Below are positions 1 through 64,000 of a stretch of DNA of 64,000 nt, one piece after another. The DNA is from Acidobacteriota bacterium (GTDB lineage Bacteria > Acidobacteriota > Holophagae > Holophagales > Holophagaceae). The notes beneath the pieces were generated by a model. It had not been told where the DNA came from. It ran no database searches and worked only from the letters and a program-made list of their open reading frames with translations. The translations under genes and the position numbers were made by a program. The stretch lies in the NCBI GenBank assembly GCA_016195985.1, contig JACPYP010000020.1, positions 124,001 through 188,000 of the forward strand. Reading direction: 5' to 3'. Numbering within the stretch: the first letter of the stretch is position 1; each line of letters starts with the position of its first letter.

Positions 1-1466
1 ATGTGGCCCTGGCGGCCCGCCTCTACGGCGGCGACCAGCGCATGCGCATCGAGCAGGAGCTGCTCCTGGGCGTGGGCGGCGCCCGCGCCCTCCGCGCCCT
101 GGACATCACAGCCAGCGTGTTCCACCTCAACGAGGGCCACTCCGCCTTCGCCCTGCTGGAACGGGCCCGCTACCGCATCCAGCATGATGGCCTCGAACCC
201 CACATCGCCCTCCAGGAAGTGGCGGCGGCCTCGGTGTTCACCACGCACACCCCCGTGGACGCGGGCCACGACCGCTTCCCCGCGGATCTGGCCGCCGAGC
301 ACCTGCGCCCCCTGGCCGATGGCCTGAAGCTCGCCCTGGATGAAGTCATGGGCCTGGGGCGGGTGAACCCCCACGACCACGGCTCTCCCTTCCTGCCCAC
401 GGTGCTGGCGCTCAAGCTGAGCCGCCGCGCCAACGGCGTGTCGGCCCTGCACGGGGTGGTCTCGCGCAAGATGTGGAACCACCTCTACCCTGGCCGCCGC
501 GAAGAGGAAGTCCCCATCGGCCACGTCACCAACGGCGTGCACCTGCCCACCTGGCTCGCCACGGAGATGCACCACCTCTACGAATCCCACCTGGGCGTGG
601 ACTACCAGAGCTCCCTCACGCGGCCCGCCACCTGGGCGCGGATCGCCTCGGTCTCCTCATCCGAAATCTGGGAAACCAAGCAGGTGCTGAAGGCCCGCAC
701 CATCCGATTCATCCGCGAGCGCTGTGCAGCCACCCGCGCCCGCCTGGGCCTGCCGGAAATCGAGCCGGCGCCCCTGGATCCGGATGCGCTCACCATCGGC
801 TTCGCCCGCCGCTTCGTGCCCTACAAGCGGCCGGATCTGCTCTTTTCCGATCTGGACCGCCTGGACCGCCTGGTCAACCACCCCGACCGGCCTGTGAACC
901 TGATCTTCTCGGGCAGGGCCCACCCCGCCGACAACACCGGCAAGGGCCTCATCCAGAAAGTGGCCAGGATTCTGGAAGACCCCCGCTTCCGCCACCGCAT
1001 CCTCTTCATCGAGAACTACAACATCCATGTGGGCCGCATGCTCTACCAGGGCATCGATGCCTGGCTGAACAACCCCCAGCGCCCCCTGGAGGCCTGCGGC
1101 ACCAGCGGCATGAAGGTGGTGCTCAACGGCGGCCTGCACATCTCGATCCGGGACGGGTGGTGGGCGGAATCCTATGACGGCGAGAACGGCTTCGCCATCG
1201 GCAGCGGGGAAACCCATGCCAACCAGGCCGTCCAGGACGAGCGGGACGGCGACGAGCTTTTCCGCCTCCTGGAGGAGCAGGTGGTGCCCCTCTATTACGA
1301 AAACCGGAATGCCGCCGGGGTGCCCCGCTGCTGGGTGGACCGCCAGAAGCAGTCCATCCGCACCCTGGCCTGGCGCTTCAACGCCGATCGCATGGTCCAG
1401 GACTATGTCGAGCACCTGTACCTGCCCGCCGCCGTGGGCAGCAGCTGCCAGATGCCCCCGCCGTAA
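1..1466 (+). CDS. glgP: alpha-glucan (glycogen) phosphorylase, 3' part only
   Basis: The reading frame is open from base 3 to the stop at 1464-1466, so 487 C-terminal residues are seen and the 5' end lies outside the window. GT35 phosphorylases release glucose-1-phosphate from alpha-1,4-glucans using pyridoxal phosphate. Visible motifs are HLNEGHSAF, TTHTPVDAGHDRF, VTNGVHLPTW, RRFVPYKRPDLLF and CGTSGMKVVLNGG; the Lys of SGMK (fragment residue 371) fits the PLP-binding lysine. The motif style is that of the bacterial short-type alpha-glucan phosphorylases rather than E. coli GlgP/MalP (family knowledge). It points away from the minus-strand glgC-glgA-pgi genes 3 kb downstream, but fits the same glycogen pathway. 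Confidence 0.93.
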   Translation, partial: VALAARLYGGDQRMRIEQELLLGVGGARALRALDITASVFHLNEGHSAFALLERARYRIQHDGLEPHIALQEVAAASVFTTHTPVDAGHDRFPADLAAEHLRPLADGLKLALDEVMGLGRVNPHDHGSPFLPTVLALKLSRRANGVSALHGVVSRKMWNHLYPGRREEEVPIGHVTNGVHLPTWLATEMHHLYESHLGVDYQSSLTRPATWARIASVSSSEIWETKQVLKARTIRFIRERCAATRARLGLPEIEPAPLDPDALTIGFARRFVPYKRPDLLFSDLDRLDRLVNHPDRPVNLIFSGRAHPADNTGKGLIQKVARILEDPRFRHRILFIENYNIHVGRMLYQGIDAWLNNPQRPLEACGTSGMKVVLNGGLHISIRDGWWAESYDGENGFAIGSGETHANQAVQDERDGDELFRLLEEQVVPLYYENRNAAGVPRCWVDRQKQSIRTLAWRFNADRMVQDYVEHLYLPAAVGSSCQMPPP

Positions 1467-1528
1467 GCGGCTCCGCTTCTCATGGCCTCGATTCCAGGCT
1501 CCGATAAGCGGGTGAAGGAGCCTCGGCC

Positions 1529-2158
1529 ATGGCCGGAACAGCTCAAGCCACCTCGACCCCCAGGCGCCTGGACTTGGAGCGCAGGGCCTTCCTGGACCTG
1601 CTCCGCATGGCCAATACCATGGCCACCCCCGAGGAGATCGCCCGGCAGGTGGTGGTGGTGGCCAGCCATCTTTCCGGCTGCGAGGCCGTGGCCCTGCGCC
1701 TGAAATCAGGCCCCGGCTTCCGTTATGTGGGCAGTCTGGGCTTTTCCGAAGCCTTCATCGATGTGGAAGACGACCTCTGCATCCGTGATGAGGAGGGCCG
1801 CCTGCTGCGCGATGAAAGCCGCCAGCCCATCCTGGCCTGCCTCTGCGGCCGGGTGCTGGGCGGGCGGGTGGAACGGAACCACCCCAGCTTTACGGACCGC
1901 GGCAGCTTCATCACCGCCTCCACCAGCCTGCTGCAGGCGGCCCATCCGGAAACCCAATGCCAGGGCCGGACCCGGAACCGCTGCCATGGGGCCGGCTATG
2001 AAACCGTCGGGCTCTTCCCCATCCGGCGGGACGACGTAACCTACGGGCTCATCCAATGCAACGACCGCCGCGTGGGCAGGCTCAGCGCAGAAGCCATCGA
2101 TCTGCTGGAGAACCTGGCCGCCACCGCCGCGCACCTCTTCCAACTGGCCATGACCTGA
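1529..2158 (+). CDS. GAF domain protein
   Basis: A 209-aa soluble protein. AAGGAG lies 8-9 nt before the ATG and supports this start. The body is one GAF-like sensor domain with the pattern CLCGRVLGG, FTDRGSFITAST, RTRNRCHGAGYETVGLFPIR. This pattern is common in GAF modules attached to histidine kinases and diguanylate cyclases (family knowledge). No kinase, GGDEF or DNA-binding part is present, so it would have to act as a stand-alone sensor or partner. The ligand is unknown; several Cys residues (CLC, the Cys of ETQC, NRC) could bind metal or act in redox sensing. It is followed 73 nt later by an HDOD protein, another signalling module. Confidence 0.8.
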   Translation: MAGTAQATSTPRRLDLERRAFLDLLRMANTMATPEEIARQVVVVASHLSGCEAVALRLKSGPGFRYVGSLGFSEAFIDVEDDLCIRDEEGRLLRDESRQPILACLCGRVLGGRVERNHPSFTDRGSFITASTSLLQAAHPETQCQGRTRNRCHGAGYETVGLFPIRRDDVTYGLIQCNDRRVGRLSAEAIDLLENLAATAAHLFQLAMT

Positions 2159-2231
2159 AACGGCCCTGAATTCATGTCCCCGTCCGGGAATGAAGATGAG
2201 TTGGAAGGACGTACGACCGAGGTGTTCTGCC

Positions 2232-3080
2232 ATGCCCATGACCCCGCAGGAATTGATCCAGAACCTGGGCGACCTGCCGCCGCTGCCCCAGGTGGCCACC
2301 CGGGTCATCCGTCTCTCCGCCAATGCCGATACCTCCTCAGATGACCTCCAGGCCATCATCGGAACGGACCAGGCCCTGTCAGCGCAACTGTTGAAAGTGG
2401 CCAATTCCGCCATGTTCGGCCGCGTGCGGGAAGTGACCACCCTCACCCAGGCCATCCTGACCCTGGGCTTTTCAGCCGCCCGCAGCGTGGTGCTGGCCGC
2501 CAGCGTCAAGAACCTCTTCTCCCGGGGCCCGGCGGGCGTGCAGGAACGCCTGCTCTGGGAGCACGCCCTCGTCACCGGCCTCACGGGCAGCTCTTTCTGC
2601 CAGGCCGTGGACCATCCCGCCGCGGAGGAGGCCTTCCTGGCCGGCCTCATGCACGACATCGGGAAGTGCGTGCTGTCGTTGAAATTCCCCGAGGGATATT
2701 CCGCTCTCCTCCGCCGCATCCAGGGTGAAGAAACGGAAGGCCTCAGGCTGGAGCTGGACGCCTTCGGGTTCGACCATGCCATGGTGGGCGAAGCCCTGCT
2801 GCGCGCCTGGAACATCGGGGACAGCATCCAGTCCGTGGTCCGGTGGCACCACAATCCCGCGCAGTCCCCCGTGGAACATCAGAAAATCGTGGCCCTGGTG
2901 GCGCTGGGCAACCAGGTGGCCACGGACCTGCAGGTGGGCCTGGACATGCCGGACGCCCTGACGAGGGCCACCCACGAAGCCTTGGACATCCTGCGGCTGG
3001 ACGACAAAACCTACCAGGAATACCGCACCGCCGCCTTGGAAGCTCTGGAGCGGGACAAGGGCCTCATCGCCGAATTCTGA
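2232..3080 (+). CDS. HDOD domain signalling protein
   Basis: A 282-aa protein. I place the start at the ATG at 2232 (MPMTPQELIQNLG), with GAGG 9 nt upstream; an in-frame ATG at 2190 would add 14 residues of unlikely composition. The HDOD pattern is clear: LPPLPQVATRVIRL, TDQALSAQLLKVANSAMFG and AFLAGLMHDIGKCVL, which keeps an HD pair (HDIGK). HDOD proteins are non-enzymatic or weakly HD-like modules in bacterial signalling, often near GAF, kinase or cyclic-di-GMP proteins (family knowledge). The GAF gene just upstream may be its partner, but this is inferred from position only. Confidence 0.85.
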   Translation: MPMTPQELIQNLGDLPPLPQVATRVIRLSANADTSSDDLQAIIGTDQALSAQLLKVANSAMFGRVREVTTLTQAILTLGFSAARSVVLAASVKNLFSRGPAGVQERLLWEHALVTGLTGSSFCQAVDHPAAEEAFLAGLMHDIGKCVLSLKFPEGYSALLRRIQGEETEGLRLELDAFGFDHAMVGEALLRAWNIGDSIQSVVRWHHNPAQSPVEHQKIVALVALGNQVATDLQVGLDMPDALTRATHEALDILRLDDKTYQEYRTAALEALERDKGLIAEF

Positions 3081-3097
3081 TGGGCCCTTGTCCCAAA

Positions 3098-3139
3098 CAG
3101 CTAGGCCCGGACAGCTAGGCCCAGGCAGCTAGGCCTTGA
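3098..3139. repeat. three tandem copies of a 14-bp unit
   Basis: CAGCTAGGCCCGGA, CAGCTAGGCCCAGG and CAGCTAGGCCTTGA lie head to tail (3098, 3112, 3126). The third copy contains the stop codon of the small minus-strand gene at 3129-3266, so the repeat seems to have grown from the end of that gene into the spacer after the HDOD gene. Confidence 0.85.
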
Positions 3140-3266
3140 CGGCTCCCGCCTTGGCCTTTTCGGCGCAGTCGTCGCAGCAGACCGTGATCTCCTTTCCTGC
3201 CACCTGCACCTTGATGCCGCCCTCCTTCATGTCCCAGTCGCACACGGGGCATTTCTCGATCGCCAT
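3129..3266 (-). CDS. 45-aa YHS/TRASH-like putative metal-binding peptide
   Basis: A short gene of 45 codons plus stop. AGGAGG lies 5 nt before the ATG, an excellent ribosome binding site. The peptide has CPVCDWDMKEGG near the N terminus and VCCDDCAEKAK near the C terminus, with VQVAGKEIT between. The C-x2-C...C-C-x2-C layout resembles YHS or TRASH-like modules that bind heavy metals or zinc (similarity judged by eye). It lies between an HDOD gene (convergent) and an AraC gene (same strand, 87 nt upstream). Function unknown; metal sensing or handling is only a guess. Confidence 0.72.
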   Translation of the reverse strand: MAIEKCPVCDWDMKEGGIKVQVAGKEITVCCDDCAEKAKAGAVKA

Positions 3267-3353
3267 GCGATCCTCCTGATCCCGCCGCAAGACCTTGAAC
3301 CACCGTGGCCCAGGCTGCGGCGCATGGACACGAGGTTAGGCAGCCGGGAAAGG

Positions 3354-4340
3354 TCAGGCTTCCAGGATCTTGCTCAATTCACCCAGGCGGCGGGCGGAAG
3401 CGTGGCTGCGGACCTCCGATGGGGTGGTCCCGAATTCCCGCCGGAAGAGGCCCGTGAAATGGCTGTGGCTCGAAAAGCCCAGATCGAGGGCCAGTTCCGT
3501 GAGGTCGCGGCGCCCTTCCGCCAGGGGATCCAGCGAGGCCCTCAACCGCAGCTGCGTGAGGTACCGGTGGAGGGGCACGCCCGTGCCCCACTGGAAAATC
3601 CGCGCGAAATGGAAAGGGGAGGTGTTCAGGGCCCGGGCCACCCCGTCCAGGGTCAGGCGTTCGCCCAGGTGTTCGGCGAAGTAGAGCTTCCCGGCCTCGA
3701 TGAGTTCGAGATGATCGAGGGCCGTGCCGGTTTTGCGGCTTCTCATGGGCGCCCCTTGGCGGGCAAAACCCGCTCCCAGCACGTCGGCCACGATCTGCAG
3801 GGCCGTCACGTCGGCCCAGAAAGGCTCCAGGGCCGGGCTTCCAGCACCCTCCAGCGCCTGGACGAGCCCCCGGTGGCGCCAGAACACGCTGGCCTCGCAG
3901 GGGCCCGCGGCGAAGGGGAGGGCCCTGCCGGGGTGCTCCTCCGCCGAGGGGTCCCATTCCCGGAGGAACTCGTCGAGGATGCGCTGGGGCACGCGGAAAA
4001 TGGTTCCGCGGTCCCCGTCCCCGCCGGGATGGCTGACCCGGTAGGTGGACCCTTTGCTGAAAAAGGCGGCCTGGTTGACATCCGCCGTGACCCGCCGGCG
4101 GCCGAAATGGCGGCAGAAGGCCCCGTGGCGCATGAGCACGAGGGTGTTGGCCTCGGACGCCTCTTCGGCCCCGGGGCCTCCCTTGCAGGCGGAGCACCGG
4201 TATTCGCGGATCTGGACGACCCCGCTTTCATGCAGGGACCGGAAGCGGATCACATCCTCGGGAGGTACGGCCATTCGAAAGCCCTCGGTCAGCGGCGCCC
4301 TGATCCGTTCCAGGGTAGGCCAAGGGCCCGTTCGCGCCAT
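3354..4340 (-). CDS. AraC-family transcriptional regulator
   Basis: A 328-aa protein. The C-terminal ~95 residues form the AraC double helix-turn-helix: LTLDGVARALNTSPFHFARIF followed by DLTELALDLGFSSHSHFTGL and FRREFGTTPSEVR. The first ~210 residues are an effector-type domain with AraC-like features (VLMRHGAFCRHFGRRRVTAD, FFSKGSTYRVSHPGG) that may be a cupin-like fold; the ligand is unknown. Two starts are possible: the ATG at 4340 with GGGAGG only 3 nt before it, or the ATG at 4274 (MAVPPEDV) with GAGGG 7 nt before it. Cysteines in the pattern CSACKGG near residue 50 stand out. It is 31 nt downstream of the pgi stop in gene order; the target genes are not evident. Confidence 0.88.
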   Translation of the reverse strand: MARTGPWPTLERIRAPLTEGFRMAVPPEDVIRFRSLHESGVVQIREYRCSACKGGPGAEEASEANTLVLMRHGAFCRHFGRRRVTADVNQAAFFSKGSTYRVSHPGGDGDRGTIFRVPQRILDEFLREWDPSAEEHPGRALPFAAGPCEASVFWRHRGLVQALEGAGSPALEPFWADVTALQIVADVLGAGFARQGAPMRSRKTGTALDHLELIEAGKLYFAEHLGERLTLDGVARALNTSPFHFARIFQWGTGVPLHRYLTQLRLRASLDPLAEGRRDLTELALDLGFSSHSHFTGLFRREFGTTPSEVRSHASARRLGELSKILEA

Positions 4341-4371
4341 ATGCCTCCCGGGAAAAACAAGCAGTGCCCGC

Positions 4372-5505
4372 TCAGAGCCCCAGGCGCTTGAAAGTGCGCT
4401 TCTTCCCGTCCTCCACTTCGGGCTGGTCGAAGGGATCGAGATCCAGCCCCACCCCCACGAGACCTACGATGGCCTGCCAGGCCATCATGAAGGCGCCCAC
4501 TTCGCGCTCGCTGAGGCTGGGCATGGACCAGCGCAGCACGGGCACCCCGGCCGCTTCCAGGGCATCGGCGGAGCCTTCGGCCTGGGCGCGGAGGATATCG
4601 GCCCCTTGGAGGCTGGCCAGGCCCGGATAGGGCGAGCCCGCGGGCGGATCGAGCTTCTCGGGAGCAGCCTTGCCGTCCACGGTCATGACGATGACGCCCA
4701 GGTTGCGGGGGCCCGCCATCCAGCGCTGCAGCTGGCTGTGCTGATCCACGGGGCCCACGGCGCGGATGGGCGTGAAACCCTTGCGGGCGCCGTCCTTGGC
4801 CACCTTGCCCAGGGATTCGGCGATGAGCTGCACCCACCAGGCGGAGAGGTTGTCCAGGCGCATGGCGTAGGGCATGAGCACCCACTCGCTGATGCCTCGC
4901 GCATGGGCGTCCAACAGCAGGTCCACGGTGGCGGCGATGCGGTCGAACCAAGCGCCCCGGCCCGCCTCGATCTGGCCGATGACCTCGCGCCCGCCTTGCA
5001 GGAAGGCCGAGGCATCGCGGCCCATCCAGGCCAGGGGCAGCGTGCCGATGGGCGTAAAGGCCGAAAAGCGGCCCCCCACTTCCACGGGAATGGGCAGGAT
5101 CTGGCAGCCGTTGGCGCGGCCCCAGGTGGCCAGCGGGTTGGCGTCGTCCTGGGTGATGAGGATGGGCTTGGCCAATTCCGCGAACCCAGGAAGGGCGCGC
5201 AGGCGGGCCATCCAGGTCCAGAGTTCCAGCGTCTTGCCGCTCTTCGAGGCGAAGACCAGCTGGTCGCCCGGCCTCAGATGGAAATCCGGCGCGGGTTCGG
5301 GCGAGGCCAGCGGCACCCAGTTTTGGAAGGCGCGCTCCTGGCCGAAAGCCCGCACCAGGGTTTCCGAGGGCAGCAGGGAACCGCCGATGCCGCACCAGAG
5401 CAAGCGCTTCGCGGGATCCAGCGCCGGCAGGGCGGGTTCCGCGAGGGCGCGCCAGCCACCCATGGGGTGGGTTTCGATGGAGTGCCAGGAGGCGCGGATG
5501 TCCAT
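4372..5505 (-). CDS. pgi: glucose-6-phosphate isomerase, short form
   Basis: A 377-aa SIS-type isomerase interconverting glucose-6-phosphate and fructose-6-phosphate. Family marks are WCGIGGSLLPSETL, FASKSGKTLELW, VGGRFSAFTPIGTLPL, QLIAESLGKVAKDG, GPVDQHSQLQ and DPFDQPEVEDGKK near the end. It is clearly shorter than the usual 450-550 residues, but the core motifs are all there. The ATG follows the glgA stop after one base (TGACATG), so it is probably translated with glgC-glgA as one operon that links glycogen synthesis to glycolysis. Confidence 0.92.
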   Translation of the reverse strand: MDIRASWHSIETHPMGGWRALAEPALPALDPAKRLLWCGIGGSLLPSETLVRAFGQERAFQNWVPLASPEPAPDFHLRPGDQLVFASKSGKTLELWTWMARLRALPGFAELAKPILITQDDANPLATWGRANGCQILPIPVEVGGRFSAFTPIGTLPLAWMGRDASAFLQGGREVIGQIEAGRGAWFDRIAATVDLLLDAHARGISEWVLMPYAMRLDNLSAWWVQLIAESLGKVAKDGARKGFTPIRAVGPVDQHSQLQRWMAGPRNLGVIVMTVDGKAAPEKLDPPAGSPYPGLASLQGADILRAQAEGSADALEAAGVPVLRWSMPSLSEREVGAFMMAWQAIVGLVGVGLDLDPFDQPEVEDGKKRTFKRLGL

Positions 5506-5506
5506 G

Positions 5507-6937
5507 TCAGTGACCTTTCGTGATGGTGTTGTAAAGATCGAGATAGGTGCGGGCCGGGCCCTCCCATCCGAATTCGGCCTTCATGCCCCGGCGCTGCACC
5601 TGCCGCCAGGCGGGAGGATCCTGGTACAGGGCCAGGGCAGCGTTGATGGCTTCGCCCAGAGCCCAGCCATTGGCCGCATCGAAGGTGAAACCCGTGGCGG
5701 TGTCATCTGCCAGCGTCGCGGGACTCACACCCACCACAGTATCCGCCAACCCGCCCGTGCGGCGCACCAGAGGCAGGGCGCCGTAGGCCTGGGCATAGAG
5801 CTGAGTGAGGCCGCAGGGCTCCTGGCGGGAGGGCACCAGGATGACATCGGCCGCCGCGAAGGCCCGGTGGGCCAGGGCCTCGTCGTAGCCGATGAACACG
5901 CCCACCCGGCCGGGATGGCGCTGGGCCGCCTGCCGGAAGGCCGCCTCGGCGCGGGGATCCCCCGTGCCGAGGATCGCCAGCTGGGCGCCGCGGGCCACCA
6001 AGTGATCGACGTTGTCGAGCACCAGGTCGAGGCCCTTGAGGGGGTCCAGGCGGCTGATGGCGGCAAAGAGCGGGGCTCCGGCATCGGCTTCGAGGCCCAT
6101 CCGCGCCTGGAAGCCCTGCCGGTTGGGGAGACGCCTGGAGGGATGCTTCAGGTCGAAGCGGCTGAGAAGGTCCGGATCCTTCGCGGGGTTCCACACCTCC
6201 CGGTCCACGCCGTTGAGGATGCCCCATAGATCCTGGCTCCGGTGGGCCAGCAGGCCCTCCAGGCCATGCCCTCCCGATTGCTGGATTTCACGGGCATAGG
6301 TGGGGCTCACGGTGCTGATGCGATCCGCCAGGCGCAGGCCCGCTTTGAGGAAGCCGATGTCGCCATGGAACTCCACGCCCTCGGGCGTGAAGGCATGCCG
6401 CGGCAGCCACACCTCCTGGAGCAGAGAGGCCGCGAAGCGCCCCTGGAAGGCGATGTTGTGGATGGTCATCACCGTGGCGGGCCGGGGACCCTCCCCATAG
6501 GCCACATAGGCGGGCATGAGGCCCACGGGCCAATCGTGGCCATGCAGCACCTCCGGCCGCCAGCCATCGGCGCCGCCACGGCGTCCCAGGTGCGCCGCAG
6601 CCCAGGACAGGGCCGCGAAACGGCGGGCGATGTCCTCGGGTCCGTCGTAGGGGCTGCCGGGCCGGTCGAAGAAGGCGGGCTGATCCAGCAGGTACAGCGG
6701 CAGCCCCGGCGCCTCGGCCCTGAGGATCCGCGCCGGGCCGCCGCCCATCAGATCGGGAAAGGAGGCCACCTCGCCTTGAACGGGCAGAGCCTCCCGGATG
6801 GCCGGATAGGCGGGCACCAGCAAGCGGACGTCGGCGCCCAGCCCCCGCATGGCCCGGGGCAAGGCCGCCATCACATCACCCAGACCTCCGGTTTTGACGT
6901 AGGGAAACAACTCGGAAGCGACGAAGAGGATCTTCAA
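5507..6937 (-). CDS. glgA: glycogen synthase (GT5)
   Basis: A 476-aa ADP-glucose-dependent glycogen synthase. The N terminus KILFVASELFPYVKTGGLGD holds the ADP-glucose-binding KTGGL motif. Others are VMTIHNIAFQG, RISTVSPTYAREIQ, NGVDREVWNP, FAAISRLDPLKGLDL and VPSRQEPCGLTQLYAQAYG. The start codon is TTG at 6937, with GGAG 9 nt upstream, 3 nt after the glgC stop. It elongates alpha-1,4-glucan in the cytoplasm. No branching enzyme gene (glgB) is in the window. Confidence 0.95.
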   Translation of the reverse strand: MKILFVASELFPYVKTGGLGDVMAALPRAMRGLGADVRLLVPAYPAIREALPVQGEVASFPDLMGGGPARILRAEAPGLPLYLLDQPAFFDRPGSPYDGPEDIARRFAALSWAAAHLGRRGGADGWRPEVLHGHDWPVGLMPAYVAYGEGPRPATVMTIHNIAFQGRFAASLLQEVWLPRHAFTPEGVEFHGDIGFLKAGLRLADRISTVSPTYAREIQQSGGHGLEGLLAHRSQDLWGILNGVDREVWNPAKDPDLLSRFDLKHPSRRLPNRQGFQARMGLEADAGAPLFAAISRLDPLKGLDLVLDNVDHLVARGAQLAILGTGDPRAEAAFRQAAQRHPGRVGVFIGYDEALAHRAFAAADVILVPSRQEPCGLTQLYAQAYGALPLVRRTGGLADTVVGVSPATLADDTATGFTFDAANGWALGEAINAALALYQDPPAWRQVQRRGMKAEFGWEGPARTYLDLYNTITKGH

Positions 6938-6940
6938 AAG

Positions 6941-8206
6941 CTAGGGCTCCAGCTGGCTCAGCATGCGCTGGGAGATGAGGGTGACACCTCCGGGCGTGCG
7001 GTAGAAGCGGCGGCTGTCTTCTTCGGGATCTTCGCCCACCACCAGGCCCTCCGGAATGCGGCAGTCCCTGGCGACGATGCAGCGGCGCAGGCGGGCATGC
7101 CTGCCGATGTCGCAGTTGGGCAACACCATGGCGCCGTCCAGGCGCGCATGGGAATGCACGAAGACCCGGCTGGAAAGCAGCGAATGATGCACGTGGGCGC
7201 CCGAGATCACGCAGGCGCCCGACACCAGGCTGGACAGGGCCACGCCGTTGCGCATTTCGCCGGCATGGACGAATTTCGCGGGCGGAAGCTGTTCCTGGTG
7301 GGTGGTGATGGGCCAGGCCTCGTCGTAGAGGTTCAGGGCGGGGAGCACGCTGGTGAGATCCATGTTGGCCTCCCAGTAGGAATCCACGCTACCCACGTCC
7401 CGCCAATAGGGCTCGGGGTGGCTTTCGTTCGGGATGCAGCTCCGTTCGAAGCGGTGGGCGAAAACCCGCGCCTGGCCCACCATCCGGGGGATGATGTCCT
7501 TGCCGAAATCATGACCCGAGTCCGGATCCGCCGCGTCCTCCGTGAGCGCCTTGTAGAGAAATTCCGCGTTGAACATGTAGATGCCCATGGAAGCGAAGGC
7601 CCGGTCGGGCTTGCCCGGAATGGGAGGCGGGTCCTCCGGCTTCTCCACGAAAGCCACGATACGGTCCTCGGCGTCCACGTGGGCGATCCCGAAGCCCCTG
7701 GCGGCGTCGCGCGGCACTTCCAGGCAGGCGATGGTCATGTCCGCCTGGTTCTCGAGGTGGTCCTGGAGGAAGACCTTGTAGTCCATGCGGTAGATGTGGT
7801 CGCCCGCCAAGATGAGCACGTTTTTCGGATGGGCCGCCTGGATGTTGCCGATGTTCTGGTAGACCGCATCCGCGGTGCCGCTGTACCAGGCGTTCTTGTC
7901 GAAGCTCTGCTGAGCTGGCAGCACGTGGACGTACTCGTTGAGCTTGCTCGGCAGGAAGGTCCATCCGAACTGCAGGTGCTCCAGCAGGCGGTGCGAGTTG
8001 TACTGCGTCAGCACCATGATCCGGCGGAAGCCGGAATTCACGCAGTTCGACAGCGTGAAGTCGATGATGCGGTACTTGCCTCCGAAATCGAGGCCGGGCT
8101 TGGAGTAGTGGTCCGTGAGGTCCATGAGCCGCTTCCCGCGCCCCCCGGCCATCACGAGGGCGATGGTGTGCCGCGGGGAAAGTCGGGATTCCGAGATCGT
8201 CAGCAT
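6941..8206 (-). CDS. glgC: glucose-1-phosphate adenylyltransferase
   Basis: A 421-aa enzyme that makes ADP-glucose from glucose-1-phosphate and ATP, the committed step of glycogen synthesis. The start at 8206 (MLTISESRLSP) has GAGG 6 nt before it; the open frame runs 50 codons further up but that part is arginine-rich and not protein-like. Motifs are LVMAGGRGKRLMDLT, SKPGLDFGGKYRIIDF, YSGTADAVYQNI, LAGDHIYRMDY and YWRDVGSVDSYWEANMDL. The C-terminal third is the left-handed beta-helix. The nucleotide loop reads GGRGKRL where many homologues have GGRGTRL. It is the first gene of glgC-glgA-pgi. Confidence 0.95.
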   Translation of the reverse strand: MLTISESRLSPRHTIALVMAGGRGKRLMDLTDHYSKPGLDFGGKYRIIDFTLSNCVNSGFRRIMVLTQYNSHRLLEHLQFGWTFLPSKLNEYVHVLPAQQSFDKNAWYSGTADAVYQNIGNIQAAHPKNVLILAGDHIYRMDYKVFLQDHLENQADMTIACLEVPRDAARGFGIAHVDAEDRIVAFVEKPEDPPPIPGKPDRAFASMGIYMFNAEFLYKALTEDAADPDSGHDFGKDIIPRMVGQARVFAHRFERSCIPNESHPEPYWRDVGSVDSYWEANMDLTSVLPALNLYDEAWPITTHQEQLPPAKFVHAGEMRNGVALSSLVSGACVISGAHVHHSLLSSRVFVHSHARLDGAMVLPNCDIGRHARLRRCIVARDCRIPEGLVVGEDPEEDSRRFYRTPGGVTLISQRMLSQLEP

Positions 8207-8246
8207 GGGAGTCCTCGATCGGAGCCTGAGTGAATGATAGCCACGC

Positions 8247-8923
8247 TCAGCCTCGATCTGCCTGGAGAAGTGACCAGCTCCCCGTCCGGCTCTCCTGGCG
8301 CAGCGCCGCGGCCAGATCCGACATGAACAAGTTCCTCGGAATTCGCTGGAATCCATATCCCATCAGCCCTTCATGAGGCAGCTGCCCGTCCAGCATCGTG
8401 AAGCCCCAGGCCGCGAGACGCGCGTCCAGCGCCTGCAGCGCCGCACGGCTCGCCTCCGCCTCCAGGCTGAACATGCTTTCGCCGAAGAAAGCCCCGCCCA
8501 GCGACACACCGTAGAGGCCGCCCCGCAATTCCCCCTCCCGCCAGGCCTCCACGCTGTGGGCATGGCCCTCCCGGTGCAGGTCGAGGTAGGCCTCGCGCAT
8601 CGCCCCGGTGATCCAGGTGCCGTCCTGGCCCGGCCGCGGCGCCTTCGCGCAGAGGGTGATGACCTGCTCGAAGGCCGTGTCGAACCGGATGTCGAAGGGC
8701 CGCTGGCGCAGGCTCCGGCGGGTCCGCGCAGACAGGTGCAGATGGCCCGGACGAAGCAGGGCCCGCTCTGGCGGCGACCACCACAGGAGAGGATCCTCTT
8801 CGCCGAACCAGGGAAAGATGCCGTTCCGGTAGGCGAGCAGGAGCCGCGGCACGCTGAGGTCGCCGCCGATGGCCAGAAGGCCGTCCTCAGCCAGCTCCGG
8901 ATCGGGGAAGACCAGCTGCTCCC

Positions 8924-8942
<19 letters not shown>
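8247..8942 (-). CDS. aat: leucyl/phenylalanyl-tRNA--protein transferase
   Basis: A 231-aa enzyme that adds Leu or Phe from aminoacyl-tRNA to proteins with N-terminal Arg or Lys, marking them for ClpAP. Signatures are GLLAIGGDLS, LAYRNGIFPWFGEEDPLLWW, TWITGAMREAYLDLH, GHAHSVEAW, GGLYGVSLGGAFFGESMFS and MLDGQLPHEGLMGYG. The ATG lies inside the 3' end of clpA (19-nt overlap), so it is very likely the last gene of clpS-clpA-aat. That puts the whole N-degron tagging and recognition path, except ClpP, in one operon. Confidence 0.95.
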
Positions 8943-11159
<2,217 letters not shown>

Positions 11160-11167
<8 letters not shown>

Positions 11168-11477
11168 TTTCGGCCTCCACCGTGAGCAACAGGGGGAAGC
11201 CTTCCCGCTCCGCCAGCTGGCGCCCGCGCTCGGCGCGGGTTTCCGCCACGTCGCGGGTGTACACGCCCGCGACGCCCACGCCGGCCCGGTGGACCGCCAG
11301 CATGATGGCCGTGGCCTCCGGCTCGGCCTTGCGGAAGACCGTCTTCAATAGGAACACCACGAATTCCTGGGTGGTGTAGTCATCGTTGTGCAGCAGGACT
11401 TTCCACATGCCAGGCTCCCGCAGTTTCACGCGTTTGCGGGTGAGGACCTGCCCGTCCTCTTTGGGTTGCCTGGCCAT
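11160..11477 (-). CDS. clpS: ClpS adaptor of ClpAP
   Basis: A 105-aa protein. The ATG at 11477 has GGAGG 8 nt upstream; a longer frame upstream starts with TTG and is not protein-like. The core MWKVLLHNDDYTTQEFVVFL is the ClpS signature, and MLAVHRAGVGVAGVYTRDVAETR follows, with the conserved His of the N-degron pocket. ClpS binds proteins with Leu, Phe, Tyr or Trp at the N terminus and hands them to ClpA. It is the first gene of clpS-clpA-aat. Confidence 0.95.
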
Positions 11478-11664
11478 GGATGATGCCTCCAGCCCCAAGC
11501 ATAGCCTCCCGGGACAGTCCCAGACCCCGCGGCTGACCGGGTGGGAGCTGAGGAACCAGCGAACCCCCTCCGCCCTCGAATCAGCGAGCGGGATCGGCGC
11601 GGGACGCCTCGCTTTCGGCAGGGCACCGGACCACGGCCCGGTGCCCCGGAGACTGTGCCAGAGA

Positions 11665-12519
11665 TCAGTGATTGTTACCCGCATCCACAATGTTGGTGTA
11701 TGGGGTGGTGCACTTCACCGCGAGATTGTCGCGGCAGACCATCGATCCGGAATGGGGAGAGGCGACATAGCCCCTGTTGGCGTTGAGCACACGGTTGTTG
11801 ACCGCCACGCTGTTAGGCCCTTGGCAGCTCAGCCCGATGTCGAGCGGCGTCGCGCTATTGGAAATCCGGTTGTTCTCCACGATCGAGAAACCTCCGGGAG
11901 CGGAGATGCCAATCGCGGCACTCGTAGGGCCTGAAGGGCACGACACATCCATGACATCGTTGTCGATGATCCGGCTCGACCCCCCTGTGTCGATCACGCC
12001 GTATGCCTCGGCATAATTGGGCGCACTGCCGAGGCCTGGGTTGATGTTCAAGATCCGGTTGCCCCGGATCAACTGGCCAGAGCCCATAATCTGCATGCCG
12101 AGGTGCGAACAATCTTTGAGGACCATGGACTGGATCACGCTTGAACGGACCGGCCGATCAACGAGAACCCCGGACTGGAACCCGCGCACAGTTCCATTTT
12201 GAAGGGTCACGTTCGATCCGCTCGCAAGCCATACCCCCGGCCAGCTGAAAGAACCCGGCGCGGTTCCGGCGATTTCGTACCCATTCAAATCCAAGGTCAC
12301 ATTGCTGGCCGCGATGATAACGGCCGCGTCACTCTCTGTGCACACCAGATTCCTCTTGAGACAATAGTTCCCTGGCGTGCTGATTGTGACGGGCAGGGAG
12401 TCGATCACCGTGCAGAAGGCCGTGTCCAGGGGCCCAGAGGAGGCGCTCGCCTGAAGGTTCGGGATCGAGGCGACGAGGCTCAGCACGAGGCTGAAACCAA
12501 CAAGGATTAGGCGTTTCAT
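11665..12519 (-). CDS. exported right-handed beta-helix repeat protein
   Basis: A 284-aa protein. The start at 12519 has GGAG 7 nt upstream and gives a clear signal peptide (KRLILVGFSLVLSLVASIPN, cut after QASA). The mature part is built of short strands typical of parallel beta-helix proteins (NosD or pectate-lyase-like): ASNVTLDLNGYEIAG, GSNVTLQNGTVRGFQSG, IRGNRILNINPG, IIDNDVMDVSC, IVENNRISNSATP, AVNNRVLNANRG. Several Cys residues could form disulfides. No catalytic residues can be assigned, so a secreted or surface carbohydrate-binding role is only possible. 187 nt of non-coding sequence separate it from clpS. Confidence 0.8.
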   Translation of the reverse strand: MKRLILVGFSLVLSLVASIPNLQASASSGPLDTAFCTVIDSLPVTISTPGNYCLKRNLVCTESDAAVIIAASNVTLDLNGYEIAGTAPGSFSWPGVWLASGSNVTLQNGTVRGFQSGVLVDRPVRSSVIQSMVLKDCSHLGMQIMGSGQLIRGNRILNINPGLGSAPNYAEAYGVIDTGGSSRIIDNDVMDVSCPSGPTSAAIGISAPGGFSIVENNRISNSATPLDIGLSCQGPNSVAVNNRVLNANRGYVASPHSGSMVCRDNLAVKCTTPYTNIVDAGNNH

Positions 12520-12827
12520 CGGAACACTCCGAGATGGGTGAGGGCACACCCGGGTGAGGCCGCACCCGCCGACCTTGGATCCAATTCTTCCGATGCGACG
12601 AGCAGGGCGAAATAGACATGGGTTGATTGGCCCGAACGGACTTGGAAGTCTGTTCGGCACCCCATGCATATCTCGCCCCTCAGTCCATCGCCAGATCCAC
12701 TCGGATCAAAAAACCGTTGGACCGCTTCCATCGGGCCAGGCATCCAAACCCCTTGGTTCGGCGAGGCGAAGGAAGCGGCTTCGCCGGGCCCGTTCATACG
12801 GAATCTTGCCCCGATCCTGGAGTCAGG
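12520..12827. other. 308-bp intergenic region with two hairpins
   Basis: No convincing gene. It lies between the start of the beta-helix gene and the stop of the pqqD-like gene, both on the minus strand. Two inverted repeats are visible: CCGAACGGACTT with AAGTCTGTTCGG at 12632-12657 (one G-T pair), and GGCGAAG with CTTCGCC at 12765-12785. Neither is followed by a T run on the minus strand, so they are not typical intrinsic terminators. The first may be an operator or mRNA structure. Confidence 0.5.
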
Positions 12828-13175
12828 CTATCGCGGGGGATGTTGGAACAATCGCAGGAAACCTCCCGCAACCAGTTCCTGGATGAACAGCGCGGTGCGC
12901 TGCAGGGTGTCTGCTTCCTCCGGAAAGACCCCGGCCACGGCCTGGGCCACTTCGGCCACGGTCCGCGTTCCGTCGCAGGCCTGCCACACGGCCGCGCCGC
13001 GGGGATCCAGCTTCACGCGGTAGGTGGGTTTCTTCATCATCCGGAGCACCCAGGCCCAGCGGGGAGACAGGATCTTCGGCCGGAGCAGGATCACCGTGCC
13101 GTCCTCGCCGGTTTCGGAGGGGAGCGCCTGCCTGGGCACGGTCGAGAGGAAGGTTTCATCTGGAAATGAAGTCAT
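12828..13175 (-). CDS. PqqD-family (RRE-like) protein
   Basis: A 115-aa protein. The ATG at 13175 has AAGGTGG 6 nt before it; a TTG two codons earlier is less likely. The C-terminal half shows the PqqD pattern: a Leu/Pro segment, then DPRGAAVWQACDGTRTVAEV, AQAVAGVFP and ALFIQELVAGGFLRLF. PqqD-like domains bind precursor peptides for radical-SAM and other RiPP enzymes (family knowledge), but no precursor, radical SAM or PQQ gene is near. It lies downstream of the OPT transporter, separated by a large palindrome. Function here unknown. Confidence 0.78.
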   Translation of the reverse strand: MTSFPDETFLSTVPRQALPSETGEDGTVILLRPKILSPRWAWVLRMMKKPTYRVKLDPRGAAVWQACDGTRTVAEVAQAVAGVFPEEADTLQRTALFIQELVAGGFLRLFQHPPR

Positions 13176-13202
13176 GCGCAACCACCTTCAATGAAAAGGA
13201 TC

Positions 13203-13268
13203 CACCACGAGACACGAAGGCACGAAGAAAGGGAAAAGTCCTTCTTCGTGCCTTCGTGTCTCGTGGTG
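13203..13268. repeat. perfect 27-bp inverted repeat, 12-nt spacer
   Basis: The left arm at 13203-13229 and the right arm at 13242-13268 are exact reverse complements; the spacer is AGGGAAAAGTCC. The left arm contains the near-repeat ACACGAAGG-CACGAAG. It lies between the OPT stop (13281) and the pqqD-like start (13175). It could act as a terminator or processing hairpin for the OPT transcript, but there is no T run beyond a TTTT on the minus strand. It resembles dispersed CACGAAGG/CACAGAGG palindromes that I recall from many bacterial genomes; that recollection was not checked. Confidence 0.9.
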
Positions 13269-13280
13269 AAAGTCAGCGGC

Positions 13281-15395
13281 CTAGAAATTGGCGCTGGGAG
13301 GCGCGGGCTCGTCGGCCTCGCCGGCATTGGCCAAGGGCACGCGGATCAGGTAGACGGCGATGCCCGCCAGGATGACCAGGCTGATGAAGAACAAGCCGGG
13401 ATCCTTCACCAGGGTGTACTTCACCTCCAGGAAGGAGAGCAGCGCGAAGAGGATGCCCACCAGGGCCTCGCCGGCGATGAGGCCTGCCGCCAGCAGCACG
13501 CCGTTGTTCTCCACGCGCACCTTCTGCGCTTCGTTGAGGTTCCGCTTGGCGGCCAGCATATCCACGGCGCCCTTGATGAGACCGCCCAGGAAGATGGCGA
13601 AGGTGGTCTCCAGGGGCAGATACATGCCCACGCAGACCAGCATGGGGCTCTTGATCTGCATGAGGATGAAGCCGAGGCCCATGATCATGCCCACGATGAT
13701 GAGAGGCCAGGCCATCTTGCGCTCCACGATGCCGCTGGAGAGCTGGGCCATGAGGCCCGCCTGGGGCGCGGAAATGTTCTTGCCGCCGAAACCGGCATCC
13801 AGGGCCAGCACGGCCTTCTTCTGGTCCGGGGCGAGGGCCTTCACCTGCTCCAGGGTGTAGGTCTGGCCGTCGGGGGCCGTGACCATCTGCACTTGCTGGG
13901 CCTCCAGGGAGGCGATGCGCTCGGAGGCGGACTTCTTGATGTCGCCTTCGTGGAGGATCATGAGGGGCAGGAAGAGCACGGCGGCCGTGAGGGCCACGCC
14001 CAGAATGTCGCCGATCTCCATGCGCCAGGGGGTGCCGCCCAGGAGGTGGCCGGCCTTGAGGTCCTGCAGCATCTCGCCAGCCACGGCGGCGCTCACGCAC
14101 ACCACGGCGGCCACCCCCAGCACGGCGGCCACGCCCTCACGGCCCTTGACGCCCAGCAGCACCATCACCAGCGCTGTCACCACCAGGGCCGTCAGGGTGA
14201 GGCCCGAGATGGGGTTGTTGCTGGAACCCATGATGCCCACCAGGTAGCCGCTGATGGCCGCGAAGAAGAAGCCCAGGATGATGACCACCAGGGCGGTCAC
14301 GAGGGACACCAGGTAGGACACCGCGAAGATCTGGGAGGTGATCACGAAGGTGACGGCCGCGGCGAAGAAGATGCCGCCCAGCACCCACGTGAAGGGCAGG
14401 TCCTTGTTGACGCGGTCAACCACATGGTCGCCAGAGGCGGCCTTCTTCACATCGGAGACGGAGCGGCTGAGGCCGGCGCCCAGGCTCTTGCGCATGCGGA
14501 AGAGGGTGAAGCAAGCGCTTACCAGCATGCCGCCGATGGCGATGGGGCGGACGATATCACGCCACACGCGGCCGAAGAGGGCGGCCCACTCGGCATTGCT
14601 GGCGTCGGCCGGCATGATGGAAGGAGCCAGGAAGTAGCTGATGATGGGCACCATGAGGCCCCAGGCCACCACGCCGCCCGCGAAGTTGAGGGCGCCCAGC
14701 TTGGGCCCGATGATGTAGCCCACGCCCATGTAGGCGGGGCTGATGGCGGGGGAACTGAGAAGAAGGCCGCCGCTCACTTGGGCCTTCCACTTGGCGCCCA
14801 GCTTGATGATGTTGGCATTGAAGCGCACGAAGTGTTCCCAGGTCGTGGCGAAAATCTGGATCTGCACCAGGGCCTGCACCACGGCGCCAATGCCCATGGC
14901 GCCGAAGAGGAAGGTGGTGCCGCTGCCGCCCCGGGCTCCGGCCTTGTGGATTTCGGCGGCCGCCACGCTCTCGGGATAGGGCAGCTCAGCGTCTTCGACC
15001 ATCACGCGGCGGAGCAGGGCCACGAACATGATGCCCAGCACGCCACCCGTGAACATGATGAGGGAGCTGGTGACGTAGTGGCCGGCCGTGAAGAACTTGG
15101 GCCACAGGCCGCTGATGACGAAGGCGGGAAGGGTGAAAATGGCGCCAGCGGCCACGGATTCGCCGATGCTGCCCACGGTCCGGGCCATGTTCTCTTCGAG
15201 GATGGTGCCCTTCATCAGTTTGATGAGGGCCATGCCGATGACCGCGGCGGGATAGGTGGCGGCGATGGTCATGCCAGCCTTGAGACCGAGGTAGGCGTTG
15301 GCGGAACCCAGGATCACGGCCATCACGAGGCCGATGAGCACCGCCCGGAGGGAAAATTCCCTCAGGTTCTGGTCAGAGGGGACAAAGGGTTGCAT
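13281..15395 (-). CDS. OPT family oligopeptide transporter
   Basis: A 704-aa integral membrane protein. The ATG at 15395 has AGGAG 5 nt before it; the frame stays open upstream but reads poorly. Around 15 or more hydrophobic helices are visible. Family marks include the first helices FSLRAVLIGLVMAVILGSAN and AYLGLKAGMTIAATYPAAVI, IGESVAAGAIFTLPAFVISG, and GAVDMLAAKRNLNEAQKVRV near the end. OPT proteins import small peptides or metal chelates (iron siderophore-like) using the proton gradient; the substrate cannot be told from sequence. A run of nine G (15420-15428) lies 25 nt upstream of the start. Confidence 0.9.
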   Translation of the reverse strand: MQPFVPSDQNLREFSLRAVLIGLVMAVILGSANAYLGLKAGMTIAATYPAAVIGMALIKLMKGTILEENMARTVGSIGESVAAGAIFTLPAFVISGLWPKFFTAGHYVTSSLIMFTGGVLGIMFVALLRRVMVEDAELPYPESVAAAEIHKAGARGGSGTTFLFGAMGIGAVVQALVQIQIFATTWEHFVRFNANIIKLGAKWKAQVSGGLLLSSPAISPAYMGVGYIIGPKLGALNFAGGVVAWGLMVPIISYFLAPSIMPADASNAEWAALFGRVWRDIVRPIAIGGMLVSACFTLFRMRKSLGAGLSRSVSDVKKAASGDHVVDRVNKDLPFTWVLGGIFFAAAVTFVITSQIFAVSYLVSLVTALVVIILGFFFAAISGYLVGIMGSSNNPISGLTLTALVVTALVMVLLGVKGREGVAAVLGVAAVVCVSAAVAGEMLQDLKAGHLLGGTPWRMEIGDILGVALTAAVLFLPLMILHEGDIKKSASERIASLEAQQVQMVTAPDGQTYTLEQVKALAPDQKKAVLALDAGFGGKNISAPQAGLMAQLSSGIVERKMAWPLIIVGMIMGLGFILMQIKSPMLVCVGMYLPLETTFAIFLGGLIKGAVDMLAAKRNLNEAQKVRVENNGVLLAAGLIAGEALVGILFALLSFLEVKYTLVKDPGLFFISLVILAGIAVYLIRVPLANAGEADEPAPPSANF

Positions 15396-15419
15396 CGGTG
15401 CTCCTGAAAAGGCGCCAAA

Positions 15420-15428
15420 GGGGGGGGG
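15420..15428. repeat. G9 homopolymer upstream of the OPT gene
   Basis: Nine consecutive G residues (C9 on the coding strand of the OPT gene) lie 24 nt before its ATG, outside its AGGAG site. Such a tract can vary in length by slippage and could alter promoter spacing. The tract is short and its effect is not shown. Confidence 0.5.
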
Positions 15429-15480
15429 AGGCGGTCTGATGGACGCGGATAGTCTATTACATAGATGATTCCCCAATCCT

Positions 15481-16245
15481 ATGCCGACCCTCACAAGTAA
15501 AGCCAATCCCCGGTTCAAAGATCTGCTGGTCCGTTTGCGCCCCGGCGGCGCGCGGCGGCAGACTTCTCTCCTGCTGGGCGCCAAACTCATCGAAGCCTGG
15601 GCCGAGGCGCGTCACACCGTTGCCGGAAAACGCCTAAGGCCCTCCATATGGCTCAGACTGGAGCAGGCGGAACCCCACCCCCTGGAGGCGATTCTGGGCC
15701 TGGAAAGCCTGGTGCTGGGCGAAGCCCTCATGCGGGAGCTGGCCGACGCGGGCAGCCCCCCGGATCATGCCCTTCTGGTGGAGGTGGGCCCGGAACCTGC
15801 GGGCGCTCTGCCTCCCCGGGTCCTCGGCGCCTGGGGCATCCAGGATCCCGGCAACCTGGGCGCCATCCTCCGCAGTGCCGCGGCCTTCGGTTTCCAGGAG
15901 GTTCTCCTGGGCCCGGGCTGCGCCGACCCCTTCCATCCCAAGTCGCTGCGGGGTGCCATGGGCGCCGCCTTCCTCCTCCCCCTGCGCCGGGTGGATGCGC
16001 TCCGGGCCGAGGGCGGCCGCTGCTACGCCCTGGACGGCGGGCCCGACGCCGTGCCCCTGGCCCAGGCGGAGCTTTCCGGCCCCCTGCGGTTGTGGGTCGG
16101 CAACGAAGGCCACGGCTGGCAGGGCGTGGCCCTTCCCGACTTCGTTCAGCGTCTGGCCATTCCCATCCATGGGGTCGAAAGCCTGAACGCGGCGGTGGCC
16201 GCAGGCATTGCCTGCTTTGAAGTGGCCCGGAGGGCATCCCTTTGA
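15481..16245 (+). CDS. TrmH/SpoU-family RNA 2'-O-methyltransferase
   Basis: A 254-aa SPOUT methyltransferase. The first ~100 residues look like a substrate-binding domain (NPRFKDLLVRLRPGGARRQT, LLLGAKLIEAW). The C-terminal SpoU domain has all three motifs: GIQDPGNLGAILRSAAAFG, LWVGNEGHGW and LAIPIHGVESLNAAVAAGI. It uses S-adenosylmethionine to methylate a ribose of rRNA or tRNA; the layout is closest to RlmB/TsnR-like enzymes, but the target cannot be told. It starts the run of overlapping genes that continues with lnt, GNAT and maf. Confidence 0.9.
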   Translation: MPTLTSKANPRFKDLLVRLRPGGARRQTSLLLGAKLIEAWAEARHTVAGKRLRPSIWLRLEQAEPHPLEAILGLESLVLGEALMRELADAGSPPDHALLVEVGPEPAGALPPRVLGAWGIQDPGNLGAILRSAAAFGFQEVLLGPGCADPFHPKSLRGAMGAAFLLPLRRVDALRAEGGRCYALDGGPDAVPLAQAELSGPLRLWVGNEGHGWQGVALPDFVQRLAIPIHGVESLNAAVAAGIACFEVARRASL

Positions 16246-17753
16246 AATCCGGTTGGCTCCTCAGCATCCTCAGCGCATTCATCCTGGCCCTGTGCTTCGT
16301 CCTGACCTTCCGCTTCCCAGGGGCCCTGGGAGGCTGGCTGGAACCAGTCATGGCGCTGGTGTTCCCCCTGCTGCTGCTGGATGGCCTCTACAAGGGACGG
16401 CACGCCTTCTGGGTGTGGATCACGCTCCTGATGGGCCTGCTGCTCCTCTACCAATGGGTGCCTCAGACCCTGGCCACCAAGGGAGAGCTCCCCTTCGGCC
16501 TCGCCCTGCTGAGCACCGTGCTGCTGAGCCTCTGGGAGGCTACGGGCCTCTGGCTGGTGGTCCTGGGATCCCGCTGGGCCTTCCGCCGGGCCGGCGCTCC
16601 CGCGGCCGCCTGCGCAGTCGCCCTGCTGCTGATGATTTGGGAAACGTGGGGTTTCCACGTCTATCCCTGGACCTGGGGCGCGGCCTTCGGATCGCTCCCC
16701 TGGCTCGCCCGCTCCGCGGCCTTCCTGGGCGCCTCGGGCCTGTCGGCCCTGGCCTGGGCCGCGGGAGCCTGGGCCGCCGGGAGCCTGGCCGAAGGCGCCG
16801 CGCCGCGCCGCGCCCTGGCGGGCCCAGGTGCCGCCATCGCCTTCTTCATCCTCGGCGGCGGAGCTTGGCATCTGCTGCCCCGCGGCCCTGAGCGCCGCCT
16901 GGATGTCGCCATGGTCCAACCGAACTTCCAGGCGGGATTCCGTGGCGCCGGCATGGAAGCCGAGATGTGGCGGCGCAGCGATGCGCTGCTGAAGGCCCAG
17001 GGCTGGCCGAGGCCCGCCCGCGCCACCCTGCTGCTGTGGCCGGAAAGCTCAGTCATGGGCCGGGACGACCGCTCCGCCAATCCCCGTCTGAACGCCGAAG
17101 CGGCGTCCCGGGGCGTCGCCTGGCTTTACGGCACCGAGGGCGGCCTCTACAACCTGGTTCGCGGAGAGGTCGTCGGACGCCCGCCTTTCCTGTTCGCCAA
17201 GACCGAGCCCATGCCCTTCGGCGAACGCAATCCGGGCCCTGAAGCATTCCGCCACTGGATGGACCGGCAGATGGGCATCACCTCCCAGGAGGCCGGCACC
17301 TTGACTGCGGACTCGGCCTTCGTCGTGCCCACCCAAGCAGGCGAGGTGCGGATCCATCCGCTCATCTGCAGCGAGGCCCTCATGCCCGAACGGTCCCGCC
17401 GGGGCCTGGCGCTGAGCCGGGCGGACCTGCTGAGCAACCACACCAACGACGGCTGGTTCGACCGCAGCGTCGCCACGGATCTGCACGCGGCCCAGATCCG
17501 CCTGCGCGCGACGGAACTGGGCGTGCCACTGCTTCGGGCCACCCTTTCGGGCAAATCGGGCCTCTTCCGGGAGGACGGCCATTTCGAACTCTGGGGAGAG
17601 CCCCTGAGCGAAGGCGCCTACGCGCTGGATCTACAGTGGCGTCCCATCCGCACGCCGGCGCGGTCCCCCTGGCTGATGCCCCTCCTGATGGCGGCCCTGC
17701 TGGCCGGAGGGCTGCTGCTAGGATGGAAAACCTTTCCCCCCGGGACGTCTTGA
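16242..17753 (+). CDS. lnt: apolipoprotein N-acyltransferase
   Basis: A 503-aa inner-membrane enzyme that adds the third acyl chain to the N-terminal Cys of lipoproteins, implying an outer membrane. It has six or so N-terminal membrane helices, then a nitrilase-type domain with the triad: Glu in LLLWPESSVMG, Lys in FAKTEPMPFGERNP and Cys in HPLICSEALMP. A last membrane helix (LMPLLMAALLAGGLLLGW) closes it. The start is TTG at 16242, overlapping the trmH-like stop (TTGA), so translation is probably coupled. Confidence 0.93.
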   Translation: MKSGWLLSILSAFILALCFVLTFRFPGALGGWLEPVMALVFPLLLLDGLYKGRHAFWVWITLLMGLLLLYQWVPQTLATKGELPFGLALLSTVLLSLWEATGLWLVVLGSRWAFRRAGAPAAACAVALLLMIWETWGFHVYPWTWGAAFGSLPWLARSAAFLGASGLSALAWAAGAWAAGSLAEGAAPRRALAGPGAAIAFFILGGGAWHLLPRGPERRLDVAMVQPNFQAGFRGAGMEAEMWRRSDALLKAQGWPRPARATLLLWPESSVMGRDDRSANPRLNAEAASRGVAWLYGTEGGLYNLVRGEVVGRPPFLFAKTEPMPFGERNPGPEAFRHWMDRQMGITSQEAGTLTADSAFVVPTQAGEVRIHPLICSEALMPERSRRGLALSRADLLSNHTNDGWFDRSVATDLHAAQIRLRATELGVPLLRATLSGKSGLFREDGHFELWGEPLSEGAYALDLQWRPIRTPARSPWLMPLLMAALLAGGLLLGWKTFPPGTS

Positions 17754-18253
17754 TGGATCGAGATTTTCTCAGCCCCGAGCCCCTCGCCACCGCCCACGGC
17801 ACCGTCGCCTTCTTTGACGAGACCTGGAGCATGGATCCGCGCGAGCTTCAGATCTTCTTCCAGGCCGAGGAGGTCTACTGGACCGCCTACCGCACGGTGG
17901 AGCAGTGGCGCCGCCTGCTTGCCTGCTCGCGCATGCTCACGGCAAGGCTGCTGCCTGAGGGCCACAAGGGCGGACGGCTGGTGGGCGCCACGCGGCTCTG
18001 GTCAGATCATGCCTACGAAGCCAAGCTCTATGATGTGGTGGTGGCCAAGGATCTCATGAATCTCGGCATCGCCTCTGAACTGGTGAAGTGGGCTCTGCGC
18101 CACCCCTGGTCAGGCGAGGTCCACCATTTCCTGCTGGAGACCCGCGATGCCTCGGACTTCTACCCGCGCTTCGGCTTCCGCCTGGGTCACGAAACCGAAA
18201 GCCTGCACATGCGCGTGAAAACCGCCGACCTTCAAGCCCGGGGCCTCCGATGA
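17753..18253 (+). CDS. GNAT-family N-acetyltransferase
   Basis: A 166-aa protein. I place the start at the ATG at 17753 (MDRDFLSP), which overlaps the lnt stop as TGATG; an in-frame ATG at 17723 is the alternative. GNAT features are GRLVGATRLWSD, the motif-A region YDVVVAKDLMNLGIASELVK, and FLLETRDASDFYPRFGF. It should transfer an acyl group from acyl-CoA to an amine; the substrate is unknown. Its stop overlaps the maf start by 4 nt (ATGA). Confidence 0.85.
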   Translation: MDRDFLSPEPLATAHGTVAFFDETWSMDPRELQIFFQAEEVYWTAYRTVEQWRRLLACSRMLTARLLPEGHKGGRLVGATRLWSDHAYEAKLYDVVVAKDLMNLGIASELVKWALRHPWSGEVHHFLLETRDASDFYPRFGFRLGHETESLHMRVKTADLQARGLR

Positions 18254-18873
18254 CCGAAACCTTGCCTGGCCTCGCCGAGGCCGCCCTTCAACCCCTCATC
18301 CTGGCCAGCGGCAGTCCTCGGCGGCGCCACTGGCTGGAAGCCATGCGCATCCCTTTCGAATTGCAGATCCCCGATGTGGACGAAACGCCCCTGCTGGATG
18401 AGGAGCCCTCGGACCTGGTGCTGCGTCTGGCGGAGCTGAAAGCCGAGGTCATCGCCCGCCGCAACCCGGGACGCTGGGTGATGGCGGCGGACACCACGGT
18501 GGCCATCGACCACCACACCCTCAATAAGCCGGTGGACGTGGAAGACGCGGTGCGCATGCTGGGCCTCATCCAGGGCCGGACCCATCAGGTGCACACCGGC
18601 TTCTGCCTGCAGAAGAACGATATCAACCACAGCTTCGTCGACACGGCCCAGGTCTTCTTCCGCCCCATGAGCGAAGCCCAGATGCGCTGGTACATCAACA
18701 CCCGAGAACCCATGGACAAGGCCGGGGCCTACGCCATCCAGGGCATCGGCGCCCTCTTCATCGAGAACGTGGAGGGCAGCTTCTCCACCGTCATGGGCCT
18801 GCCAGTCGAACGGATGGGCGCCCTCTTCCGGACCTTGGGTCTGTTGAAGCCCTGGATCGGCTTCCCGGCCTGA
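18250..18873 (+). CDS. maf: Maf-like nucleotide pyrophosphatase
   Basis: A 207-aa Maf/Ham1-type house-cleaning enzyme that hydrolyses non-canonical or modified nucleoside triphosphates. Signatures are PLILASGSPRRRHWLEA, the DVDETP site, AADTTVAI and EPMDKAGAYAIQGIGALFI. The ATG overlaps the GNAT stop (ATGA). The frame continues upstream but through the GNAT gene in another phase, so that part is not coding. Confidence 0.93.
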   Translation: MTETLPGLAEAALQPLILASGSPRRRHWLEAMRIPFELQIPDVDETPLLDEEPSDLVLRLAELKAEVIARRNPGRWVMAADTTVAIDHHTLNKPVDVEDAVRMLGLIQGRTHQVHTGFCLQKNDINHSFVDTAQVFFRPMSEAQMRWYINTREPMDKAGAYAIQGIGALFIENVEGSFSTVMGLPVERMGALFRTLGLLKPWIGFPA

Positions 18874-19327
18874 CTCCAAGCGACCTCCAGGACAAAAATG
18901 GCCCGCCGGGATCGGCCCAGCCCGCGGCATGTCCAAATAAGCTGAGTTCCCCTGAGCCTTCCAGGAGGAAATCGCCCCCAAAAAGCAGGCCTTAATAAAC
19001 TACCCACAAATCCCATTAAAGGCCGATCCTGGCCCAGAAAAAATAGGTAAACATTCGGCTTACCTTATTCTATCCTTGTGACGTGCGACACATTGTCGTG
19101 CCCGGGATCCCCGGATTCGGGTATGGCCTTATGCCTGGATGCTTTCCCAGCCATTTTCGGCCCATACGCAACCGATGGGGACCAGCTACCGATAGAGCAT
19201 CAGTCCCTGATTCTTCACGCATCGGTCGGTTTTCCGGGCTCAGGCCCTGACGTCAGTTCCGTTTGTACCGTTTCCCGATGACCTCCCGGCTTCCACCCGT
19301 GAGCCCACGCTTTTCAAGGGGTTGTGC
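18874..19327. other. 454-bp non-coding region upstream of the act operon
   Basis: No gene is supported here. A 67-codon open frame at 19078-19281 has no ribosome binding site and no recognisable sequence. This region must hold the promoter and leader of the long act-cox operon. The stretch at 18990-19075 is A+T rich compared with its surroundings (AAAAAATAGGTAAAC, TTACCTTATTCTATCC), a likely promoter zone. I could not settle -35 and -10 boxes. The last bases (AAGGGG, 6 nt before ATG 19328) are the actA ribosome binding site. Confidence 0.6.
19045..19065. promoter_or_regulatory. candidate operator: AGGTAA-N9-TTACCT
   Basis: A 6-bp inverted repeat with a 9-nt spacer sits in the A+T-rich part of the region before actA, about 265 nt upstream of the start. 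Its symmetry and place suggest a regulator site, but the match is short and no known regulator is assigned. Confidence 0.35.
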
Positions 19328-19891
19328 ATGCACCAGTTCGACCGAGCGTTCCGCTTCGTCCTGCCGGCCGCGGCCGTGGCGGTCCTCGCCACCGTCCTGA
19401 GCGTGGGCTGGTTCACGCAGCCCGACCGCTTCGCCAAGGGCTACGCCCCGGAACAGCCCATCCCCTTTTCCCACGAGCTCCATGCGGGCACCCTCCGCAT
19501 GCAGTGCCAGTACTGCCACTCGGGCGTGGACAAGTCCCGCCACGCGGGGATTCCGAGCGTGGATCTCTGCATGGGCTGCCACAAGGTGACCAAGGTGGAC
19601 AGCCCGGCCATCAAGAAGCTGGCCCAGATCGCCGATTCCGGCGCTCCCCTGCCTTGGCAGCGCATCCACACCCTGCCCGACCACGTCTTCTTCGACCACC
19701 GGCCCCATGTGAACGCGGGCATCGCCTGCCAGAGCTGCCATGGCGAGGTGCAGACCATGAAGGTCGTCACCCGCGAGATGGGCATGCGCATGGGCAACTG
19801 CCTGGCCTGCCACCGGGATCCCCACGCCGCGCTGCCGCCCGGTTCGAAGATCACCAAGGGCGCCGAGAACTGCGCCGCCTGCCATCGCTAG
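19328..19891 (+). CDS. actA: ACIII subunit ActA, pentaheme cytochrome c
   Basis: A 187-aa membrane-anchored cytochrome. One N-terminal helix (FVLPAAAVAVLATVLSVGWF) exports it, and five CxxCH motifs bind heme: CQYCH, CMGCH, CQSCH, CLACH and CAACH. Five hemes and one anchor match ActA of Alternative Complex III (family knowledge), where it takes electrons from the iron-sulfur subunit. The ATG at 19328 has AAGGGG 6 nt upstream; a TTG two codons before is less likely. It is the first gene of the act-sco-cox operon. Confidence 0.93.
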   Translation: MHQFDRAFRFVLPAAAVAVLATVLSVGWFTQPDRFAKGYAPEQPIPFSHELHAGTLRMQCQYCHSGVDKSRHAGIPSVDLCMGCHKVTKVDSPAIKKLAQIADSGAPLPWQRIHTLPDHVFFDHRPHVNAGIACQSCHGEVQTMKVVTREMGMRMGNCLACHRDPHAALPPGSKITKGAENCAACHR

Positions 19892-19903
19892 GAGCCTCCG
19901 ACG

Positions 19904-20095
19904 ATGGCTGACCTGATCCGCACACCGATCGTGGGTAGGGCCACGGCCCTGCTGGCAGGCCCCTTCCTGCTTGGCCAGAAGGCCCTGAGCCTGGTCTTCC
20001 CCCAAGCCAAGGACGCTTCTGCCGATCCGCCCCCCGAACCCGCCCTCCGAATCTCCATCACGCCCCCTGAACACGCCATCAAGCGCCGCGGATGA
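19904..20095 (+). CDS. 63-aa protein between actA and actB
   Basis: A small protein of unknown function, with AGGAG 9 nt before the ATG, 12 nt after the actA stop and 4 nt before the actB start. The first half has a mildly hydrophobic stretch (ATALLAGPFLLGQKALSLVF) that could be a short membrane helix or amphipathic helix; the second half is proline-rich and charged. Its tight place within the operon suggests a small ACIII accessory or assembly factor, which is an inference only. I recognise no family. Confidence 0.65.
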   Translation: MADLIRTPIVGRATALLAGPFLLGQKALSLVFPQAKDASADPPPEPALRISITPPEHAIKRRG

Positions 20096-20099
20096 CCCG

Positions 20100-23096
20100 A
20101 TGAAGACACGACTCCCCGATCATGGCCCTGTAGAAGCGCCGAAGTTCTGGCGCACCCTGGAAGAGCGCATCGAATCGCCGGAGGCCCGCCAGGCCGCCCA
20201 TGACGAGTTCCTGCCCGGCGCCGTTCCCGCCAGCTTCGACGACGTCCACGGTTTGCCCGCTGGAAGCGGCTTCTCCCGCCGGGATTTCTTCGGCCTCGTG
20301 GGCGCCGCCGCGGCCGTGGCCGCCACCGTGGCCTGTGACCGCAAGGGCCAGGGCACCGTGGTGCCCTACACCAAGCGGCCGGTGGAAGTGACCCCGGGCG
20401 TGGCCAACTACTACGCCAGCGCCACCCACGAAGGCCGCCGGGTGTACCCGGTGCTAGTGAAGACCCGGGAAGGCCGTCCCATCCACATCACGGGCAACGA
20501 CGAGCACCCCGGCGTGAAGGGCAAGACCAGCCCGCGCACCCTGGCCGACGTGCTCCGCCTCTACGATCCCGACCGCCTGCGCGCGCCCAAGGCCGGAGGA
20601 CGCACCATCGGCTGGGCTGAGGCCGAGGGCCAGCTGCAAAGCGCCCTCCGTTCCGCCAAATCGTCTGGAAAGGCCGTGCTGCTGGTTTCCGGCGCCGTGG
20701 TTTCGCCCAGCCGCAAGGCCCTGCTGGCGGACCTCAAGGCTGCCCTGCCCACACTGGAGCACCTGGCCTACGAGCCCGCCGCGGGAGACGCGGCCGAGGA
20801 GTCCGCCAAGGCCAGCTTCGGGCAGCCCGTGGACCTCCAGCCCAAGCTGGACAAGGCCAAGGTCATCCTCTCCCTGGGCGCCGACTTCCTCAGCGGTGAA
20901 GATCCGGAGGCGCTGGCCGCCTGGGGCGCCAAGCGGAAACTGAAGCACGCCAAGGAAGAGATCAATCGCCTCTGGGCGCTGGAAGGCCCCCTGACGCTGA
21001 CCGGCACCAACGCGGACCAGCGATTCCCGGTTGCGCCCTCCCGCCTGGCCGCCGTGGCCTTCGCCCTGGCCAAGGATCTGGCCTCCAAGGGGGTTTCCCT
21101 GCCCGCGGGGGCGGATCTGTCCGCCATCTCCGCTCAGAGCGAAGTTCCCGCCAAGGCTTGGTCCAATCTGGTCAAGGATCTCCAGCACGCGGGCCAGCAC
21201 GCCGTGGTGCTCTGCGGGGCCCAGATGCCCGCCGAAGCGCACCAGGCCGCCCACCTGTTGAATGCCATGCTCGGTTCCGTGGCCGTGGCGGCGCGGCCCG
21301 CCGAAGCCCTCGCCACCGTGAAAGATCTCGAAACCGCCGCGAAGGCCATGGCGGAGGGCCGCTATGCCGCCGCGATTTTCTGGGACGTGAACCCCGCCTA
21401 CACCTTCCCCAAGGCTTCGGCCTGGAAGGAGGCCGTGGCCAAGGTGCCATTCAAAGCCTGGATCGGCCAGGTGGAAGATGAGACCTCGGCCCAGTGCCAG
21501 GTCCTGTTCCCCGAGAACCACTGGCTGGAAAGCTGGGGCGATTTCAGCACCCCCGAAGCCGCCGTGCTTCAGCAGCCCACCGTCGGCACCCTCTACGACA
21601 CCCGCCAGGGCGAGGACCTCCTTCTGGGAGCGATTAAGGCCTTCGGCGCCACCTCCGCCGATGACTACCACGCCTACCTCAAGGCCCGCTGGCAGAAGAG
21701 CCTGCCCCTCGCCACCTCCTTCGAACAGGCCCTGCACGATGGCCTGGCGAAAGGGGAGGAGAAGGCCGCTTCTCCCGCGTTCAAGGGCGCTTCGGTGGCC
21801 GCCGCCGCCAAGTCTGCCGCTGCGGCCAAGGCCCAGGATCTGGAGCTGGTGCTCTTCCCCGGCTTCGCCACCCATGATGGCCGCCACGCCAACAACAGCT
21901 GGCTGCAGGAAACCCCCGATCCCATCAGCAAGATGACCTGGGACAACCCGGTGGCCGTGTCCGTGCAGGACGCCCAGGCCCTGGGCATCCAGGAAGGGGA
22001 TCTGGTCAGTCTGTCCCTGGACGGCGCCACCCTCACCCTGCCCGCGGTCATCCAGCCCGGCCAGGCCAAGGGCGTCCTGGCCCTGGCCCTCGGCTACGGC
22101 CGCAGCACGGGCGGCGTCGCCAAGGGCGTGGGCGTGAACGCCTACCCCCTGCTGGGCCTCGATCCTGCCAGCGCCAACGTGCGCAAAGGCGCGCGGCTGG
22201 CCAGGACCGGCGCCAGGAAGGAGCTTTCCCGCACCCAGAGCCACCACCGCATGGAGGGCCGCGACATCGTGCGCTCCCTCACCATGGACGAGTTCGAGCA
22301 CCACCCCCAGGGCCACCACCACGTGCCTGAGCTGGTGAGCCTCTACGAAGACCAGAAGTTCCCCGACCACAAGTGGGGCATGGTCATCGACCTGGCGGCC
22401 TGCACCGGCTGCTCCGCCTGCGTGGTGGCCTGCCAGTCCGAGAACAACGTGCCCGTGGTGGGCCCGGAGCAGGTGGCCCGCGGCCGAGAGATGCACTGGA
22501 TCCGCATCGACCGCTACTACGAGGGTGAGCTGGAAAACCCGAAGGTGGTGCACCAGCCCATGCTGTGCCAGCACTGCGACAACGCGCCCTGCGAGAACGT
22601 CTGCCCGGTGAACGCCACCAACCACAGCCCCGACGGCCTCAACCAGATGGCCTACAACCGCTGCGTGGGCACCCGCTACTGCGCCAACAACTGCCCCTAC
22701 AAGGTGCGCCGCTTCAACTTCCTGGAATACACGTCATACAAGACCGAGCCGGAGACCCTGGCGCACAACCCCGAGGTCACAGTCCGTCCCCGCGGCGTCA
22801 TGGAGAAGTGCTCCTTCTGCGTGCAGCGCATCAATGATGTGAAGATCCGCGCCAAGGGCGATGGCCGCGCCATCCTCGACGGCGAGATCACCACCGCCTG
22901 CATGGCGGGCTGCCCCTCGGACGCCATCGTCTTCGGCGACCTGAAAGATCCCAAGAGCAAGGTCTCCCAGCTGGTGGCCGCCAGCCGCGCCTACCGCGTG
23001 CTGGAGGAAGTGGGCGCCAAGCCGGCCATCACCTACCTGGCCGATCTGAAGAATCCCGCTGGCGAGGCGATCGTTGGAGGTTCCCATGCGCACTGA
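20100..23096 (+). CDS. actB: ACIII subunit ActB, molybdopterin-like plus 4Fe-4S domains
   Basis: A 998-aa fusion. A twin-arginine-type signal ([20 protein letters not shown]) lies near residue 60. Then comes a ~600-residue domain of the molybdopterin oxidoreductase fold with no visible Mo-binding Cys, as expected of ActB. The C-terminal ~270 residues are a ferredoxin-like subunit with Cys clusters [40 protein letters not shown] and [14 protein letters not shown]. In ACIII this subunit carries electrons from quinol oxidation at ActC to ActA (family knowledge). Its stop overlaps actC by 11 nt. Confidence 0.95.
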
Positions 23097-24489
23097 CGCC
23101 GCCCACGCCGGCGCCATTCCGGAGGCCCTGCTCGAGCCCGCGCTCACCGAGGGCCGGGTCACCCCCGGCAGCCTCGATGATCAGGTGCTGGCCTTCCCCG
23201 AGACCAAGCCGCCCAGGCAGTGGTATTTCGGCCTGGCCGTCACCCTTTCGGCCATGTTCGTGGGCCTCGCCTGCATCGGCTACACCTTCTACAAGGGCAT
23301 TGGCGCCTGGGGCAACACCAGCCCCGTGTTCTGGGCCTTCGACATCATCAACTTCGTGTTCTGGGTGGGCATCGGCCACGCCGGCACGCTGATCTCGGCC
23401 ATCCTCTTCCTCTTCCGCAAGCGCTGGCGCAACGCCATCGCCCGCTTCGCCGAGGCCATGACCATCTTCGCGGTCATCTGCGCCGTGATCTTCCCCCTCA
23501 TCCACGTGGGGCGGCCTTGGCTGGCCTACTGGCTCTTCCCCTACCCGAACCAGCGCGCCCTCTGGACCAACTTCCGGTCGCCGCTGCTCTGGGACGTCTT
23601 CGCGGTGAACACCTACTTCTCCGTGTCGCTGATGTTCTGGTACCTGGGTCTGATTCCCGACATCGCCTCCATGCGCGACCGGACGACCAGCAAGCTGCGC
23701 AAGACCATCTACACCGTGCTGGCCGTGGGCTGGCGCGGGGCCGCCACCCATTGGCAGCACTACGAAAAGGCCTACCTGCTTCTCGCCGGCCTGGCCACAG
23801 GCCTGGTGCTTTCGGTGCACTCGGTGGTGAGCTTCGACTTCGCCACCTCCGTCGTGCCCGGCTGGCACATGACCATCTTCCCGCCCTACTTCGTGGCGGG
23901 CGCCATCTTCGCCGGCTTCGCCATGGTGGTGATGGTGCTGGTGGTCGTGCGCGAAACCATGCAGCTGAAGAACCTCATCACCATGCGCCACCTGGACGTG
24001 ATGAACAAGGTCATCCTGTCCATGAGCTGCATCATGGGCTACAGCTACATGATGGAAGGCTTCACGGCCTGGTATTCCCAGAACGAGTTCCTGCACCACG
24101 GCTTCAAGAACATCATCAGCGGCACCTACGGCTGGGCCGGCTGGGTCACCATCAGCTGCAACATCTTCATCCCCCAGATCCTCTGGTTCAAGAAGGCCCG
24201 CGCCAGCTACTTCTGGATGATCTTCGTGGCCATCGGCGTGACCGTCGGCATGTGGTTCGAGCGCTTCGTGATCATCGTGATCTCGCTGCACCAAGACTAC
24301 CTGCCCTCGGCCTGGCGCATCTACAAGCCCACCTTGACCGACTTCGGCATCCTGCTCGGCACCTTCGGGATCTTTTTCACCCTGGTGCTCATTTTCGCCC
24401 GGGTGCTGCCGGTCATCGCCACCACCGAGGTGAAGGCGATCCTGCCGGACGCGCAGCCCTCTCACCATGGAGACGACCACCATGTCTGA
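23086..24489 (+). CDS. actC: ACIII subunit ActC, NrfD-like quinol-oxidising membrane subunit
   Basis: A 467-aa protein with about ten membrane helices of the NrfD/PsrC family, such as WYFGLAVTLSAMFVGLACIG and FWVGIGHAGTLISAILFLFR. The start at 23086 has GGAGG 5 nt before it and overlaps the actB stop; the TTG at 23074 only prolongs the frame. ActC holds the quinol site next to the Fe-S domain of ActB (family knowledge). Conserved features include HAGTLISA, AVNTYFSVSLMFWYLG and WQHYEKAYLLLAGLATGL. Confidence 0.94.
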   Translation: MRTDAAHAGAIPEALLEPALTEGRVTPGSLDDQVLAFPETKPPRQWYFGLAVTLSAMFVGLACIGYTFYKGIGAWGNTSPVFWAFDIINFVFWVGIGHAGTLISAILFLFRKRWRNAIARFAEAMTIFAVICAVIFPLIHVGRPWLAYWLFPYPNQRALWTNFRSPLLWDVFAVNTYFSVSLMFWYLGLIPDIASMRDRTTSKLRKTIYTVLAVGWRGAATHWQHYEKAYLLLAGLATGLVLSVHSVVSFDFATSVVPGWHMTIFPPYFVAGAIFAGFAMVVMVLVVVRETMQLKNLITMRHLDVMNKVILSMSCIMGYSYMMEGFTAWYSQNEFLHHGFKNIISGTYGWAGWVTISCNIFIPQILWFKKARASYFWMIFVAIGVTVGMWFERFVIIVISLHQDYLPSAWRIYKPTLTDFGILLGTFGIFFTLVLIFARVLPVIATTEVKAILPDAQPSHHGDDHHV

Positions 24490-25639
24490 GACGACCCTCA
24501 AGCCACAGGCGTCTTACGCCGTCCTCGGCCTCTTCGACACGCCCGACGCCCTGATGCAGGCCATTCCCAAGGCCCGGGCCGCCCAGCTGGGCGCGGTCGA
24601 GGCCTACACGCCTTATCCCATCCACGGCATCGACGAAGCCCTGGGCCATCGCAAGTCTCCCCTGGGCGGCATGGTGCTGGTCATGGGCGTCCTGGGAGCC
24701 CTCACCGCCTTCGGCTTCCAGTACTGGATCAGCGCCGTCGACTACCCCATCATCACCGGCGGCAAGGCGGCGAATTCATGGGAAGCCTTCATCCCCATCA
24801 TGTTCGAAGTGACGGTGCTGTTCTCCACCTTCACCGCCGGCCTGGGCATGCTCCTGCTGCTGAACAAGCTGCCCTTCTTCGGCCATCCGGTGCTGTCATC
24901 CAAGGCCATCACCGGCATCACGCGGGACCGCTACGCCCTGGCCATCGAGGCTGAGAGCGACAGCTTCAACGCGGAAGCCGCCGCCCAGGCCCTGAAGGAT
25001 GCGGGCGCCGCGGCGGTGGAAGCCCTTCCCGCCCCGGACCGCAGTCCCTTCCTCACCAGCGACTACATTCTGCGCACCCTCGGCGGGATCTTCGTGGCCT
25101 GCGTGGTGGCGGGCCTGGCCATATTCTTCGCCATCAAGTGGTTCCCCCTGATGCGTCCCATGGTGAACATGCAGGATCAGCCGCGCCTCAATGCCCAGAA
25201 GGCCTCCGCCTTCTTCAAGGACGGTCACGGCATGCAGCAGCCCGTGGCGGGCACCGTGGCCCGCGGCCACCTGCCCACGGCCACCGGCACCCAGGACGCC
25301 TCGGCCTCCCTCATCAACCCCCTGCCCCGCACCCCTGAGGTGTTCGCAGTCGGAAAGAAGGCCTACCACAACCGCTGCGAGGTCTGCCACGGCGCCCTCG
25401 GCAACGGCATGGGCAGCCTGACCTCGGCCTACGGCGGCAAGCCCGCCAACCTGCAGTCCCAGCAATTCCGGGATTATCCCGACGGCAAGATCTACTGGGC
25501 CATCGTGAACGGCAAGAATTCCATGCCCTCCCACGCTCCCTACCTTTCCGAATCGGAACGCTGGTCGGTGGTGCATTACGTGCGCGCCCTCCAGCGCGCC
25601 CAGAACGCCAAGGACGAGGACCTCAAGGTGGCACCATGA
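24482..25639 (+). CDS. ACIII ActD-ActE fusion (DUF3341 plus monoheme cytochrome c)
   Basis: A 385-aa protein that joins two subunits usually encoded apart. Residues 1-175 are ActD (DUF3341): YAVLGLFDTPDALMQAIP, YTPYPIHGIDEALG, and two membrane helices. A third helix (ILRTLGGIFVACVVAGLAIF) starts the ActE part, which ends in a cytochrome c domain with CEVCH (Cys299-His303) and a late Met (NSMPSHAPYLS) as possible axial ligand. The start at 24482 has GGAG 9 nt before it and overlaps actC by 8 nt. The stop overlaps actF by 4 nt. No stop or frameshift lies between the two parts. Confidence 0.88.
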   Translation: MSETTLKPQASYAVLGLFDTPDALMQAIPKARAAQLGAVEAYTPYPIHGIDEALGHRKSPLGGMVLVMGVLGALTAFGFQYWISAVDYPIITGGKAANSWEAFIPIMFEVTVLFSTFTAGLGMLLLLNKLPFFGHPVLSSKAITGITRDRYALAIEAESDSFNAEAAAQALKDAGAAAVEALPAPDRSPFLTSDYILRTLGGIFVACVVAGLAIFFAIKWFPLMRPMVNMQDQPRLNAQKASAFFKDGHGMQQPVAGTVARGHLPTATGTQDASASLINPLPRTPEVFAVGKKAYHNRCEVCHGALGNGMGSLTSAYGGKPANLQSQQFRDYPDGKIYWAIVNGKNSMPSHAPYLSESERWSVVHYVRALQRAQNAKDEDLKVAP

Positions 25640-26802
25640 GCCAGAACAAAACTGCGAGCCAGAACAAACCCGCTTCTCCTCTGCTCCTGGGAGCCACGGC
25701 CCTGGGCGCTCTGGGCGTCATCGGCAGCTACGCCGCCGCCGGGCACGAACGCTTCTGGGCCAACTGGATCCTCTGGTTCGTGCTGCTGTTCACGCTGGGA
25801 CTCGGCGCCCTCTTCATCGTGGCCCTCGAACACCTGGTGAGCGCCCGCTGGAGCGTGCCCGTGCGCCGCATCCCCGAGCGCTTGGCCACCCTGCTGATCC
25901 CCGCCATCCCCGTGGGTCTCATCGGTCTATTGGCCCTGCCCGTGCTCTATCCGGGCACCCGGCCCGAGGCGGCCCACCATCCCATCCTGGCGGGCAAGGC
26001 CTTCTGGCTGAGCATCCCCTTCTTCTCGGTCCGCACCCTCGTCGCGTTCGCGCTCTGCCTCCTGGGCCTGGCGCTCCTGGTGGGCGGCTCGCTGAAGCAG
26101 GATGCGACCAAGAACCCCGCCTTCAACATCCGGGCCCGGAAGTTCGCCCCGGCCTTCATGGCCATCTTCGCCCTGGTGATCACCCTCATCGCGTTTGACT
26201 GGATCTCCGGCCTTACCCCCGAGTGGTACAGCGACATCTTCGGCGTTTACGTTTTCGCCGGCGCCTTCCTCAGCGGCCTGGCGGCCACGGCGCTGTCCGT
26301 GCTCTACCTCCAGGACCAGGGCCGCCTTGAAGGCGTGAAGGGGGACCACCTCTACAACCTGGGCGCCTTCTTGTTCGCTTTTACGGTGTTCTGGTCCTAC
26401 ATCGGCTTCGCCCAGTACATGCTCATGTGGTACGCGAACCTGCCGGATGAGGTCATCTACTACAAGGTGCGCCTGGCCGGTTCCTGGCGCGCCATCACCA
26501 TCGCCCTGGCCTCCCTGCACTTCGTCATCCCCTTCTTCGCACTCGTCACCCGGGATGCGAAGAAAGATCCCAAGCGGCTCCGCCGCGTGGCCTACCTCAT
26601 GCTCGGCGCCCACGTGCTGGACATGTACTGGCTCATCTTCCCCGTCCTCGGTGTCACCCCCCACTTCTCATGGCCCGAGATCAGCTTCGCCCTCTTCTTC
26701 ATCGGCGGCATTGTCCTGTGGGTCCGTGGCGCCATGCAGAGGGGCGAGGACATGCCTGTCGGCGATCCCTTCCTCCGCGAGGGCCTGGAGTTCCGGCTAT
26801 GA
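25636..26802 (+). CDS. actF: ACIII subunit ActF, membrane subunit
   Basis: A 388-aa protein with about ten membrane helices, the distant NrfD-like partner of ActC. Marks include FDWISGLTPEWYSDIFGVYV, AFTVFWSYIGFAQYMLMWYA, NLPDEVIYYKVR and AYLMLGAHVLDMYWLIFPVL, typical of ActF (family knowledge). The ATG overlaps the actDE stop, and its own stop overlaps the next cytochrome gene (ATGA both times), so coupling is likely. Confidence 0.92.
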   Translation: MSQNKTASQNKPASPLLLGATALGALGVIGSYAAAGHERFWANWILWFVLLFTLGLGALFIVALEHLVSARWSVPVRRIPERLATLLIPAIPVGLIGLLALPVLYPGTRPEAAHHPILAGKAFWLSIPFFSVRTLVAFALCLLGLALLVGGSLKQDATKNPAFNIRARKFAPAFMAIFALVITLIAFDWISGLTPEWYSDIFGVYVFAGAFLSGLAATALSVLYLQDQGRLEGVKGDHLYNLGAFLFAFTVFWSYIGFAQYMLMWYANLPDEVIYYKVRLAGSWRAITIALASLHFVIPFFALVTRDAKKDPKRLRRVAYLMLGAHVLDMYWLIFPVLGVTPHFSWPEISFALFFIGGIVLWVRGAMQRGEDMPVGDPFLREGLEFRL

Positions 26803-27500
26803 AAATCAACGACTACCTCTCTGCCGACGAGCGGAAGCGGCTCCTCACCGCCTTTTTGCTCGTCCTTGGTTTCATCTTCATCGCCGCCTTCTTCGGCTTC
26901 ACCATCGTGCCCGGCCTGCGCTACCAGGCCCACACCCTGCCCGACGCGCCCATCCAGGCCGTCCAGGGAGAGACCGGCTGGCTGGATCCCACGGATTACC
27001 CCGCCATGGCCCGGGAGGTCATCCCTCCCATCGATCCGGCCACGGTAATGACTCCCAATGCCGCCCTCATGACCCGCGGCAAGGCTCTTTACGCTCAGAA
27101 TTGCGCCACCTGCCACGGCCCCGAGGGCAAGGGCGATGGCGCTGCCGGCAAGGGCCTCAATCCCAAGCCCCGCAACTTCACCGAGAACGCGGCATGGAAG
27201 AACGGCACCCACCTCGAGAGCATCTACAAGACGCTGGATGAGGGCATCAAGGGCAGTTCCATGGTGTCCTACAACTACCTTTCCAAGCGGGACCGCATGG
27301 CCCTGGCCCACGTCGTCCAGTCCCTGGGCGCCTTCGACCACGGCGCCAATGATCCCAAGGCCATGGCCGCGCTGGAAAAACTCTTCGCCAGCGCCGGCGA
27401 GGTGATCCCCAACCGCATTCCCGTGCGGCGGGCGGTGACGGTGCTTTGCCAGGAATACGAAGCCTCCCGCCACCAGGCGCCCGCGTCCACGATCCGCTGA
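26799..27500 (+). CDS. membrane-anchored monoheme cytochrome c
   Basis: A 233-aa protein with an N-terminal helix (LLTAFLLVLGFIFIAAFFGF) and a cytochrome c domain with CATCH followed by GPEGKGDG. Candidate Met ligands lie in GSSMVSYNYLS. It overlaps actF by 4 nt and precedes sco by 6 nt. It resembles the ActE part of the actDE fusion, so the cluster encodes two ActE-like monoheme cytochromes. It may be a further ACIII subunit or the electron link between ACIII and the oxidase. Confidence 0.88.
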   Translation: MKINDYLSADERKRLLTAFLLVLGFIFIAAFFGFTIVPGLRYQAHTLPDAPIQAVQGETGWLDPTDYPAMAREVIPPIDPATVMTPNAALMTRGKALYAQNCATCHGPEGKGDGAAGKGLNPKPRNFTENAAWKNGTHLESIYKTLDEGIKGSSMVSYNYLSKRDRMALAHVVQSLGAFDHGANDPKAMAALEKLFASAGEVIPNRIPVRRAVTVLCQEYEASRHQAPASTIR

Positions 27501-27506
27501 GGTTCC

Positions 27507-28346
27507 ATGACCACTGCGACGCTCCGGCGCACCCTCCTTCCTCTCGCTCCCTTCGCCATCGCTGCCCTTATGGGCCTTCCGGTGGGTCTGCGGGCCCAGG
27601 GGGCGCCGCCCACGCCCGCCGCCGCACCCTCGTTCAGCCCCGAGGAAGTCGGCATCAACGAGAAGCTGGGCAGCACCATCCCCCTGGATCTGGAACTGAA
27701 GGGAGAGGACGGCAAGCCGGTCACGCTGCGCCAGCTCATCGACAAGCCCACCATCCTCACCCTCAACTACTTCCGCTGTGCGGGCATCTGCACGCCCCAG
27801 CTCGGTGGAGTGGCTGAAGTGCTGAACCGCACCAAGGCGGAGCCGGGGAAGGATTTCCAGGTGCTCACCGTCAGCTTCGACGAGCGGGACGAGCCCGAGG
27901 TGGCCGCCCAGAAGCGCACCAACTACCTGGCCGAGATCACCCGTCCCTTCCCGCCCACCGCCTGGCGCTTCCTCACGGGCCCCAGCACCACCACCAAGGC
28001 CTTAGCCGATGCCGTGGGCTTCAAGTTTAAGCGCGTGAACGACGATTTCGTCCACGCCGCCGCCATCATCTTCATCAGCCCCAAGGGCGAGATCACCCGC
28101 TACATGTACGGTGTCACCTACCTGCCCGCGGACCTGCAGCTGGCCGCGCAGGAGGCCGCCCGCGGCGAGGCCCAGCCCACCATCAACAAGTTCCTGAAGT
28201 TCTGTTTCAGCTATGACCCGGCCGGACGCCGATATGTCCTGAACACCACCTCCATCGGCGCCCTGGTCATCATCCTGGCCGCCCTGGTGTTCGTGATCAC
28301 GCTGGTCCGCAAGGGGCGCAAGACCAAGTCAGAGGAGGGCCAATGA
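27507..28346 (+). CDS. SCO1/SenC copper chaperone
   Basis: A 279-aa protein with an N-terminal signal sequence, a thioredoxin-like SCO domain and a C-terminal membrane helix (GALVIILAALVFVITLV). The copper site has the Cys pair in FRCAGICTP (CxxxC) and the His in NDDFVHAAAIIF. SCO proteins deliver copper to the CuA centre of oxidase subunit II (family knowledge). It ends within an AGGAGGGCCAATGA junction that starts subunit I, with a 4-nt overlap. Confidence 0.93.
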   Translation: MTTATLRRTLLPLAPFAIAALMGLPVGLRAQGAPPTPAAAPSFSPEEVGINEKLGSTIPLDLELKGEDGKPVTLRQLIDKPTILTLNYFRCAGICTPQLGGVAEVLNRTKAEPGKDFQVLTVSFDERDEPEVAAQKRTNYLAEITRPFPPTAWRFLTGPSTTTKALADAVGFKFKRVNDDFVHAAAIIFISPKGEITRYMYGVTYLPADLQLAAQEAARGEAQPTINKFLKFCFSYDPAGRRYVLNTTSIGALVIILAALVFVITLVRKGRKTKSEEGQ

Positions 28347-29965
28347 GCACGCAAGCATCTACGGCGCAGCCAAGCTACCTGGTGGACACCGGAGCGCGCA
28401 AGGGCCTCCTGGCCTGGCTCACCACCACGGACCACAAGCGCATCGGCCTGCTCTACCTCTACTCCATGATCACCTTCTTCTTCGTGGGCGTGGGCATCGG
28501 CTTCGTTATGCGCCTGGTGCAGCTCACCACCTTCCAGAAGCTCATCACTGCCCAGACCTACAACGCCCTGTTCACGGTCCATGGCGTGATCATGATCTTC
28601 CTGTTCGTGGTGCCTGGCCTGCCCGCCATCTTCGGGAATTTCTTTCTGCCCATCCTCATCGGGGCCAAGGATGTCTCCTTCCCGCGGCTGAACCTGGCCT
28701 CCTGGTACTTCTTCATGGCCGGCGCCATCCTGGCTGTCCTCTCGCTCTTCACCGGCGGCGGCGCGCCCGACACGGGCTGGACCTTCTACGCCCCCTTCAG
28801 CCTGAAGACGGGCACCAATGTGAGCTTGGCGGTCTTCGCGGCCTTCGTGCTGGGCTTTTCCTCCATGCTCACGGGCATCAACTTCATCACCACCATCCAC
28901 CGTCTGCGCGCCCCGGGCATGAAGTTCTTCCGCATGCCCCTCATGTGCTGGGCCCTTTACTCCACGGCCTGGATCCAGCTGCTGGCCACCCCCATCGTGG
29001 CCATCACCCTGCTGCTGGTGATCCTCGAGCGCTTCTTCGGCATCGGCATCTTCGATCCCTCCAAGGGCGGCGATCCCCTGCTCTACCAGCACCTGTTCTG
29101 GATCTACTCGCACCCGGCCGTCTACATCATGATCCTGCCAGCCATGGGCGCCATCTCCGAGATCATCCCCACCTTCACCAAGCGCCCCATTTTCGGGTAC
29201 AAGGCCATCGCCTTCAGCTCCATGTCCATCGCCGGCGTGGGCAGCCTGGTGTGGGCCCACCACATGTTCACCTCAGGCATGAGCGGCATGGCCCTCATGA
29301 TCTTCTCGCTGCTGACCATGGTCGTGGCCGTGCCCAGTGCCATCAAAGTCTTCAACTGGGTGAGCACCCTCTACAAGGGCAGCATCGACTTTGAGCCGCC
29401 CCTCCTCTTCGCCCTCACCTTCATCTTCCTCTTCTGCATCGGCGGCCTCACGGGCGTCATGCAGGGGGCCCTGGCCATCAACGTGCACATCCACGACACC
29501 TACTTCATCGTGGGCCACTTCCACTATGTGATGTTTGGCGGCACGGGCATGGCGCTCTTCGCGGCCCTGCTCTACTGGTTCCCCAAGATGTGGGGAAAGA
29601 TGTACAGCAAGAAGGCCATCTACGTCTCCTGGTTCCCCATGTTCATCGGCTTCAACATGCTCTATTTCGGCATGATGATCCTCGGCATGATGGGCATGCC
29701 GCGCCGCTACTACGTGCACCTGCCTCAGTTCCACACCATGCATGTGGTGGCCACCGTGGGCAGTTGGCTGCTGGTGCTGGGCCTCATTATTTTCTTCGCC
29801 ACCCTGCTCTACGGCATCCTCAAGGGCCCCAAGGCCGAGGACAACCCCTGGGGCGGTGTGACGCTTGAATGGACCATTCCCAGCCCGCCCCCCCTTGAGA
29901 ACTTCGAGGTGATTCCCACCATCACCCGCGGCCCCTACCACTTCGATCAGCAGGAGAAAGCATGA
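28343..29965 (+). CDS. ctaD: caa3-type cytochrome c oxidase subunit I (A2 type)
   Basis: A 540-aa heme-copper oxidase core with twelve or so helices. It starts TTDHKRIGLLYLYSMITFFF and has HGVIMIFLFVVPGLPAIFGN and the CuB/heme ligands in HPAVYIM, WAHHMFT and HDTYFIVGHFHYVMFGG. The D-channel glutamate of A1 oxidases (GHPEVY) is replaced by YSHPAVY; the Tyr-Ser signature marks an A2-type oxidase (family knowledge). It reduces O2 and pumps protons. AGGAGGG precedes the ATG, which overlaps sco. Confidence 0.96.
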   Translation: MSTQASTAQPSYLVDTGARKGLLAWLTTTDHKRIGLLYLYSMITFFFVGVGIGFVMRLVQLTTFQKLITAQTYNALFTVHGVIMIFLFVVPGLPAIFGNFFLPILIGAKDVSFPRLNLASWYFFMAGAILAVLSLFTGGGAPDTGWTFYAPFSLKTGTNVSLAVFAAFVLGFSSMLTGINFITTIHRLRAPGMKFFRMPLMCWALYSTAWIQLLATPIVAITLLLVILERFFGIGIFDPSKGGDPLLYQHLFWIYSHPAVYIMILPAMGAISEIIPTFTKRPIFGYKAIAFSSMSIAGVGSLVWAHHMFTSGMSGMALMIFSLLTMVVAVPSAIKVFNWVSTLYKGSIDFEPPLLFALTFIFLFCIGGLTGVMQGALAINVHIHDTYFIVGHFHYVMFGGTGMALFAALLYWFPKMWGKMYSKKAIYVSWFPMFIGFNMLYFGMMILGMMGMPRRYYVHLPQFHTMHVVATVGSWLLVLGLIIFFATLLYGILKGPKAEDNPWGGVTLEWTIPSPPPLENFEVIPTITRGPYHFDQQEKA

Positions 29966-30564
29966 GCGGGCACGTTCATCGGGACGACCTCGGGTCCCGC
30001 CTGGGCATGTGGCTGTTCCTCGTGACGGAGATCGTCCTCTTCGGCGGCCTCTTCATCGGCTACTCGTACATGCGCTACAAGTACCCGGCGGAGTTCCATC
30101 ATGGCGGCGCGGAACTGAACGCCACCCTCGGCGTCACCAACACCCTGGTGCTGCTCACCAGCAGCCTCACGGTGGTGCTGGCCATCGTGGCCATCCAGCG
30201 CGCCGAGAAGAAGCGGGCCCTGGCCTTCCTGGGCACCACCCTAGCCCTGGGCCTCACCTTCCTGGTCATCAAATCCTTTGAATGGGGCGCCAAGTTCCAC
30301 CACGGCCTCTACCCGAACTCGCCCCATCTCGCCACGCTGCCCCCGGGCGAGCAGGTCTTCTTCGGGCTCTACTTCACCATGACCGGCCTCCACGGCGTCC
30401 ACGTCGTCGTGGGACTGGCCGTGCTGAGCGTCATGTTCTGGTGGGTGGCCACGGACCGCGTCCGTCAGGACCGCTACATCCACCTGGAGAACAGCGGCCT
30501 CTACTGGCACCTGGTGGACGTGATCTGGATCTTCCTCCTCCCGCTGTTCTACCTGGCCGCCTGA
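29962..30564 (+). CDS. ctaE: cytochrome c oxidase subunit III
   Basis: A 200-aa protein with five helices, as in the short bacterial form. Marks are LGMWLFLVTEIVLFGGLFIG, YSYMRYKYP, FGLYFTMTGLHGVHVVVGL and YWHLVDVIWIFLLPLFYLA. The ATG overlaps the subunit I stop (ATGA), with AGGAG before it. Confidence 0.95.
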   Translation: MSGHVHRDDLGSRLGMWLFLVTEIVLFGGLFIGYSYMRYKYPAEFHHGGAELNATLGVTNTLVLLTSSLTVVLAIVAIQRAEKKRALAFLGTTLALGLTFLVIKSFEWGAKFHHGLYPNSPHLATLPPGEQVFFGLYFTMTGLHGVHVVVGLAVLSVMFWWVATDRVRQDRYIHLENSGLYWHLVDVIWIFLLPLFYLAA

Positions 30565-30570
30565 TATCCT

Positions 30571-30602
30571 CCGGGGGTTCCGCGCTGCGCGCGCACCCCC
30601 GG
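30571..30602. repeat. GC-rich hairpin between ctaE and ctaF
   Basis: CCGGGGGT at 30571-30578 pairs with ACCCCCGG at 30595-30602 around a GCGC-rich core. No T run follows. In the middle of an operon it may stabilise or process mRNA and so set the ratio of subunit III to IV. Confidence 0.5.
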
Positions 30603-30653
30603 GCCCCCAACCTCGCATCCAGCCAAGCTGGACGCTCGGTCCGAGGAACTCCC

Positions 30654-30977
30654 ATGAATGAAACGCTCCATTCTCCCGATCACCACCCTTACAGTCTGGA
30701 CGAACCGCACGTCGAGCATCCGGGCTACGGCACCTTCATCAAGGTGTGGGCGGCCTTGGTGGTCCTCACCTTCTGCCTGGTGGGGCTCAGCCATGTGAGC
30801 CAGAGCTATGCGGTCTGGGGCCTGCTGACGCTGACGCCTCTCAAGGCCGGTCTGGTCTTCTACTACTTCATGCACCTGAAATACGAAGGATCACTCTTCA
30901 AGATCGTCATCCTGGTGACCCTTGGCACACTGCTGATCTTCTTCGCCCTGCTCTTCTCCGACGTCGCTTTCCACTGA
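30654..30977 (+). CDS. ctaF: caa3 oxidase subunit IV
   Basis: A 107-aa protein with three helices: FIKVWAALVVLTFCLVGLSH, a central pair around TLTPLKAGLVFYYFMHLKYE, and IVILVTLGTLLIFFALLFSD. This is the usual prokaryotic cytochrome C oxidase subunit IV pattern. GAGG lies 7 nt before the ATG. An 89-nt spacer with a hairpin separates it from ctaE. Confidence 0.9.
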   Translation: MNETLHSPDHHPYSLDEPHVEHPGYGTFIKVWAALVVLTFCLVGLSHVSQSYAVWGLLTLTPLKAGLVFYYFMHLKYEGSLFKIVILVTLGTLLIFFALLFSDVAFH

Positions 30978-30985
30978 GGCCCACC

Positions 30986-31942
30986 ATGGATTGGATGAAC
31001 CAAGCCGCCATTTCGGCCCAGAAGTCCGACGCCGTCTTTTTCTACGTGTTCGGGCTCTCCGTGGCCTTCCTGATCTTCATCACGGCGCTGATGATCTACT
31101 TCGTGGTGCGCTACAACAAGAAGCGCAACCCCGTCGCCTCGCAGATCGACGGCCATGTGGGCCTGGAGATCGTTTGGACCACCATTCCCCTGGTGCTGTT
31201 CCTGTCCATCTTCTACTACGGCTGGACGAACTACGAATACATGAGCCAGGCGCCCCGAGATTCCATGGCCGTGAAGGTCACGGCCCGGCAGTGGAGCTGG
31301 TCCTTCGAATACCCCAACGGCAAGCAGAGCAAGGTGCTCTTCGCACCCCTCGGCAAGCCTATGAAGGTCGAAGTGCGCAGCGCGGACGTGGTGCACGGTT
31401 TCTTCGTGCCCTCCTTCCGCCTCAAGATCGACGCCGTGCCTTCCCGCACCAACACCACCTGGTTCCAGGCCACCAAGGTGGGCTCGTACGACATCGAATG
31501 CACCGTCATCTGCGGCGTCGATCACAGCCTCATGCTCAGCAAGGTGATCGTGGTGCCTGAAGAGGAATTCAAGGCCTGGTACTTCGGCGGCGAGGATGCG
31601 CCTGAGCCCGGCAAGGCCTTCCGGGCCGCCGAGGCCCACCCTGATCTCAGCGGCATGCCCCAGGGTCTGGCCGTGCTTACGTCCAAGGGCTGCCTGGCCT
31701 GCCACTCGGTGGACGGCAAGCCCAAGGTCGGACCCACCCTCAAGGCCCTTTACGGCCGCGAAGAGCAGATCCTCATGGCCGGCGCCATGAAGATCATCCG
31801 CGTGGATGACGCCTACCTGCGCCGGGCCATCACCAGCCCCTCCGAGCAGGTGGTGCGCGGCTATCCACCCGCCATGCCCCAGACCCAGCTCAGCGACCGG
31901 GAGCTGGACGAGGTCGTGAACTACATCAAGACCTTGAACTAA
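30986..31942 (+). CDS. ctaC: cytochrome c oxidase subunit II with fused cytochrome c
   Basis: A 318-aa protein: two N-terminal helices, a cupredoxin domain with the CuA motif CTVICGVDHSLM, and a C-terminal cytochrome c domain with CLACH and a late Met (PAMPQTQLSD). The covalent heme domain makes the enzyme caa3-type. It lies last, after subunit IV, whereas subunit II comes first in most operons of this kind. No clear signal peptide or lipobox is seen; the first helix is the anchor. A palindromic element begins one base after the stop. Confidence 0.94.
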   Translation: MDWMNQAAISAQKSDAVFFYVFGLSVAFLIFITALMIYFVVRYNKKRNPVASQIDGHVGLEIVWTTIPLVLFLSIFYYGWTNYEYMSQAPRDSMAVKVTARQWSWSFEYPNGKQSKVLFAPLGKPMKVEVRSADVVHGFFVPSFRLKIDAVPSRTNTTWFQATKVGSYDIECTVICGVDHSLMLSKVIVVPEEEFKAWYFGGEDAPEPGKAFRAAEAHPDLSGMPQGLAVLTSKGCLACHSVDGKPKVGPTLKALYGREEQILMAGAMKIIRVDDAYLRRAITSPSEQVVRGYPPAMPQTQLSDRELDEVVNYIKTLN

Positions 31943-32060
31943 AAAAGCGGAACACAGAGGGCGCAGAAATCATGCAGAGGACGCAGAGAACTGAAAAACG
32001 AATCCCTTTGCTTTTCCTCTGTGCCCCTCTGTGAGAATTCTGTGCCCTCGTTCCGCTTTT
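31943..32060. repeat. 118-bp imperfect palindrome after the oxidase genes
   Basis: The ends AAAAGCGGAAC (31943-31953) and GTTCCGCTTTT (32050-32060) are exact complements. The interior arms pair imperfectly and are made of CACAGAGG/CGCAGAGA-like units: ACACAGAGGGCGCAG, GCAGAGGACGCAGAG, and on the other side CCTCTGTGCCCCTCTGTG. The T run at the right end could make it a terminator for the act-cox operon. Its style matches the 27-bp palindrome at 13203-13268. Confidence 0.8.
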
Positions 32061-32098
32061 AAATCCTCCACCCCTGCCGCATCCTCCAAGAGAATCCC

Positions 32099-32992
32099 TT
32101 GAGCGCAGCCACCGTGGCCCTTCCCAAACCCAGTCCGGTATCCACCTTTCTCGAGCTGACCAAGCTCCGGATCTCGGGTGCCTCCACCTTCACGGCGGCG
32201 GCGGGCTACGTGGCCTTTCTCCGGGGGGCCAACGCGGGGCTGATCACCACGCTCCTGGGCATCCTCCTGCTCGCCATGGGCAGCAGCGCCCTGAACGAGG
32301 TGCAGGAGCACAAGCTCGACGCTCTCATGCCCCGCACGGCCAACCGTCCCATTCCCCGCGGCGATCTTTCGCCGGGACTGGCCACCGTCATCGCCGTGGT
32401 CATGGCCGTTTCCGGCTTCCTGGTGCTGTGGCTGGCCCACAACCTCACGTCGGCCCTGCTCGGGGCCCTGGCCCTGGGCTGGTACAACGGCTTCTACACG
32501 CCTCTCAAGCGGGTGAGCGCCTTCGCCGTGGTGCCCGGATCTCTCATCGGCGCCCTCCCCCCGGCCATCGGCTGGACCGCCGCGGGCGGCAGCGCCGCCG
32601 ATCCTTCCGTGCTGGCCCTGGCCTTCGTCTTCTTCATCTGGCAAGTGCCCCATTTCTGGCTGCTGGTGGGCCTGCACGCCGAAGGCTACGAGGAGGCGGG
32701 CTATCCCACGCTGGTCAAGCTCTTCGGCCGCCCCCGCCTGTCGCGCCTCACCTTCACCTGGACCTGCGGCACCGCCGCGGCCTGTGGCCTGCTGCCCCTC
32801 TTCCGCGTGCTGGTGTCCCGGCCGGCGGAGATCATGCTGGGCATCGGCGCCCTCTGGCTGATCATCGGATCCCTGCCTCTCCTGAAACCAGGACAGGACG
32901 CCCCTCTCTACCGGCGCGTCTTCATGAACATCAACCTCTTCGCCCTGGTGCTCACGGCGGCAGTCATCCTGGATCCCTTCTTCAGCCGCTGA
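32099..32992 (+). CDS. ctaB: protoheme IX farnesyltransferase (heme O synthase)
   Basis: A 297-aa UbiA-type prenyltransferase that makes heme O for heme A-type oxidases. Motifs are LTKLRISGASTFTAAAGY, NEVQEHKLDALMPRTANRP (the Asp-rich site is N-x3-E-x2-x-D in this family) and YTPLKRVSAFAVVPGSLIGA. Nine or so helices are seen. The start is probably TTG at 32099, with AAGAGA nearby; no ATG gives a full-length protein. It follows the oxidase genes, its usual neighbours, but the palindrome before it may mark a separate transcript. Confidence 0.92.
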   Translation: MSAATVALPKPSPVSTFLELTKLRISGASTFTAAAGYVAFLRGANAGLITTLLGILLLAMGSSALNEVQEHKLDALMPRTANRPIPRGDLSPGLATVIAVVMAVSGFLVLWLAHNLTSALLGALALGWYNGFYTPLKRVSAFAVVPGSLIGALPPAIGWTAAGGSAADPSVLALAFVFFIWQVPHFWLLVGLHAEGYEEAGYPTLVKLFGRPRLSRLTFTWTCGTAAACGLLPLFRVLVSRPAEIMLGIGALWLIIGSLPLLKPGQDAPLYRRVFMNINLFALVLTAAVILDPFFSR

Positions 32993-33125
32993 CCCAATTC
33001 CTCAACCATCCCCCGTGGCCCCGGGTCCCAGGGGATAGGCCGACACGCCGCGCATGGGAGGATGTCCCAGAACCGGATGTCTCCGGGAAAACATTCCCGA
33101 ATCCACTCCGGCACCTGGACAACCC

Positions 33126-36100
33126 ATGCCCCCTCCCACCGCCATCCCCCCCAGCACGGCGGCCCTCCTTGCCTTTGCACGCCTGGCGCAAGGACATCTC
33201 GGGGAAGACGGTCTGCTCCTGGACGGGGAGGCCGAGGGCGGCCTGCGACAGGCCTCCGTCCGGCTCGGTGACGGCCCGTCCACCAAGCGGGCCGCTGAAA
33301 CGTTGGCGCTTCAACTCGGCCCCTCGGCGGCCTATGTCCTCACCGCGAAAACGCCAGCGGGGGGCGCGCCATTCAGCGGGCACATCCAGATCAGCGGCCG
33401 GGAAGCCATGCTGGAGATGGAATCCGGCACGACGCCCACCATGGTGCCCTGGGTGCTGCGCCACTTCGCACGCCTGCACCGAGGCATCCTGGAGGCGCCC
33501 GAAGCCTCTCCGGAGATCGCATCCATGGCCGATGAAGAGGAGCGCGCCCTGCTGCTGGGGCCCTTCTCCGGGCCTGCCTTCGATCCGGAACTCAGCCTGC
33601 CGGAATCCCTCGTGGATCGCTTCGAGGCGACCGTGCGCCGTCATGGCGCCAGACCCGCCGTGGAGGAGGACGGTCGCACCTGGACCTATGCCGAGCTGAA
33701 CGCCATGGCGGAGGACATCGCCCTTGGATTGCAGCATCGCGGCCTGGGGCCGGGCTCCCTGGTGGGTCACTGGATGCCCCGGGGCCTGCCGGCCTATGCG
33801 GCCCTTCTGGGAATCCTCAAGTGCGGGGCCGCCTACGTGCCCCTGGATCCTGGCCTCCCGTCCGCGCGAGTGCGGCAGGTGGCCGTGGAGTGCGGCATGC
33901 ACCTGCTGCTGGCCTCCGCTTCGCTGGGAACGGTCCCCGGTCTTCCTTGTCCCATGTTCGATCCAGCGCTCGACTTCGCGCGCGATCCAGGGGCTTTCAG
34001 CGCTGCGGGCCCGGGCCCCGGAGATCTGGCCTACGTCATCTTCACCTCAGGCTCGACGGGCACTCCCAAGGGCGTGCCCATCACGCACCGTTCGGCCTGC
34101 ACCTTGGTGCGGGCCGAACAGCGGCTCTTCGCGCCATGCGCGGAAGATCGCGTCTTCCAGGGATTCTCCCTGGCCTTCGACGCCTCAGTGGAAGAGCTGT
34201 GGCTGGCCTGGGCCAGCGGGGCCTGCCTGGTGGCGGGGACGCCCTCCCTGATGCAGGCAGGGCCGGATCTCGGGAGGCGGCTCACCGAAGCGGGGATCAC
34301 CGTGCTGTCCACGGTGCCCACACTGCTGGGCCTCCTTTCGGACCCCGTCCCCACGCTTCGGTTGCTCATTCTCGGCGGCGAAGCCTGCCCCGAAGATCTG
34401 GTGGCCCACTGGTGGCGGCCGGGCCTGCGGATGGTGAACACCTACGGCCCCACCGAGGCCACGGTCATCTCCACGTGGACCGATCTGAGGCCCGGCCAGG
34501 CGGTCACCATCGGCAAGGCCGTGCCCAATGACCGGATCTACGTGCTGGATGCACAGAGTCGCCTGTGCCCCATCGGCGTGCCCGGCGAGTTGCACCTCTC
34601 GGGCGTGGGCCTGTCGAGCGGCTACCTGGGCCGCACCGATCTCACGGCCGAGCGGTTCATCACCAATCCCTTTCACGACGGCCCCTTCACGGAACGCCTC
34701 TACCGCACGGGCGACCGGGTGCGCTTCAATGCCGAGGGCCATCTCGAATTCCTCGGCCGCATCGACACCCAGATAAAATTGCGGGGCTTCCGCATCGAGC
34801 TGGAGGAGATCGAGGCTGCGTTGCGCCAGGAACCGGAGGTGCTGGCGGCGGCGGTCGCCCTCTGGAAGGCGGACGGCCCGGAACGCCTGGTGGCCTACGT
34901 CGTGCTGCGACCAAGCGCCCGTTTCGACGCAGACGGCCTGCTGCGAGGCCTGCGCCAGCGCCTGCCCAGCTACATGGTGCCCGCCTCCGTCGACGCCCTG
35001 GGCGAGTTGCCCACCCTCGCCAGCGGAAAGCTCGACCGCAAGCGCCTTCCGGCGCCCAGCCAGAGACAGGCCCCCTCTGCGGACGGCGAAGGGCTGACGC
35101 CCACCCAGCGGACTCTGCGCGAACAGTGGACGCAACTCTTCCAGGGCCGCGCGCCGGGCCTGGACGAGGACTTCTTCCGCGACCTGGGCGGGCATTCGCT
35201 GTTGGCCGCGGCCATGGTTTCAACGCTCCGCCCGCGGACCGGCTTCGAAAACCTGGCGGTGCCCGATGTGTATGCCTTCCCCACCCTGAGGGCCCTGGCC
35301 GCTGAACTGGATGGGCGCCGGGCCTCGGAGCCGGGCCCGGCCAAGGCGAAGCTTCCGCCCGCAGAGCCGCTTCCGGCCTGGCGCTACGGCCTGTGCGTCC
35401 TGGCCCAGCTCCTGTCGCTCTACCCCCTGCTGGGTTTCTACGCGCTGCAGTGGCTCAGCCCCTACCTCGTCTACAGCTGGAGCCAGGATCACGACATCTC
35501 CCGCTTCCTGGGCATCAGCGCCGCCCTGCTGTCGCTGATCCTCATCTATCCGGCCATGTTCGTCCTATCCATCGCCGCCAAGTGGCTGCTGCTGGGCCGT
35601 ATCAGGCCCGGCCGCCATCGTGTCTGGGGGTTCTACTACTGGCGCTGGTGGCTGACCCAGCGGATCATCGCGGCCACGCCCCTGGACTACCTGGTGGAAT
35701 CGCCCTGGCTGGCCCTCTACTTCCGCCTCATGGGCGCCCGCATCGGCAGCAGCGTGCACCTGGCCACCACCTCCCTCGCCGCCTTCGACCTCACCCGCAT
35801 CGGCGACGAGGCCAGCATCGGCCAGGATGCGCGCCTGAGCGGCTACACGCTGGAGGATGGTTTCCTGGAGCTGGGCCCCATCCGCGTCGGCCGGCGCTGC
35901 TACGTGGGCAACCGGTCCATCCTGTGCGCGGGCACCGTCATGGAGGACGGCGCCATCCTGGAGGACCTGAGCCTGCTGCCGGGGGGCGCCCGGATCGCCA
36001 CGGCCCAGCGCTGGGCGGGCTCCCCCGCCCGTCCTCTGCCACCTCGCACCTCCGATCGTTCGCGGCTGAGCGCAGACCTGCCCCGTCCTTCACGGGGGCG

Positions 36101-38072
36101 CCAGATCGTTTTCGCGGCCATCCAGGCCCTGGGGGCTTGCATGGTCCCCATGGCCTTCCTGCTCGCCATCTTCCCGGGCCTGGTCCTCATCAACGAGCTA
36201 TACGCGTCCACGCCGGGCTACTTCGCGTACCTGGTGGTGGCCCCAGGGGTGGCCCTTTCCTTCGTGGCGCTGCTGGCCCTGGAAATCGCCGCCGCCAAGT
36301 GGCTGCTCCTGGGCCGGGTGCGGCCCGGCACCTACGGCCTGTACAGCGGCTTCGTCCTGCGGAAATGGTACGTGGACCGCCTCATGGCCGTGGGCCTCGA
36401 CCTGCTGGCGCCCCTCTACGCCACCCTGTATCTGGCCCCCTGGTTCCGCCTGCTGGGCGCGAAACTGGGCGCCTGGGCCGAGGTCTCCACGGCGGGTTCC
36501 GGCTGCCCGGATCTGCTCGAGATCGGGGATGAAAGCTTCATCGCGGACTGCGTGTCCTTCGGCCCGCCGCGCGTGGACCTGGGCCAGGTCATCTTGGCCA
36601 CCACCCAGGTGGGGCGGCGGGCCTTCGTGGGCAACAGCGCCCTGGTCCCCTCCGGGACCGCCCTCGGCGACAGCGTGCTGGTGGGCGTCCTGTCCGTGCC
36701 CCCCGGCGATCCCCTGGAGGCGGCCCGCACGGACAGCTCCTGGCTGGGCTCCCCGGCCATCTACCTGCCGCACCGCCAGGAAAGCGCCGCCTTCGGCGAG
36801 GCGGCCACCTTCCGGCCGCCCAAGCGGATGATCCTGTTGCGCGCCTTCATCGAGCAATTCCGGGTTCTGGCTCCGGCCACGGGGTTCGTGGTGATCACCA
36901 GCCTGCTGCTTACGGCCCTCACGGAAATCGAAGAAGCCTCCTCCCTGGGCGCCGCGGCCCTCTCGCTGCCCCTGCTCTACTTCGCGGGCGGCCTTGCGGC
37001 CTGCCTCTTCGTGGTGGCGGTGAAGTGGGCGGCCATCGGACGTTACAAGCCCTGCGAGAAGCCCCTCTGGTGCAGCTTCATCTGGCGCACCGAACTGGTG
37101 AGCGGGCTCCACGAGAACCTGGCTGATTCCTGGCTGCTGCGCCTGCTCGCGGGGACGCCCCTGGTGCCCCTGTATTTCCGCCTGCTGGGCGCCCGCATCG
37201 GCAGCCGCGTCTGCATGGAAAGCACCTGGCTGACGGAGTACGATCTCGTGGACATCGGCGACGGCGCCCAGCTGAACTCCGATTGCACCATCCAGACCCA
37301 CCTCTTCGAGGACCGGGTGATGAAGATGGACCGCATCCACCTGGGGGCCGGATGTTCCGTGGGCATGGATTCGGTGGTGCTCTACGGTTCGCGCATGGAA
37401 TCCGGCTCGGTCCTCGGCGATCTGTCGCTGGTGATGAAGGGGGAAGCCCTGCCCGCCGGCACCCGGTGGGAAGGGTCGCCGGCGAGGCCCTCCCAAAGAA
37501 GCCTGGAAACGATGCGGATCCCCGGCGATGCTCCAGGCCAGGGCCATGGCGGGGTCCATCCTCCGGCGGACATGCTCCTCCTCGCGGGTACCTGCGAGAT
37601 CCCCGGGCTGGCGAAGCTGGAGCCCGACGCCTGCGGGAGGCCCCGGGCCCTGGGCCCGGACGGACGGCCCGTATCCATGAGCGTCTCGCGCGCGCCCGGA
37701 GCCCACCTCGTCGCCTGGTCAGCACGAGGCCGGGTGGGCGCGGACCTGGAATGCCTGGGGCCCTCTCCGGCACTCGAAGTGGCCTCGGCCCTCTTTCTTC
37801 CTGGAGAACGCGCCTGGGCCGACACCTTGCCGCCCCAGGAACGTTGGAGGGGACACCTGCTGCTCTGGACGGCCAAGGAGGCCGTGATGAAAGCCCTGGG
37901 CCAAGGCTTCGCCTTCGGCATGGATCAGATTGAATTGGAACCCGCGGACGGCCCCGGCCTGCGGCTGCGCAGCCTCTGCGGAAGCGCGCGCCTGGCCCGG
38001 GGGTGGCGCGTCGAGCACCAGGAGCGCGAAGTGGCGGGACGGACCTACCTGGTGGCGCTCGTGGTGGGCTGA
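33126..38072 (+). CDS. Pls/PosA-type single-module peptide synthetase fused to a phosphopantetheinyl transferase
   Basis: A 1648-aa protein from the ATG at 33126 (an in-frame ATG at 33054 adds 24 unlikely residues; neither has a strong ribosome binding site). There is no standard condensation domain at the N terminus. The adenylation domain has TSGSTGTPKG (from 307), AFDASVEELW (the A4 Asp suits an alpha-amino acid), NTYGPTEATV, YRTGDR and LASGKLDRKRLP. The carrier has DLGGHSL with Ser691. Then three repeats follow, each with membrane helices, KWLLLGR-like (819, 1058, 1300), a left-handed hexapeptide part and a final GSPARP-like end. This is the C-terminal architecture of epsilon-poly-lysine synthetase (Pls). 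Residues ~1470-1648 are a Sfp/AcpS-like transferase: GADLE (Asp1540, Glu1542) and WTAKEAVMKALG (1581-1592). It could charge its own carrier and make an isopeptide or amide product at the membrane. Confidence 0.9.
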   Translation: MPPPTAIPPSTAALLAFARLAQGHLGEDGLLLDGEAEGGLRQASVRLGDGPSTKRAAETLALQLGPSAAYVLTAKTPAGGAPFSGHIQISGREAMLEMESGTTPTMVPWVLRHFARLHRGILEAPEASPEIASMADEEERALLLGPFSGPAFDPELSLPESLVDRFEATVRRHGARPAVEEDGRTWTYAELNAMAEDIALGLQHRGLGPGSLVGHWMPRGLPAYAALLGILKCGAAYVPLDPGLPSARVRQVAVECGMHLLLASASLGTVPGLPCPMFDPALDFARDPGAFSAAGPGPGDLAYVIFTSGSTGTPKGVPITHRSACTLVRAEQRLFAPCAEDRVFQGFSLAFDASVEELWLAWASGACLVAGTPSLMQAGPDLGRRLTEAGITVLSTVPTLLGLLSDPVPTLRLLILGGEACPEDLVAHWWRPGLRMVNTYGPTEATVISTWTDLRPGQAVTIGKAVPNDRIYVLDAQSRLCPIGVPGELHLSGVGLSSGYLGRTDLTAERFITNPFHDGPFTERLYRTGDRVRFNAEGHLEFLGRIDTQIKLRGFRIELEEIEAALRQEPEVLAAAVALWKADGPERLVAYVVLRPSARFDADGLLRGLRQRLPSYMVPASVDALGELPTLASGKLDRKRLPAPSQRQAPSADGEGLTPTQRTLREQWTQLFQGRAPGLDEDFFRDLGGHSLLAAAMVSTLRPRTGFENLAVPDVYAFPTLRALAAELDGRRASEPGPAKAKLPPAEPLPAWRYGLCVLAQLLSLYPLLGFYALQWLSPYLVYSWSQDHDISRFLGISAALLSLILIYPAMFVLSIAAKWLLLGRIRPGRHRVWGFYYWRWWLTQRIIAATPLDYLVESPWLALYFRLMGARIGSSVHLATTSLAAFDLTRIGDEASIGQDARLSGYTLEDGFLELGPIRVGRRCYVGNRSILCAGTVMEDGAILEDLSLLPGGARIATAQRWAGSPARPLPPRTSDRSRLSADLPRPSRGRQIVFAAIQALGACMVPMAFLLAIFPGLVLINELYASTPGYFAYLVVAPGVALSFVALLALEIAAAKWLLLGRVRPGTYGLYSGFVLRKWYVDRLMAVGLDLLAPLYATLYLAPWFRLLGAKLGAWAEVSTAGSGCPDLLEIGDESFIADCVSFGPPRVDLGQVILATTQVGRRAFVGNSALVPSGTALGDSVLVGVLSVPPGDPLEAARTDSSWLGSPAIYLPHRQESAAFGEAATFRPPKRMILLRAFIEQFRVLAPATGFVVITSLLLTALTEIEEASSLGAAALSLPLLYFAGGLAACLFVVAVKWAAIGRYKPCEKPLWCSFIWRTELVSGLHENLADSWLLRLLAGTPLVPLYFRLLGARIGSRVCMESTWLTEYDLVDIGDGAQLNSDCTIQTHLFEDRVMKMDRIHLGAGCSVGMDSVVLYGSRMESGSVLGDLSLVMKGEALPAGTRWEGSPARPSQRSLETMRIPGDAPGQGHGGVHPPADMLLLAGTCEIPGLAKLEPDACGRPRALGPDGRPVSMSVSRAPGAHLVAWSARGRVGADLECLGPSPALEVASALFLPGERAWADTLPPQERWRGHLLLWTAKEAVMKALGQGFAFGMDQIELEPADGPGLRLRSLCGSARLARGWRVEHQEREVAGRTYLVALVVG

Positions 38073-38561
38073 TCAGCCAAAGATCGCGAGAGAGCTGTCG
38101 GATCCGCTCGTATCGCCCAGGGCGTCGAAGAGGGTGGTGGTTTTCGAACCCTGGAGAAGGTTCAGCAGCGCGGCCGGATTGGAGTTCTTGCTCTGGCTGT
38201 TCATCAGGGCCGTGAGTAGGGCCGAATTGGCGCCCGAGGCGCCATAGGTGGCGCTGCCCTGCAGGCTGCCCAGCACAGTGGCCAGGCTCTGGGGGTTCTG
38301 CTTGAAGTAGGTCTTCAGCTTTTCGATGTCGCCCGAGACATCCTTTTGCGTCGTGAAGAGGTCGCTCAGGGCCTTGGTCACGTCCTCCGGGGCCTTGGTG
38401 AGCTGCTGGGCCTCCGGCGACAGGGTCATCAGATCCCCCAGGAGGCCCGCGAGCCCGCTGGCGTTCTGGGAGGAGGAAGAGGAGCCCAAGGTGTTCAGCT
38501 GCTGTAGGAGCAGGGTTCCAATGCTCGACGACTGGTCCGAACTGACGGGCGTAAGGCTCAT
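38073..38561 (-). CDS. 162-aa protein of unknown function
   Basis: AGGAG lies 5 nt before the ATG. The protein is soluble and low in complexity, rich in Ser, Leu, Gln and Asn (SSSSSQNASG, GSATYGASGAN, SQSKNSNPA), with leucine-rich helical stretches such as LAGLLGDLMTLSPEAQQLT and no Cys. It has no signal peptide. Its stop abuts the stop of the synthetase gene with no spacer (38072/38073), and it is divergent from the ATPase/TPR gene. I do not recognise a family. Confidence 0.7.
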   Translation of the reverse strand: MSLTPVSSDQSSSIGTLLLQQLNTLGSSSSSQNASGLAGLLGDLMTLSPEAQQLTKAPEDVTKALSDLFTTQKDVSGDIEKLKTYFKQNPQSLATVLGSLQGSATYGASGANSALLTALMNSQSKNSNPAALLNLLQGSKTTTLFDALGDTSGSDSSLAIFG

Positions 38562-38741
38562 GCGCGCTCCTGGGCAGCCTTTGCAGGCGTAAAGGCCGTG
38601 AGCAAAATGCCCGCCAAGTTCTCGAAGACGGAAAGCAGAGCATCGTCAGCGCGCCACTGTGGGCGCCCGGGCGATTCCTGCCTCGGTTACACTTCCGGCC
38701 ATGCCCACCCAGCGCGTCAGCCGAGCCCCCGGGGGCCAACC

Positions 38742-41700
38742 GTGGATGTGACGACCTTCCTCGGGGCGCATCGCTATGCCTGGCTTCAGGAACTGGGCCG
38801 CAGTCCGGCCTGTTCCTGGCATCTCCTCCGCCGCGAATCGGACGGCACCCGCTTCCTGGCACAGATCTGGTCGCCCCGTCCCGCGGACCGTGAGATGGAT
38901 CACATCCGGGACACCTACCTCTCCCGGTTCCTGGACGCGTCTCCCCTGGATCCCCTGAACAGCCACCTGGGCTTCGACGAGGAGCAGGCCTGGTACCTCC
39001 AGGCCATTCAGGGCACGCCCCTCTCCCGCCTCTGGGCGGGTTGGGGAGATCCGCAGCGGGAGGCCTTGCTGGAGCATCTCGGCACACTGACGGCTCAGGA
39101 TCCCCATCCCCGGCTGCTCCACCCGGAGGCCATCACCTTCCGGCCTGGCCTCACCCAGATCCCGCGGGTCATCGGGGCCGCGCCGTGGGAGACCGCGGCC
39201 GTGCCCGGTTTCCTGCCCCAGACCGCGCCCGTGCCCGCCCTTTCGGAGGATCTTCCCTGGAAGCTGCCCAGGGACCTGTCGGAACCCCATTCGCGGCCGC
39301 TGCGCGGGCGCAGCCAGGAGCTCCCCTACCTCAAATCGTTGATGCTGGGCCTCAGCGCCCCCATCCCCATGGAGCGCATCGTCCTCCTGCAGGGGGAGGA
39401 AGGTGTGGGCAAGGAGCACCTGGCCGCCTGGGCCTGCGCCGTGGCCGAGGGCGAGGGCATCTGGGTGCACCACCTGGCCGCCTCGGACCAGGAGCCCCCC
39501 GGGCGCTTTTTGGGCCGCATGGTGGATGCCCTGCTCTCGGGCAACGAGGTGGATTTCTACGCAGAGCGGCCCGAGGCCGCCAAGGCCCTGTCGCTCCGGG
39601 TGCAGGCCTTCTCCTTCCTCACGGGCGGACGGCACGTGCACGGCCAGGACGCCGGGCCCGCGCCCGAAGAGGTGCGGGCGGCCCTGGAGGCCCTGGATTT
39701 CGCGGGCCTCCAGCAGCGCCGCCTCATCCACCTGTCCGGCCTGGACCGCGCCACGCCTGGAGTGCTGGCCCTGATCCGCGAGATGGTGGAGAGATCCTCC
39801 TTGCCCTGGCTGCTCTCGCTCACCACCGGGGCCCAGGGCGCGGGCCTGAAGCCCTTCATCGCGCAGCTGCTGTCCGAGGCCGCCGCGGCCGTGGTCGGCG
39901 TGAACCGCCTGGAAGACCGGGATCTGCGGATGGTCCTGGGGGATTTCCTGGGTCCGCAGGAACTTCCCGAAGCCTTCCAGGCGGACCTGATTTCCCAAAG
40001 CCTCGGCAATCCGGGCCTGTTGCGGAACCTCCTGGAACTGGCCCAGCAGTCCGGCGCCCTGTCCTGGGGGAAGGATCACTGGATCCTGGCCCCAGGACAG
40101 CGAGTAGCGCTGAAGGCCGAGGACGATCTCATGCGGCAGATCTTCCTGGGGCGCCTGCAGCGCCTCACGCCCGCTTCCGCCGCCCTGGTGCGCCTGCTGG
40201 CCCTTGGGGAGCGGCCGCTTCCGGCCCTGCCCCTGCAACGCCTGCTGGGCCTCCAGGATGATGCTTTGGAGGACGCGATCCTCGGCGCCGTGGCTTCGCA
40301 GCTGGTGGAGTCCCAGCAGGGACAGTCGCTGATGCCCGAACCGCGGTGGCGGGAGCTGGTGCTCGCCCATACGCCCCAGCCGGAACTCAAGCGCCTGGCC
40401 CGGGCCCTTTCGGCCGCCTTTCGGGAACAGGGCTGGGACTGCCCCATTCCCATGCAATCCCTCGCTTCCGACGAGGCCACCGCCCTCGCCTCGGTGCTGG
40501 CCTCGCTCCTGGAGGGACCCGCGGGGTCCCTCCAGGAGACCCTGCGGACCGTCAACCAGGCGCTGCAACTGAAACCCTCCCCGCTTCAGGAAGCCCACTT
40601 GCGCGAGCACCTGGCAGACGCCTGGGCTGCCGGCGCCCGCGAACCGGGGGAAATCTCCACGCTTTCTCCGTCGGAAGAAGCCCTCGCCTCCTTGGGCCTC
40701 GCCCTCAAAGCGCTCTCAAAGGCTCCCCAGGAAGCGGATCTCCACCTCAAGGAGGCGCGTCTTTTCCGCAAGCGGGCCCTCCTGCTGCTCCACCTCCGCC
40801 GCCCTTCCGAGGCTCAGGAAGCCCTCCAGGCCGCCGCCGAGCGGTTGACTGGCCATCCGCACCACGCGGAGCAGGCCCGGCTCCGGCTGGCCCTGGGCCG
40901 GCTGCACCTGCTTCAGGGGCACCTCACCAAGGGCATCCGCGCGTTGGAAGAAGGCCTTCATCCCCAGGCGGGCTTCAAGCCCCAGCCCCAGGATCAGGCG
41001 GCCCTGCTGCTCACCCTGGGGCAGGCCCTGGGGGGGCAGTCCCAGTTCCTCCGGGCTGCGGGGTTGCTGCAGTCCGCCCAGCGCATGTTGGAGCACAGCC
41101 AGAGTTTTCGCAGCCTGGTTCCGGTGCAGATCGCCCTGGCCGAGGTGCGACTGACTCAAGGACAACCGGAAACCTGCGCCATCCTTCTAAGAGAGGCGCT
41201 GCAAACGGCCCGAATGCAGGGAGACACCCTCCTCCAGGCCAAAGGGCATCTCGCCCTGGGCACGGTGCGCAGCCTCCAGCAGTGGCTGGGCCCCGCCCTG
41301 TCCCACCTGGACCGGGCCCTGAGCCGCACCGAGCAATCCGGCGACGCAGCGCAACGCTCCGTCATCCAGATCTGGCGGGCCCGCACCTACGCGGCCATGG
41401 GCGACACCGTGGCCGCGGACCATGCGCAGTTCCAAGCCCTGGCCGCGCAGCCCCCCGTCATGTCCCCGGAGGAACAAGGAGACAGCCTCTTCCTCCAGGG
41501 CGAGGTGGCCCGCTTCCGCAGCACCTGGCGGGACACCATCCGGCTCTACCGGTCCGCCGCAGACGTCTACGAATCCTCGGGGCTGCTTTGGCGGCAGCGG
41601 CTGGCCCTGCTGCTCTACAGCCAAGCCGTGGCCCGGGAAGCCCGGCAGTCCAGGCGGGAAGCGCCGGAACAGGGCTGGGCCATCCTCGAAAACCTCAAGG

Positions 41701-42146
41701 GCCCGGTGGAGGGCTCCGGCTCCCGCTGGCTCGACCTGGAATGGCACCGGGCCCATGCCCTGCTGTTGTCCACCGTGCCCGCCACCGAGGCGGTGGTGCA
41801 GGAGACACTGGAGGCCTGGGGCCAGGTTCAGGCCGCCGCCAGGGACATGCTGTTCCCGGCCCAGGTGATGGAAGCCAGCGCAGAAAGCGCCCAACTGCTG
41901 CTGGCGCGAGGCGAGAAACTGGGCGCCCGGTCCCGCATCCAGGATGCATTCCCGAGTTTCCAGCAGCTCTGGTCGCGCCTTCCCGCCACCCACGAGACCA
42001 GCTTCCTGGGCCGGGAGGATATGCATCATTTCCGGCAGACCGTGGAGGCCGTGGGCCTCAAATTCATCCAGCCGGAACGCGCCGATCCCCTGGTGGACTG
42101 GACGCCGACGCAGATGGATCTCCCGGCCTTTCCCGATCCGGAATGA
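38742..42146 (+). CDS. large ATPase/TPR protein with possible pseudokinase N terminus
   Basis: About 1134 aa. No ATG fits; GTG at 38742 (or 38748) is my choice, and a GTG at 38598 adds residues that do not look like protein. The first ~150 residues recall a degenerate protein kinase: YLQAIQGTPLSRLW and LLHPEAITFRPG sit where a hinge and a catalytic loop could be, but no HRD or DFG is present. Next is a NACHT/STAND-like ATPase: P-loop GEEGVGKEH (Lys224), with Glu in place of the usual Ser/Thr, and RRLIHLSGLDRA as a Walker B-like strand. The C-terminal ~550 residues are helical repeats of TPR type (AEQARLRLALGRLHLLQGHL, AKGHLALGTVRSLQQWLGPA). No output domain is recognised. It starts 63 nt before panB, on the same strand. 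Confidence 0.72.
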   Translation: MDVTTFLGAHRYAWLQELGRSPACSWHLLRRESDGTRFLAQIWSPRPADREMDHIRDTYLSRFLDASPLDPLNSHLGFDEEQAWYLQAIQGTPLSRLWAGWGDPQREALLEHLGTLTAQDPHPRLLHPEAITFRPGLTQIPRVIGAAPWETAAVPGFLPQTAPVPALSEDLPWKLPRDLSEPHSRPLRGRSQELPYLKSLMLGLSAPIPMERIVLLQGEEGVGKEHLAAWACAVAEGEGIWVHHLAASDQEPPGRFLGRMVDALLSGNEVDFYAERPEAAKALSLRVQAFSFLTGGRHVHGQDAGPAPEEVRAALEALDFAGLQQRRLIHLSGLDRATPGVLALIREMVERSSLPWLLSLTTGAQGAGLKPFIAQLLSEAAAAVVGVNRLEDRDLRMVLGDFLGPQELPEAFQADLISQSLGNPGLLRNLLELAQQSGALSWGKDHWILAPGQRVALKAEDDLMRQIFLGRLQRLTPASAALVRLLALGERPLPALPLQRLLGLQDDALEDAILGAVASQLVESQQGQSLMPEPRWRELVLAHTPQPELKRLARALSAAFREQGWDCPIPMQSLASDEATALASVLASLLEGPAGSLQETLRTVNQALQLKPSPLQEAHLREHLADAWAAGAREPGEISTLSPSEEALASLGLALKALSKAPQEADLHLKEARLFRKRALLLLHLRRPSEAQEALQAAAERLTGHPHHAEQARLRLALGRLHLLQGHLTKGIRALEEGLHPQAGFKPQPQDQAALLLTLGQALGGQSQFLRAAGLLQSAQRMLEHSQSFRSLVPVQIALAEVRLTQGQPETCAILLREALQTARMQGDTLLQAKGHLALGTVRSLQQWLGPALSHLDRALSRTEQSGDAAQRSVIQIWRARTYAAMGDTVAADHAQFQALAAQPPVMSPEEQGDSLFLQGEVARFRSTWRDTIRLYRSAADVYESSGLLWRQRLALLLYSQAVAREARQSRREAPEQGWAILENLKGPVEGSGSRWLDLEWHRAHALLLSTVPATEAVVQETLEAWGQVQAAARDMLFPAQVMEASAESAQLLLARGEKLGARSRIQDAFPSFQQLWSRLPATHETSFLGREDMHHFRQTVEAVGLKFIQPERADPLVDWTPTQMDLPAFPDPE

Positions 42147-42209
42147 CGGCAGCGGCATTCGGTGGTCTCATGGAGGGTCACGGCTTCGACCTTCCAGCGG
42201 AGACCTTCC

Positions 42210-43073
42210 ATGAGCCACCTGCCCGTTGAATCACGCCCACGCGTCACCCTGCCCCAGCTGCACAGCTGGCACCACGCGGACCGGAAGCTCGTCATGGTCA
42301 CCGCCTACGATGCGGTCACCGCCCGCATTGCGGATGCCGCCGGCGTGGACATCATCCTGGTGGGCGACAGCGTGGGAAACGTGTGCCTGGGCTTCGAGAA
42401 CACGCTGCCCGTGAGCATGGCCATGATGAACCACCACCTGGAGGCCGTGGCCCGCACGCATCCAACGGCCATGCTGGTGGCGGACATGCCCTACCTCAGC
42501 TTCCACCTGAGCGTGGAGGATACCCTGCGCAACGCCGGTGGATTCCTGCAGCGGGGTGCCCAGGCGGTGAAGCTGGAGGGCGGCGCCAAGCGCCTGCCCA
42601 TGATCCACGCGCTGCTGGACGCGGAGATCCCCGTCATGGGGCACCTGGGCCTCACCCCGCAAAGCGTCAACCCCATGGGGGGCTTCAAAGTGCAGGGGAA
42701 GCACCGGGGCGACGCGCTCCGCCTGCTTGACGACGCCCAAAGACTGCAGGATGCCGGTTGCTTCAGCATGGTGCTGGAGGGCATCCCTGCGGATCTGGCG
42801 GCCCGCATCACCGAGACGGTCAAGATCCCCACCATCGGCATTGGGGCCGGCCCCCAGTGTTCGGGACAGGTGCTGGTCTTCCACGACGTGCTGGGCCTGC
42901 TGCCCGGCCCATCCCCCAAGTTCGTCCGCCGCTATGCCGAAGGATTCGAGGATCTACGGAACGCCTTGGCGGCCTGGGCCGAGGATGTGAGGGGGGGAGG
43001 GTTCCCCGACGGACGGGAATCCTATACCCTTCCAGAAGCCGTTCGTCCGGCTTTGACCCAGTGGGCTCCCTGA
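42210..43073 (+). CDS. panB: 3-methyl-2-oxobutanoate hydroxymethyltransferase
   Basis: A 287-aa TIM-barrel enzyme making ketopantoate from ketoisovalerate and methylene-tetrahydrofolate. The ATG at 42210 has GGAG 7 nt before it. Motifs are KLVMVTAYDAVTARIADAAG, DIILVGDSVGNV, DMPYLSFHLS, AVKLEGGAK, VMGHLGLTPQSVN and PTIGIGAGPQCSGQVLVFHD. It is the first step of the panB-panC-panD group, which supplies pantothenate for CoA. Confidence 0.95.
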   Translation: MSHLPVESRPRVTLPQLHSWHHADRKLVMVTAYDAVTARIADAAGVDIILVGDSVGNVCLGFENTLPVSMAMMNHHLEAVARTHPTAMLVADMPYLSFHLSVEDTLRNAGGFLQRGAQAVKLEGGAKRLPMIHALLDAEIPVMGHLGLTPQSVNPMGGFKVQGKHRGDALRLLDDAQRLQDAGCFSMVLEGIPADLAARITETVKIPTIGIGAGPQCSGQVLVFHDVLGLLPGPSPKFVRRYAEGFEDLRNALAAWAEDVRGGGFPDGRESYTLPEAVRPALTQWAP

Positions 43074-43125
43074 AGCCCCCTCTGGTTTGCCGACAGGCTC
43101 CTTAGGAAGGATCCCGCTTTTGTCT

Positions 43126-44016
43126 ATGCGAGTTGTCCGTACCATCGCTGATTTGCGCGCCCTGCTCCGCCCTCTGAGGGAGGAAGGCAAGCGGATCGGC
43201 TTCGTCCCCACCATGGGTTTCCTCCATGAAGGGCACGGCGCCCTCATCCGCCAGAGTGCCGCCCGCTGCGATGCCACCGTAGTGTCCATCTTCGTGAATC
43301 CAACGCAGTTCGGCCCCAGTGAAGACTTGGCCAACTACCCCCGCGACCTGGAGCGGGACCAGAACCTCTGCCTGGAGGCCGAGGCCACCGTTCTGTTCCT
43401 TCCTGAAGTCGCCGAGATCTACCCCACGGGCTTCCAGACCCACATCGAACCGGGCCGCCTGGCTGAACCCCTCTGCGGACGCTTCCGGCCCGGGCATTTC
43501 CGGGGGGTGGCCACCGTGGTGGCCAAGCTCTTCAACATCGTGCAACCCGATCTGGCCTTCTTCGGCCAGAAAGATTTCCAGCAGACCGTGGTCATCCGCC
43601 GCATGGCCCGGGACCTCAACATGCCTGTCGACGTGGTGGTAGTGCCCACCATCCGCGAGGCGGACGGCCTGGCCCTGAGCAGCCGCAACACCTACCTGGA
43701 TGAGGATGCCCGCCGCCGGGCCCTCCGCCTCAGCGAAGGCCTGCTAGCCGCCCGGGCCGCCTTCGACGGGGGCGAGCGGGAAGCCGCGAGGCTGGTCGAT
43801 ATCGCCCGGACTCCCCTCGCGGGGGTGGACTCCGTCCAGTACCTCGAATTGGTGGACACCCAGAACCTGGAGCCCATCCAGGGCCAGGTGGACCGTGCCG
43901 CAGCTCTCTGTGTGGCCGCCTACGTGGGAAGCACCCGTCTGATCGACAACGTTCTCTTGGCCCCCCTGCCCGCGGACGCGGGGCTGAGTCTGGCCCGTAG
44001 CACCGCGGGGGCCTGA
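43126..44016 (+). CDS. panC: pantothenate synthetase
   Basis: A 296-aa ATP-dependent ligase joining pantoate and beta-alanine. Motifs are [73 protein letters not shown] and [10 protein letters not shown]. The ATG at 43126 lies 15 nt after AGGAAGG; a TTG at 43120 has better spacing and could be the true start. Confidence 0.95.
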
Positions 44017-44111
44017 AGCCCGGAAAAAAACGAGGCTGGACCCGGAGGAAGGCTGGAGCGATCCTTAGGGGTTGGCCGGGACTCCGCCACGGAGCCTGGA
44101 CCGGAGGATAC

Positions 44112-44510
44112 ATGCTGCGTCACTTCCTGCTCGGAAAGATCCATCGCGCCACCGTGACGAGGGCCGATCTGGACTATGTGGGGTCGATCACCCTGGATCC
44201 GCTGCTCATCGAGGCGGCGGGGTTCATGGAGAACGAAAAGATCGACATCTACAACGTGACCAACGGCTCCCGCCTGTCCACCTACGTGATTCCAGGGGTG
44301 CCCGGCTCCGGCGAGGTGGGCATCAACGGCGCCGCGGCCCACCTGGTCCGGAAGGGCGATCTCGTCATCATCGCGGCCTACGGTTGGATGACTGCGGAGG
44401 AGGCGGAAACGGTGGCTCCCAAGGTGGTTTTCGTGGACGAGCGCAACCGTATCACCGAGCGCCGCCGCCAGGAACGCACCCCGCTCTGCATGGCCGCCTT
44501 TACCGACTGA
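44112..44510 (+). CDS. panD: aspartate 1-decarboxylase
   Basis: A 132-aa pyruvoyl enzyme giving beta-alanine from aspartate. The self-cleavage site is Gly-Ser in [11 protein letters not shown], followed by [14 protein letters not shown] and [17 protein letters not shown] lies close before the ATG. The C-terminal tail ([20 protein letters not shown]) is slightly longer than in E. coli. With panB and panC it completes pantothenate synthesis. Confidence 0.95.
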
Positions 44511-44532
44511 ACAGATCCTGCCGACCTCTTCT

Positions 44533-44556
44533 AAGGATCCAAGGCGCCTGATCCTT
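44533..44556 (+). terminator. weak hairpin after panD
   Basis: AAGGATC at 44533-44539 pairs with GATCCTT at 44550-44556. Only scattered T residues follow (TCAGGCTTTCC), so it is at best a weak intrinsic terminator for the pan genes. Confidence 0.35.
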
Positions 44557-44749
44557 TCAGGCTTTCCACCCTGTCAAGGAAAGGCCGTACGGCCGCCCGG
44601 GACGAATAAAAACCAAACACGGAACCTTTGCCCCTTGGCGCGGCATCCAAGGGTCATGGTAGAAATGAATCACCCCACGGTCTGGTACGACCCCGGGGCC
44701 CGCGGTGGGGGCAAGGCGCCTTCCTGCACAGTTCTGAAAGGTTGGTTCC

Positions 44750-46279
44750 ATGGAAGTCCGCAAGTCCCTGGTGGTCAATGCGACCCCCCTGGAGACGCGC
44801 ATCGCCCTGCTTGAGAACGGTCAGCTCTGCGAGCTGTTCCTTGAGCGGACGATGAACAAGAGCCAGGTGGGGGATGTGTACAAGGGCCGGGTGGCCAAGC
44901 TGCTCCCCGGCATGCAAAGCGCCTTCGTCAACATCGGCGGCGTGAAAGACGGGTTCCTCTACCTGGACGATCCAGTCGTCCAGCGCCTGGGGGCCGACCT
45001 CGCCGCGGAAGAAGAGGCCGACGAGGCCGCCTCGGAGGAGTTGCCGCCACCTCCGCCGCCCCTGCCCCCCCTGAAAGAGGGCGAGGAGACCCTGGTTCAG
45101 GTGGTGAAGGATCCCATCGGCTCCAAGGGCCCGAGGCTCTCCCGCCATCTCAGTTTTCCGGGCCGCTTCCTGGTCTTCATGCCCGGCATCGACCACATCG
45201 GCATCTCCCGGAAGATCACCGATCCGGAAGAGCGGGAGCGCCTCCGCGAGCTCATCCGCAGCCATGTGGAGCCCGGCGAGGGCTTCATCGTCCGCACCGC
45301 GGCCATCGGTGAAAAGGACGAGGATTTGGTGGGAGACGTCGTCTTCCTCCGCCAGCTCTGGCAGGGGATCAAGGCCAAGGCCGAGACGGTGCCAGCCCCC
45401 GGTCTCGTGTGGCAGGACCTCCGCCTGCTCCAGAAGGTCATGCGCGATATCTTCCGGGAGGAAGTCTCCACTTTCTGGGTGGATGATGACACCGCCCACC
45501 GTGAAGTGGTTTCCTTCGTGGAGAACATCCACCCTGAATGGTCCAGCCGTGTGAAGCGCTTCACGTCGGACCTGCCCATCTTCGAGGCCTTCGGCATCGA
45601 ATCCGAAATCGATTCCGCCCGCCAGCCCAAGGTCTTCCTCAAGCACGGTGGTTCCATCGTGCTGAACCAGACCGAAGCCCTGGTCAGCGTGGACGTGAAC
45701 ACCGGCAAGTTCGTGGGGAAGAAGGATCTCGAAGAGACCGTCTATCTCACCAATCTCGAAGCCATCCCCGAGATCGTGCGGCAGCTCAGGCTGCGGAACC
45801 TGGGCGGCATCGTGGTCATCGACTTCATCGACATGGTGGACCCCCTCCATCGCGAAGAGGTGCTGGGCCGCCTGCAGGAAGAGCTCAAGCGCGACCGCAA
45901 CCACGCCCGCGCCGGCGGCATCTCCGAATTCGGCCTGGTGGAGCTCACCCGCAAGCGCACAGGGCCTTCGCTGGAGCGGCAGCTTACCCAGCCCTGCCCC
46001 GCCTGCAACGGCGCCGGCCGAACCCAGAGCCCCGAAACCTCCCTGCTCAAGGCCTACCGCGAGCTGGTCCGCCTGGGCGAGCGGCTGCGCGGGGCGGACA
46101 TCCGGCTGACCCTGCACCCTGAGCTTTCCGCAGCCCTGCACCAGGAGGCCCGCGAAGGCCTCCTGCAACTGGCCCGCCTGCTGGGCGCCCGGGTGTCCTG
46201 GATCGAGCGCGCCGACACCCCGCGCTACGCCGTGATCATGGATCTACAGATTCCCGGCCAGGGCAGCGCGACCGCCTAG
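44750..46279 (+). CDS. rng: ribonuclease G/E family endoribonuclease
   Basis: A 509-aa protein with RNase G length. It has an N-terminal S1 part (VGDVYKGRVAKLLPGMQSAF, VNIGGVKDGFLYL), interrupted by an acidic and proline-rich insert (EEEADEAASEE then PPPPPLPP), the RNase H-like and 5'-sensor region, catalytic segment SVDVNTGKFVGKKDLEETVY and VVIDFIDMVDP with the metal-binding Asp residues, and the zinc link CPACNGAGR. No long C-terminal degradosome scaffold is present. Its 3' end is 11 nt from the convergent rfbB stop. Confidence 0.93.
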   Translation: MEVRKSLVVNATPLETRIALLENGQLCELFLERTMNKSQVGDVYKGRVAKLLPGMQSAFVNIGGVKDGFLYLDDPVVQRLGADLAAEEEADEAASEELPPPPPPLPPLKEGEETLVQVVKDPIGSKGPRLSRHLSFPGRFLVFMPGIDHIGISRKITDPEERERLRELIRSHVEPGEGFIVRTAAIGEKDEDLVGDVVFLRQLWQGIKAKAETVPAPGLVWQDLRLLQKVMRDIFREEVSTFWVDDDTAHREVVSFVENIHPEWSSRVKRFTSDLPIFEAFGIESEIDSARQPKVFLKHGGSIVLNQTEALVSVDVNTGKFVGKKDLEETVYLTNLEAIPEIVRQLRLRNLGGIVVIDFIDMVDPLHREEVLGRLQEELKRDRNHARAGGISEFGLVELTRKRTGPSLERQLTQPCPACNGAGRTQSPETSLLKAYRELVRLGERLRGADIRLTLHPELSAALHQEAREGLLQLARLLGARVSWIERADTPRYAVIMDLQIPGQGSATA

Positions 46280-46290
46280 GTCACCCCTGG

Positions 46291-47268
46291 TCACAGCGCA
46301 GCCAGGCTCAGATAGTGCTCCACAGTCCGGCGGAGTCCCTCCTGGAACGAGGTTTCCGGCTGCCAGCCCAAGTCCTGGCGGAGCCGCTCGGAGTTCAGGG
46401 CATACCTCCGGTCATGACCTGGACGGTCCCGGACAAAGGTGAAGCACCTCCGGCTGGATCCCGCTGGCCGGTTCAGCACCTGGTCCACCACATCCGCCAG
46501 CGCTTCGAGAAGGGCCAGATTGGTCTGCCCCGCCCCCTGGGAGATTCCATAGGTGGCCCCCGGACGCCCCTTGGAAAGCACCATCTCCAGCGCCGCGCAA
46601 TGATCCTCCACGAAGAGCCAGTCGCGGGTATTCAAACCATCGCCATAGATCGGGACCGCCTCTTCCTGAACCATTCGATGAATGGCCAGAGGGATCAGTT
46701 TTTCCGGATGCTGGAATGGGCCGTAGTTGTTGGTGCAATGGGTCACCAGGACCGGCAGGCCGTAGGTGATGTGGTAGGCCCTCGCCAAGTGATCCGATCC
46801 CGCCTTGCTGGCACTGTAGGGGCTGTTGGGCGCGTAGGGATCGCCTTCCCGGGCCTCGCCCTGTTCCAGCGAGCCATAGACTTCGTCCGTGCTCACGTGG
46901 AGAAACCGGGCTGACGTTTCCGAACCCCAGGCTCGCCGTGCGGCCTCAAGCAGGGTGAAGGTGCCTACCAGGTTGGTCTGGATGAACGCCTCGGGTCCGT
47001 CGATGCTGCGATCCACATGGCTTTCGGCCGCGAAATGGACCACTGCGTCCAGTCCTCTGGACGCGAACAGCGCCCCCACCAGAGCCGCATCGCAGATGTC
47101 TCCCGTCACGAGCTCCACGCCTTGCAGTCCTTGGATCCGGGCTGGGTCCGCGGCGTAGGTCAATTTGTCGAGCACCACCAGCGGAGTGTCCGGATGGCGC
47201 CGCGACATCCGCCGCACGAAATGGGAACCGATAAACCCCGCCCCGCCTGTGACCAGCAGCCCCTTCAT
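46291..47268 (-). CDS. rfbB: dTDP-glucose 4,6-dehydratase
   Basis: A 325-aa extended short-chain dehydrogenase: NAD loop LLVTGGAGFIGSHFVRR, HVSTDEVYGSLEQGE, active-site YSASK in NSPYSASKAGSDHLARAYH, and NNYGPFQHPEKLIPLAI. It forms dTDP-4-keto-6-deoxyglucose for surface sugars. Its ATG overlaps the rfbA stop (ATGA). No rfbC or rfbD is seen here. Confidence 0.93.
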   Translation of the reverse strand: MKGLLVTGGAGFIGSHFVRRMSRRHPDTPLVVLDKLTYAADPARIQGLQGVELVTGDICDAALVGALFASRGLDAVVHFAAESHVDRSIDGPEAFIQTNLVGTFTLLEAARRAWGSETSARFLHVSTDEVYGSLEQGEAREGDPYAPNSPYSASKAGSDHLARAYHITYGLPVLVTHCTNNYGPFQHPEKLIPLAIHRMVQEEAVPIYGDGLNTRDWLFVEDHCAALEMVLSKGRPGATYGISQGAGQTNLALLEALADVVDQVLNRPAGSSRRCFTFVRDRPGHDRRYALNSERLRQDLGWQPETSFQEGLRRTVEHYLSLAAL

Positions 47269-48002
47269 GGGCGCGGCTCGTGAATGCGGTTGCCGCAGGC
47301 CAGCATCATGGTGTTGGCCTCGGCGAGGCTTTCAAACGTGCCAGCATCGGTCCAATCGCCTTGAACGATGTCGAATTCCAGCCCTTCCCTCTGGATGTAC
47401 TCGTTGTTCACGCTGGTGATCTCCAGCTCTCCCCGGGGCGAAGGCTTCAAGCCCCGGATGATGTCCCAAACCTGCGCATCGAAACAATAGGCGCCCACCA
47501 CCGCGTAGGAACTCTTCGGGTGGCTGGGTTTTTCCTCGATTTCCAGCACGTGCCGCTCATCCAGGGCTGCCACCCCGTACCGGGAAGGGTCGTCCACGGA
47601 TTTGAGCAGCACGCGGGCCCCCTTGCCCTGCCGCATGAACCGCTCGGCGAAGGGACGCAGGGAGTGCGTGAAAATGTTGTCCCCCAACAGCACCAGGATG
47701 GACCCGGCTCCCGCAAACCCTTCGGCGAGAGCCAAGGCATCCGCAATGCCGCGGGCATCCTCTTGGACTTTGTAAGTGAACTGGCACCCGAAGACCTTGC
47801 CGCTTCCCAGCAGCTGGACCACGTCGCCCATGTGCTCAGTGCTGGTGATGATCAGGATGTCGGTCACCCCGGCTTGCACCAGCTGCCTCACAGGATGGTA
47901 GATCATGGGTTCGAGCCCCACCGGCAGCAAATGTTTGTTGGTCACCTTGGTCAAAGGGAACAGGCGCGTTCCCTTGCCTCCCGCCAGAACCACCCCTCTC
48001 AT
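47265..48002 (-). CDS. rfbA: glucose-1-phosphate thymidylyltransferase, short form
   Basis: A 245-aa nucleotidyltransferase: MRGVVLAGGKGTRLFPLT, KHLLPVGLEPMIYHPVRQL, LLGDNIFTHSL, VGAYCFDAQVWD and GDWTDAGTFESLAEAN. The ATG at 48002 has GGAG 5 nt upstream. It is shorter than the common ~290-aa RfbA, lacking part of the C terminus, a form seen in other bacteria. The dTDP-glucose product is inferred mainly from the coupling with rfbB. Confidence 0.88.
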   Translation of the reverse strand: MRGVVLAGGKGTRLFPLTKVTNKHLLPVGLEPMIYHPVRQLVQAGVTDILIITSTEHMGDVVQLLGSGKVFGCQFTYKVQEDARGIADALALAEGFAGAGSILVLLGDNIFTHSLRPFAERFMRQGKGARVLLKSVDDPSRYGVAALDERHVLEIEEKPSHPKSSYAVVGAYCFDAQVWDIIRGLKPSPRGELEITSVNNEYIQREGLEFDIVQGDWTDAGTFESLAEANTMMLACGNRIHEPRP

Positions 48003-48018
48003 GCGCGCTCCATGGAAA

Positions 48019-48036
48019 CCCACCCAAATGGGTGGG
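48019..48036. repeat. 7-bp hairpin in the rfbA leader
   Basis: CCCACCC (48019-48025) pairs with GGGTGGG (48030-48036) across AAAT, 17 nt before the rfbA start on the minus strand. It could be an operator or a structure that limits translation; there is no further evidence. Confidence 0.45.
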
Positions 48037-48181
48037 GATCTCCCTATGCGGGTCACCCGAACACCAACGCCAGCCGAGCAAGAATCAGTCCGAAATGTAC
48101 TCGTTTCTGGACTTCGATCCAATCAGAACCCTGGGGCCCAATGGAAATCAGCCGGGCTCGAATCCCCTGGATCCAGTGCCT

Positions 48182-48862
48182 TCACCCCAGACACGTGGGA
48201 CAGCGCATGCCTTCCTGCAGCCCCTGGATGAGTTCAGGCACCCGGTGCAGGCTGCGCACTTCGTACAGCGGAGCCTCGGGATCATGGTCCGGTCTGGGCT
48301 TGGCCTCGCGGTTCACCCAGATGGCTGTCCAGCCCGCGTCCAGGGCGCCCTGCACGTCGTCGTTCCAGCTATCGCCCACCATGGCCAGATTGCCGGGGAA
48401 GAGGCCCAGCTTCCGCTGCATGGCCTCGAAAGCGGCCGATTCGGGCTTCAGGACGCCGATTTCGGCGCTCAGCAGGCGGATGCGGATGCAATCGGACAGG
48501 CCGAGACGGTCCAGCAGCTCCAGGCCGAAGGTCTGGGTGTTGGAGAGCAAGGCCACCCGCGCCAGATCCCGTACCGCACCCACGGATTCCGAGGATTCCC
48601 TGAAGCACTGAGCCTGGTTGCCGGCCTCCAGGAAGGCCTGGGCCATGGCCTCCACCTGAGCTGCATCCAAGCCGATGGCGCCGCGCCAGACCTTGAGGAA
48701 GGCATGCACCGAAGCATAGGGGCGGGCCATCCCGTCGCGCATGAGGGCCGCGAACTGCCCTTCCTGCTCTGGCTTCAGCAGCTCCTTCATGCGCTGAAAC
48801 GGGCTGCCTGCCGGACTGAACACGAGTGTGTTCCAGAGGTCGAAGACAACGGCCCGGATCAT
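48182..48862 (-). CDS. HAD-superfamily hydrolase
   Basis: A 226-aa phosphatase-like protein from the ATG at 48862. The four HAD motifs are visible: VVFDLWNTLV (here the second Asp is Trp-Asn, FDLWNT), ALLSNTQTFG, the Lys in GVLKPESAAF and MVGDSWNDDVQGALDAGW. The Asp+2 of motif I is Asn-less DxW, a variation shared by a group of putative HAD hydrolases. A cap domain lies between motifs I and II. The end reads CPTC. Substrate unknown. It follows the lipoprotein gene by 13 nt. Confidence 0.88.
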   Translation of the reverse strand: MIRAVVFDLWNTLVFSPAGSPFQRMKELLKPEQEGQFAALMRDGMARPYASVHAFLKVWRGAIGLDAAQVEAMAQAFLEAGNQAQCFRESSESVGAVRDLARVALLSNTQTFGLELLDRLGLSDCIRIRLLSAEIGVLKPESAAFEAMQRKLGLFPGNLAMVGDSWNDDVQGALDAGWTAIWVNREAKPRPDHDPEAPLYEVRSLHRVPELIQGLQEGMRCPTCLG

Positions 48863-48875
48863 GCGCCTGCGCCCC

Positions 48876-49376
48876 TCATTGGCCGCTCGCCTTGCGGATC
48901 TGGAAGGGCACGCCGAAGCCGAGGCCGACCACGTCGAAGCGGGCCTCGCCAACCAGGCTCCAGGTGGCCGGATCGTGGCGCAGAACCGCGCCGGACAAAG
49001 GCCCCCAAGCGGCCTTCAGGTCCCCGTAGTTCAGCGTCACATCCACCTTCAGCACGCTGCGCCCCTTGGCCGCGATGTCGGCCCCTTCAGGAAAGCTCAC
49101 GGAACCCAAACCAAGGCTCTGCCCCTGGGAAGAGAGGCGGAGATCCCCCGCCACCTTGCGGGTCCGGAGGCGCTGGTCGGAAGGATTGTCCACCCCCACC
49201 TCCAGCCGCAGGCTCAGCCGCGATTCCTCCAGGGGAAAGGCCAGGTCCAGCCGGGGCTCCACGCGGTCGAGGCTGAACCGGAGCTGACGGGCGGCCTCTT
49301 CATAGCGCAGGGCGGGCTGGAAGGCGTCACAGCCCATCAGGAACGCCAGCGCGGGCAGGAGAAACGCGGATCGCAT
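48876..49376 (-). CDS. LEA14-like (WHy domain) lipoprotein
   Basis: A 166-aa protein with a lipoprotein signal (RSAFLLPALAFLMGC, Cys16) and a beta-rich domain of late-embryogenesis LEA type 2 character: FSLDRVEPRLDLAFPLEESR, LRLEVGVDNPSDQRLRTRK and GRSVLKVDVTLNYGDLKAAW. The pattern of long strands with an Asn-Pro turn is the basis of this call. It should sit in the outer or inner membrane. Its ATG follows the queD stop after one base, so the two are coupled. Confidence 0.75.
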   Translation of the reverse strand: MRSAFLLPALAFLMGCDAFQPALRYEEAARQLRFSLDRVEPRLDLAFPLEESRLSLRLEVGVDNPSDQRLRTRKVAGDLRLSSQGQSLGLGSVSFPEGADIAAKGRSVLKVDVTLNYGDLKAAWGPLSGAVLRHDPATWSLVGEARFDVVGLGFGVPFQIRKASGQ

Positions 49377-49377
49377 G

Positions 49378-49725
49378 TCAGGCGCCCCGGTAGATCACGC
49401 AGTTGTCCGTGGTTTCATACACTTCGATCTGGCAGAGCTGGGGGAGCGAGGGCTTCAGCTGCTCCCAGATCCACACCGAGATGTTTTCGGCCGTGGAAAG
49501 GGGGATGAGATCGTTCAGGAAACGGTGGTCCAGCTTCGAGATCACCTGGTCCACCACCACCTTGGACAGATCGTCGAAGTCGATGATCATGCCGGTCTCA
49601 GGATTCACCTGCCCCTCCAGCAGCACGAAGAGCTTGTAGCTGTGGCCGTGCAGGTTGCGGCACTTGCCCGGGTGGTTGTAGATGAAGTGGGCAGCTTCAA
49701 ACCAGTATTCTTTGCGCAGGATCAT
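49378..49725 (-). CDS. queD: 6-carboxytetrahydropterin/6-pyruvoyltetrahydropterin synthase-like protein
   Basis: A 115-aa T-fold protein with zinc-binding His residues: WFEAAHFI and CRNLHGHSYKLFVLLEG, with the catalytic Cys. DFDDLSKVVVDQVISKLDHRFLND and TAENISVWIWEQL, and the late Glu in QIEVYETTDNCVI, complete the pattern. It most likely makes carboxytetrahydropterin for queuosine. The start is ATG 49725 or GTG 49734. A terminator hairpin ends 15 nt before the ATG. Other que genes are not in the window. Confidence 0.88.
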   Translation of the reverse strand: MILRKEYWFEAAHFIYNHPGKCRNLHGHSYKLFVLLEGQVNPETGMIIDFDDLSKVVVDQVISKLDHRFLNDLIPLSTAENISVWIWEQLKPSLPQLCQIEVYETTDNCVIYRGA

Positions 49726-49739
49726 GGCACTCACGATGA

Positions 49740-49765
49740 AAAGGCCCCGCGGAGGCGGGGCCTTT
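49740..49765 (-). terminator. strong intrinsic terminator of the SLBB gene
   Basis: AAAGGCCCCGC (49740-49750) and GCGGGGCCTTT (49755-49765) form an 11-bp stem with a GGAG loop. On the minus strand the stem is followed by TTTTCATC. It lies 22 nt after the SLBB gene stop and only 15 nt before the queD ATG, so queD expression needs either read-through or a start site within or just after the hairpin. Confidence 0.85.
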
Positions 49766-49787
49766 CAGTCTAACTCAGGGCGCTTGG

Positions 49788-52616
49788 CTAGAGCTTGATG
49801 GCGTTCAAAATCAAAGCGAGTGGCGTCAAGGCCTGCAGATTCTCCTGCCAGCTGGAATCACGGCGGAAGCGCTGAGGCACCAGAACCGTGTCCCCGGGCT
49901 CCACGGCCTTGCCTTCCACCCAACTGTCCAGAATCCGGCCATCCGCCTTGAGGAGACGGACGTTGGAACTGTCCGCATTGCGGGTAAGGCCGCCGGCCAG
50001 CTTGAGCAGGTCTGACACCTTCATGCCTTTTTGCACCTTGTAGGTGGCGAAAGGGCTCGCGGTTTCGCCCACCACGTAGGCCGCCTCGGTGGCCCGGGGA
50101 ATGATCACTTCGTCCCCGTCCTGAAGTTCCACATCCGCATTGACATCACCTTTTAGGGCCCCCTGGAAGTCCACCACCATGCGGTTGAGGCTGCCGGCCA
50201 GCAGCCCATGCAGAAGGGGATTCTTTTGCAGTTGGCCGGTGGTGGGCTGCCGCTTGGTTTCGTTGAGGCGTTCCAGAATTTCATTGATGCCCTTGGCCGT
50301 GGGGTCCTTGCCGATCAGTCCCGATTCCTCGGCGGCCCTCGCGAGGGAGGCATCCTGGCTGTTCAAGCGCCGGAGAAAGATCCCCGCCTGGGGCATGGCC
50401 TCGGCCGTGGTCCCGCCGGCGCGCTTGACCAAGTCGCTCAGGCGCGGGTGCTCTGAATCCAGGGTGTACGAACCGGGGCGGGCCACCTGCCCAGTCACCC
50501 GGATGGTCCGGTGCACTTTGAAGTCAGGCTTCTCGAAAAGGCTGAGCTGATCGTCGGGCAGGATCTTTGGATTCGCGGCATCGTCCAGAAGGGCCACGGG
50601 GCTGCCTTGCTGGGTGGAGAGCAGCTTCGAAAGGTCGAGGCGGACCACTTCGCTGGGCTTCCCGGCCTTGCTGCGTGCCAGCTCAGCCACAAAACGGTCC
50701 GCGGATTTTTCGGGAACACCGGCCCGGAAAATCAAGTCCGAAGCTCGCATGCCCTCGTGGAAGGCGTAGGTTCCGGGCCGGGCGACCGGGCCCAGGACAG
50801 TCACCATCTGGGGCAGACGGAGGCTTTCCATGCGGAACAATTCGATGCGATCGCGATCTTCGAGGACCAGGTTGTGGGCCGGATCCCCGCCCAAGGCCTT
50901 GTCCACGTCGAACACCAGAAACTGGGTGGTGCCGTCCAAGGCCGTGCGCACCACTTCGCCCCGCGCCCGGTAGGTATCAGGAAGCACCTGGGCATCCCGG
51001 CGAAGGAGGTCACCCACCCGCATCCCCTCGGTGCGGGCGAAGGTCCCGGGCACCCGGGCCCAACCGGTGAGCTCCACCACGGGCCCGGTCCACTCGCGCC
51101 TGGGGAACCCTGAGAGGACATCGCCGCGCTGAAGGGGCGTGCGATCCGCCGTGGCCAGTGACACCTCCTGGCCCACCGCAATCCCGGAAGCTTCTCTCCG
51201 GCGCAGCGAGAGGGCCCCGGCGCCCGCCTCCGGAGCGAAGCCTCCGGCATACCTCAAAGCATCCGCCACTGTCTCGCCAGGGCGCATTTCAAATTGCATC
51301 CGAGGCGCGATGCCGCTGCGTTCCCAGCGGCGAAGCCAGTCCGGCTTCTGGGCCTCCCCCTCGGAAAGGATCACGGGTTGATTGGTTTCCGGATTGATGC
51401 GGAGCCGATGATCCCCCTGGGCGGCATCCTTCAGGGCCACCAGTTGCCGCTTCAGGAAGAAAAGGCGGTCCTCAAGATTGGCCCGCTCCGTCAGGCCCAG
51501 CGGGGCTGGAACGGGCGCAGCAAGCTTGGCTGGCTGGGGCTGGCCGTCCTGGCCCAGTTTCAGAGATGCTGGATCCGGAACATCCGCCGGCTCGGCCCGG
51601 GGCGCCAATTGGCCTTCAATGGCCGTGATCTCCCGCTGAACTCGTTCCCGCTGATCCTTGAGCGGGTCCGCGACCAGATCCTCCGCCTCGTCTGCCGCCC
51701 CCTTTTCCCCCTTCTCGCCGTCTTTCACCGACCGGGGCAGAAGGTTCACGACTCGCTGGAAGGCCCCTTCCACGAGGATCTGATTCTGGGCCAGGGGCAC
51801 GAATACCGTGTCACCGTGCTGCAGGGCCATGTTGGGGTTGCCCAGCCCTTCGGCCCTGAGGGGGTACAAATCCAGACCGGCGACCTTCTGCCCTCCGCGC
51901 ATCACCCGGATATCCCGGTAACTGCCCACCGCAGTGGGACCGCCAGCCAAACCCAGCACATTGACCAGGGAACTCAGGCTCGAAACCAGGTAGCTTCCCG
52001 GCTTGTAGACCTCGCCCAGCACGAAGACGCGCACTTCCCTCAGCTTGATCACTTGCAGATCCACCGAGGAGCGGGAGAAATTGCGGTTCACCAGTCCCTG
52101 CACCGCCGCCTTGGCCCTTCCCAGGGTCAGGCCGGCCACCTTGGCGGTGCCCACCTTGGGAATCACGATCTCGCCCCGTCCATCCACCTGCACAGGCAGG
52201 TCGAAGGTGGCACTGCCGAACACGTTCAGGTTCAGGCGGTCGCCCGTGCCCAGCACGTAGTCTTCCGAAATCCCCCCTTCCGTGGACCCGGTGCCCCGCT
52301 GGCGGATCTGGAACAGGTCTGAGGCGAAACGGTAAGGCCCCTTCTCGCGCCGCTTGAGGGCCTGGATATCGCGATCGAGGCGATCCTCCTCCGCCTTATT
52401 TTTCAAAATTTCTTCGGGAACCTGAGGCAGATTCTGAGTGGCTCCAGTGCGACCCGGAAGCACATCCGCCACACCCGAACCGATGCCCTGGGTGCCGGCG
52501 GCCTGCTTCAATGCTTGGAGATCAAGCCCCTGGGGCAACTGCCCAGCCAAAGGGGTGAAAACCCCAACCCCAAACAACAGCATCCAGAGTGAGCGTTTAG
52601 CGGGGAGAAACGTCAT
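49788..52616 (-). CDS. very long SLBB/polysaccharide export (Wza-like) protein
   Basis: About 942 aa from the ATG at 52616, with AGGA 8 nt before it (the ATG at 52625 is the alternative). A signal peptide (KRSLWMLLFGVGVFTPLAG) is followed by a helical stretch, then the Poly_export domain (YVLGTGDRLNLNVFGSATFD, VDGRGEIVIPKVGTAKVAGL) and SLBB repeats: VFVLGEVYKPGSYLVSSLSS, VELTGWARVPGTFARTEGMR, VTVLGPVARPGTYAFHEGMR, IRVTGQVARPGSYTLDSEHP and YVVGETASPFATYKVQKGMK. No lipobox Cys follows the signal. Wza is ~380 aa, so this form is more than twice as long. It should form or line the outer-membrane route for a surface polysaccharide. Confidence 0.9.
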   Translation of the reverse strand: MTFLPAKRSLWMLLFGVGVFTPLAGQLPQGLDLQALKQAAGTQGIGSGVADVLPGRTGATQNLPQVPEEILKNKAEEDRLDRDIQALKRREKGPYRFASDLFQIRQRGTGSTEGGISEDYVLGTGDRLNLNVFGSATFDLPVQVDGRGEIVIPKVGTAKVAGLTLGRAKAAVQGLVNRNFSRSSVDLQVIKLREVRVFVLGEVYKPGSYLVSSLSSLVNVLGLAGGPTAVGSYRDIRVMRGGQKVAGLDLYPLRAEGLGNPNMALQHGDTVFVPLAQNQILVEGAFQRVVNLLPRSVKDGEKGEKGAADEAEDLVADPLKDQRERVQREITAIEGQLAPRAEPADVPDPASLKLGQDGQPQPAKLAAPVPAPLGLTERANLEDRLFFLKRQLVALKDAAQGDHRLRINPETNQPVILSEGEAQKPDWLRRWERSGIAPRMQFEMRPGETVADALRYAGGFAPEAGAGALSLRRREASGIAVGQEVSLATADRTPLQRGDVLSGFPRREWTGPVVELTGWARVPGTFARTEGMRVGDLLRRDAQVLPDTYRARGEVVRTALDGTTQFLVFDVDKALGGDPAHNLVLEDRDRIELFRMESLRLPQMVTVLGPVARPGTYAFHEGMRASDLIFRAGVPEKSADRFVAELARSKAGKPSEVVRLDLSKLLSTQQGSPVALLDDAANPKILPDDQLSLFEKPDFKVHRTIRVTGQVARPGSYTLDSEHPRLSDLVKRAGGTTAEAMPQAGIFLRRLNSQDASLARAAEESGLIGKDPTAKGINEILERLNETKRQPTTGQLQKNPLLHGLLAGSLNRMVVDFQGALKGDVNADVELQDGDEVIIPRATEAAYVVGETASPFATYKVQKGMKVSDLLKLAGGLTRNADSSNVRLLKADGRILDSWVEGKAVEPGDTVLVPQRFRRDSSWQENLQALTPLALILNAIKL

Positions 52617-52704
52617 AGAGGGCATCCTAAAATTTAAAGCACAAAATCCCTACCACAGCACGGTGGATGGGCGAGGTCCAGTATGCCTGAGGGTAGACAG
52701 GGCA

Positions 52705-53793
52705 TTACAGAAGATGATGAGAGCCCGAGGGCGCATCCAAATTGACGCGCGGCTGCATCAAAGGAACCTCCCGGCGGACCTGAGCATGCTCTTCGATCTT
52801 GGCCGGAAGCAGGACCCGGTCTTTGAATGCCTTGAAAGCCAGAAGCAGAAGAGCCCCAAGTCCCACAGAGGATGCCAATTCATGTCCTGGAATCTCGGTG
52901 GCCCGCAGCATCGGTAATGCTGCCAAAATCAACAATAATGGTGTTGCAAGCCAGGCTTTTCCAGCCAGGCGGTCTACCATCCAGTGGTGCAGGTGGCTTC
53001 GGTCAGCCGTGCTGAGTGACACCCCTTTCCATCTTCGGATGCTCACCACCAAGAAGACATCCACCGTCGGATACGCATACACCCACAGCAGGAGATTCGG
53101 ATCCCTGAGGGCGAAGGCTTTGACACCTAACACTGCAAAGAGCGTCCCCAGCATAAGGGCCCCGCAATCGCCCAGGAAATGCTTCGCCTTGGGGTAGTTC
53201 AGCATAAGGAACGCTGTCAGGCTCCCCCAAAGCAGCATCGGCTGATGCCCCAGATTCCACCCGAGCACACCCAGCAACAGTGCGCCAAAACCAACAGAGA
53301 GTCCATTGATGCCATCGATCAGGTTGTAAGCCTGAGGAACGGCCCAGTACCACAACATGAGCACGGGAACGATAACCAGAGGGACGTTAGGGAGGCCAAT
53401 GCCGAGAAACGACACTTCGCGCACAGAAGGACTGGCCGATGCTCCGGCGAAAAGTGCCAGGGAGAAAGCGATGCCAAGCCCTACAATGGCCTTATATCTT
53501 GCCTGCAGGTTGAAGCGGTCATCCAATAGCCCCAGAAAGGCCATGCTGTGAATGCCAAACCACTCCACTGGATGCACTAGCCCCGCAAACAAGCCCAAAT
53601 ACTGGCTCAAAACGACCAAGCCCCAAATGGCCATGCCACCTGTCCTGGGGATGGGGCGCCCGTGTTTCTTTCGCGCCTGGTCAGGACGATCCATCCATCC
53701 ATGCGGTGCCACCCAACGGATCAAAGCCGCGGAGCCCCCTAAGCCAAGGGCGACTCCGGCAGCCAATTGGATCCACATGGGGTTCACAACCAT
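52705..53793 (-). CDS. WecA/MraY-type polyprenyl-phosphate sugar-1-phosphate transferase
   Basis: A 362-aa membrane protein with ten or so helices. The family motifs are GRPIPRTGGMAIW, FLGLLDDRFNLQARYKAIVG, QAYNLIDGINGLSVGFGALL, KHFLGDCGALMLG and DRSHLHHWMVDR (His-rich loop). It links a sugar-1-phosphate, probably GlcNAc-1-P, to undecaprenyl phosphate and so starts a glycan chain. The WecA/TagO subgroup is likelier than MraY because no cell-division genes are near. The start may be ATG 53793, GTG 53787 (better spacing to GAGG) or ATG 53778. Confidence 0.9.
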   Translation of the reverse strand: MVVNPMWIQLAAGVALGLGGSAALIRWVAPHGWMDRPDQARKKHGRPIPRTGGMAIWGLVVLSQYLGLFAGLVHPVEWFGIHSMAFLGLLDDRFNLQARYKAIVGLGIAFSLALFAGASASPSVREVSFLGIGLPNVPLVIVPVLMLWYWAVPQAYNLIDGINGLSVGFGALLLGVLGWNLGHQPMLLWGSLTAFLMLNYPKAKHFLGDCGALMLGTLFAVLGVKAFALRDPNLLLWVYAYPTVDVFLVVSIRRWKGVSLSTADRSHLHHWMVDRLAGKAWLATPLLLILAALPMLRATEIPGHELASSVGLGALLLLAFKAFKDRVLLPAKIEEHAQVRREVPLMQPRVNLDAPSGSHHLL

Positions 53794-54168
53794 CCTCTAC
53801 AGGGGCAAAATCAGTGGGGACACGGACCGGAACCTCGCGCGGTTGAGATCAAGTTAGAAAATCAATGGTCTCATGCCCACCGAGACCCTCGAAGCAAAAA
53901 CTTTGTGACTGGTGGCAAGTTGCCGTTTTTATCGGACCCGCCTGTCGGATATATGAGTCCTGCGACTGTTCGTCCCTGCGCTCATCCCTGGTATGCTCGG
54001 AACTGCCGATTTCCACCCGCTCCCTTTCGGCGGCGACCTCTGCAGGAAGCCCACCTCCCCCTCCTGATCCAGGACTTGGCGGACGGGTTTCATGGAGTGA
54101 TCGCAGGAGACCCGGGTCGGTATCCGGGCTCAGGGGAGCCACGAGGGCCCCAGGGCCCCGGAGAGTTC
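53794..54168. promoter_or_regulatory. 375-bp divergent region, including the pnp leader
   Basis: It separates the minus-strand WecA-like gene from pnp. No gene is supported, though a frame is open through it. It carries the pnp promoter and a probably long 5' leader, as in many bacteria where PNPase controls its own mRNA (family knowledge). GC-rich inverted segments (GGGCCCCAGGGCCCC at 54146-54160) lie just before GGAG, the ribosome binding site, 5 nt before the ATG. I could not fix promoter boxes; TATATG at 53949-53954 is a candidate -10. No rpsO is present upstream. Confidence 0.45.
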
Positions 54169-56340
54169 ATGAACGCATTAACCTTCACTCCCACCACCGT
54201 TTCGGTGGACCTTGGCGGCACGCCCATCTCCATCGAGACCGGCCGCATCGCCAAGCAGGCCCACGGCGCCGTCATCGTCCGCCAGGGCGACACCATGGTG
54301 CTCGTGGCCGTGTGCTACGGCACCCCCCGGGAAGGCATCGACTTCTTCCCCTTGACCGTGGATTACCGGGAGCCCGTGCTGGCCGCGGGCAAGATTCCCG
54401 GCGGCTGGTTCAAGCGCGAGGGCAAGCCCACCACCAAGGAAACCCTCACCAGCCGCCTCATCGACCGCCCCCTGCGCCCCCTCTTCGAGGAGGGCTACAA
54501 CGGCGACACCATGATCACCGCCCAAGTGCTCAGCTATGACGGCCAACACGCCCCCGAGACCCTCGCCATGGTGGGCGCCTCCGCGGCCCTCATCATCAGC
54601 GAGATCCCCTTCGTGAACCCCGTGGGCGGCGTCCGCGTGGGCCGCACGAATGGCCAGCTCGTCGTGAACCCCACCGTAGATCAGCGCGCCGAGAGCGACA
54701 TCGACCTGCTGGTGGCCGGCACCTCCGACGCCCTCGTCATGGTCGAGTGTGGCGCCAAGGAAGTGCTGGAAGCCGACATGGTCAAGGCCCTGGCCTTCGG
54801 CCACGACCAGATCAAGACCCTCGTGAAGCTGCAGAAGGATCTGCAGGCCAAGGTGGGCAAGCCCAAGGTCGCCGCTGTCAAGGCCGAGCGCAACGAGGCG
54901 CTCTACAAGGAAGTGGCCGCCGCCTTCGCCGAGAAGCTCTTCGCAGCGCTCACCATGAAGGTGAAGATCGAGAGCTACAAGGCCATCGATCTCCTCAAGA
55001 AGGAAGCCATCACCCAGTTCTGCGCCGAGAAGCCCGAGCTGAAGAAAGATGCGGTCGCCTGCTTCGATGAGCTGAAGGAAACCCTCTTCCGCAACGCCAT
55101 CCTCAAGCAGGGTGTGCGCCTGGACGGCCGCAAGTTCGACCAGATCCGCCCCCTCAACATCGAGGTCGGCGTCCTCCCCTCCGCCCATGGCAGCTGCCTC
55201 TTCACCCGCGGCGAAACGCAGGCGCTCGTGACCGCCACCCTGGGAACCATCAACAACATCCAGATCATCGACGGCCTGGAAGAGGAGTACAAGAAAAAGT
55301 TCTACCTCCACTACAACTTCCCCGGCTACAGCGTGGGCGAGTGCAAGCCCAACCGCGGCCCCGGACGCCGCGAGATCGGCCACGGCATGCTGGCCGAGCG
55401 CTCCATTTTCGCGGTGCTGCCTTCCGCCGAGGAGAACCCCTACACCGTGCGTGTGGTGTCTGACATCACCGAGAGCAACGGCTCATCCTCCATGGCCACC
55501 ATCTGCGGCGGCACCCTCGCCCTGATGGATGCCGGCATCAAGCTCAAAGCCCCCGTGGCGGGCGTGGCCATGGGCCTCGTGAGCGACGGCGACAAGTTCG
55601 TGGTGCTCTCCGATATCGCCGGCCAGGAGGACCACTACGGCGACATGGACTTCAAAGTCGCCGGCACCGAGAAGGGCATCACAGCCCTCCAGATGGACAT
55701 CAAGATCGGCGGCATCACGACCGAAATCCTTACCAAGGCCCTCGACCAGGCCAAGGTCGGCCGCCTGCACCTGCTGGAGCACATGGGTCAGGTGCTCGCC
55801 ATGCCCCGTTCCGCCTACGCCAGCAATGCCCCCCAGATGCACAGCCTCCAGCTTCCCAAAGAGAAGATCCGCGACGTCATCGGCAAGGGCGGCGCCACCA
55901 TCCGCAACATCATCGAAGTGAGCGGCTGTGAAGTGAACATCGACGACGACGGCCTCTGCCAGGTCGCCGGTCCCACCACCGAGAAGCTGAACATCGCGCT
56001 CAAGATGATCGGCGATCTCATCCAGACCGCCGAGGTCGGCAAGACCTACCTGGGCAAGGTCGCCAAGGTCGTCGAGTTCGGCGCCTTCGTGACCATCCTC
56101 CCCGGCCTCGATGGCCTCCTGCACGTCAGCGAGATCGCCCACCACCGCGTGGCCAATCCCTCCGACGAGCTGAACGAAGGCCAGGAAGTCATGGTCAAGT
56201 GCATCGGCATCGACGAGAAGAGCGGTAAGATCAAACTCAGCCGAAAGGCGCTGATTCCGAAGCCTGAAGGCATGGAAGAAGAAACCGTTACCGAAGGCGA
56301 GGAACCTCGGCGTGAACGGCGGCCAAGGCCGCGGCGATAG
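54169..56340 (+). CDS. pnp: polyribonucleotide nucleotidyltransferase (PNPase)
   Basis: A 723-aa 3'-5' phosphorolytic exoribonuclease with two RNase PH cores (GKIPGGWFKREGKPTTKETL, TSRLIDRPLRPLF; DITESNGSSSMATICGGTLA with the catalytic region), an all-alpha domain between, then KH (EKIRDVIGKGGATIRNIIEV) and S1 (GKVAKVVEFGAFVTILPGLD) at the C terminus, and a short Arg/Glu-rich tail. It trims mRNA in the cytoplasm. The ATG at 54169 has GGAG 5 nt before it. It is a housekeeping gene within an otherwise polysaccharide-related region. Confidence 0.96.
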   Translation: MNALTFTPTTVSVDLGGTPISIETGRIAKQAHGAVIVRQGDTMVLVAVCYGTPREGIDFFPLTVDYREPVLAAGKIPGGWFKREGKPTTKETLTSRLIDRPLRPLFEEGYNGDTMITAQVLSYDGQHAPETLAMVGASAALIISEIPFVNPVGGVRVGRTNGQLVVNPTVDQRAESDIDLLVAGTSDALVMVECGAKEVLEADMVKALAFGHDQIKTLVKLQKDLQAKVGKPKVAAVKAERNEALYKEVAAAFAEKLFAALTMKVKIESYKAIDLLKKEAITQFCAEKPELKKDAVACFDELKETLFRNAILKQGVRLDGRKFDQIRPLNIEVGVLPSAHGSCLFTRGETQALVTATLGTINNIQIIDGLEEEYKKKFYLHYNFPGYSVGECKPNRGPGRREIGHGMLAERSIFAVLPSAEENPYTVRVVSDITESNGSSSMATICGGTLALMDAGIKLKAPVAGVAMGLVSDGDKFVVLSDIAGQEDHYGDMDFKVAGTEKGITALQMDIKIGGITTEILTKALDQAKVGRLHLLEHMGQVLAMPRSAYASNAPQMHSLQLPKEKIRDVIGKGGATIRNIIEVSGCEVNIDDDGLCQVAGPTTEKLNIALKMIGDLIQTAEVGKTYLGKVAKVVEFGAFVTILPGLDGLLHVSEIAHHRVANPSDELNEGQEVMVKCIGIDEKSGKIKLSRKALIPKPEGMEEETVTEGEEPRRERRPRPRR

Positions 56341-56403
56341 CGCTTTCCAGGTATGCAACAGCACGATCCAATTCAGCCATTGATCGGTCATGGAGAACCC
56401 GGC

Positions 56404-57150
56404 ATGAACGAAGCCGCGCTTTCGGCCACACAACAGCGCCCCGAACCCAAGGAGGCCTTTCCCTACAAGCCGCCCACCCAGGAAATCAGGGACAAGTACC
56501 CACACATCTTCGCCCTGCAGAAACCTCTGCCAACCCGCTTACCCAAACAGGTCTTCGACAAGCTGGTAGCAGGCTTTCTCCTGCTTGTGGCTTCCCCCTT
56601 CCTACTTCTCTTGAAAGCCGCCTATCTGATTGAAGGCTGGATCATTCCCGAGAACAAAGGGCCAATGTTCTTCAGCTACAACGCAATGAGCGCAGGCAAG
56701 GTCTTCCCCAAATACAAGATCCGTCTGATCAAAACGAAGTACATCGATCCGGTTGGAGCCGCCAAGGGGGACTGGTATGCCTTCTCAGCGGAATGGACCC
56801 CTGACAGTCGGACCCATGTCGGCCACTTCGCCAAGAAGTTCTATATGGATGAGTTGCCTCAGTTCTACAGCATTCTCATTGGCGACATGAGTCTGATCGG
56901 TCCCCGCCCGCTTGCGGTGCATCATTATGAGCGCGACCGGGCCCAAGGCAATGTCACGAGATTCCTCATCAAGGGCGGTTTGCTGGGTCTTGGCCATGTC
57001 CACAAAGGCACACCGGAGATGGGGAACCCCATTTATGAATATGAGTACATTGACCGCTACATGAACTCTTCCGCATTTGGGCTGCTCTGGCTTGATCTTG
57101 TCATCATTGGACGAGGCATCAAAGTTATTCTGCAGGGCAAAGGCCTGTAA
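56404..57150 (+). CDS. initiating sugar transferase (WcaJ/PglC-type)
   Basis: About 248 aa from the ATG at 56404 (GGAG 8 nt before); an in-frame ATG at 56353 would add 17 residues. One membrane-embedded hairpin (KLVAGFLLLVASPFLLLLKA) is followed by the bacterial sugar transferase domain with PKYKIRLIKTKY and FYMDELPQFYSILIGDMSLI GPRPLA. It has the small PglC-like layout without the extra N-terminal helices of WcaJ. It would transfer a hexose- or diNAcBac-1-phosphate to undecaprenyl phosphate; the sugar is unknown. A strong terminator follows. Confidence 0.9.
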   Translation: MNEAALSATQQRPEPKEAFPYKPPTQEIRDKYPHIFALQKPLPTRLPKQVFDKLVAGFLLLVASPFLLLLKAAYLIEGWIIPENKGPMFFSYNAMSAGKVFPKYKIRLIKTKYIDPVGAAKGDWYAFSAEWTPDSRTHVGHFAKKFYMDELPQFYSILIGDMSLIGPRPLAVHHYERDRAQGNVTRFLIKGGLLGLGHVHKGTPEMGNPIYEYEYIDRYMNSSAFGLLWLDLVIIGRGIKVILQGKGL

Positions 57151-57182
57151 CTCGCAACTGAGCTAAGCTCGATCTCACCCCT

Positions 57183-57227
57183 ACCGGGCTTCCGAGATGC
57201 CTATTATGGCTAGGAAGCCCGGTTTTT
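57183..57227 (+). terminator. intrinsic terminator after the sugar transferase gene
   Basis: ACCGGGCTTCC (57183-57193) pairs with GGAAGCCCGGT (57213-57223), followed by TTTT in the plus direction. The right arm overlaps the last codons of the convergent flippase gene (stop at 57210-57212). Confidence 0.88.
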
Positions 57228-58466
57228 CTCCGTGCTCGCGCCGTTTATTCCGTCCTTGGCGGGTCTGGTCTTCGAAAGCGCTCGCTGGGACTGGATTTTC
57301 AAGAGAAGAAGAATGCTGTAGCCCCCTAGGGAGAGAGTCATGGCCAGCAGGAGAGCGTAGTCTGCGGCCATCAAGTGGGGGAGAACAAAGAAACTGAAGA
57401 GGAGAATGAAAACCGCGATTAGGGAAATCCGGAAGAGGTGTTTCGTTGGTATGCGACCAATCAATAGAGTCGGTGTCATCCACACAAGATAAAGCAAGGG
57501 TGTCAGGAGAGGGATTAGGCGCATAGCGCCAAGGTCGATCTTTTGACCTTTGAATAGGTATGCCAACAGATTAGGCAGGAGAAAGTAGAGGGCAAAGGCG
57601 CCCCCCACAATCCAAACACCCGCCAGCCAAAGGAAGGCTGTTCGAAGTTTAGACTTCGTATGCCACAAAGTGGCCTGAAAGATGTTTGGATGAAGAGGAA
57701 CGGAATAGATCAGAGCCATGTCTGCGGACAACGCGAGTTTATACATGGCAACAGACTGCGACTCTGCATGACGGGCAAACAAGATGACAATTAGCGTATT
57801 GAAGGTAACAAATAGAAGCCGAGAACCACAGAGAAGTCCTATCTTTTTTGCCATGACAAAGATGCGGAGCGTACTGGGATAGCTTTTTGAAACAAAAACA
57901 TCTGCAACTATCGGATGAGCGTTCCTCCAAAGGCTGATGTCCGCAAGACCATAGGCGACAAATACCGCCCAAAGCACACCCAAGGGAGTTTTTCCCAGTA
58001 TCGAGCTGAAAACAAGGGGGAGAACCGTAAGAAGCAAGGAGAAGATTACGCTATTTCTCAGAATAGCGCGACTGTTTGCACTGCCCAGAGTAACGGAAAG
58101 TAGAATCGTGTAGAGCGCAATTGCAGAGTCAATAGCAAATAGAAGGGTCAGGGTAAACACTGGGACGCCTATTGCTATGCCATAGATACCTATAATGACG
58201 CCAGCGCCAAAGAAATAAATCGCCACAATTGGAATAAGCCCTCGTAACCGGGCGTTTCGTGTGTGTGGAAAAGCAAATTCATGGACAACGAAGGCGAAAA
58301 GAGCCGAATCCACAAGCCCCTGAGCGAAGTAAGGCATGCTCAGCAGCGTGGCGATCTCCCCATAAGCATTGAGCCCCAACAGTTTCGGAATTATGAGGTT
58401 GTTAGCAAGCAATCCCATAAACCCCAATAACTGAGCCAAAGCACCGCTGAGGTTCCGTGTTAACAT
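57210..58466 (-). CDS. polysaccharide flippase-like membrane protein (Wzx/MATE-like)
   Basis: A 418-aa protein with about 12-14 helices and few charged residues, with the oligosaccharide flippase pattern near the start (LSGALAQLLGFMGLLANNLI, IPKLLGLNAYGEIATLLSMP). It probably moves lipid-linked sugar units across the inner membrane; the assignment rests on topology, the N-terminal pattern and its neighbours. The ATG at 58466 has AGGAG 6 nt before it. The frame remains open upstream through a G15 tract to a GTG at 58514. The base composition is more A+T-rich than the genes to the left. The flippase family is diverse, so Wzx is likely but not certain. Confidence 0.75.
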   Translation of the reverse strand: MLTRNLSGALAQLLGFMGLLANNLIIPKLLGLNAYGEIATLLSMPYFAQGLVDSALFAFVVHEFAFPHTRNARLRGLIPIVAIYFFGAGVIIGIYGIAIGVPVFTLTLLFAIDSAIALYTILLSVTLGSANSRAILRNSVIFSLLLTVLPLVFSSILGKTPLGVLWAVFVAYGLADISLWRNAHPIVADVFVSKSYPSTLRIFVMAKKIGLLCGSRLLFVTFNTLIVILFARHAESQSVAMYKLALSADMALIYSVPLHPNIFQATLWHTKSKLRTAFLWLAGVWIVGGAFALYFLLPNLLAYLFKGQKIDLGAMRLIPLLTPLLYLVWMTPTLLIGRIPTKHLFRISLIAVFILLFSFFVLPHLMAADYALLLAMTLSLGGYSILLLLKIQSQRALSKTRPAKDGINGASTEKNRAS

Positions 58467-58489
58467 TAAACGCTCCTGAATCTCAAAAT

Positions 58490-58516
58490 CCCCCCCCCCC
58501 CCCCACACACACACAC
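58490..58516. repeat. simple sequence repeat C15(AC)6
   Basis: Fifteen C residues (58490-58504) run into six AC units (58505-58516). It lies 23 nt before the flippase ATG, outside its AGGAG. On the minus strand it reads (GT)6 G15. Such tracts gain and lose units by slipped-strand mispairing and often switch surface-structure genes on and off. Confidence 0.93.
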
Positions 58517-58702
58517 TCCGACCACCATTATGGTGGAATTTCTCACAACCGTTAACGCGGAGTCATCCACATCCAACTTGCCCAGTCAAAACGCGGTTTA
58601 GTGCAAATCCATAGCTTGAGCGGCAGCCAAGCCCAAAGAAAATCCAGTTCATCGATGACAGGAGCAGAGCTCGATCAGACCACCGTTTCATGGGAGAAAT
58701 CG

Positions 58703-59533
58703 ATGGCTCGTACGCCAATTTCCAACGACTTATCTAGACTGCGGTCAATCCTGGAAGAGCCACTCATGAACCTCGATTTGGCCGAACTAGCACGCCATAA
58801 CAGAGGTTATTTAAGCGACTATTCCAGCCATCGCTTCGAGACCTTCGTGGAGGCTGAATGGCCATCACACTCTAGGGTTCTGAAATGGTATTTAAAGAAT
58901 ATCCCAAAGGGAAGTCGAGTGATGGAAATTGGCACATTCGTTCCTGTTATTCCCATACTCCTAACCTGGCACGGGTATTGGGTAACAACCGTCGAGAAAC
59001 TCTCACTATACGGGAAAGCACTCGACCCCATGATCGATCTTCTCACACGAATGGGCGTGACATTCCAAGATATCGACATCATAGGTTCCGATTTTGATTC
59101 AACTCGGTTCGATGTTGTGAACCTGATCGCCATCCTTGAACATCTCCTGGGGAGTCCCAAACAACTGCTTATGCGCATCCAAGAAATACTGGTTCCCGGA
59201 GGGGCGCTGGTCTTGACAGTGCCAAATCAAGCGCGCCTCATTCGCAGGCTGGGACTACTCTTGGGGGGGACTTCCGTCCAGCCGAAATACCAGGATTATT
59301 TTAACTCCGCCTATCCTTTCTCTGGTCACCACCGTGAGTACACGAGAGCCGAGGTCGTCTACGCCTTGACTCAGTCAGGCTTCCGCGTAGGCGAGATAGA
59401 TTCTATTAAGTACCCACCCAAAGGAAGCTTTGCATACCAAGGCATCACTCTTCTTGGGAATCTTCTGCCGAAAACCTTCCATCAGGCAATATTTGCGGTT
59501 GGATATAAAAACGATGGTCAAATTTCACAATAG
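58703..59533 (+). CDS. SAM-dependent methyltransferase (class I)
   Basis: A 276-aa protein from the ATG at 58703, with GGAG 6 nt before it; the frame opens from 58601 (GTG), but those residues are unlikely. The Rossmann pattern is SRVMEIGTFVPVIPILLTWH (motif I, ExGxxxP rather than ExGxGxG), FDVVNLIAILEHLLGSPKQL (motif IV region) and ILVPGGALVLTVPN. SGHHREYTRAEVVYAL before the end is typical of methyltransferases in sugar and O-antigen gene groups (family knowledge). The acceptor is unknown; a terminal sugar methylation is possible. It belongs to the A+T-rich segment. Confidence 0.82.
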   Translation: MARTPISNDLSRLRSILEEPLMNLDLAELARHNRGYLSDYSSHRFETFVEAEWPSHSRVLKWYLKNIPKGSRVMEIGTFVPVIPILLTWHGYWVTTVEKLSLYGKALDPMIDLLTRMGVTFQDIDIIGSDFDSTRFDVVNLIAILEHLLGSPKQLLMRIQEILVPGGALVLTVPNQARLIRRLGLLLGGTSVQPKYQDYFNSAYPFSGHHREYTRAEVVYALTQSGFRVGEIDSIKYPPKGSFAYQGITLLGNLLPKTFHQAIFAVGYKNDGQISQ

Positions 59534-59715
59534 AACTGCCCATTACTGCCTTCTCTGCCTATCTATTATTCATGCCTATGAATAATGGGATCTCCTTTCA
59601 GCATGGCCTTTTATTGCCGATTTGTCTCTCTTGGGGGTTCTCTTTATAAATCACATTATTATATAGTCGGCCTTGCAATAGTCTCAACTCACCCCGATGC
59701 AATAGGTTGTAGGAA

Positions 59716-60020
59716 CCCATTAATGCCATTGGCGAAGTGGTCGAGGACCACCAACCCATCGTGATGGAGGGTGGCTGGCGCAATTCCCGGCACCCAGCCT
59801 TCGTGTGGATCAACACGATACTGGGCAAGCTGAAAGGCAACCTCCTCGGCATCTGCCGCTGAATCAACGCCAAGCACCTCCCCTCTACCTGGCCGAGTTC
59901 CAGTGGCGCTTCAATCGCCGCTTTGACTTGGAGGTCATCCTGAACAGGCTCCGCGGCTCCGCCGCACTCACACCGCCCATGCCTCAAAGCCTCCGGCTTT
60001 TGGCCAAGGCGAGCGAATAA
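59716..60020 (+). pseudogene. decayed IS1595-family transposase, C-terminal remnant
   Basis: Translation of the plus strand gives VVEDHQPIVMEGGWRNSRHP then AFVWINTILGKLKGNLLGIC, with an in-frame TGA, INAKHL, and after a one-base shift YLAEFQWRFNRRFDLEVIL. This matches the end of ISXO2/IS1595-type transposases, in which a His-Pro-x-Phe-x-Trp-x-Asn-Thr, and a YLAEF-RFNRR tail, are conserved. Both a nonsense and a frameshift mutation are visible (the shift lies near CTCCCCTCTAC, 59877-59887). No full-length gene, and no clear terminal inverted repeats, are seen. The rest of the spacer 59534-60191 holds no supported gene. Confidence 0.75.
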
Positions 60021-60191
60021 GCAGGTAAACTATTACAAATTGTCCATTTAATTAGCATTTAACCAAATTAGAGGAGAGGATGGCTGGGTCCTCAAGAGTG
60101 CCATAGTGGTAGAATTGAGATAGTAGGAGTCGTACCGGGACTCGCCGGAAGGCCTCCTCCCACCAGACTGGCTGGCAGCGATGGACATATC

Positions 60192-61775
60192 ATGGCGAAT
60201 TGGCGAAAGCAGATGGCAGGGTGGATTAGGAGGGCAACGCGCAATGAAATGGACTACCTACTGGGAACTCTCACGGTCTCCGTGCAGTGCATTACTCTTT
60301 GGAGTATTTATTTTGATGGCTTTTTTGACGCACCTTTCAAAGCGGCATTTGTAATCATTTCGAGCGTGGCCGGTGCTGGGTTTTATATTGGCATCATATC
60401 TCGCATGGTGGGCAAAAGGCACCTTCCGTGGATCATCGCTTTCGCGTCCATCTGGATCCTAGGATTGGCATGGTACGCCAATGCGCTGTCAGATCTCCCT
60501 CATCTTTCAACGTTTGCAGTGCTCGTTTCGGAAGGCCGCGATGTTCCGATTCTGGCCTATTTCCATTCGATTCCGAAAGCTCAGATTTTAATGGCTTTAG
60601 TCACCACCTCCACCTATGTAGTATTTGTTCGCGTCTCTGAAGAAAGGTTGTCTTTAGACCGCCTTTTCATTGCCACTAAAGCAGCATTGAGTGCCGGAAT
60701 GCTGATACTTTATCCACCTTTTGGGAAACCAGACTATGTCTGGCTGGATGACGTGGTTCGCAAACATGGGCTTGTAATAGGCTGGTTGGTAGATGGCATT
60801 CTTACCATGAGGCTGCGTAATCCTGAAGCTGATGTCGCTGCAATTCGACAGAACCTCCTCACTCGGCCGGTTCCCTCCCTAAAATCCCTGGACCATGTCG
60901 ACCGGGCCTTGGTGATCCAAGTGGAATCCATGGACAGCGAATTGCTCCGCAACTCGACCACGCCTCACATGCCTTATCTGGCAGGAATTCTTACTAAATG
61001 TAGCATGGATTTACTGGAGCCCAACTATGGAATTTCGGGTAGCTCCGGGTCAGATTTTCAGTTTCTGACTGGGGCAAGACCGGCGCTTCCCTACCCTGTG
61101 TACAACAGCCCTGCCATGAATCAAATCGACTCCCTACCCAAAAAGCTGCGGGCTTCCTCGGTTGCGACCTACATCTACCACAACAACACCAGTCGTTTTT
61201 GGAAGAGGGGCCCGGCCTTGAAGGCCATGGGAATCATGGCCTTCGACGATGCGGAGATCATTCCAGAGCATCGAAAATCGAAGTGGGGCTTAGCGGATGA
61301 GGATGTTGTATCACACCTTATTGAGAAAGTAAAAGAACGCCCAGCCCCTTCCCTTCATTTTTGGATCACCATGTCCACCCATTCTCCGTACGACCTTATC
61401 GAAGGAGATGCGCCAGGCTACTTCAATTCATTCAAGCAATTAGATCGTCAAATTCAACGATTAATCGAGGGAATCAGCAGCCAGCGCATCGCCTTCATTA
61501 TCTACGGAGACCACCCCAGCCCAGGTCATCGCCAGTATTGGCCCTCATCTGCATTTAGCCCCAAGGTGCCGTGCCTTAGTTTTATCAATGACCACGGTGT
61601 CATCAGCCCCCTTCAGATTCAACGAACAGCCGGAGTCACCTATGAGATTGCCTCGCTTGCATCTCTATTGGAGAGTGTCCTTGTGGGCCATTCCAATGAT
61701 TACTCTTCTGCTGATCACACCTTGGGGCAGGTACGTAACCATCTTCACAGGACACCAGTTCCTCAACACCATTGA
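60192..61775 (+). CDS. LtaS/MdoB-like sulfatase-fold phosphoglycerol (or phosphoethanolamine) transferase
   Basis: A 527-aa protein with about five N-terminal membrane helices and a periplasmic sulfatase-type domain. Metal-site candidates are Glu in VIQVESMDSELL, the region GSSGSDFQFLTG where LtaS-type enzymes have a Thr nucleophile in TSDxEF (here Gly-Ser-Asp, so the Thr is not evident and a Ser may serve), FWITMSTHSPYDL, and Asp-His in FIIYGDHPSPGH. It probably transfers phosphoglycerol or a related group to a surface glycan; no ordinary sulfatase Cys/Ser motif is seen. Its last 134 nt overlap the GDPD gene. Confidence 0.83.
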   Translation: MANWRKQMAGWIRRATRNEMDYLLGTLTVSVQCITLWSIYFDGFFDAPFKAAFVIISSVAGAGFYIGIISRMVGKRHLPWIIAFASIWILGLAWYANALSDLPHLSTFAVLVSEGRDVPILAYFHSIPKAQILMALVTTSTYVVFVRVSEERLSLDRLFIATKAALSAGMLILYPPFGKPDYVWLDDVVRKHGLVIGWLVDGILTMRLRNPEADVAAIRQNLLTRPVPSLKSLDHVDRALVIQVESMDSELLRNSTTPHMPYLAGILTKCSMDLLEPNYGISGSSGSDFQFLTGARPALPYPVYNSPAMNQIDSLPKKLRASSVATYIYHNNTSRFWKRGPALKAMGIMAFDDAEIIPEHRKSKWGLADEDVVSHLIEKVKERPAPSLHFWITMSTHSPYDLIEGDAPGYFNSFKQLDRQIQRLIEGISSQRIAFIIYGDHPSPGHRQYWPSSAFSPKVPCLSFINDHGVISPLQIQRTAGVTYEIASLASLLESVLVGHSNDYSSADHTLGQVRNHLHRTPVPQHH

Positions 61776-62535
61776 GTGGGCGAAACTCGGAGCAGATCGT
61801 GCACGACCGCCAAGCGTTGAAACATGGAAGCCACCCCGAATCGCCCATGCTGGGGGTGGCCAGTATGGCCAAGCGGGACTGAACGACAAAGAGGCACTCG
61901 AGGCTGCTTTCGCACGCGGATTCCGGCTCTTCGAATTGGACTTCGAGTGGACCTCCGATCGGGATCTGGTATTGCTCCACGACTGGGGTGAGACCTGGGA
62001 GCGGTTCGGGGGCCAACCAGGGCAACCCATCACTCTGGCAGGCTTCATGCAGCAAATGGCGCGGCGAAACCGAACTGGGTTGGATCTCAAAAAACTCTGT
62101 GATTGGATGATCTTGCACCCGGATACTAAAATCATCACGGATGTCAAAACCCAGAACATCTCAGCGCTATCACTGATTTTGAACCGCATCCCGAAGGCTC
62201 GTCAACGTGTCATTCCGCAAGCCTATTCCTTTGACGAGTGGGACGCTCTTGTTGGCATGGGGTTTGATCGCGTCCTTCTTACGGTTTACAGACGGGCCCA
62301 GCGAAGCTTCATGTTGCGAACCTTTATCACCAAACGTCACCCGTGGGGACTCACCCTTCCAAAGGATCGAGCTTCACACGACAGCATTGTCCAATTTGCC
62401 CGTGACCACGGGGTTTATGTTTTCGCACACACGGTCAACACCCATACCGAGGCGCAGAATTTGATTAAATCAGGGGTTTCCGAGATCTATACAGACTTCC
62501 TTCTTCCAATTGACGAGTCCGAATCGACCCCGTGA
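61642..62535 (+). CDS. membrane-anchored glycerophosphodiester phosphodiesterase-like protein
   Basis: About 297 aa from the ATG at 61642 (GGAG 6 nt before); an earlier in-frame start at 61588 has no such site. An N-terminal membrane helix (VSLWAIPMITLLLITPW) anchors the GDPD barrel. Active-site residues are seen as IAHAGGG, RLFELDFEWTSDRDLVLLHD and IITDVKT. The first 134 nt overlap the end of the phosphotransferase gene in another frame. GDPDs cleave glycerophosphodiesters to glycerol-3-phosphate, so it may remodel what the neighbour attaches. Confidence 0.87.
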   Translation: MRLPRLHLYWRVSLWAIPMITLLLITPWGRYVTIFTGHQFLNTIEWAKLGADRARPPSVETWKPPRIAHAGGGQYGQAGLNDKEALEAAFARGFRLFELDFEWTSDRDLVLLHDWGETWERFGGQPGQPITLAGFMQQMARRNRTGLDLKKLCDWMILHPDTKIITDVKTQNISALSLILNRIPKARQRVIPQAYSFDEWDALVGMGFDRVLLTVYRRAQRSFMLRTFITKRHPWGLTLPKDRASHDSIVQFARDHGVYVFAHTVNTHTEAQNLIKSGVSEIYTDFLLPIDESESTP

Positions 62536-62582
62536 CCAGAATTCACCTATCGCTGCGCAAGGGAATTCTTCCAGGAGGCAGA

Positions 62583-63713
62583 TCAGGAATGAAATGGCGC
62601 AGCTGACAAAATCTCTGCGATCCGCGAAGAAGAAGATCCATCGCCATAGGGAAACCGCGGTTGAGCCATCCGCCGATAAGCTACGGGGTCAGACCATAGG
62701 CGATCCGTTTCTCGACGGATAAGATCGGGGTCGGTTCCGACCAAAATTACTCCCCCCGCTTCGACAGCCTCAGGCCTTTCTGTCACGTCCCGGAATACCA
62801 GAACCGGCTTGCCGAGGGCTGGCGCTTCTTCCTGGAGACCTCCGCTATCGGTGAGCACGAGGTAGGCTTGCTTTAGGACGCTGACCAAGGTGGGGTAATC
62901 CAAGGGCTCCATGAGCTGTACATTGGGGAGGCCCCCAAGAATCTCGGAGGCTGGACCCTTCACATGCGGATTGGGATGTATTGGGTACAAAAGCCGTGCT
63001 TCAGGATGACGATGGGCGAAGTCGCGAATGGCATGGAGCGCCTGGCGGAGAGGCTCTCCAAAAATCTCTCTCCGATGAAGGGTTACCAACACCAGGCGCT
63101 CTCCCGGCTGGAGAGGGGGAATGGGAAGAGTTGGTAAATCCCTTCTTGCCGCGGTGGATAATAGGGCATCGATCACAGTGTTCCCGACAACGTGGATGCT
63201 GGACTCTGGGTAGCCCTCCCTGAGTAGAGCCTTCTGGGACATTTCCGTGGGCGCGAAATGCCAGCGGCTCAGTACAGCGGAAAGCCGACGCATACCCTCT
63301 TCGGGAAAGGGAGCCAAGAGGTTCCCGCTGCGTAATCCAGCCTCCACGTGGCCAAAGGGAATGCCCGCATAAAAGGCCGCCAAAGCGCTACAGAAAACCG
63401 TCGTTGTATCACCCTGTGCAAGCACGGCATGGGGTGCCGCCTCACGAAAAACCTGATCCAACGCCGGAACCAAGGTCCCGGTCAGCGTAGCCAGGGTTTG
63501 GTCTGGCTTCATCGCATCCAGGTCCCATTGAGGCTCCAGGCCAAACACCGCCAGCATCTGATCCAGGAGGCCCCGATGCTGAGCAGTTGCGAGAATGGGT
63601 GCCTCCACCCCCTGCTTACGGAGGGCGTGGACCACGGGAGCCATCTTGATGACCTCCGGGCGTGTGCCAACGACACAAATGACCCGGCGTTTGCTGAGTG
63701 AAAGAGGGTTCAT
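62583..63713 (-). CDS. wecB: UDP-N-acetylglucosamine 2-epimerase (non-hydrolysing)
   Basis: A 376-aa enzyme making UDP-ManNAc from UDP-GlcNAc. Motifs are VICVVGTRPEVIKMAPVVHA, VLAQGDTTTVFCSALAAFY, GHVEAGLRSGNLLAPFPEEG, LVTLHRREIFG, YPIHPNPHVKG and LTDSGGLQEEAPALGKPVLV. GGGAG lies 5 nt before the ATG. It lies 61 nt downstream of a glycosyltransferase gene on the same strand. A 7-bp hairpin (AGAATTC/GAATTCT, 62538-62569) sits between it and the convergent GDPD gene. Confidence 0.95.
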   Translation of the reverse strand: MNPLSLSKRRVICVVGTRPEVIKMAPVVHALRKQGVEAPILATAQHRGLLDQMLAVFGLEPQWDLDAMKPDQTLATLTGTLVPALDQVFREAAPHAVLAQGDTTTVFCSALAAFYAGIPFGHVEAGLRSGNLLAPFPEEGMRRLSAVLSRWHFAPTEMSQKALLREGYPESSIHVVGNTVIDALLSTAARRDLPTLPIPPLQPGERLVLVTLHRREIFGEPLRQALHAIRDFAHRHPEARLLYPIHPNPHVKGPASEILGGLPNVQLMEPLDYPTLVSVLKQAYLVLTDSGGLQEEAPALGKPVLVFRDVTERPEAVEAGGVILVGTDPDLIRRETDRLWSDPVAYRRMAQPRFPYGDGSSSSRIAEILSAAPFHS

Positions 63714-63774
63714 ATTATCTCCCAGGATTAAATCCTATCGCTTGGTCGCCAATAAAGTCATCGACGTTGTAAGC

Positions 63775-64000
63775 TCACCCCTGCCGAGAAAGGCCGAGCA
63801 GTCCCTCAAAGGCTTCAGACGCCTGGTTCATCAGACGCTCGCGAATCAGGTTCTCCGCGACATACCGGCGCCCGATCGCCCCCATGGCCTCCGCCCGAAC
63901 AGGATCTGCTTTCAATTGGCGTACCGCTACCGCTAGCGCTTCCGGGTCATCCGGAGTAACGGTCAATCCGCCTTGTGATCGCCGCACGGCCTCGGCCGCC
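63775..64000 (-). CDS. glycosyltransferase, C-terminal fragment cut by the window edge
   Basis: The frame runs from the stop at 63775 to the window end and continues beyond. It reads AAEAVRRSQGGLTVTPDDPE then ALAVAVRQLKADPVRAEAMG and GRRYVAENLIRERLMNQASE. The pattern G-x-x-V-x-P-D-D-P-E-A-L-A-x-A followed by a RYV-x-E-N helix is the end of a GT4-like glycosyltransferase, where the Glu-rich sugar-nucleotide site lies just upstream (outside). It probably forms an operon with wecB. Confidence 0.75.
   Translation of the reverse strand, partial: AAEAVRRSQGGLTVTPDDPEALAVAVRQLKADPVRAEAMGAIGRRYVAENLIRERLMNQASEAFEGLLGLSRQG

Follow-up and report, generated by a model that had tools for sequence, protein, structure and literature searches.

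Domain organization of the fusion protein

The window, meaning the whole analyzed stretch of 64,000 nucleotides, contains an open frame of 1648 aa at 33126..38072 (+), in which an adenylation domain, a carrier domain, a Pls-type membrane region and a 4'-phosphopantetheinyl transferase (PPTase) domain lie on one chain, and this pls–PPTase fusion gene is kept in 12 further genomes. The start at 33126 is preferred over an upstream ATG at 33054, which would give a product of 1672 aa, because the similarity of the relatives begins at 33126. The AMP-binding adenylation domain at 33621..34628 (+) matches PF00501 with an E-value of 1.6e-70 and is followed by its C-terminal subdomain at 34806..35030 (+), where PF13193 is over the Pfam cut-off; TIGR01733 is also over its NCBIfam cut-off. 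The peptidyl carrier (thiolation) domain at 35157..35306 (+) scores 30.9 bits against PF00550 (cut-off 20.8), and its GGHSLL motif contains Ser691 (codon 35196-35198, +), the predicted phosphopantetheine site. The Pls/PosA region at 35403..37484 (+) matches TIGR02353 with 654.6 bits against a cut-off of 423.1 (E 1.8e-196; NCBIfam) at profile positions 2-695 of 695, indicating that the membrane region is complete. Hydropathy analysis predicts six strong transmembrane segments in three pairs (residues ~756-774, 799-817, 1004-1022, 1036-1054, 1247-1265 and 1281-1299; peaks of at least 1.8), with an extra borderline peak of 1.64 inside the second tandem domain of the region. Since the number of predicted spans is even, both the adenylation–thiolation (A–T) part and the C-terminal PPTase would be on one side of the membrane. 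A variable linker of ~50 aa (37485..37631, +), recognized by its identity, dN/dS and pLDDT, leads into the Sfp-like PPTase domain at 37560..38069 (+), which was identified by PF01648, by its structural model and by its match to Sfp. The PF01648 score is 53.1 bits against a cut-off of 25, the range given for the PPTase domain being 53-58 bits, and the PPTase motifs are GRP (residues 1504-1506), GADLE (1538-1542) and WTAKEA (1581-1586).

These Pfam and NCBIfam matches agree with the sequence-only reading of the locus, which had described a single 1648-aa chain with an adenylation domain, a carrier with Ser691 and a C-terminal Sfp-like enzyme. Its three membrane repeats correspond to the domains that lie in tandem within the one TIGR02353 match, with the six predicted transmembrane segments between them, and it had placed WTAKEA correctly but started GADLE at 1539 instead of 1538. 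The A–T–membrane arrangement with six transmembrane segments resembles that of the Streptomyces epsilon-poly-L-lysine synthetase (Pls) and the Acinetobacter baumannii delta-poly-L-ornithine synthetase PosA, in which the membrane part has three tandem C-terminal domains and no PPTase is present (PMC8117764, PMC10522769). Those enzymes stop after the third tandem domain and depend on a separate PPTase, whereas the fusion protein adds a PPTase domain. Some fused members also differ from Pls and PosA in having an N-terminal extension, which is absent in the other fused proteins. In the window protein, alignment places this extension, of ~145 aa, at 33126..33560 (+). It has no Pfam match even at an E-value of 10, and hhalign gives a weak match to the tail of a condensation domain (probability 43.6, 35 columns), so the extension is perhaps a decayed condensation-domain tail.

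Structure and conservation of the PPTase domain

Structure prediction of the end region, which the sequence-only reading had called for, gives an Sfp fold. The AlphaFold model of the C-terminal domain, built from seven related sequences, has a mean pLDDT of 83, and both Foldseek and VIA-align return Bacillus Sfp, solved together with a carrier protein (4mrt_A), as its best match among known structures (Z 14.6, rmsd 2.9, 156 residues aligned, model residues 28-195). The model covers both lobes of the pseudo-dimeric Sfp fold, whereas AcpS and the fungal fatty acid synthase (FAS) PPTase domain match its second half only. A phmmer search of the domain against solved structures returned no matches, the sequence identity being too low. 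In a joint model of the last Pls domain and the PPTase, the Pls part has a pLDDT below 50 and the PPTase part is again well folded.

GRP, D-x-E and KEA-x-x-K are invariant in an alignment of 7 PPTases, and the domain carries the W-x-x-KEA-x-x-K and D-x-E motifs of Sfp-type (group II) enzymes. Near the CoA site, where a histidine would be expected, the window protein has Arg and the relatives have H, K or R. Group II PPTases are larger than 220 aa (PMC4103896), and the fused domain, with ~170 folded residues and ~170-195 aa overall, is shorter than such a free monomer. Judged by its model, the fused PPTase resembles a group II enzyme in its predicted way of working but is not a stand-alone member of the group. 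Pairwise dN/dS has a median of 0.38 in the PPTase core, against 0.18 in the final 300 aa of the Pls region and 0.65 in the linker. These values suggest that selection maintains the PPTase domain, though less tightly than it does the Pls region, and leaves the linker free to drift. Mean identity in the linker is 31%, and the pLDDT is below 50 over its first half.

Distribution of the fusion

PPTases are normally separate proteins. A scan of ~85,000 species genomes for the junction region detected 12 genomes with the fusion, every one from Holophagaceae/Geothrix, so that the fused set with the window comprises 13 genomes, including that of the isolate Geothrix limicola Red804. Geothrix are soil and freshwater bacteria known for iron reduction. 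One of the 12 genomes contributes just two 445-aa end-of-contig fragments, both of which still cross the junction, and the remaining 12 scan loci (11 in Streptomyces and one in Elusimicrobia) have little or no match past the Pls part. The scan used two peptide patterns, which distant fusions may escape. TIGR02353 is over its cut-off in 11 of 396 Acidobacteriota genomes, and among these 11 the fusion is confined to the window's genus, all of whose members in this set are fused except the split G020. In Actinomycetota, Pls is present in 24 of 396 genomes; the frame lengths there do not point to a C-terminal PPTase, and the extra length of the longest checkable frames lies at the N-terminus. None of 46 plasmid-borne Pls matches the whole query, and none of the 30 listed matches beyond the Pls region; within Pseudomonadota, the survey covered plasmid-borne Pls only. 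In the phylum-wide search with PF01648, the matches listed score above the range of the fused domain, leaving room for further fusions. Within the sampled groups a Pls with its own PPTase is rare, as the sequence-only reading had expected.

An assembly or sequencing artefact that joins two overlapping genes would also produce such a chain, and in G020, a Geothrix species, the same two parts are indeed separate, with an ATGA overlap and one nucleotide different at the junction: the Pls frame ends at a TGA that overlaps the ATG of the next gene behind a GGGGGCGGAG stretch. An artificial join was nevertheless rejected and is hardly credible, because a single frame runs through the junction in 12 further genomes, with differing linker sequences. 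The G020 Pls moreover groups among the fused proteins, where the window protein is its sister, indicating that its split is a later event, unless it is itself a homopolymer sequencing error. If the split is real, G020 manages with two proteins, suggesting that the covalent fusion is dispensable.

Probable origin from a gene pair

In a tree of the Pls part, all fused proteins and the split G020 protein form one clade with a support of 100, and the sister group consists of Pls without the fusion from a different Holophagaceae genus; the support values come from a quick tree in which the relevant nodes are highly supported. In G408, a member of a sister genus in the Holophagaceae, the start of the PPTase gene overlaps the stop codon of pls (GTGA): the pls frame ends with CCG TGA, and the PPTase frame opens with GTG AGG. 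Outside the fused clade, no closer relative of the fused PPTase was found than this G408 PPTase (PF01648, 39.5 bits), at 37% identity. A PPTase gene also directly follows pls on plasmids of Sphingomonas parapaucimobilis, with a 4-nt overlap, and of Rhizobium sp. CCGE531, with an 8-nt gap, whereas no PPTase adjoins pls in the Acinetobacter, Azospirillum, Streptomyces and Rhodococcus records checked. These pls–PPTase pairs suggest that the fusion was most likely derived, by a single event, from a translationally coupled gene pair.

Genomic site and neighboring genes

The fusion gene sits after ctaB (heme o synthase; 32099..32992, +), which forms the left flank of the site, in the window, G. limicola and two metagenome-assembled genomes, as does the split pair in G020. 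Downstream, in the syntenic subclade, lies a 162-aa ORF with no family match (38073..38561, −), and then a 1182-aa TPR-like protein gene with a weak TPR_12 match (38598..42146, +), which bounds the occupied site on the right. Four pls-free Geothrix species have the TPR-like gene immediately after ctaB, with panB next, indicating that the fusion gene and the 162-aa ORF fill a site left vacant in those species. The fusion gene lies at different locations in other subclades, neighborhoods differ between subclades, and no conserved biosynthetic neighbors were found. The behavior of the fusion gene is that of an accessory gene with no partners.

A cytochrome c oxidase operon at 26670-32992 encodes cytochrome c, a Sco1-like protein, COX1, COX3, COX2 with a fused cytochrome c, and CtaB. 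Since it lies on the same strand 133 nt upstream, co-transcription with the fusion gene is possible. The panB gene at 42162-43073 encodes a step toward pantothenate and CoA, but its proximity to a CoA-using PPTase is probably due to chance, since pls-free genomes, too, have panB after this TPR-like gene. At another fusion locus (L046, 8340-10293, minus strand; likewise L047 and L048), small Ser/Ala/Gln-rich or His-rich ORFs lie between the fusion gene and the right flank, on the opposite strand.

Other PPTases and carriers in the host genomes

The window genome has two PF01648 matches, the fused PPTase and a free AcpS-like protein of ~143 aa, and four PP-binding matches. Both families were searched in a sample of 26 genomes of the same genus, 6 with and 20 without pls. 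A second PF01648 match besides AcpS is present in all 6 pls-bearing genomes and in 1 of the 20 pls-free ones (G007), where the second PPTase is close to an NRPS-like A-domain gene of its own (G007:C5, L118, ~7572-8594). In this sample the PPTase that goes with pls is the sole Sfp-type PPTase of the pls-bearing Geothrix, and pls-free Geothrix have AcpS only, except for G007. The lack of another Sfp-type PPTase in Geothrix suggests that the fusion gene may be independent of its host and makes it look like a self-sufficient, portable one-gene pathway.

Adenylation code and predicted product

Alignment to PosA gives the code D-A-E-S-I-G-T-V-I in all fused proteins, with a tenth position read as (K) in the window protein; the reading was calibrated on PosA, whose code was recovered exactly as published. 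The Streptomyces Pls relatives have D-A-E-S-I-G-T-V-V, which differs at one position. The Asp and Glu at positions 1 and 3, shared with Pls and PosA, are those of a pocket for diamino acids, the Glu at position 3 binding the side-chain amine, and position 2 sets the chain length: Ala for lysine, Met for ornithine and Phe for diaminopropionate (PMC10522769). The near identity to the Streptomyces code and the lysine-marking Ala suggest that the substrate is likely to be L-lysine and the product, by the same token, epsilon-poly-L-lysine. The sequence-only reading had offered a homopoly(amino acid) or an amino-acylated membrane or surface molecule; the code favors the former and would narrow it to lysine, the latter being kept as an alternative.

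Other members of the family have different codes and architectures. The code of the Sphingomonas synthetase, DMEHNGTVT, is ornithine-like. A second group of Pls, unfused and ~35% identical (L044 in G004, L045 in G003, L103, L107-L109 and L119), has the code DSECYGGVT, in one case DSECYGSVT, as in a Bdellovibrionales enzyme reported to activate arginine (PMC10522769); G004 and G003 possess both kinds of Pls. Two Pls-like proteins of 1705 and 1710 aa in Acidobacteriota (L110 in G376:C12 and L111 in G401:C14) represent a different C-terminal fusion, to a TraX-like membrane domain (PF05857; E 6.7e-9 for G376), and have the code DGSFVATTD and a separate PPTase gene nearby.

Proposed mechanism of self-activation

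These observations lead to the hypothesis, which we consider probable, that the fusion protein, having arisen once, is a self-activating Pls that makes epsilon-poly-L-lysine and whose PPTase primes its own carrier; catalysis, action in cis, substrate and polymer are all predicted properties. The PPTase would move phosphopantetheine from CoA onto Ser691 of the same chain or of a neighboring copy, the adenylation domain would activate L-lysine and load it onto the carrier, and the three membrane-anchored Pls domains would link the lysines through the side-chain amine. The six predicted spans would place both the A–T part and the PPTase in the cytosol, where CoA is available. The built-in PPTase may thus let a single accessory gene function without help from the host.

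The part of this hypothesis most open to revision is the product. A self-activating enzyme could instead polymerize another diamino acid or give lysine to a membrane lipid or surface molecule, since codes differ within the Pls family, the substrate of some members being ornithine, diaminobutyrate, beta-lysine or arginine (PMC10522769), and the literature searched contains no report of a polymer from Geothrix. A code only one position away from that of the Streptomyces Pls relatives, with the Ala that marks lysine (PMC10522769), and a complete and conserved TIGR02353 region make such a product unlikely.

The target of the PPTase could also be another one. An active fused PPTase that mainly serves other PCP-type carriers in trans, the fusion being a carry-over from an operon and not an adaptation for self-activation, would fit the presence in the window genome of the four PP-binding matches, one of which (C18:303068) is beside an adenylation-like gene, and of no other Sfp-type PPTase. 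The pls-free Geothrix retain genes of the acyl-CoA-synthetase and A-domain-like kinds and, in all but one case, lack an Sfp-type PPTase; moreover, the PPTase accompanies pls in each pls-bearing genome of Geothrix and is encoded next to it in relatives, so that a role mainly in trans is improbable. We regard as still less probable a catalytically dead domain with another role, such as oligomerization or CoA sensing, with the carrier activated by AcpS or another enzyme. The shortness of the domain and the replacement of the CoA-contact histidine by another basic residue in several members would be in keeping with loss of activity, but D-x-E and A-K-E-A-x-x-K do not vary among the members aligned, a dN/dS of 0.38 and a full Sfp-like fold argue for a working enzyme, and the genome lacks another Sfp-type PPTase. 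Self-activation with lysine as the substrate is thus the reading that we favor.

Relation to known systems and significance

PosA has been primed with Sfp in vitro (PMC10522769). Integrated (group III) PPTases have been described as confined to fungal FAS and some Streptomyces polyketide synthases (PKS) (PMC4103896), and elsewhere also in plants and bacterial PKS (PMC3909215). Those of fungal type I FAS and of enediyne PKS such as SgcE and CalE8 are thought to activate the carrier in cis (PMC4103896, PMC3909215), and the fusion protein resembles these enzymes in having PPTase and carrier on one chain, in a single open frame in 13 genomes. It differs in its host protein, which is a Pls/NRPS-type homopolymer synthetase instead of the FAS or PKS, the only hosts given for group III in PMC4103896, and in its occurrence in bacteria outside Streptomyces; unlike the fungal FAS domain, its PPTase resembles the whole two-lobed Sfp fold. 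The pls–PPTase pairs of S. parapaucimobilis, Rhizobium sp. CCGE531 and G408 have the same order, Pls and then an Sfp-like PPTase, with a 4-nt overlap in two of the three, but encode two proteins where the fusion gene encodes one chain.

No integrated PPTase in an NRPS or a Pls is described in the literature searched, which covers few subscription journals. The sequence-only reading would have fallen with the lack of a PPTase fold, a sequencing error joining two genes or many characterized fusions in the literature; an Sfp fold is predicted, the fusion is present in 12 further genomes, and the literature searched holds no characterized Pls–PPTase fusion. Its description of an undescribed system is too strong, since Pls, integrated PPTases of fungal FAS and enediyne PKS, and adjacent pls–PPTase pairs are all known. 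It is the combination of Pls and an integrated PPTase, and its association with hosts that have no other Sfp-type PPTase, that is apparently new, as far as we are aware. There is an even chance that it represents the first NRPS-type synthetase with an integrated PPTase that acts in cis, forming a host-independent polylysine pathway of a single gene that passes between bacteria devoid of Sfp-type PPTases and whose evolutionary steps (coupled pair, fusion and re-split) are kept in living relatives.

The fused, paired and re-split states in related genomes provide a clean example of domain fusion from an overlapping gene pair. If the Pls is self-priming, this would explain how a lysine-polymer gene functions in hosts without a PCP-active PPTase, and the gene may offer a single-gene epsilon-polylysine tool for hosts such as E. 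coli, with no added sfp. Geothrix, and with it the Acidobacteriota, would join the likely makers of cationic homopolymers.
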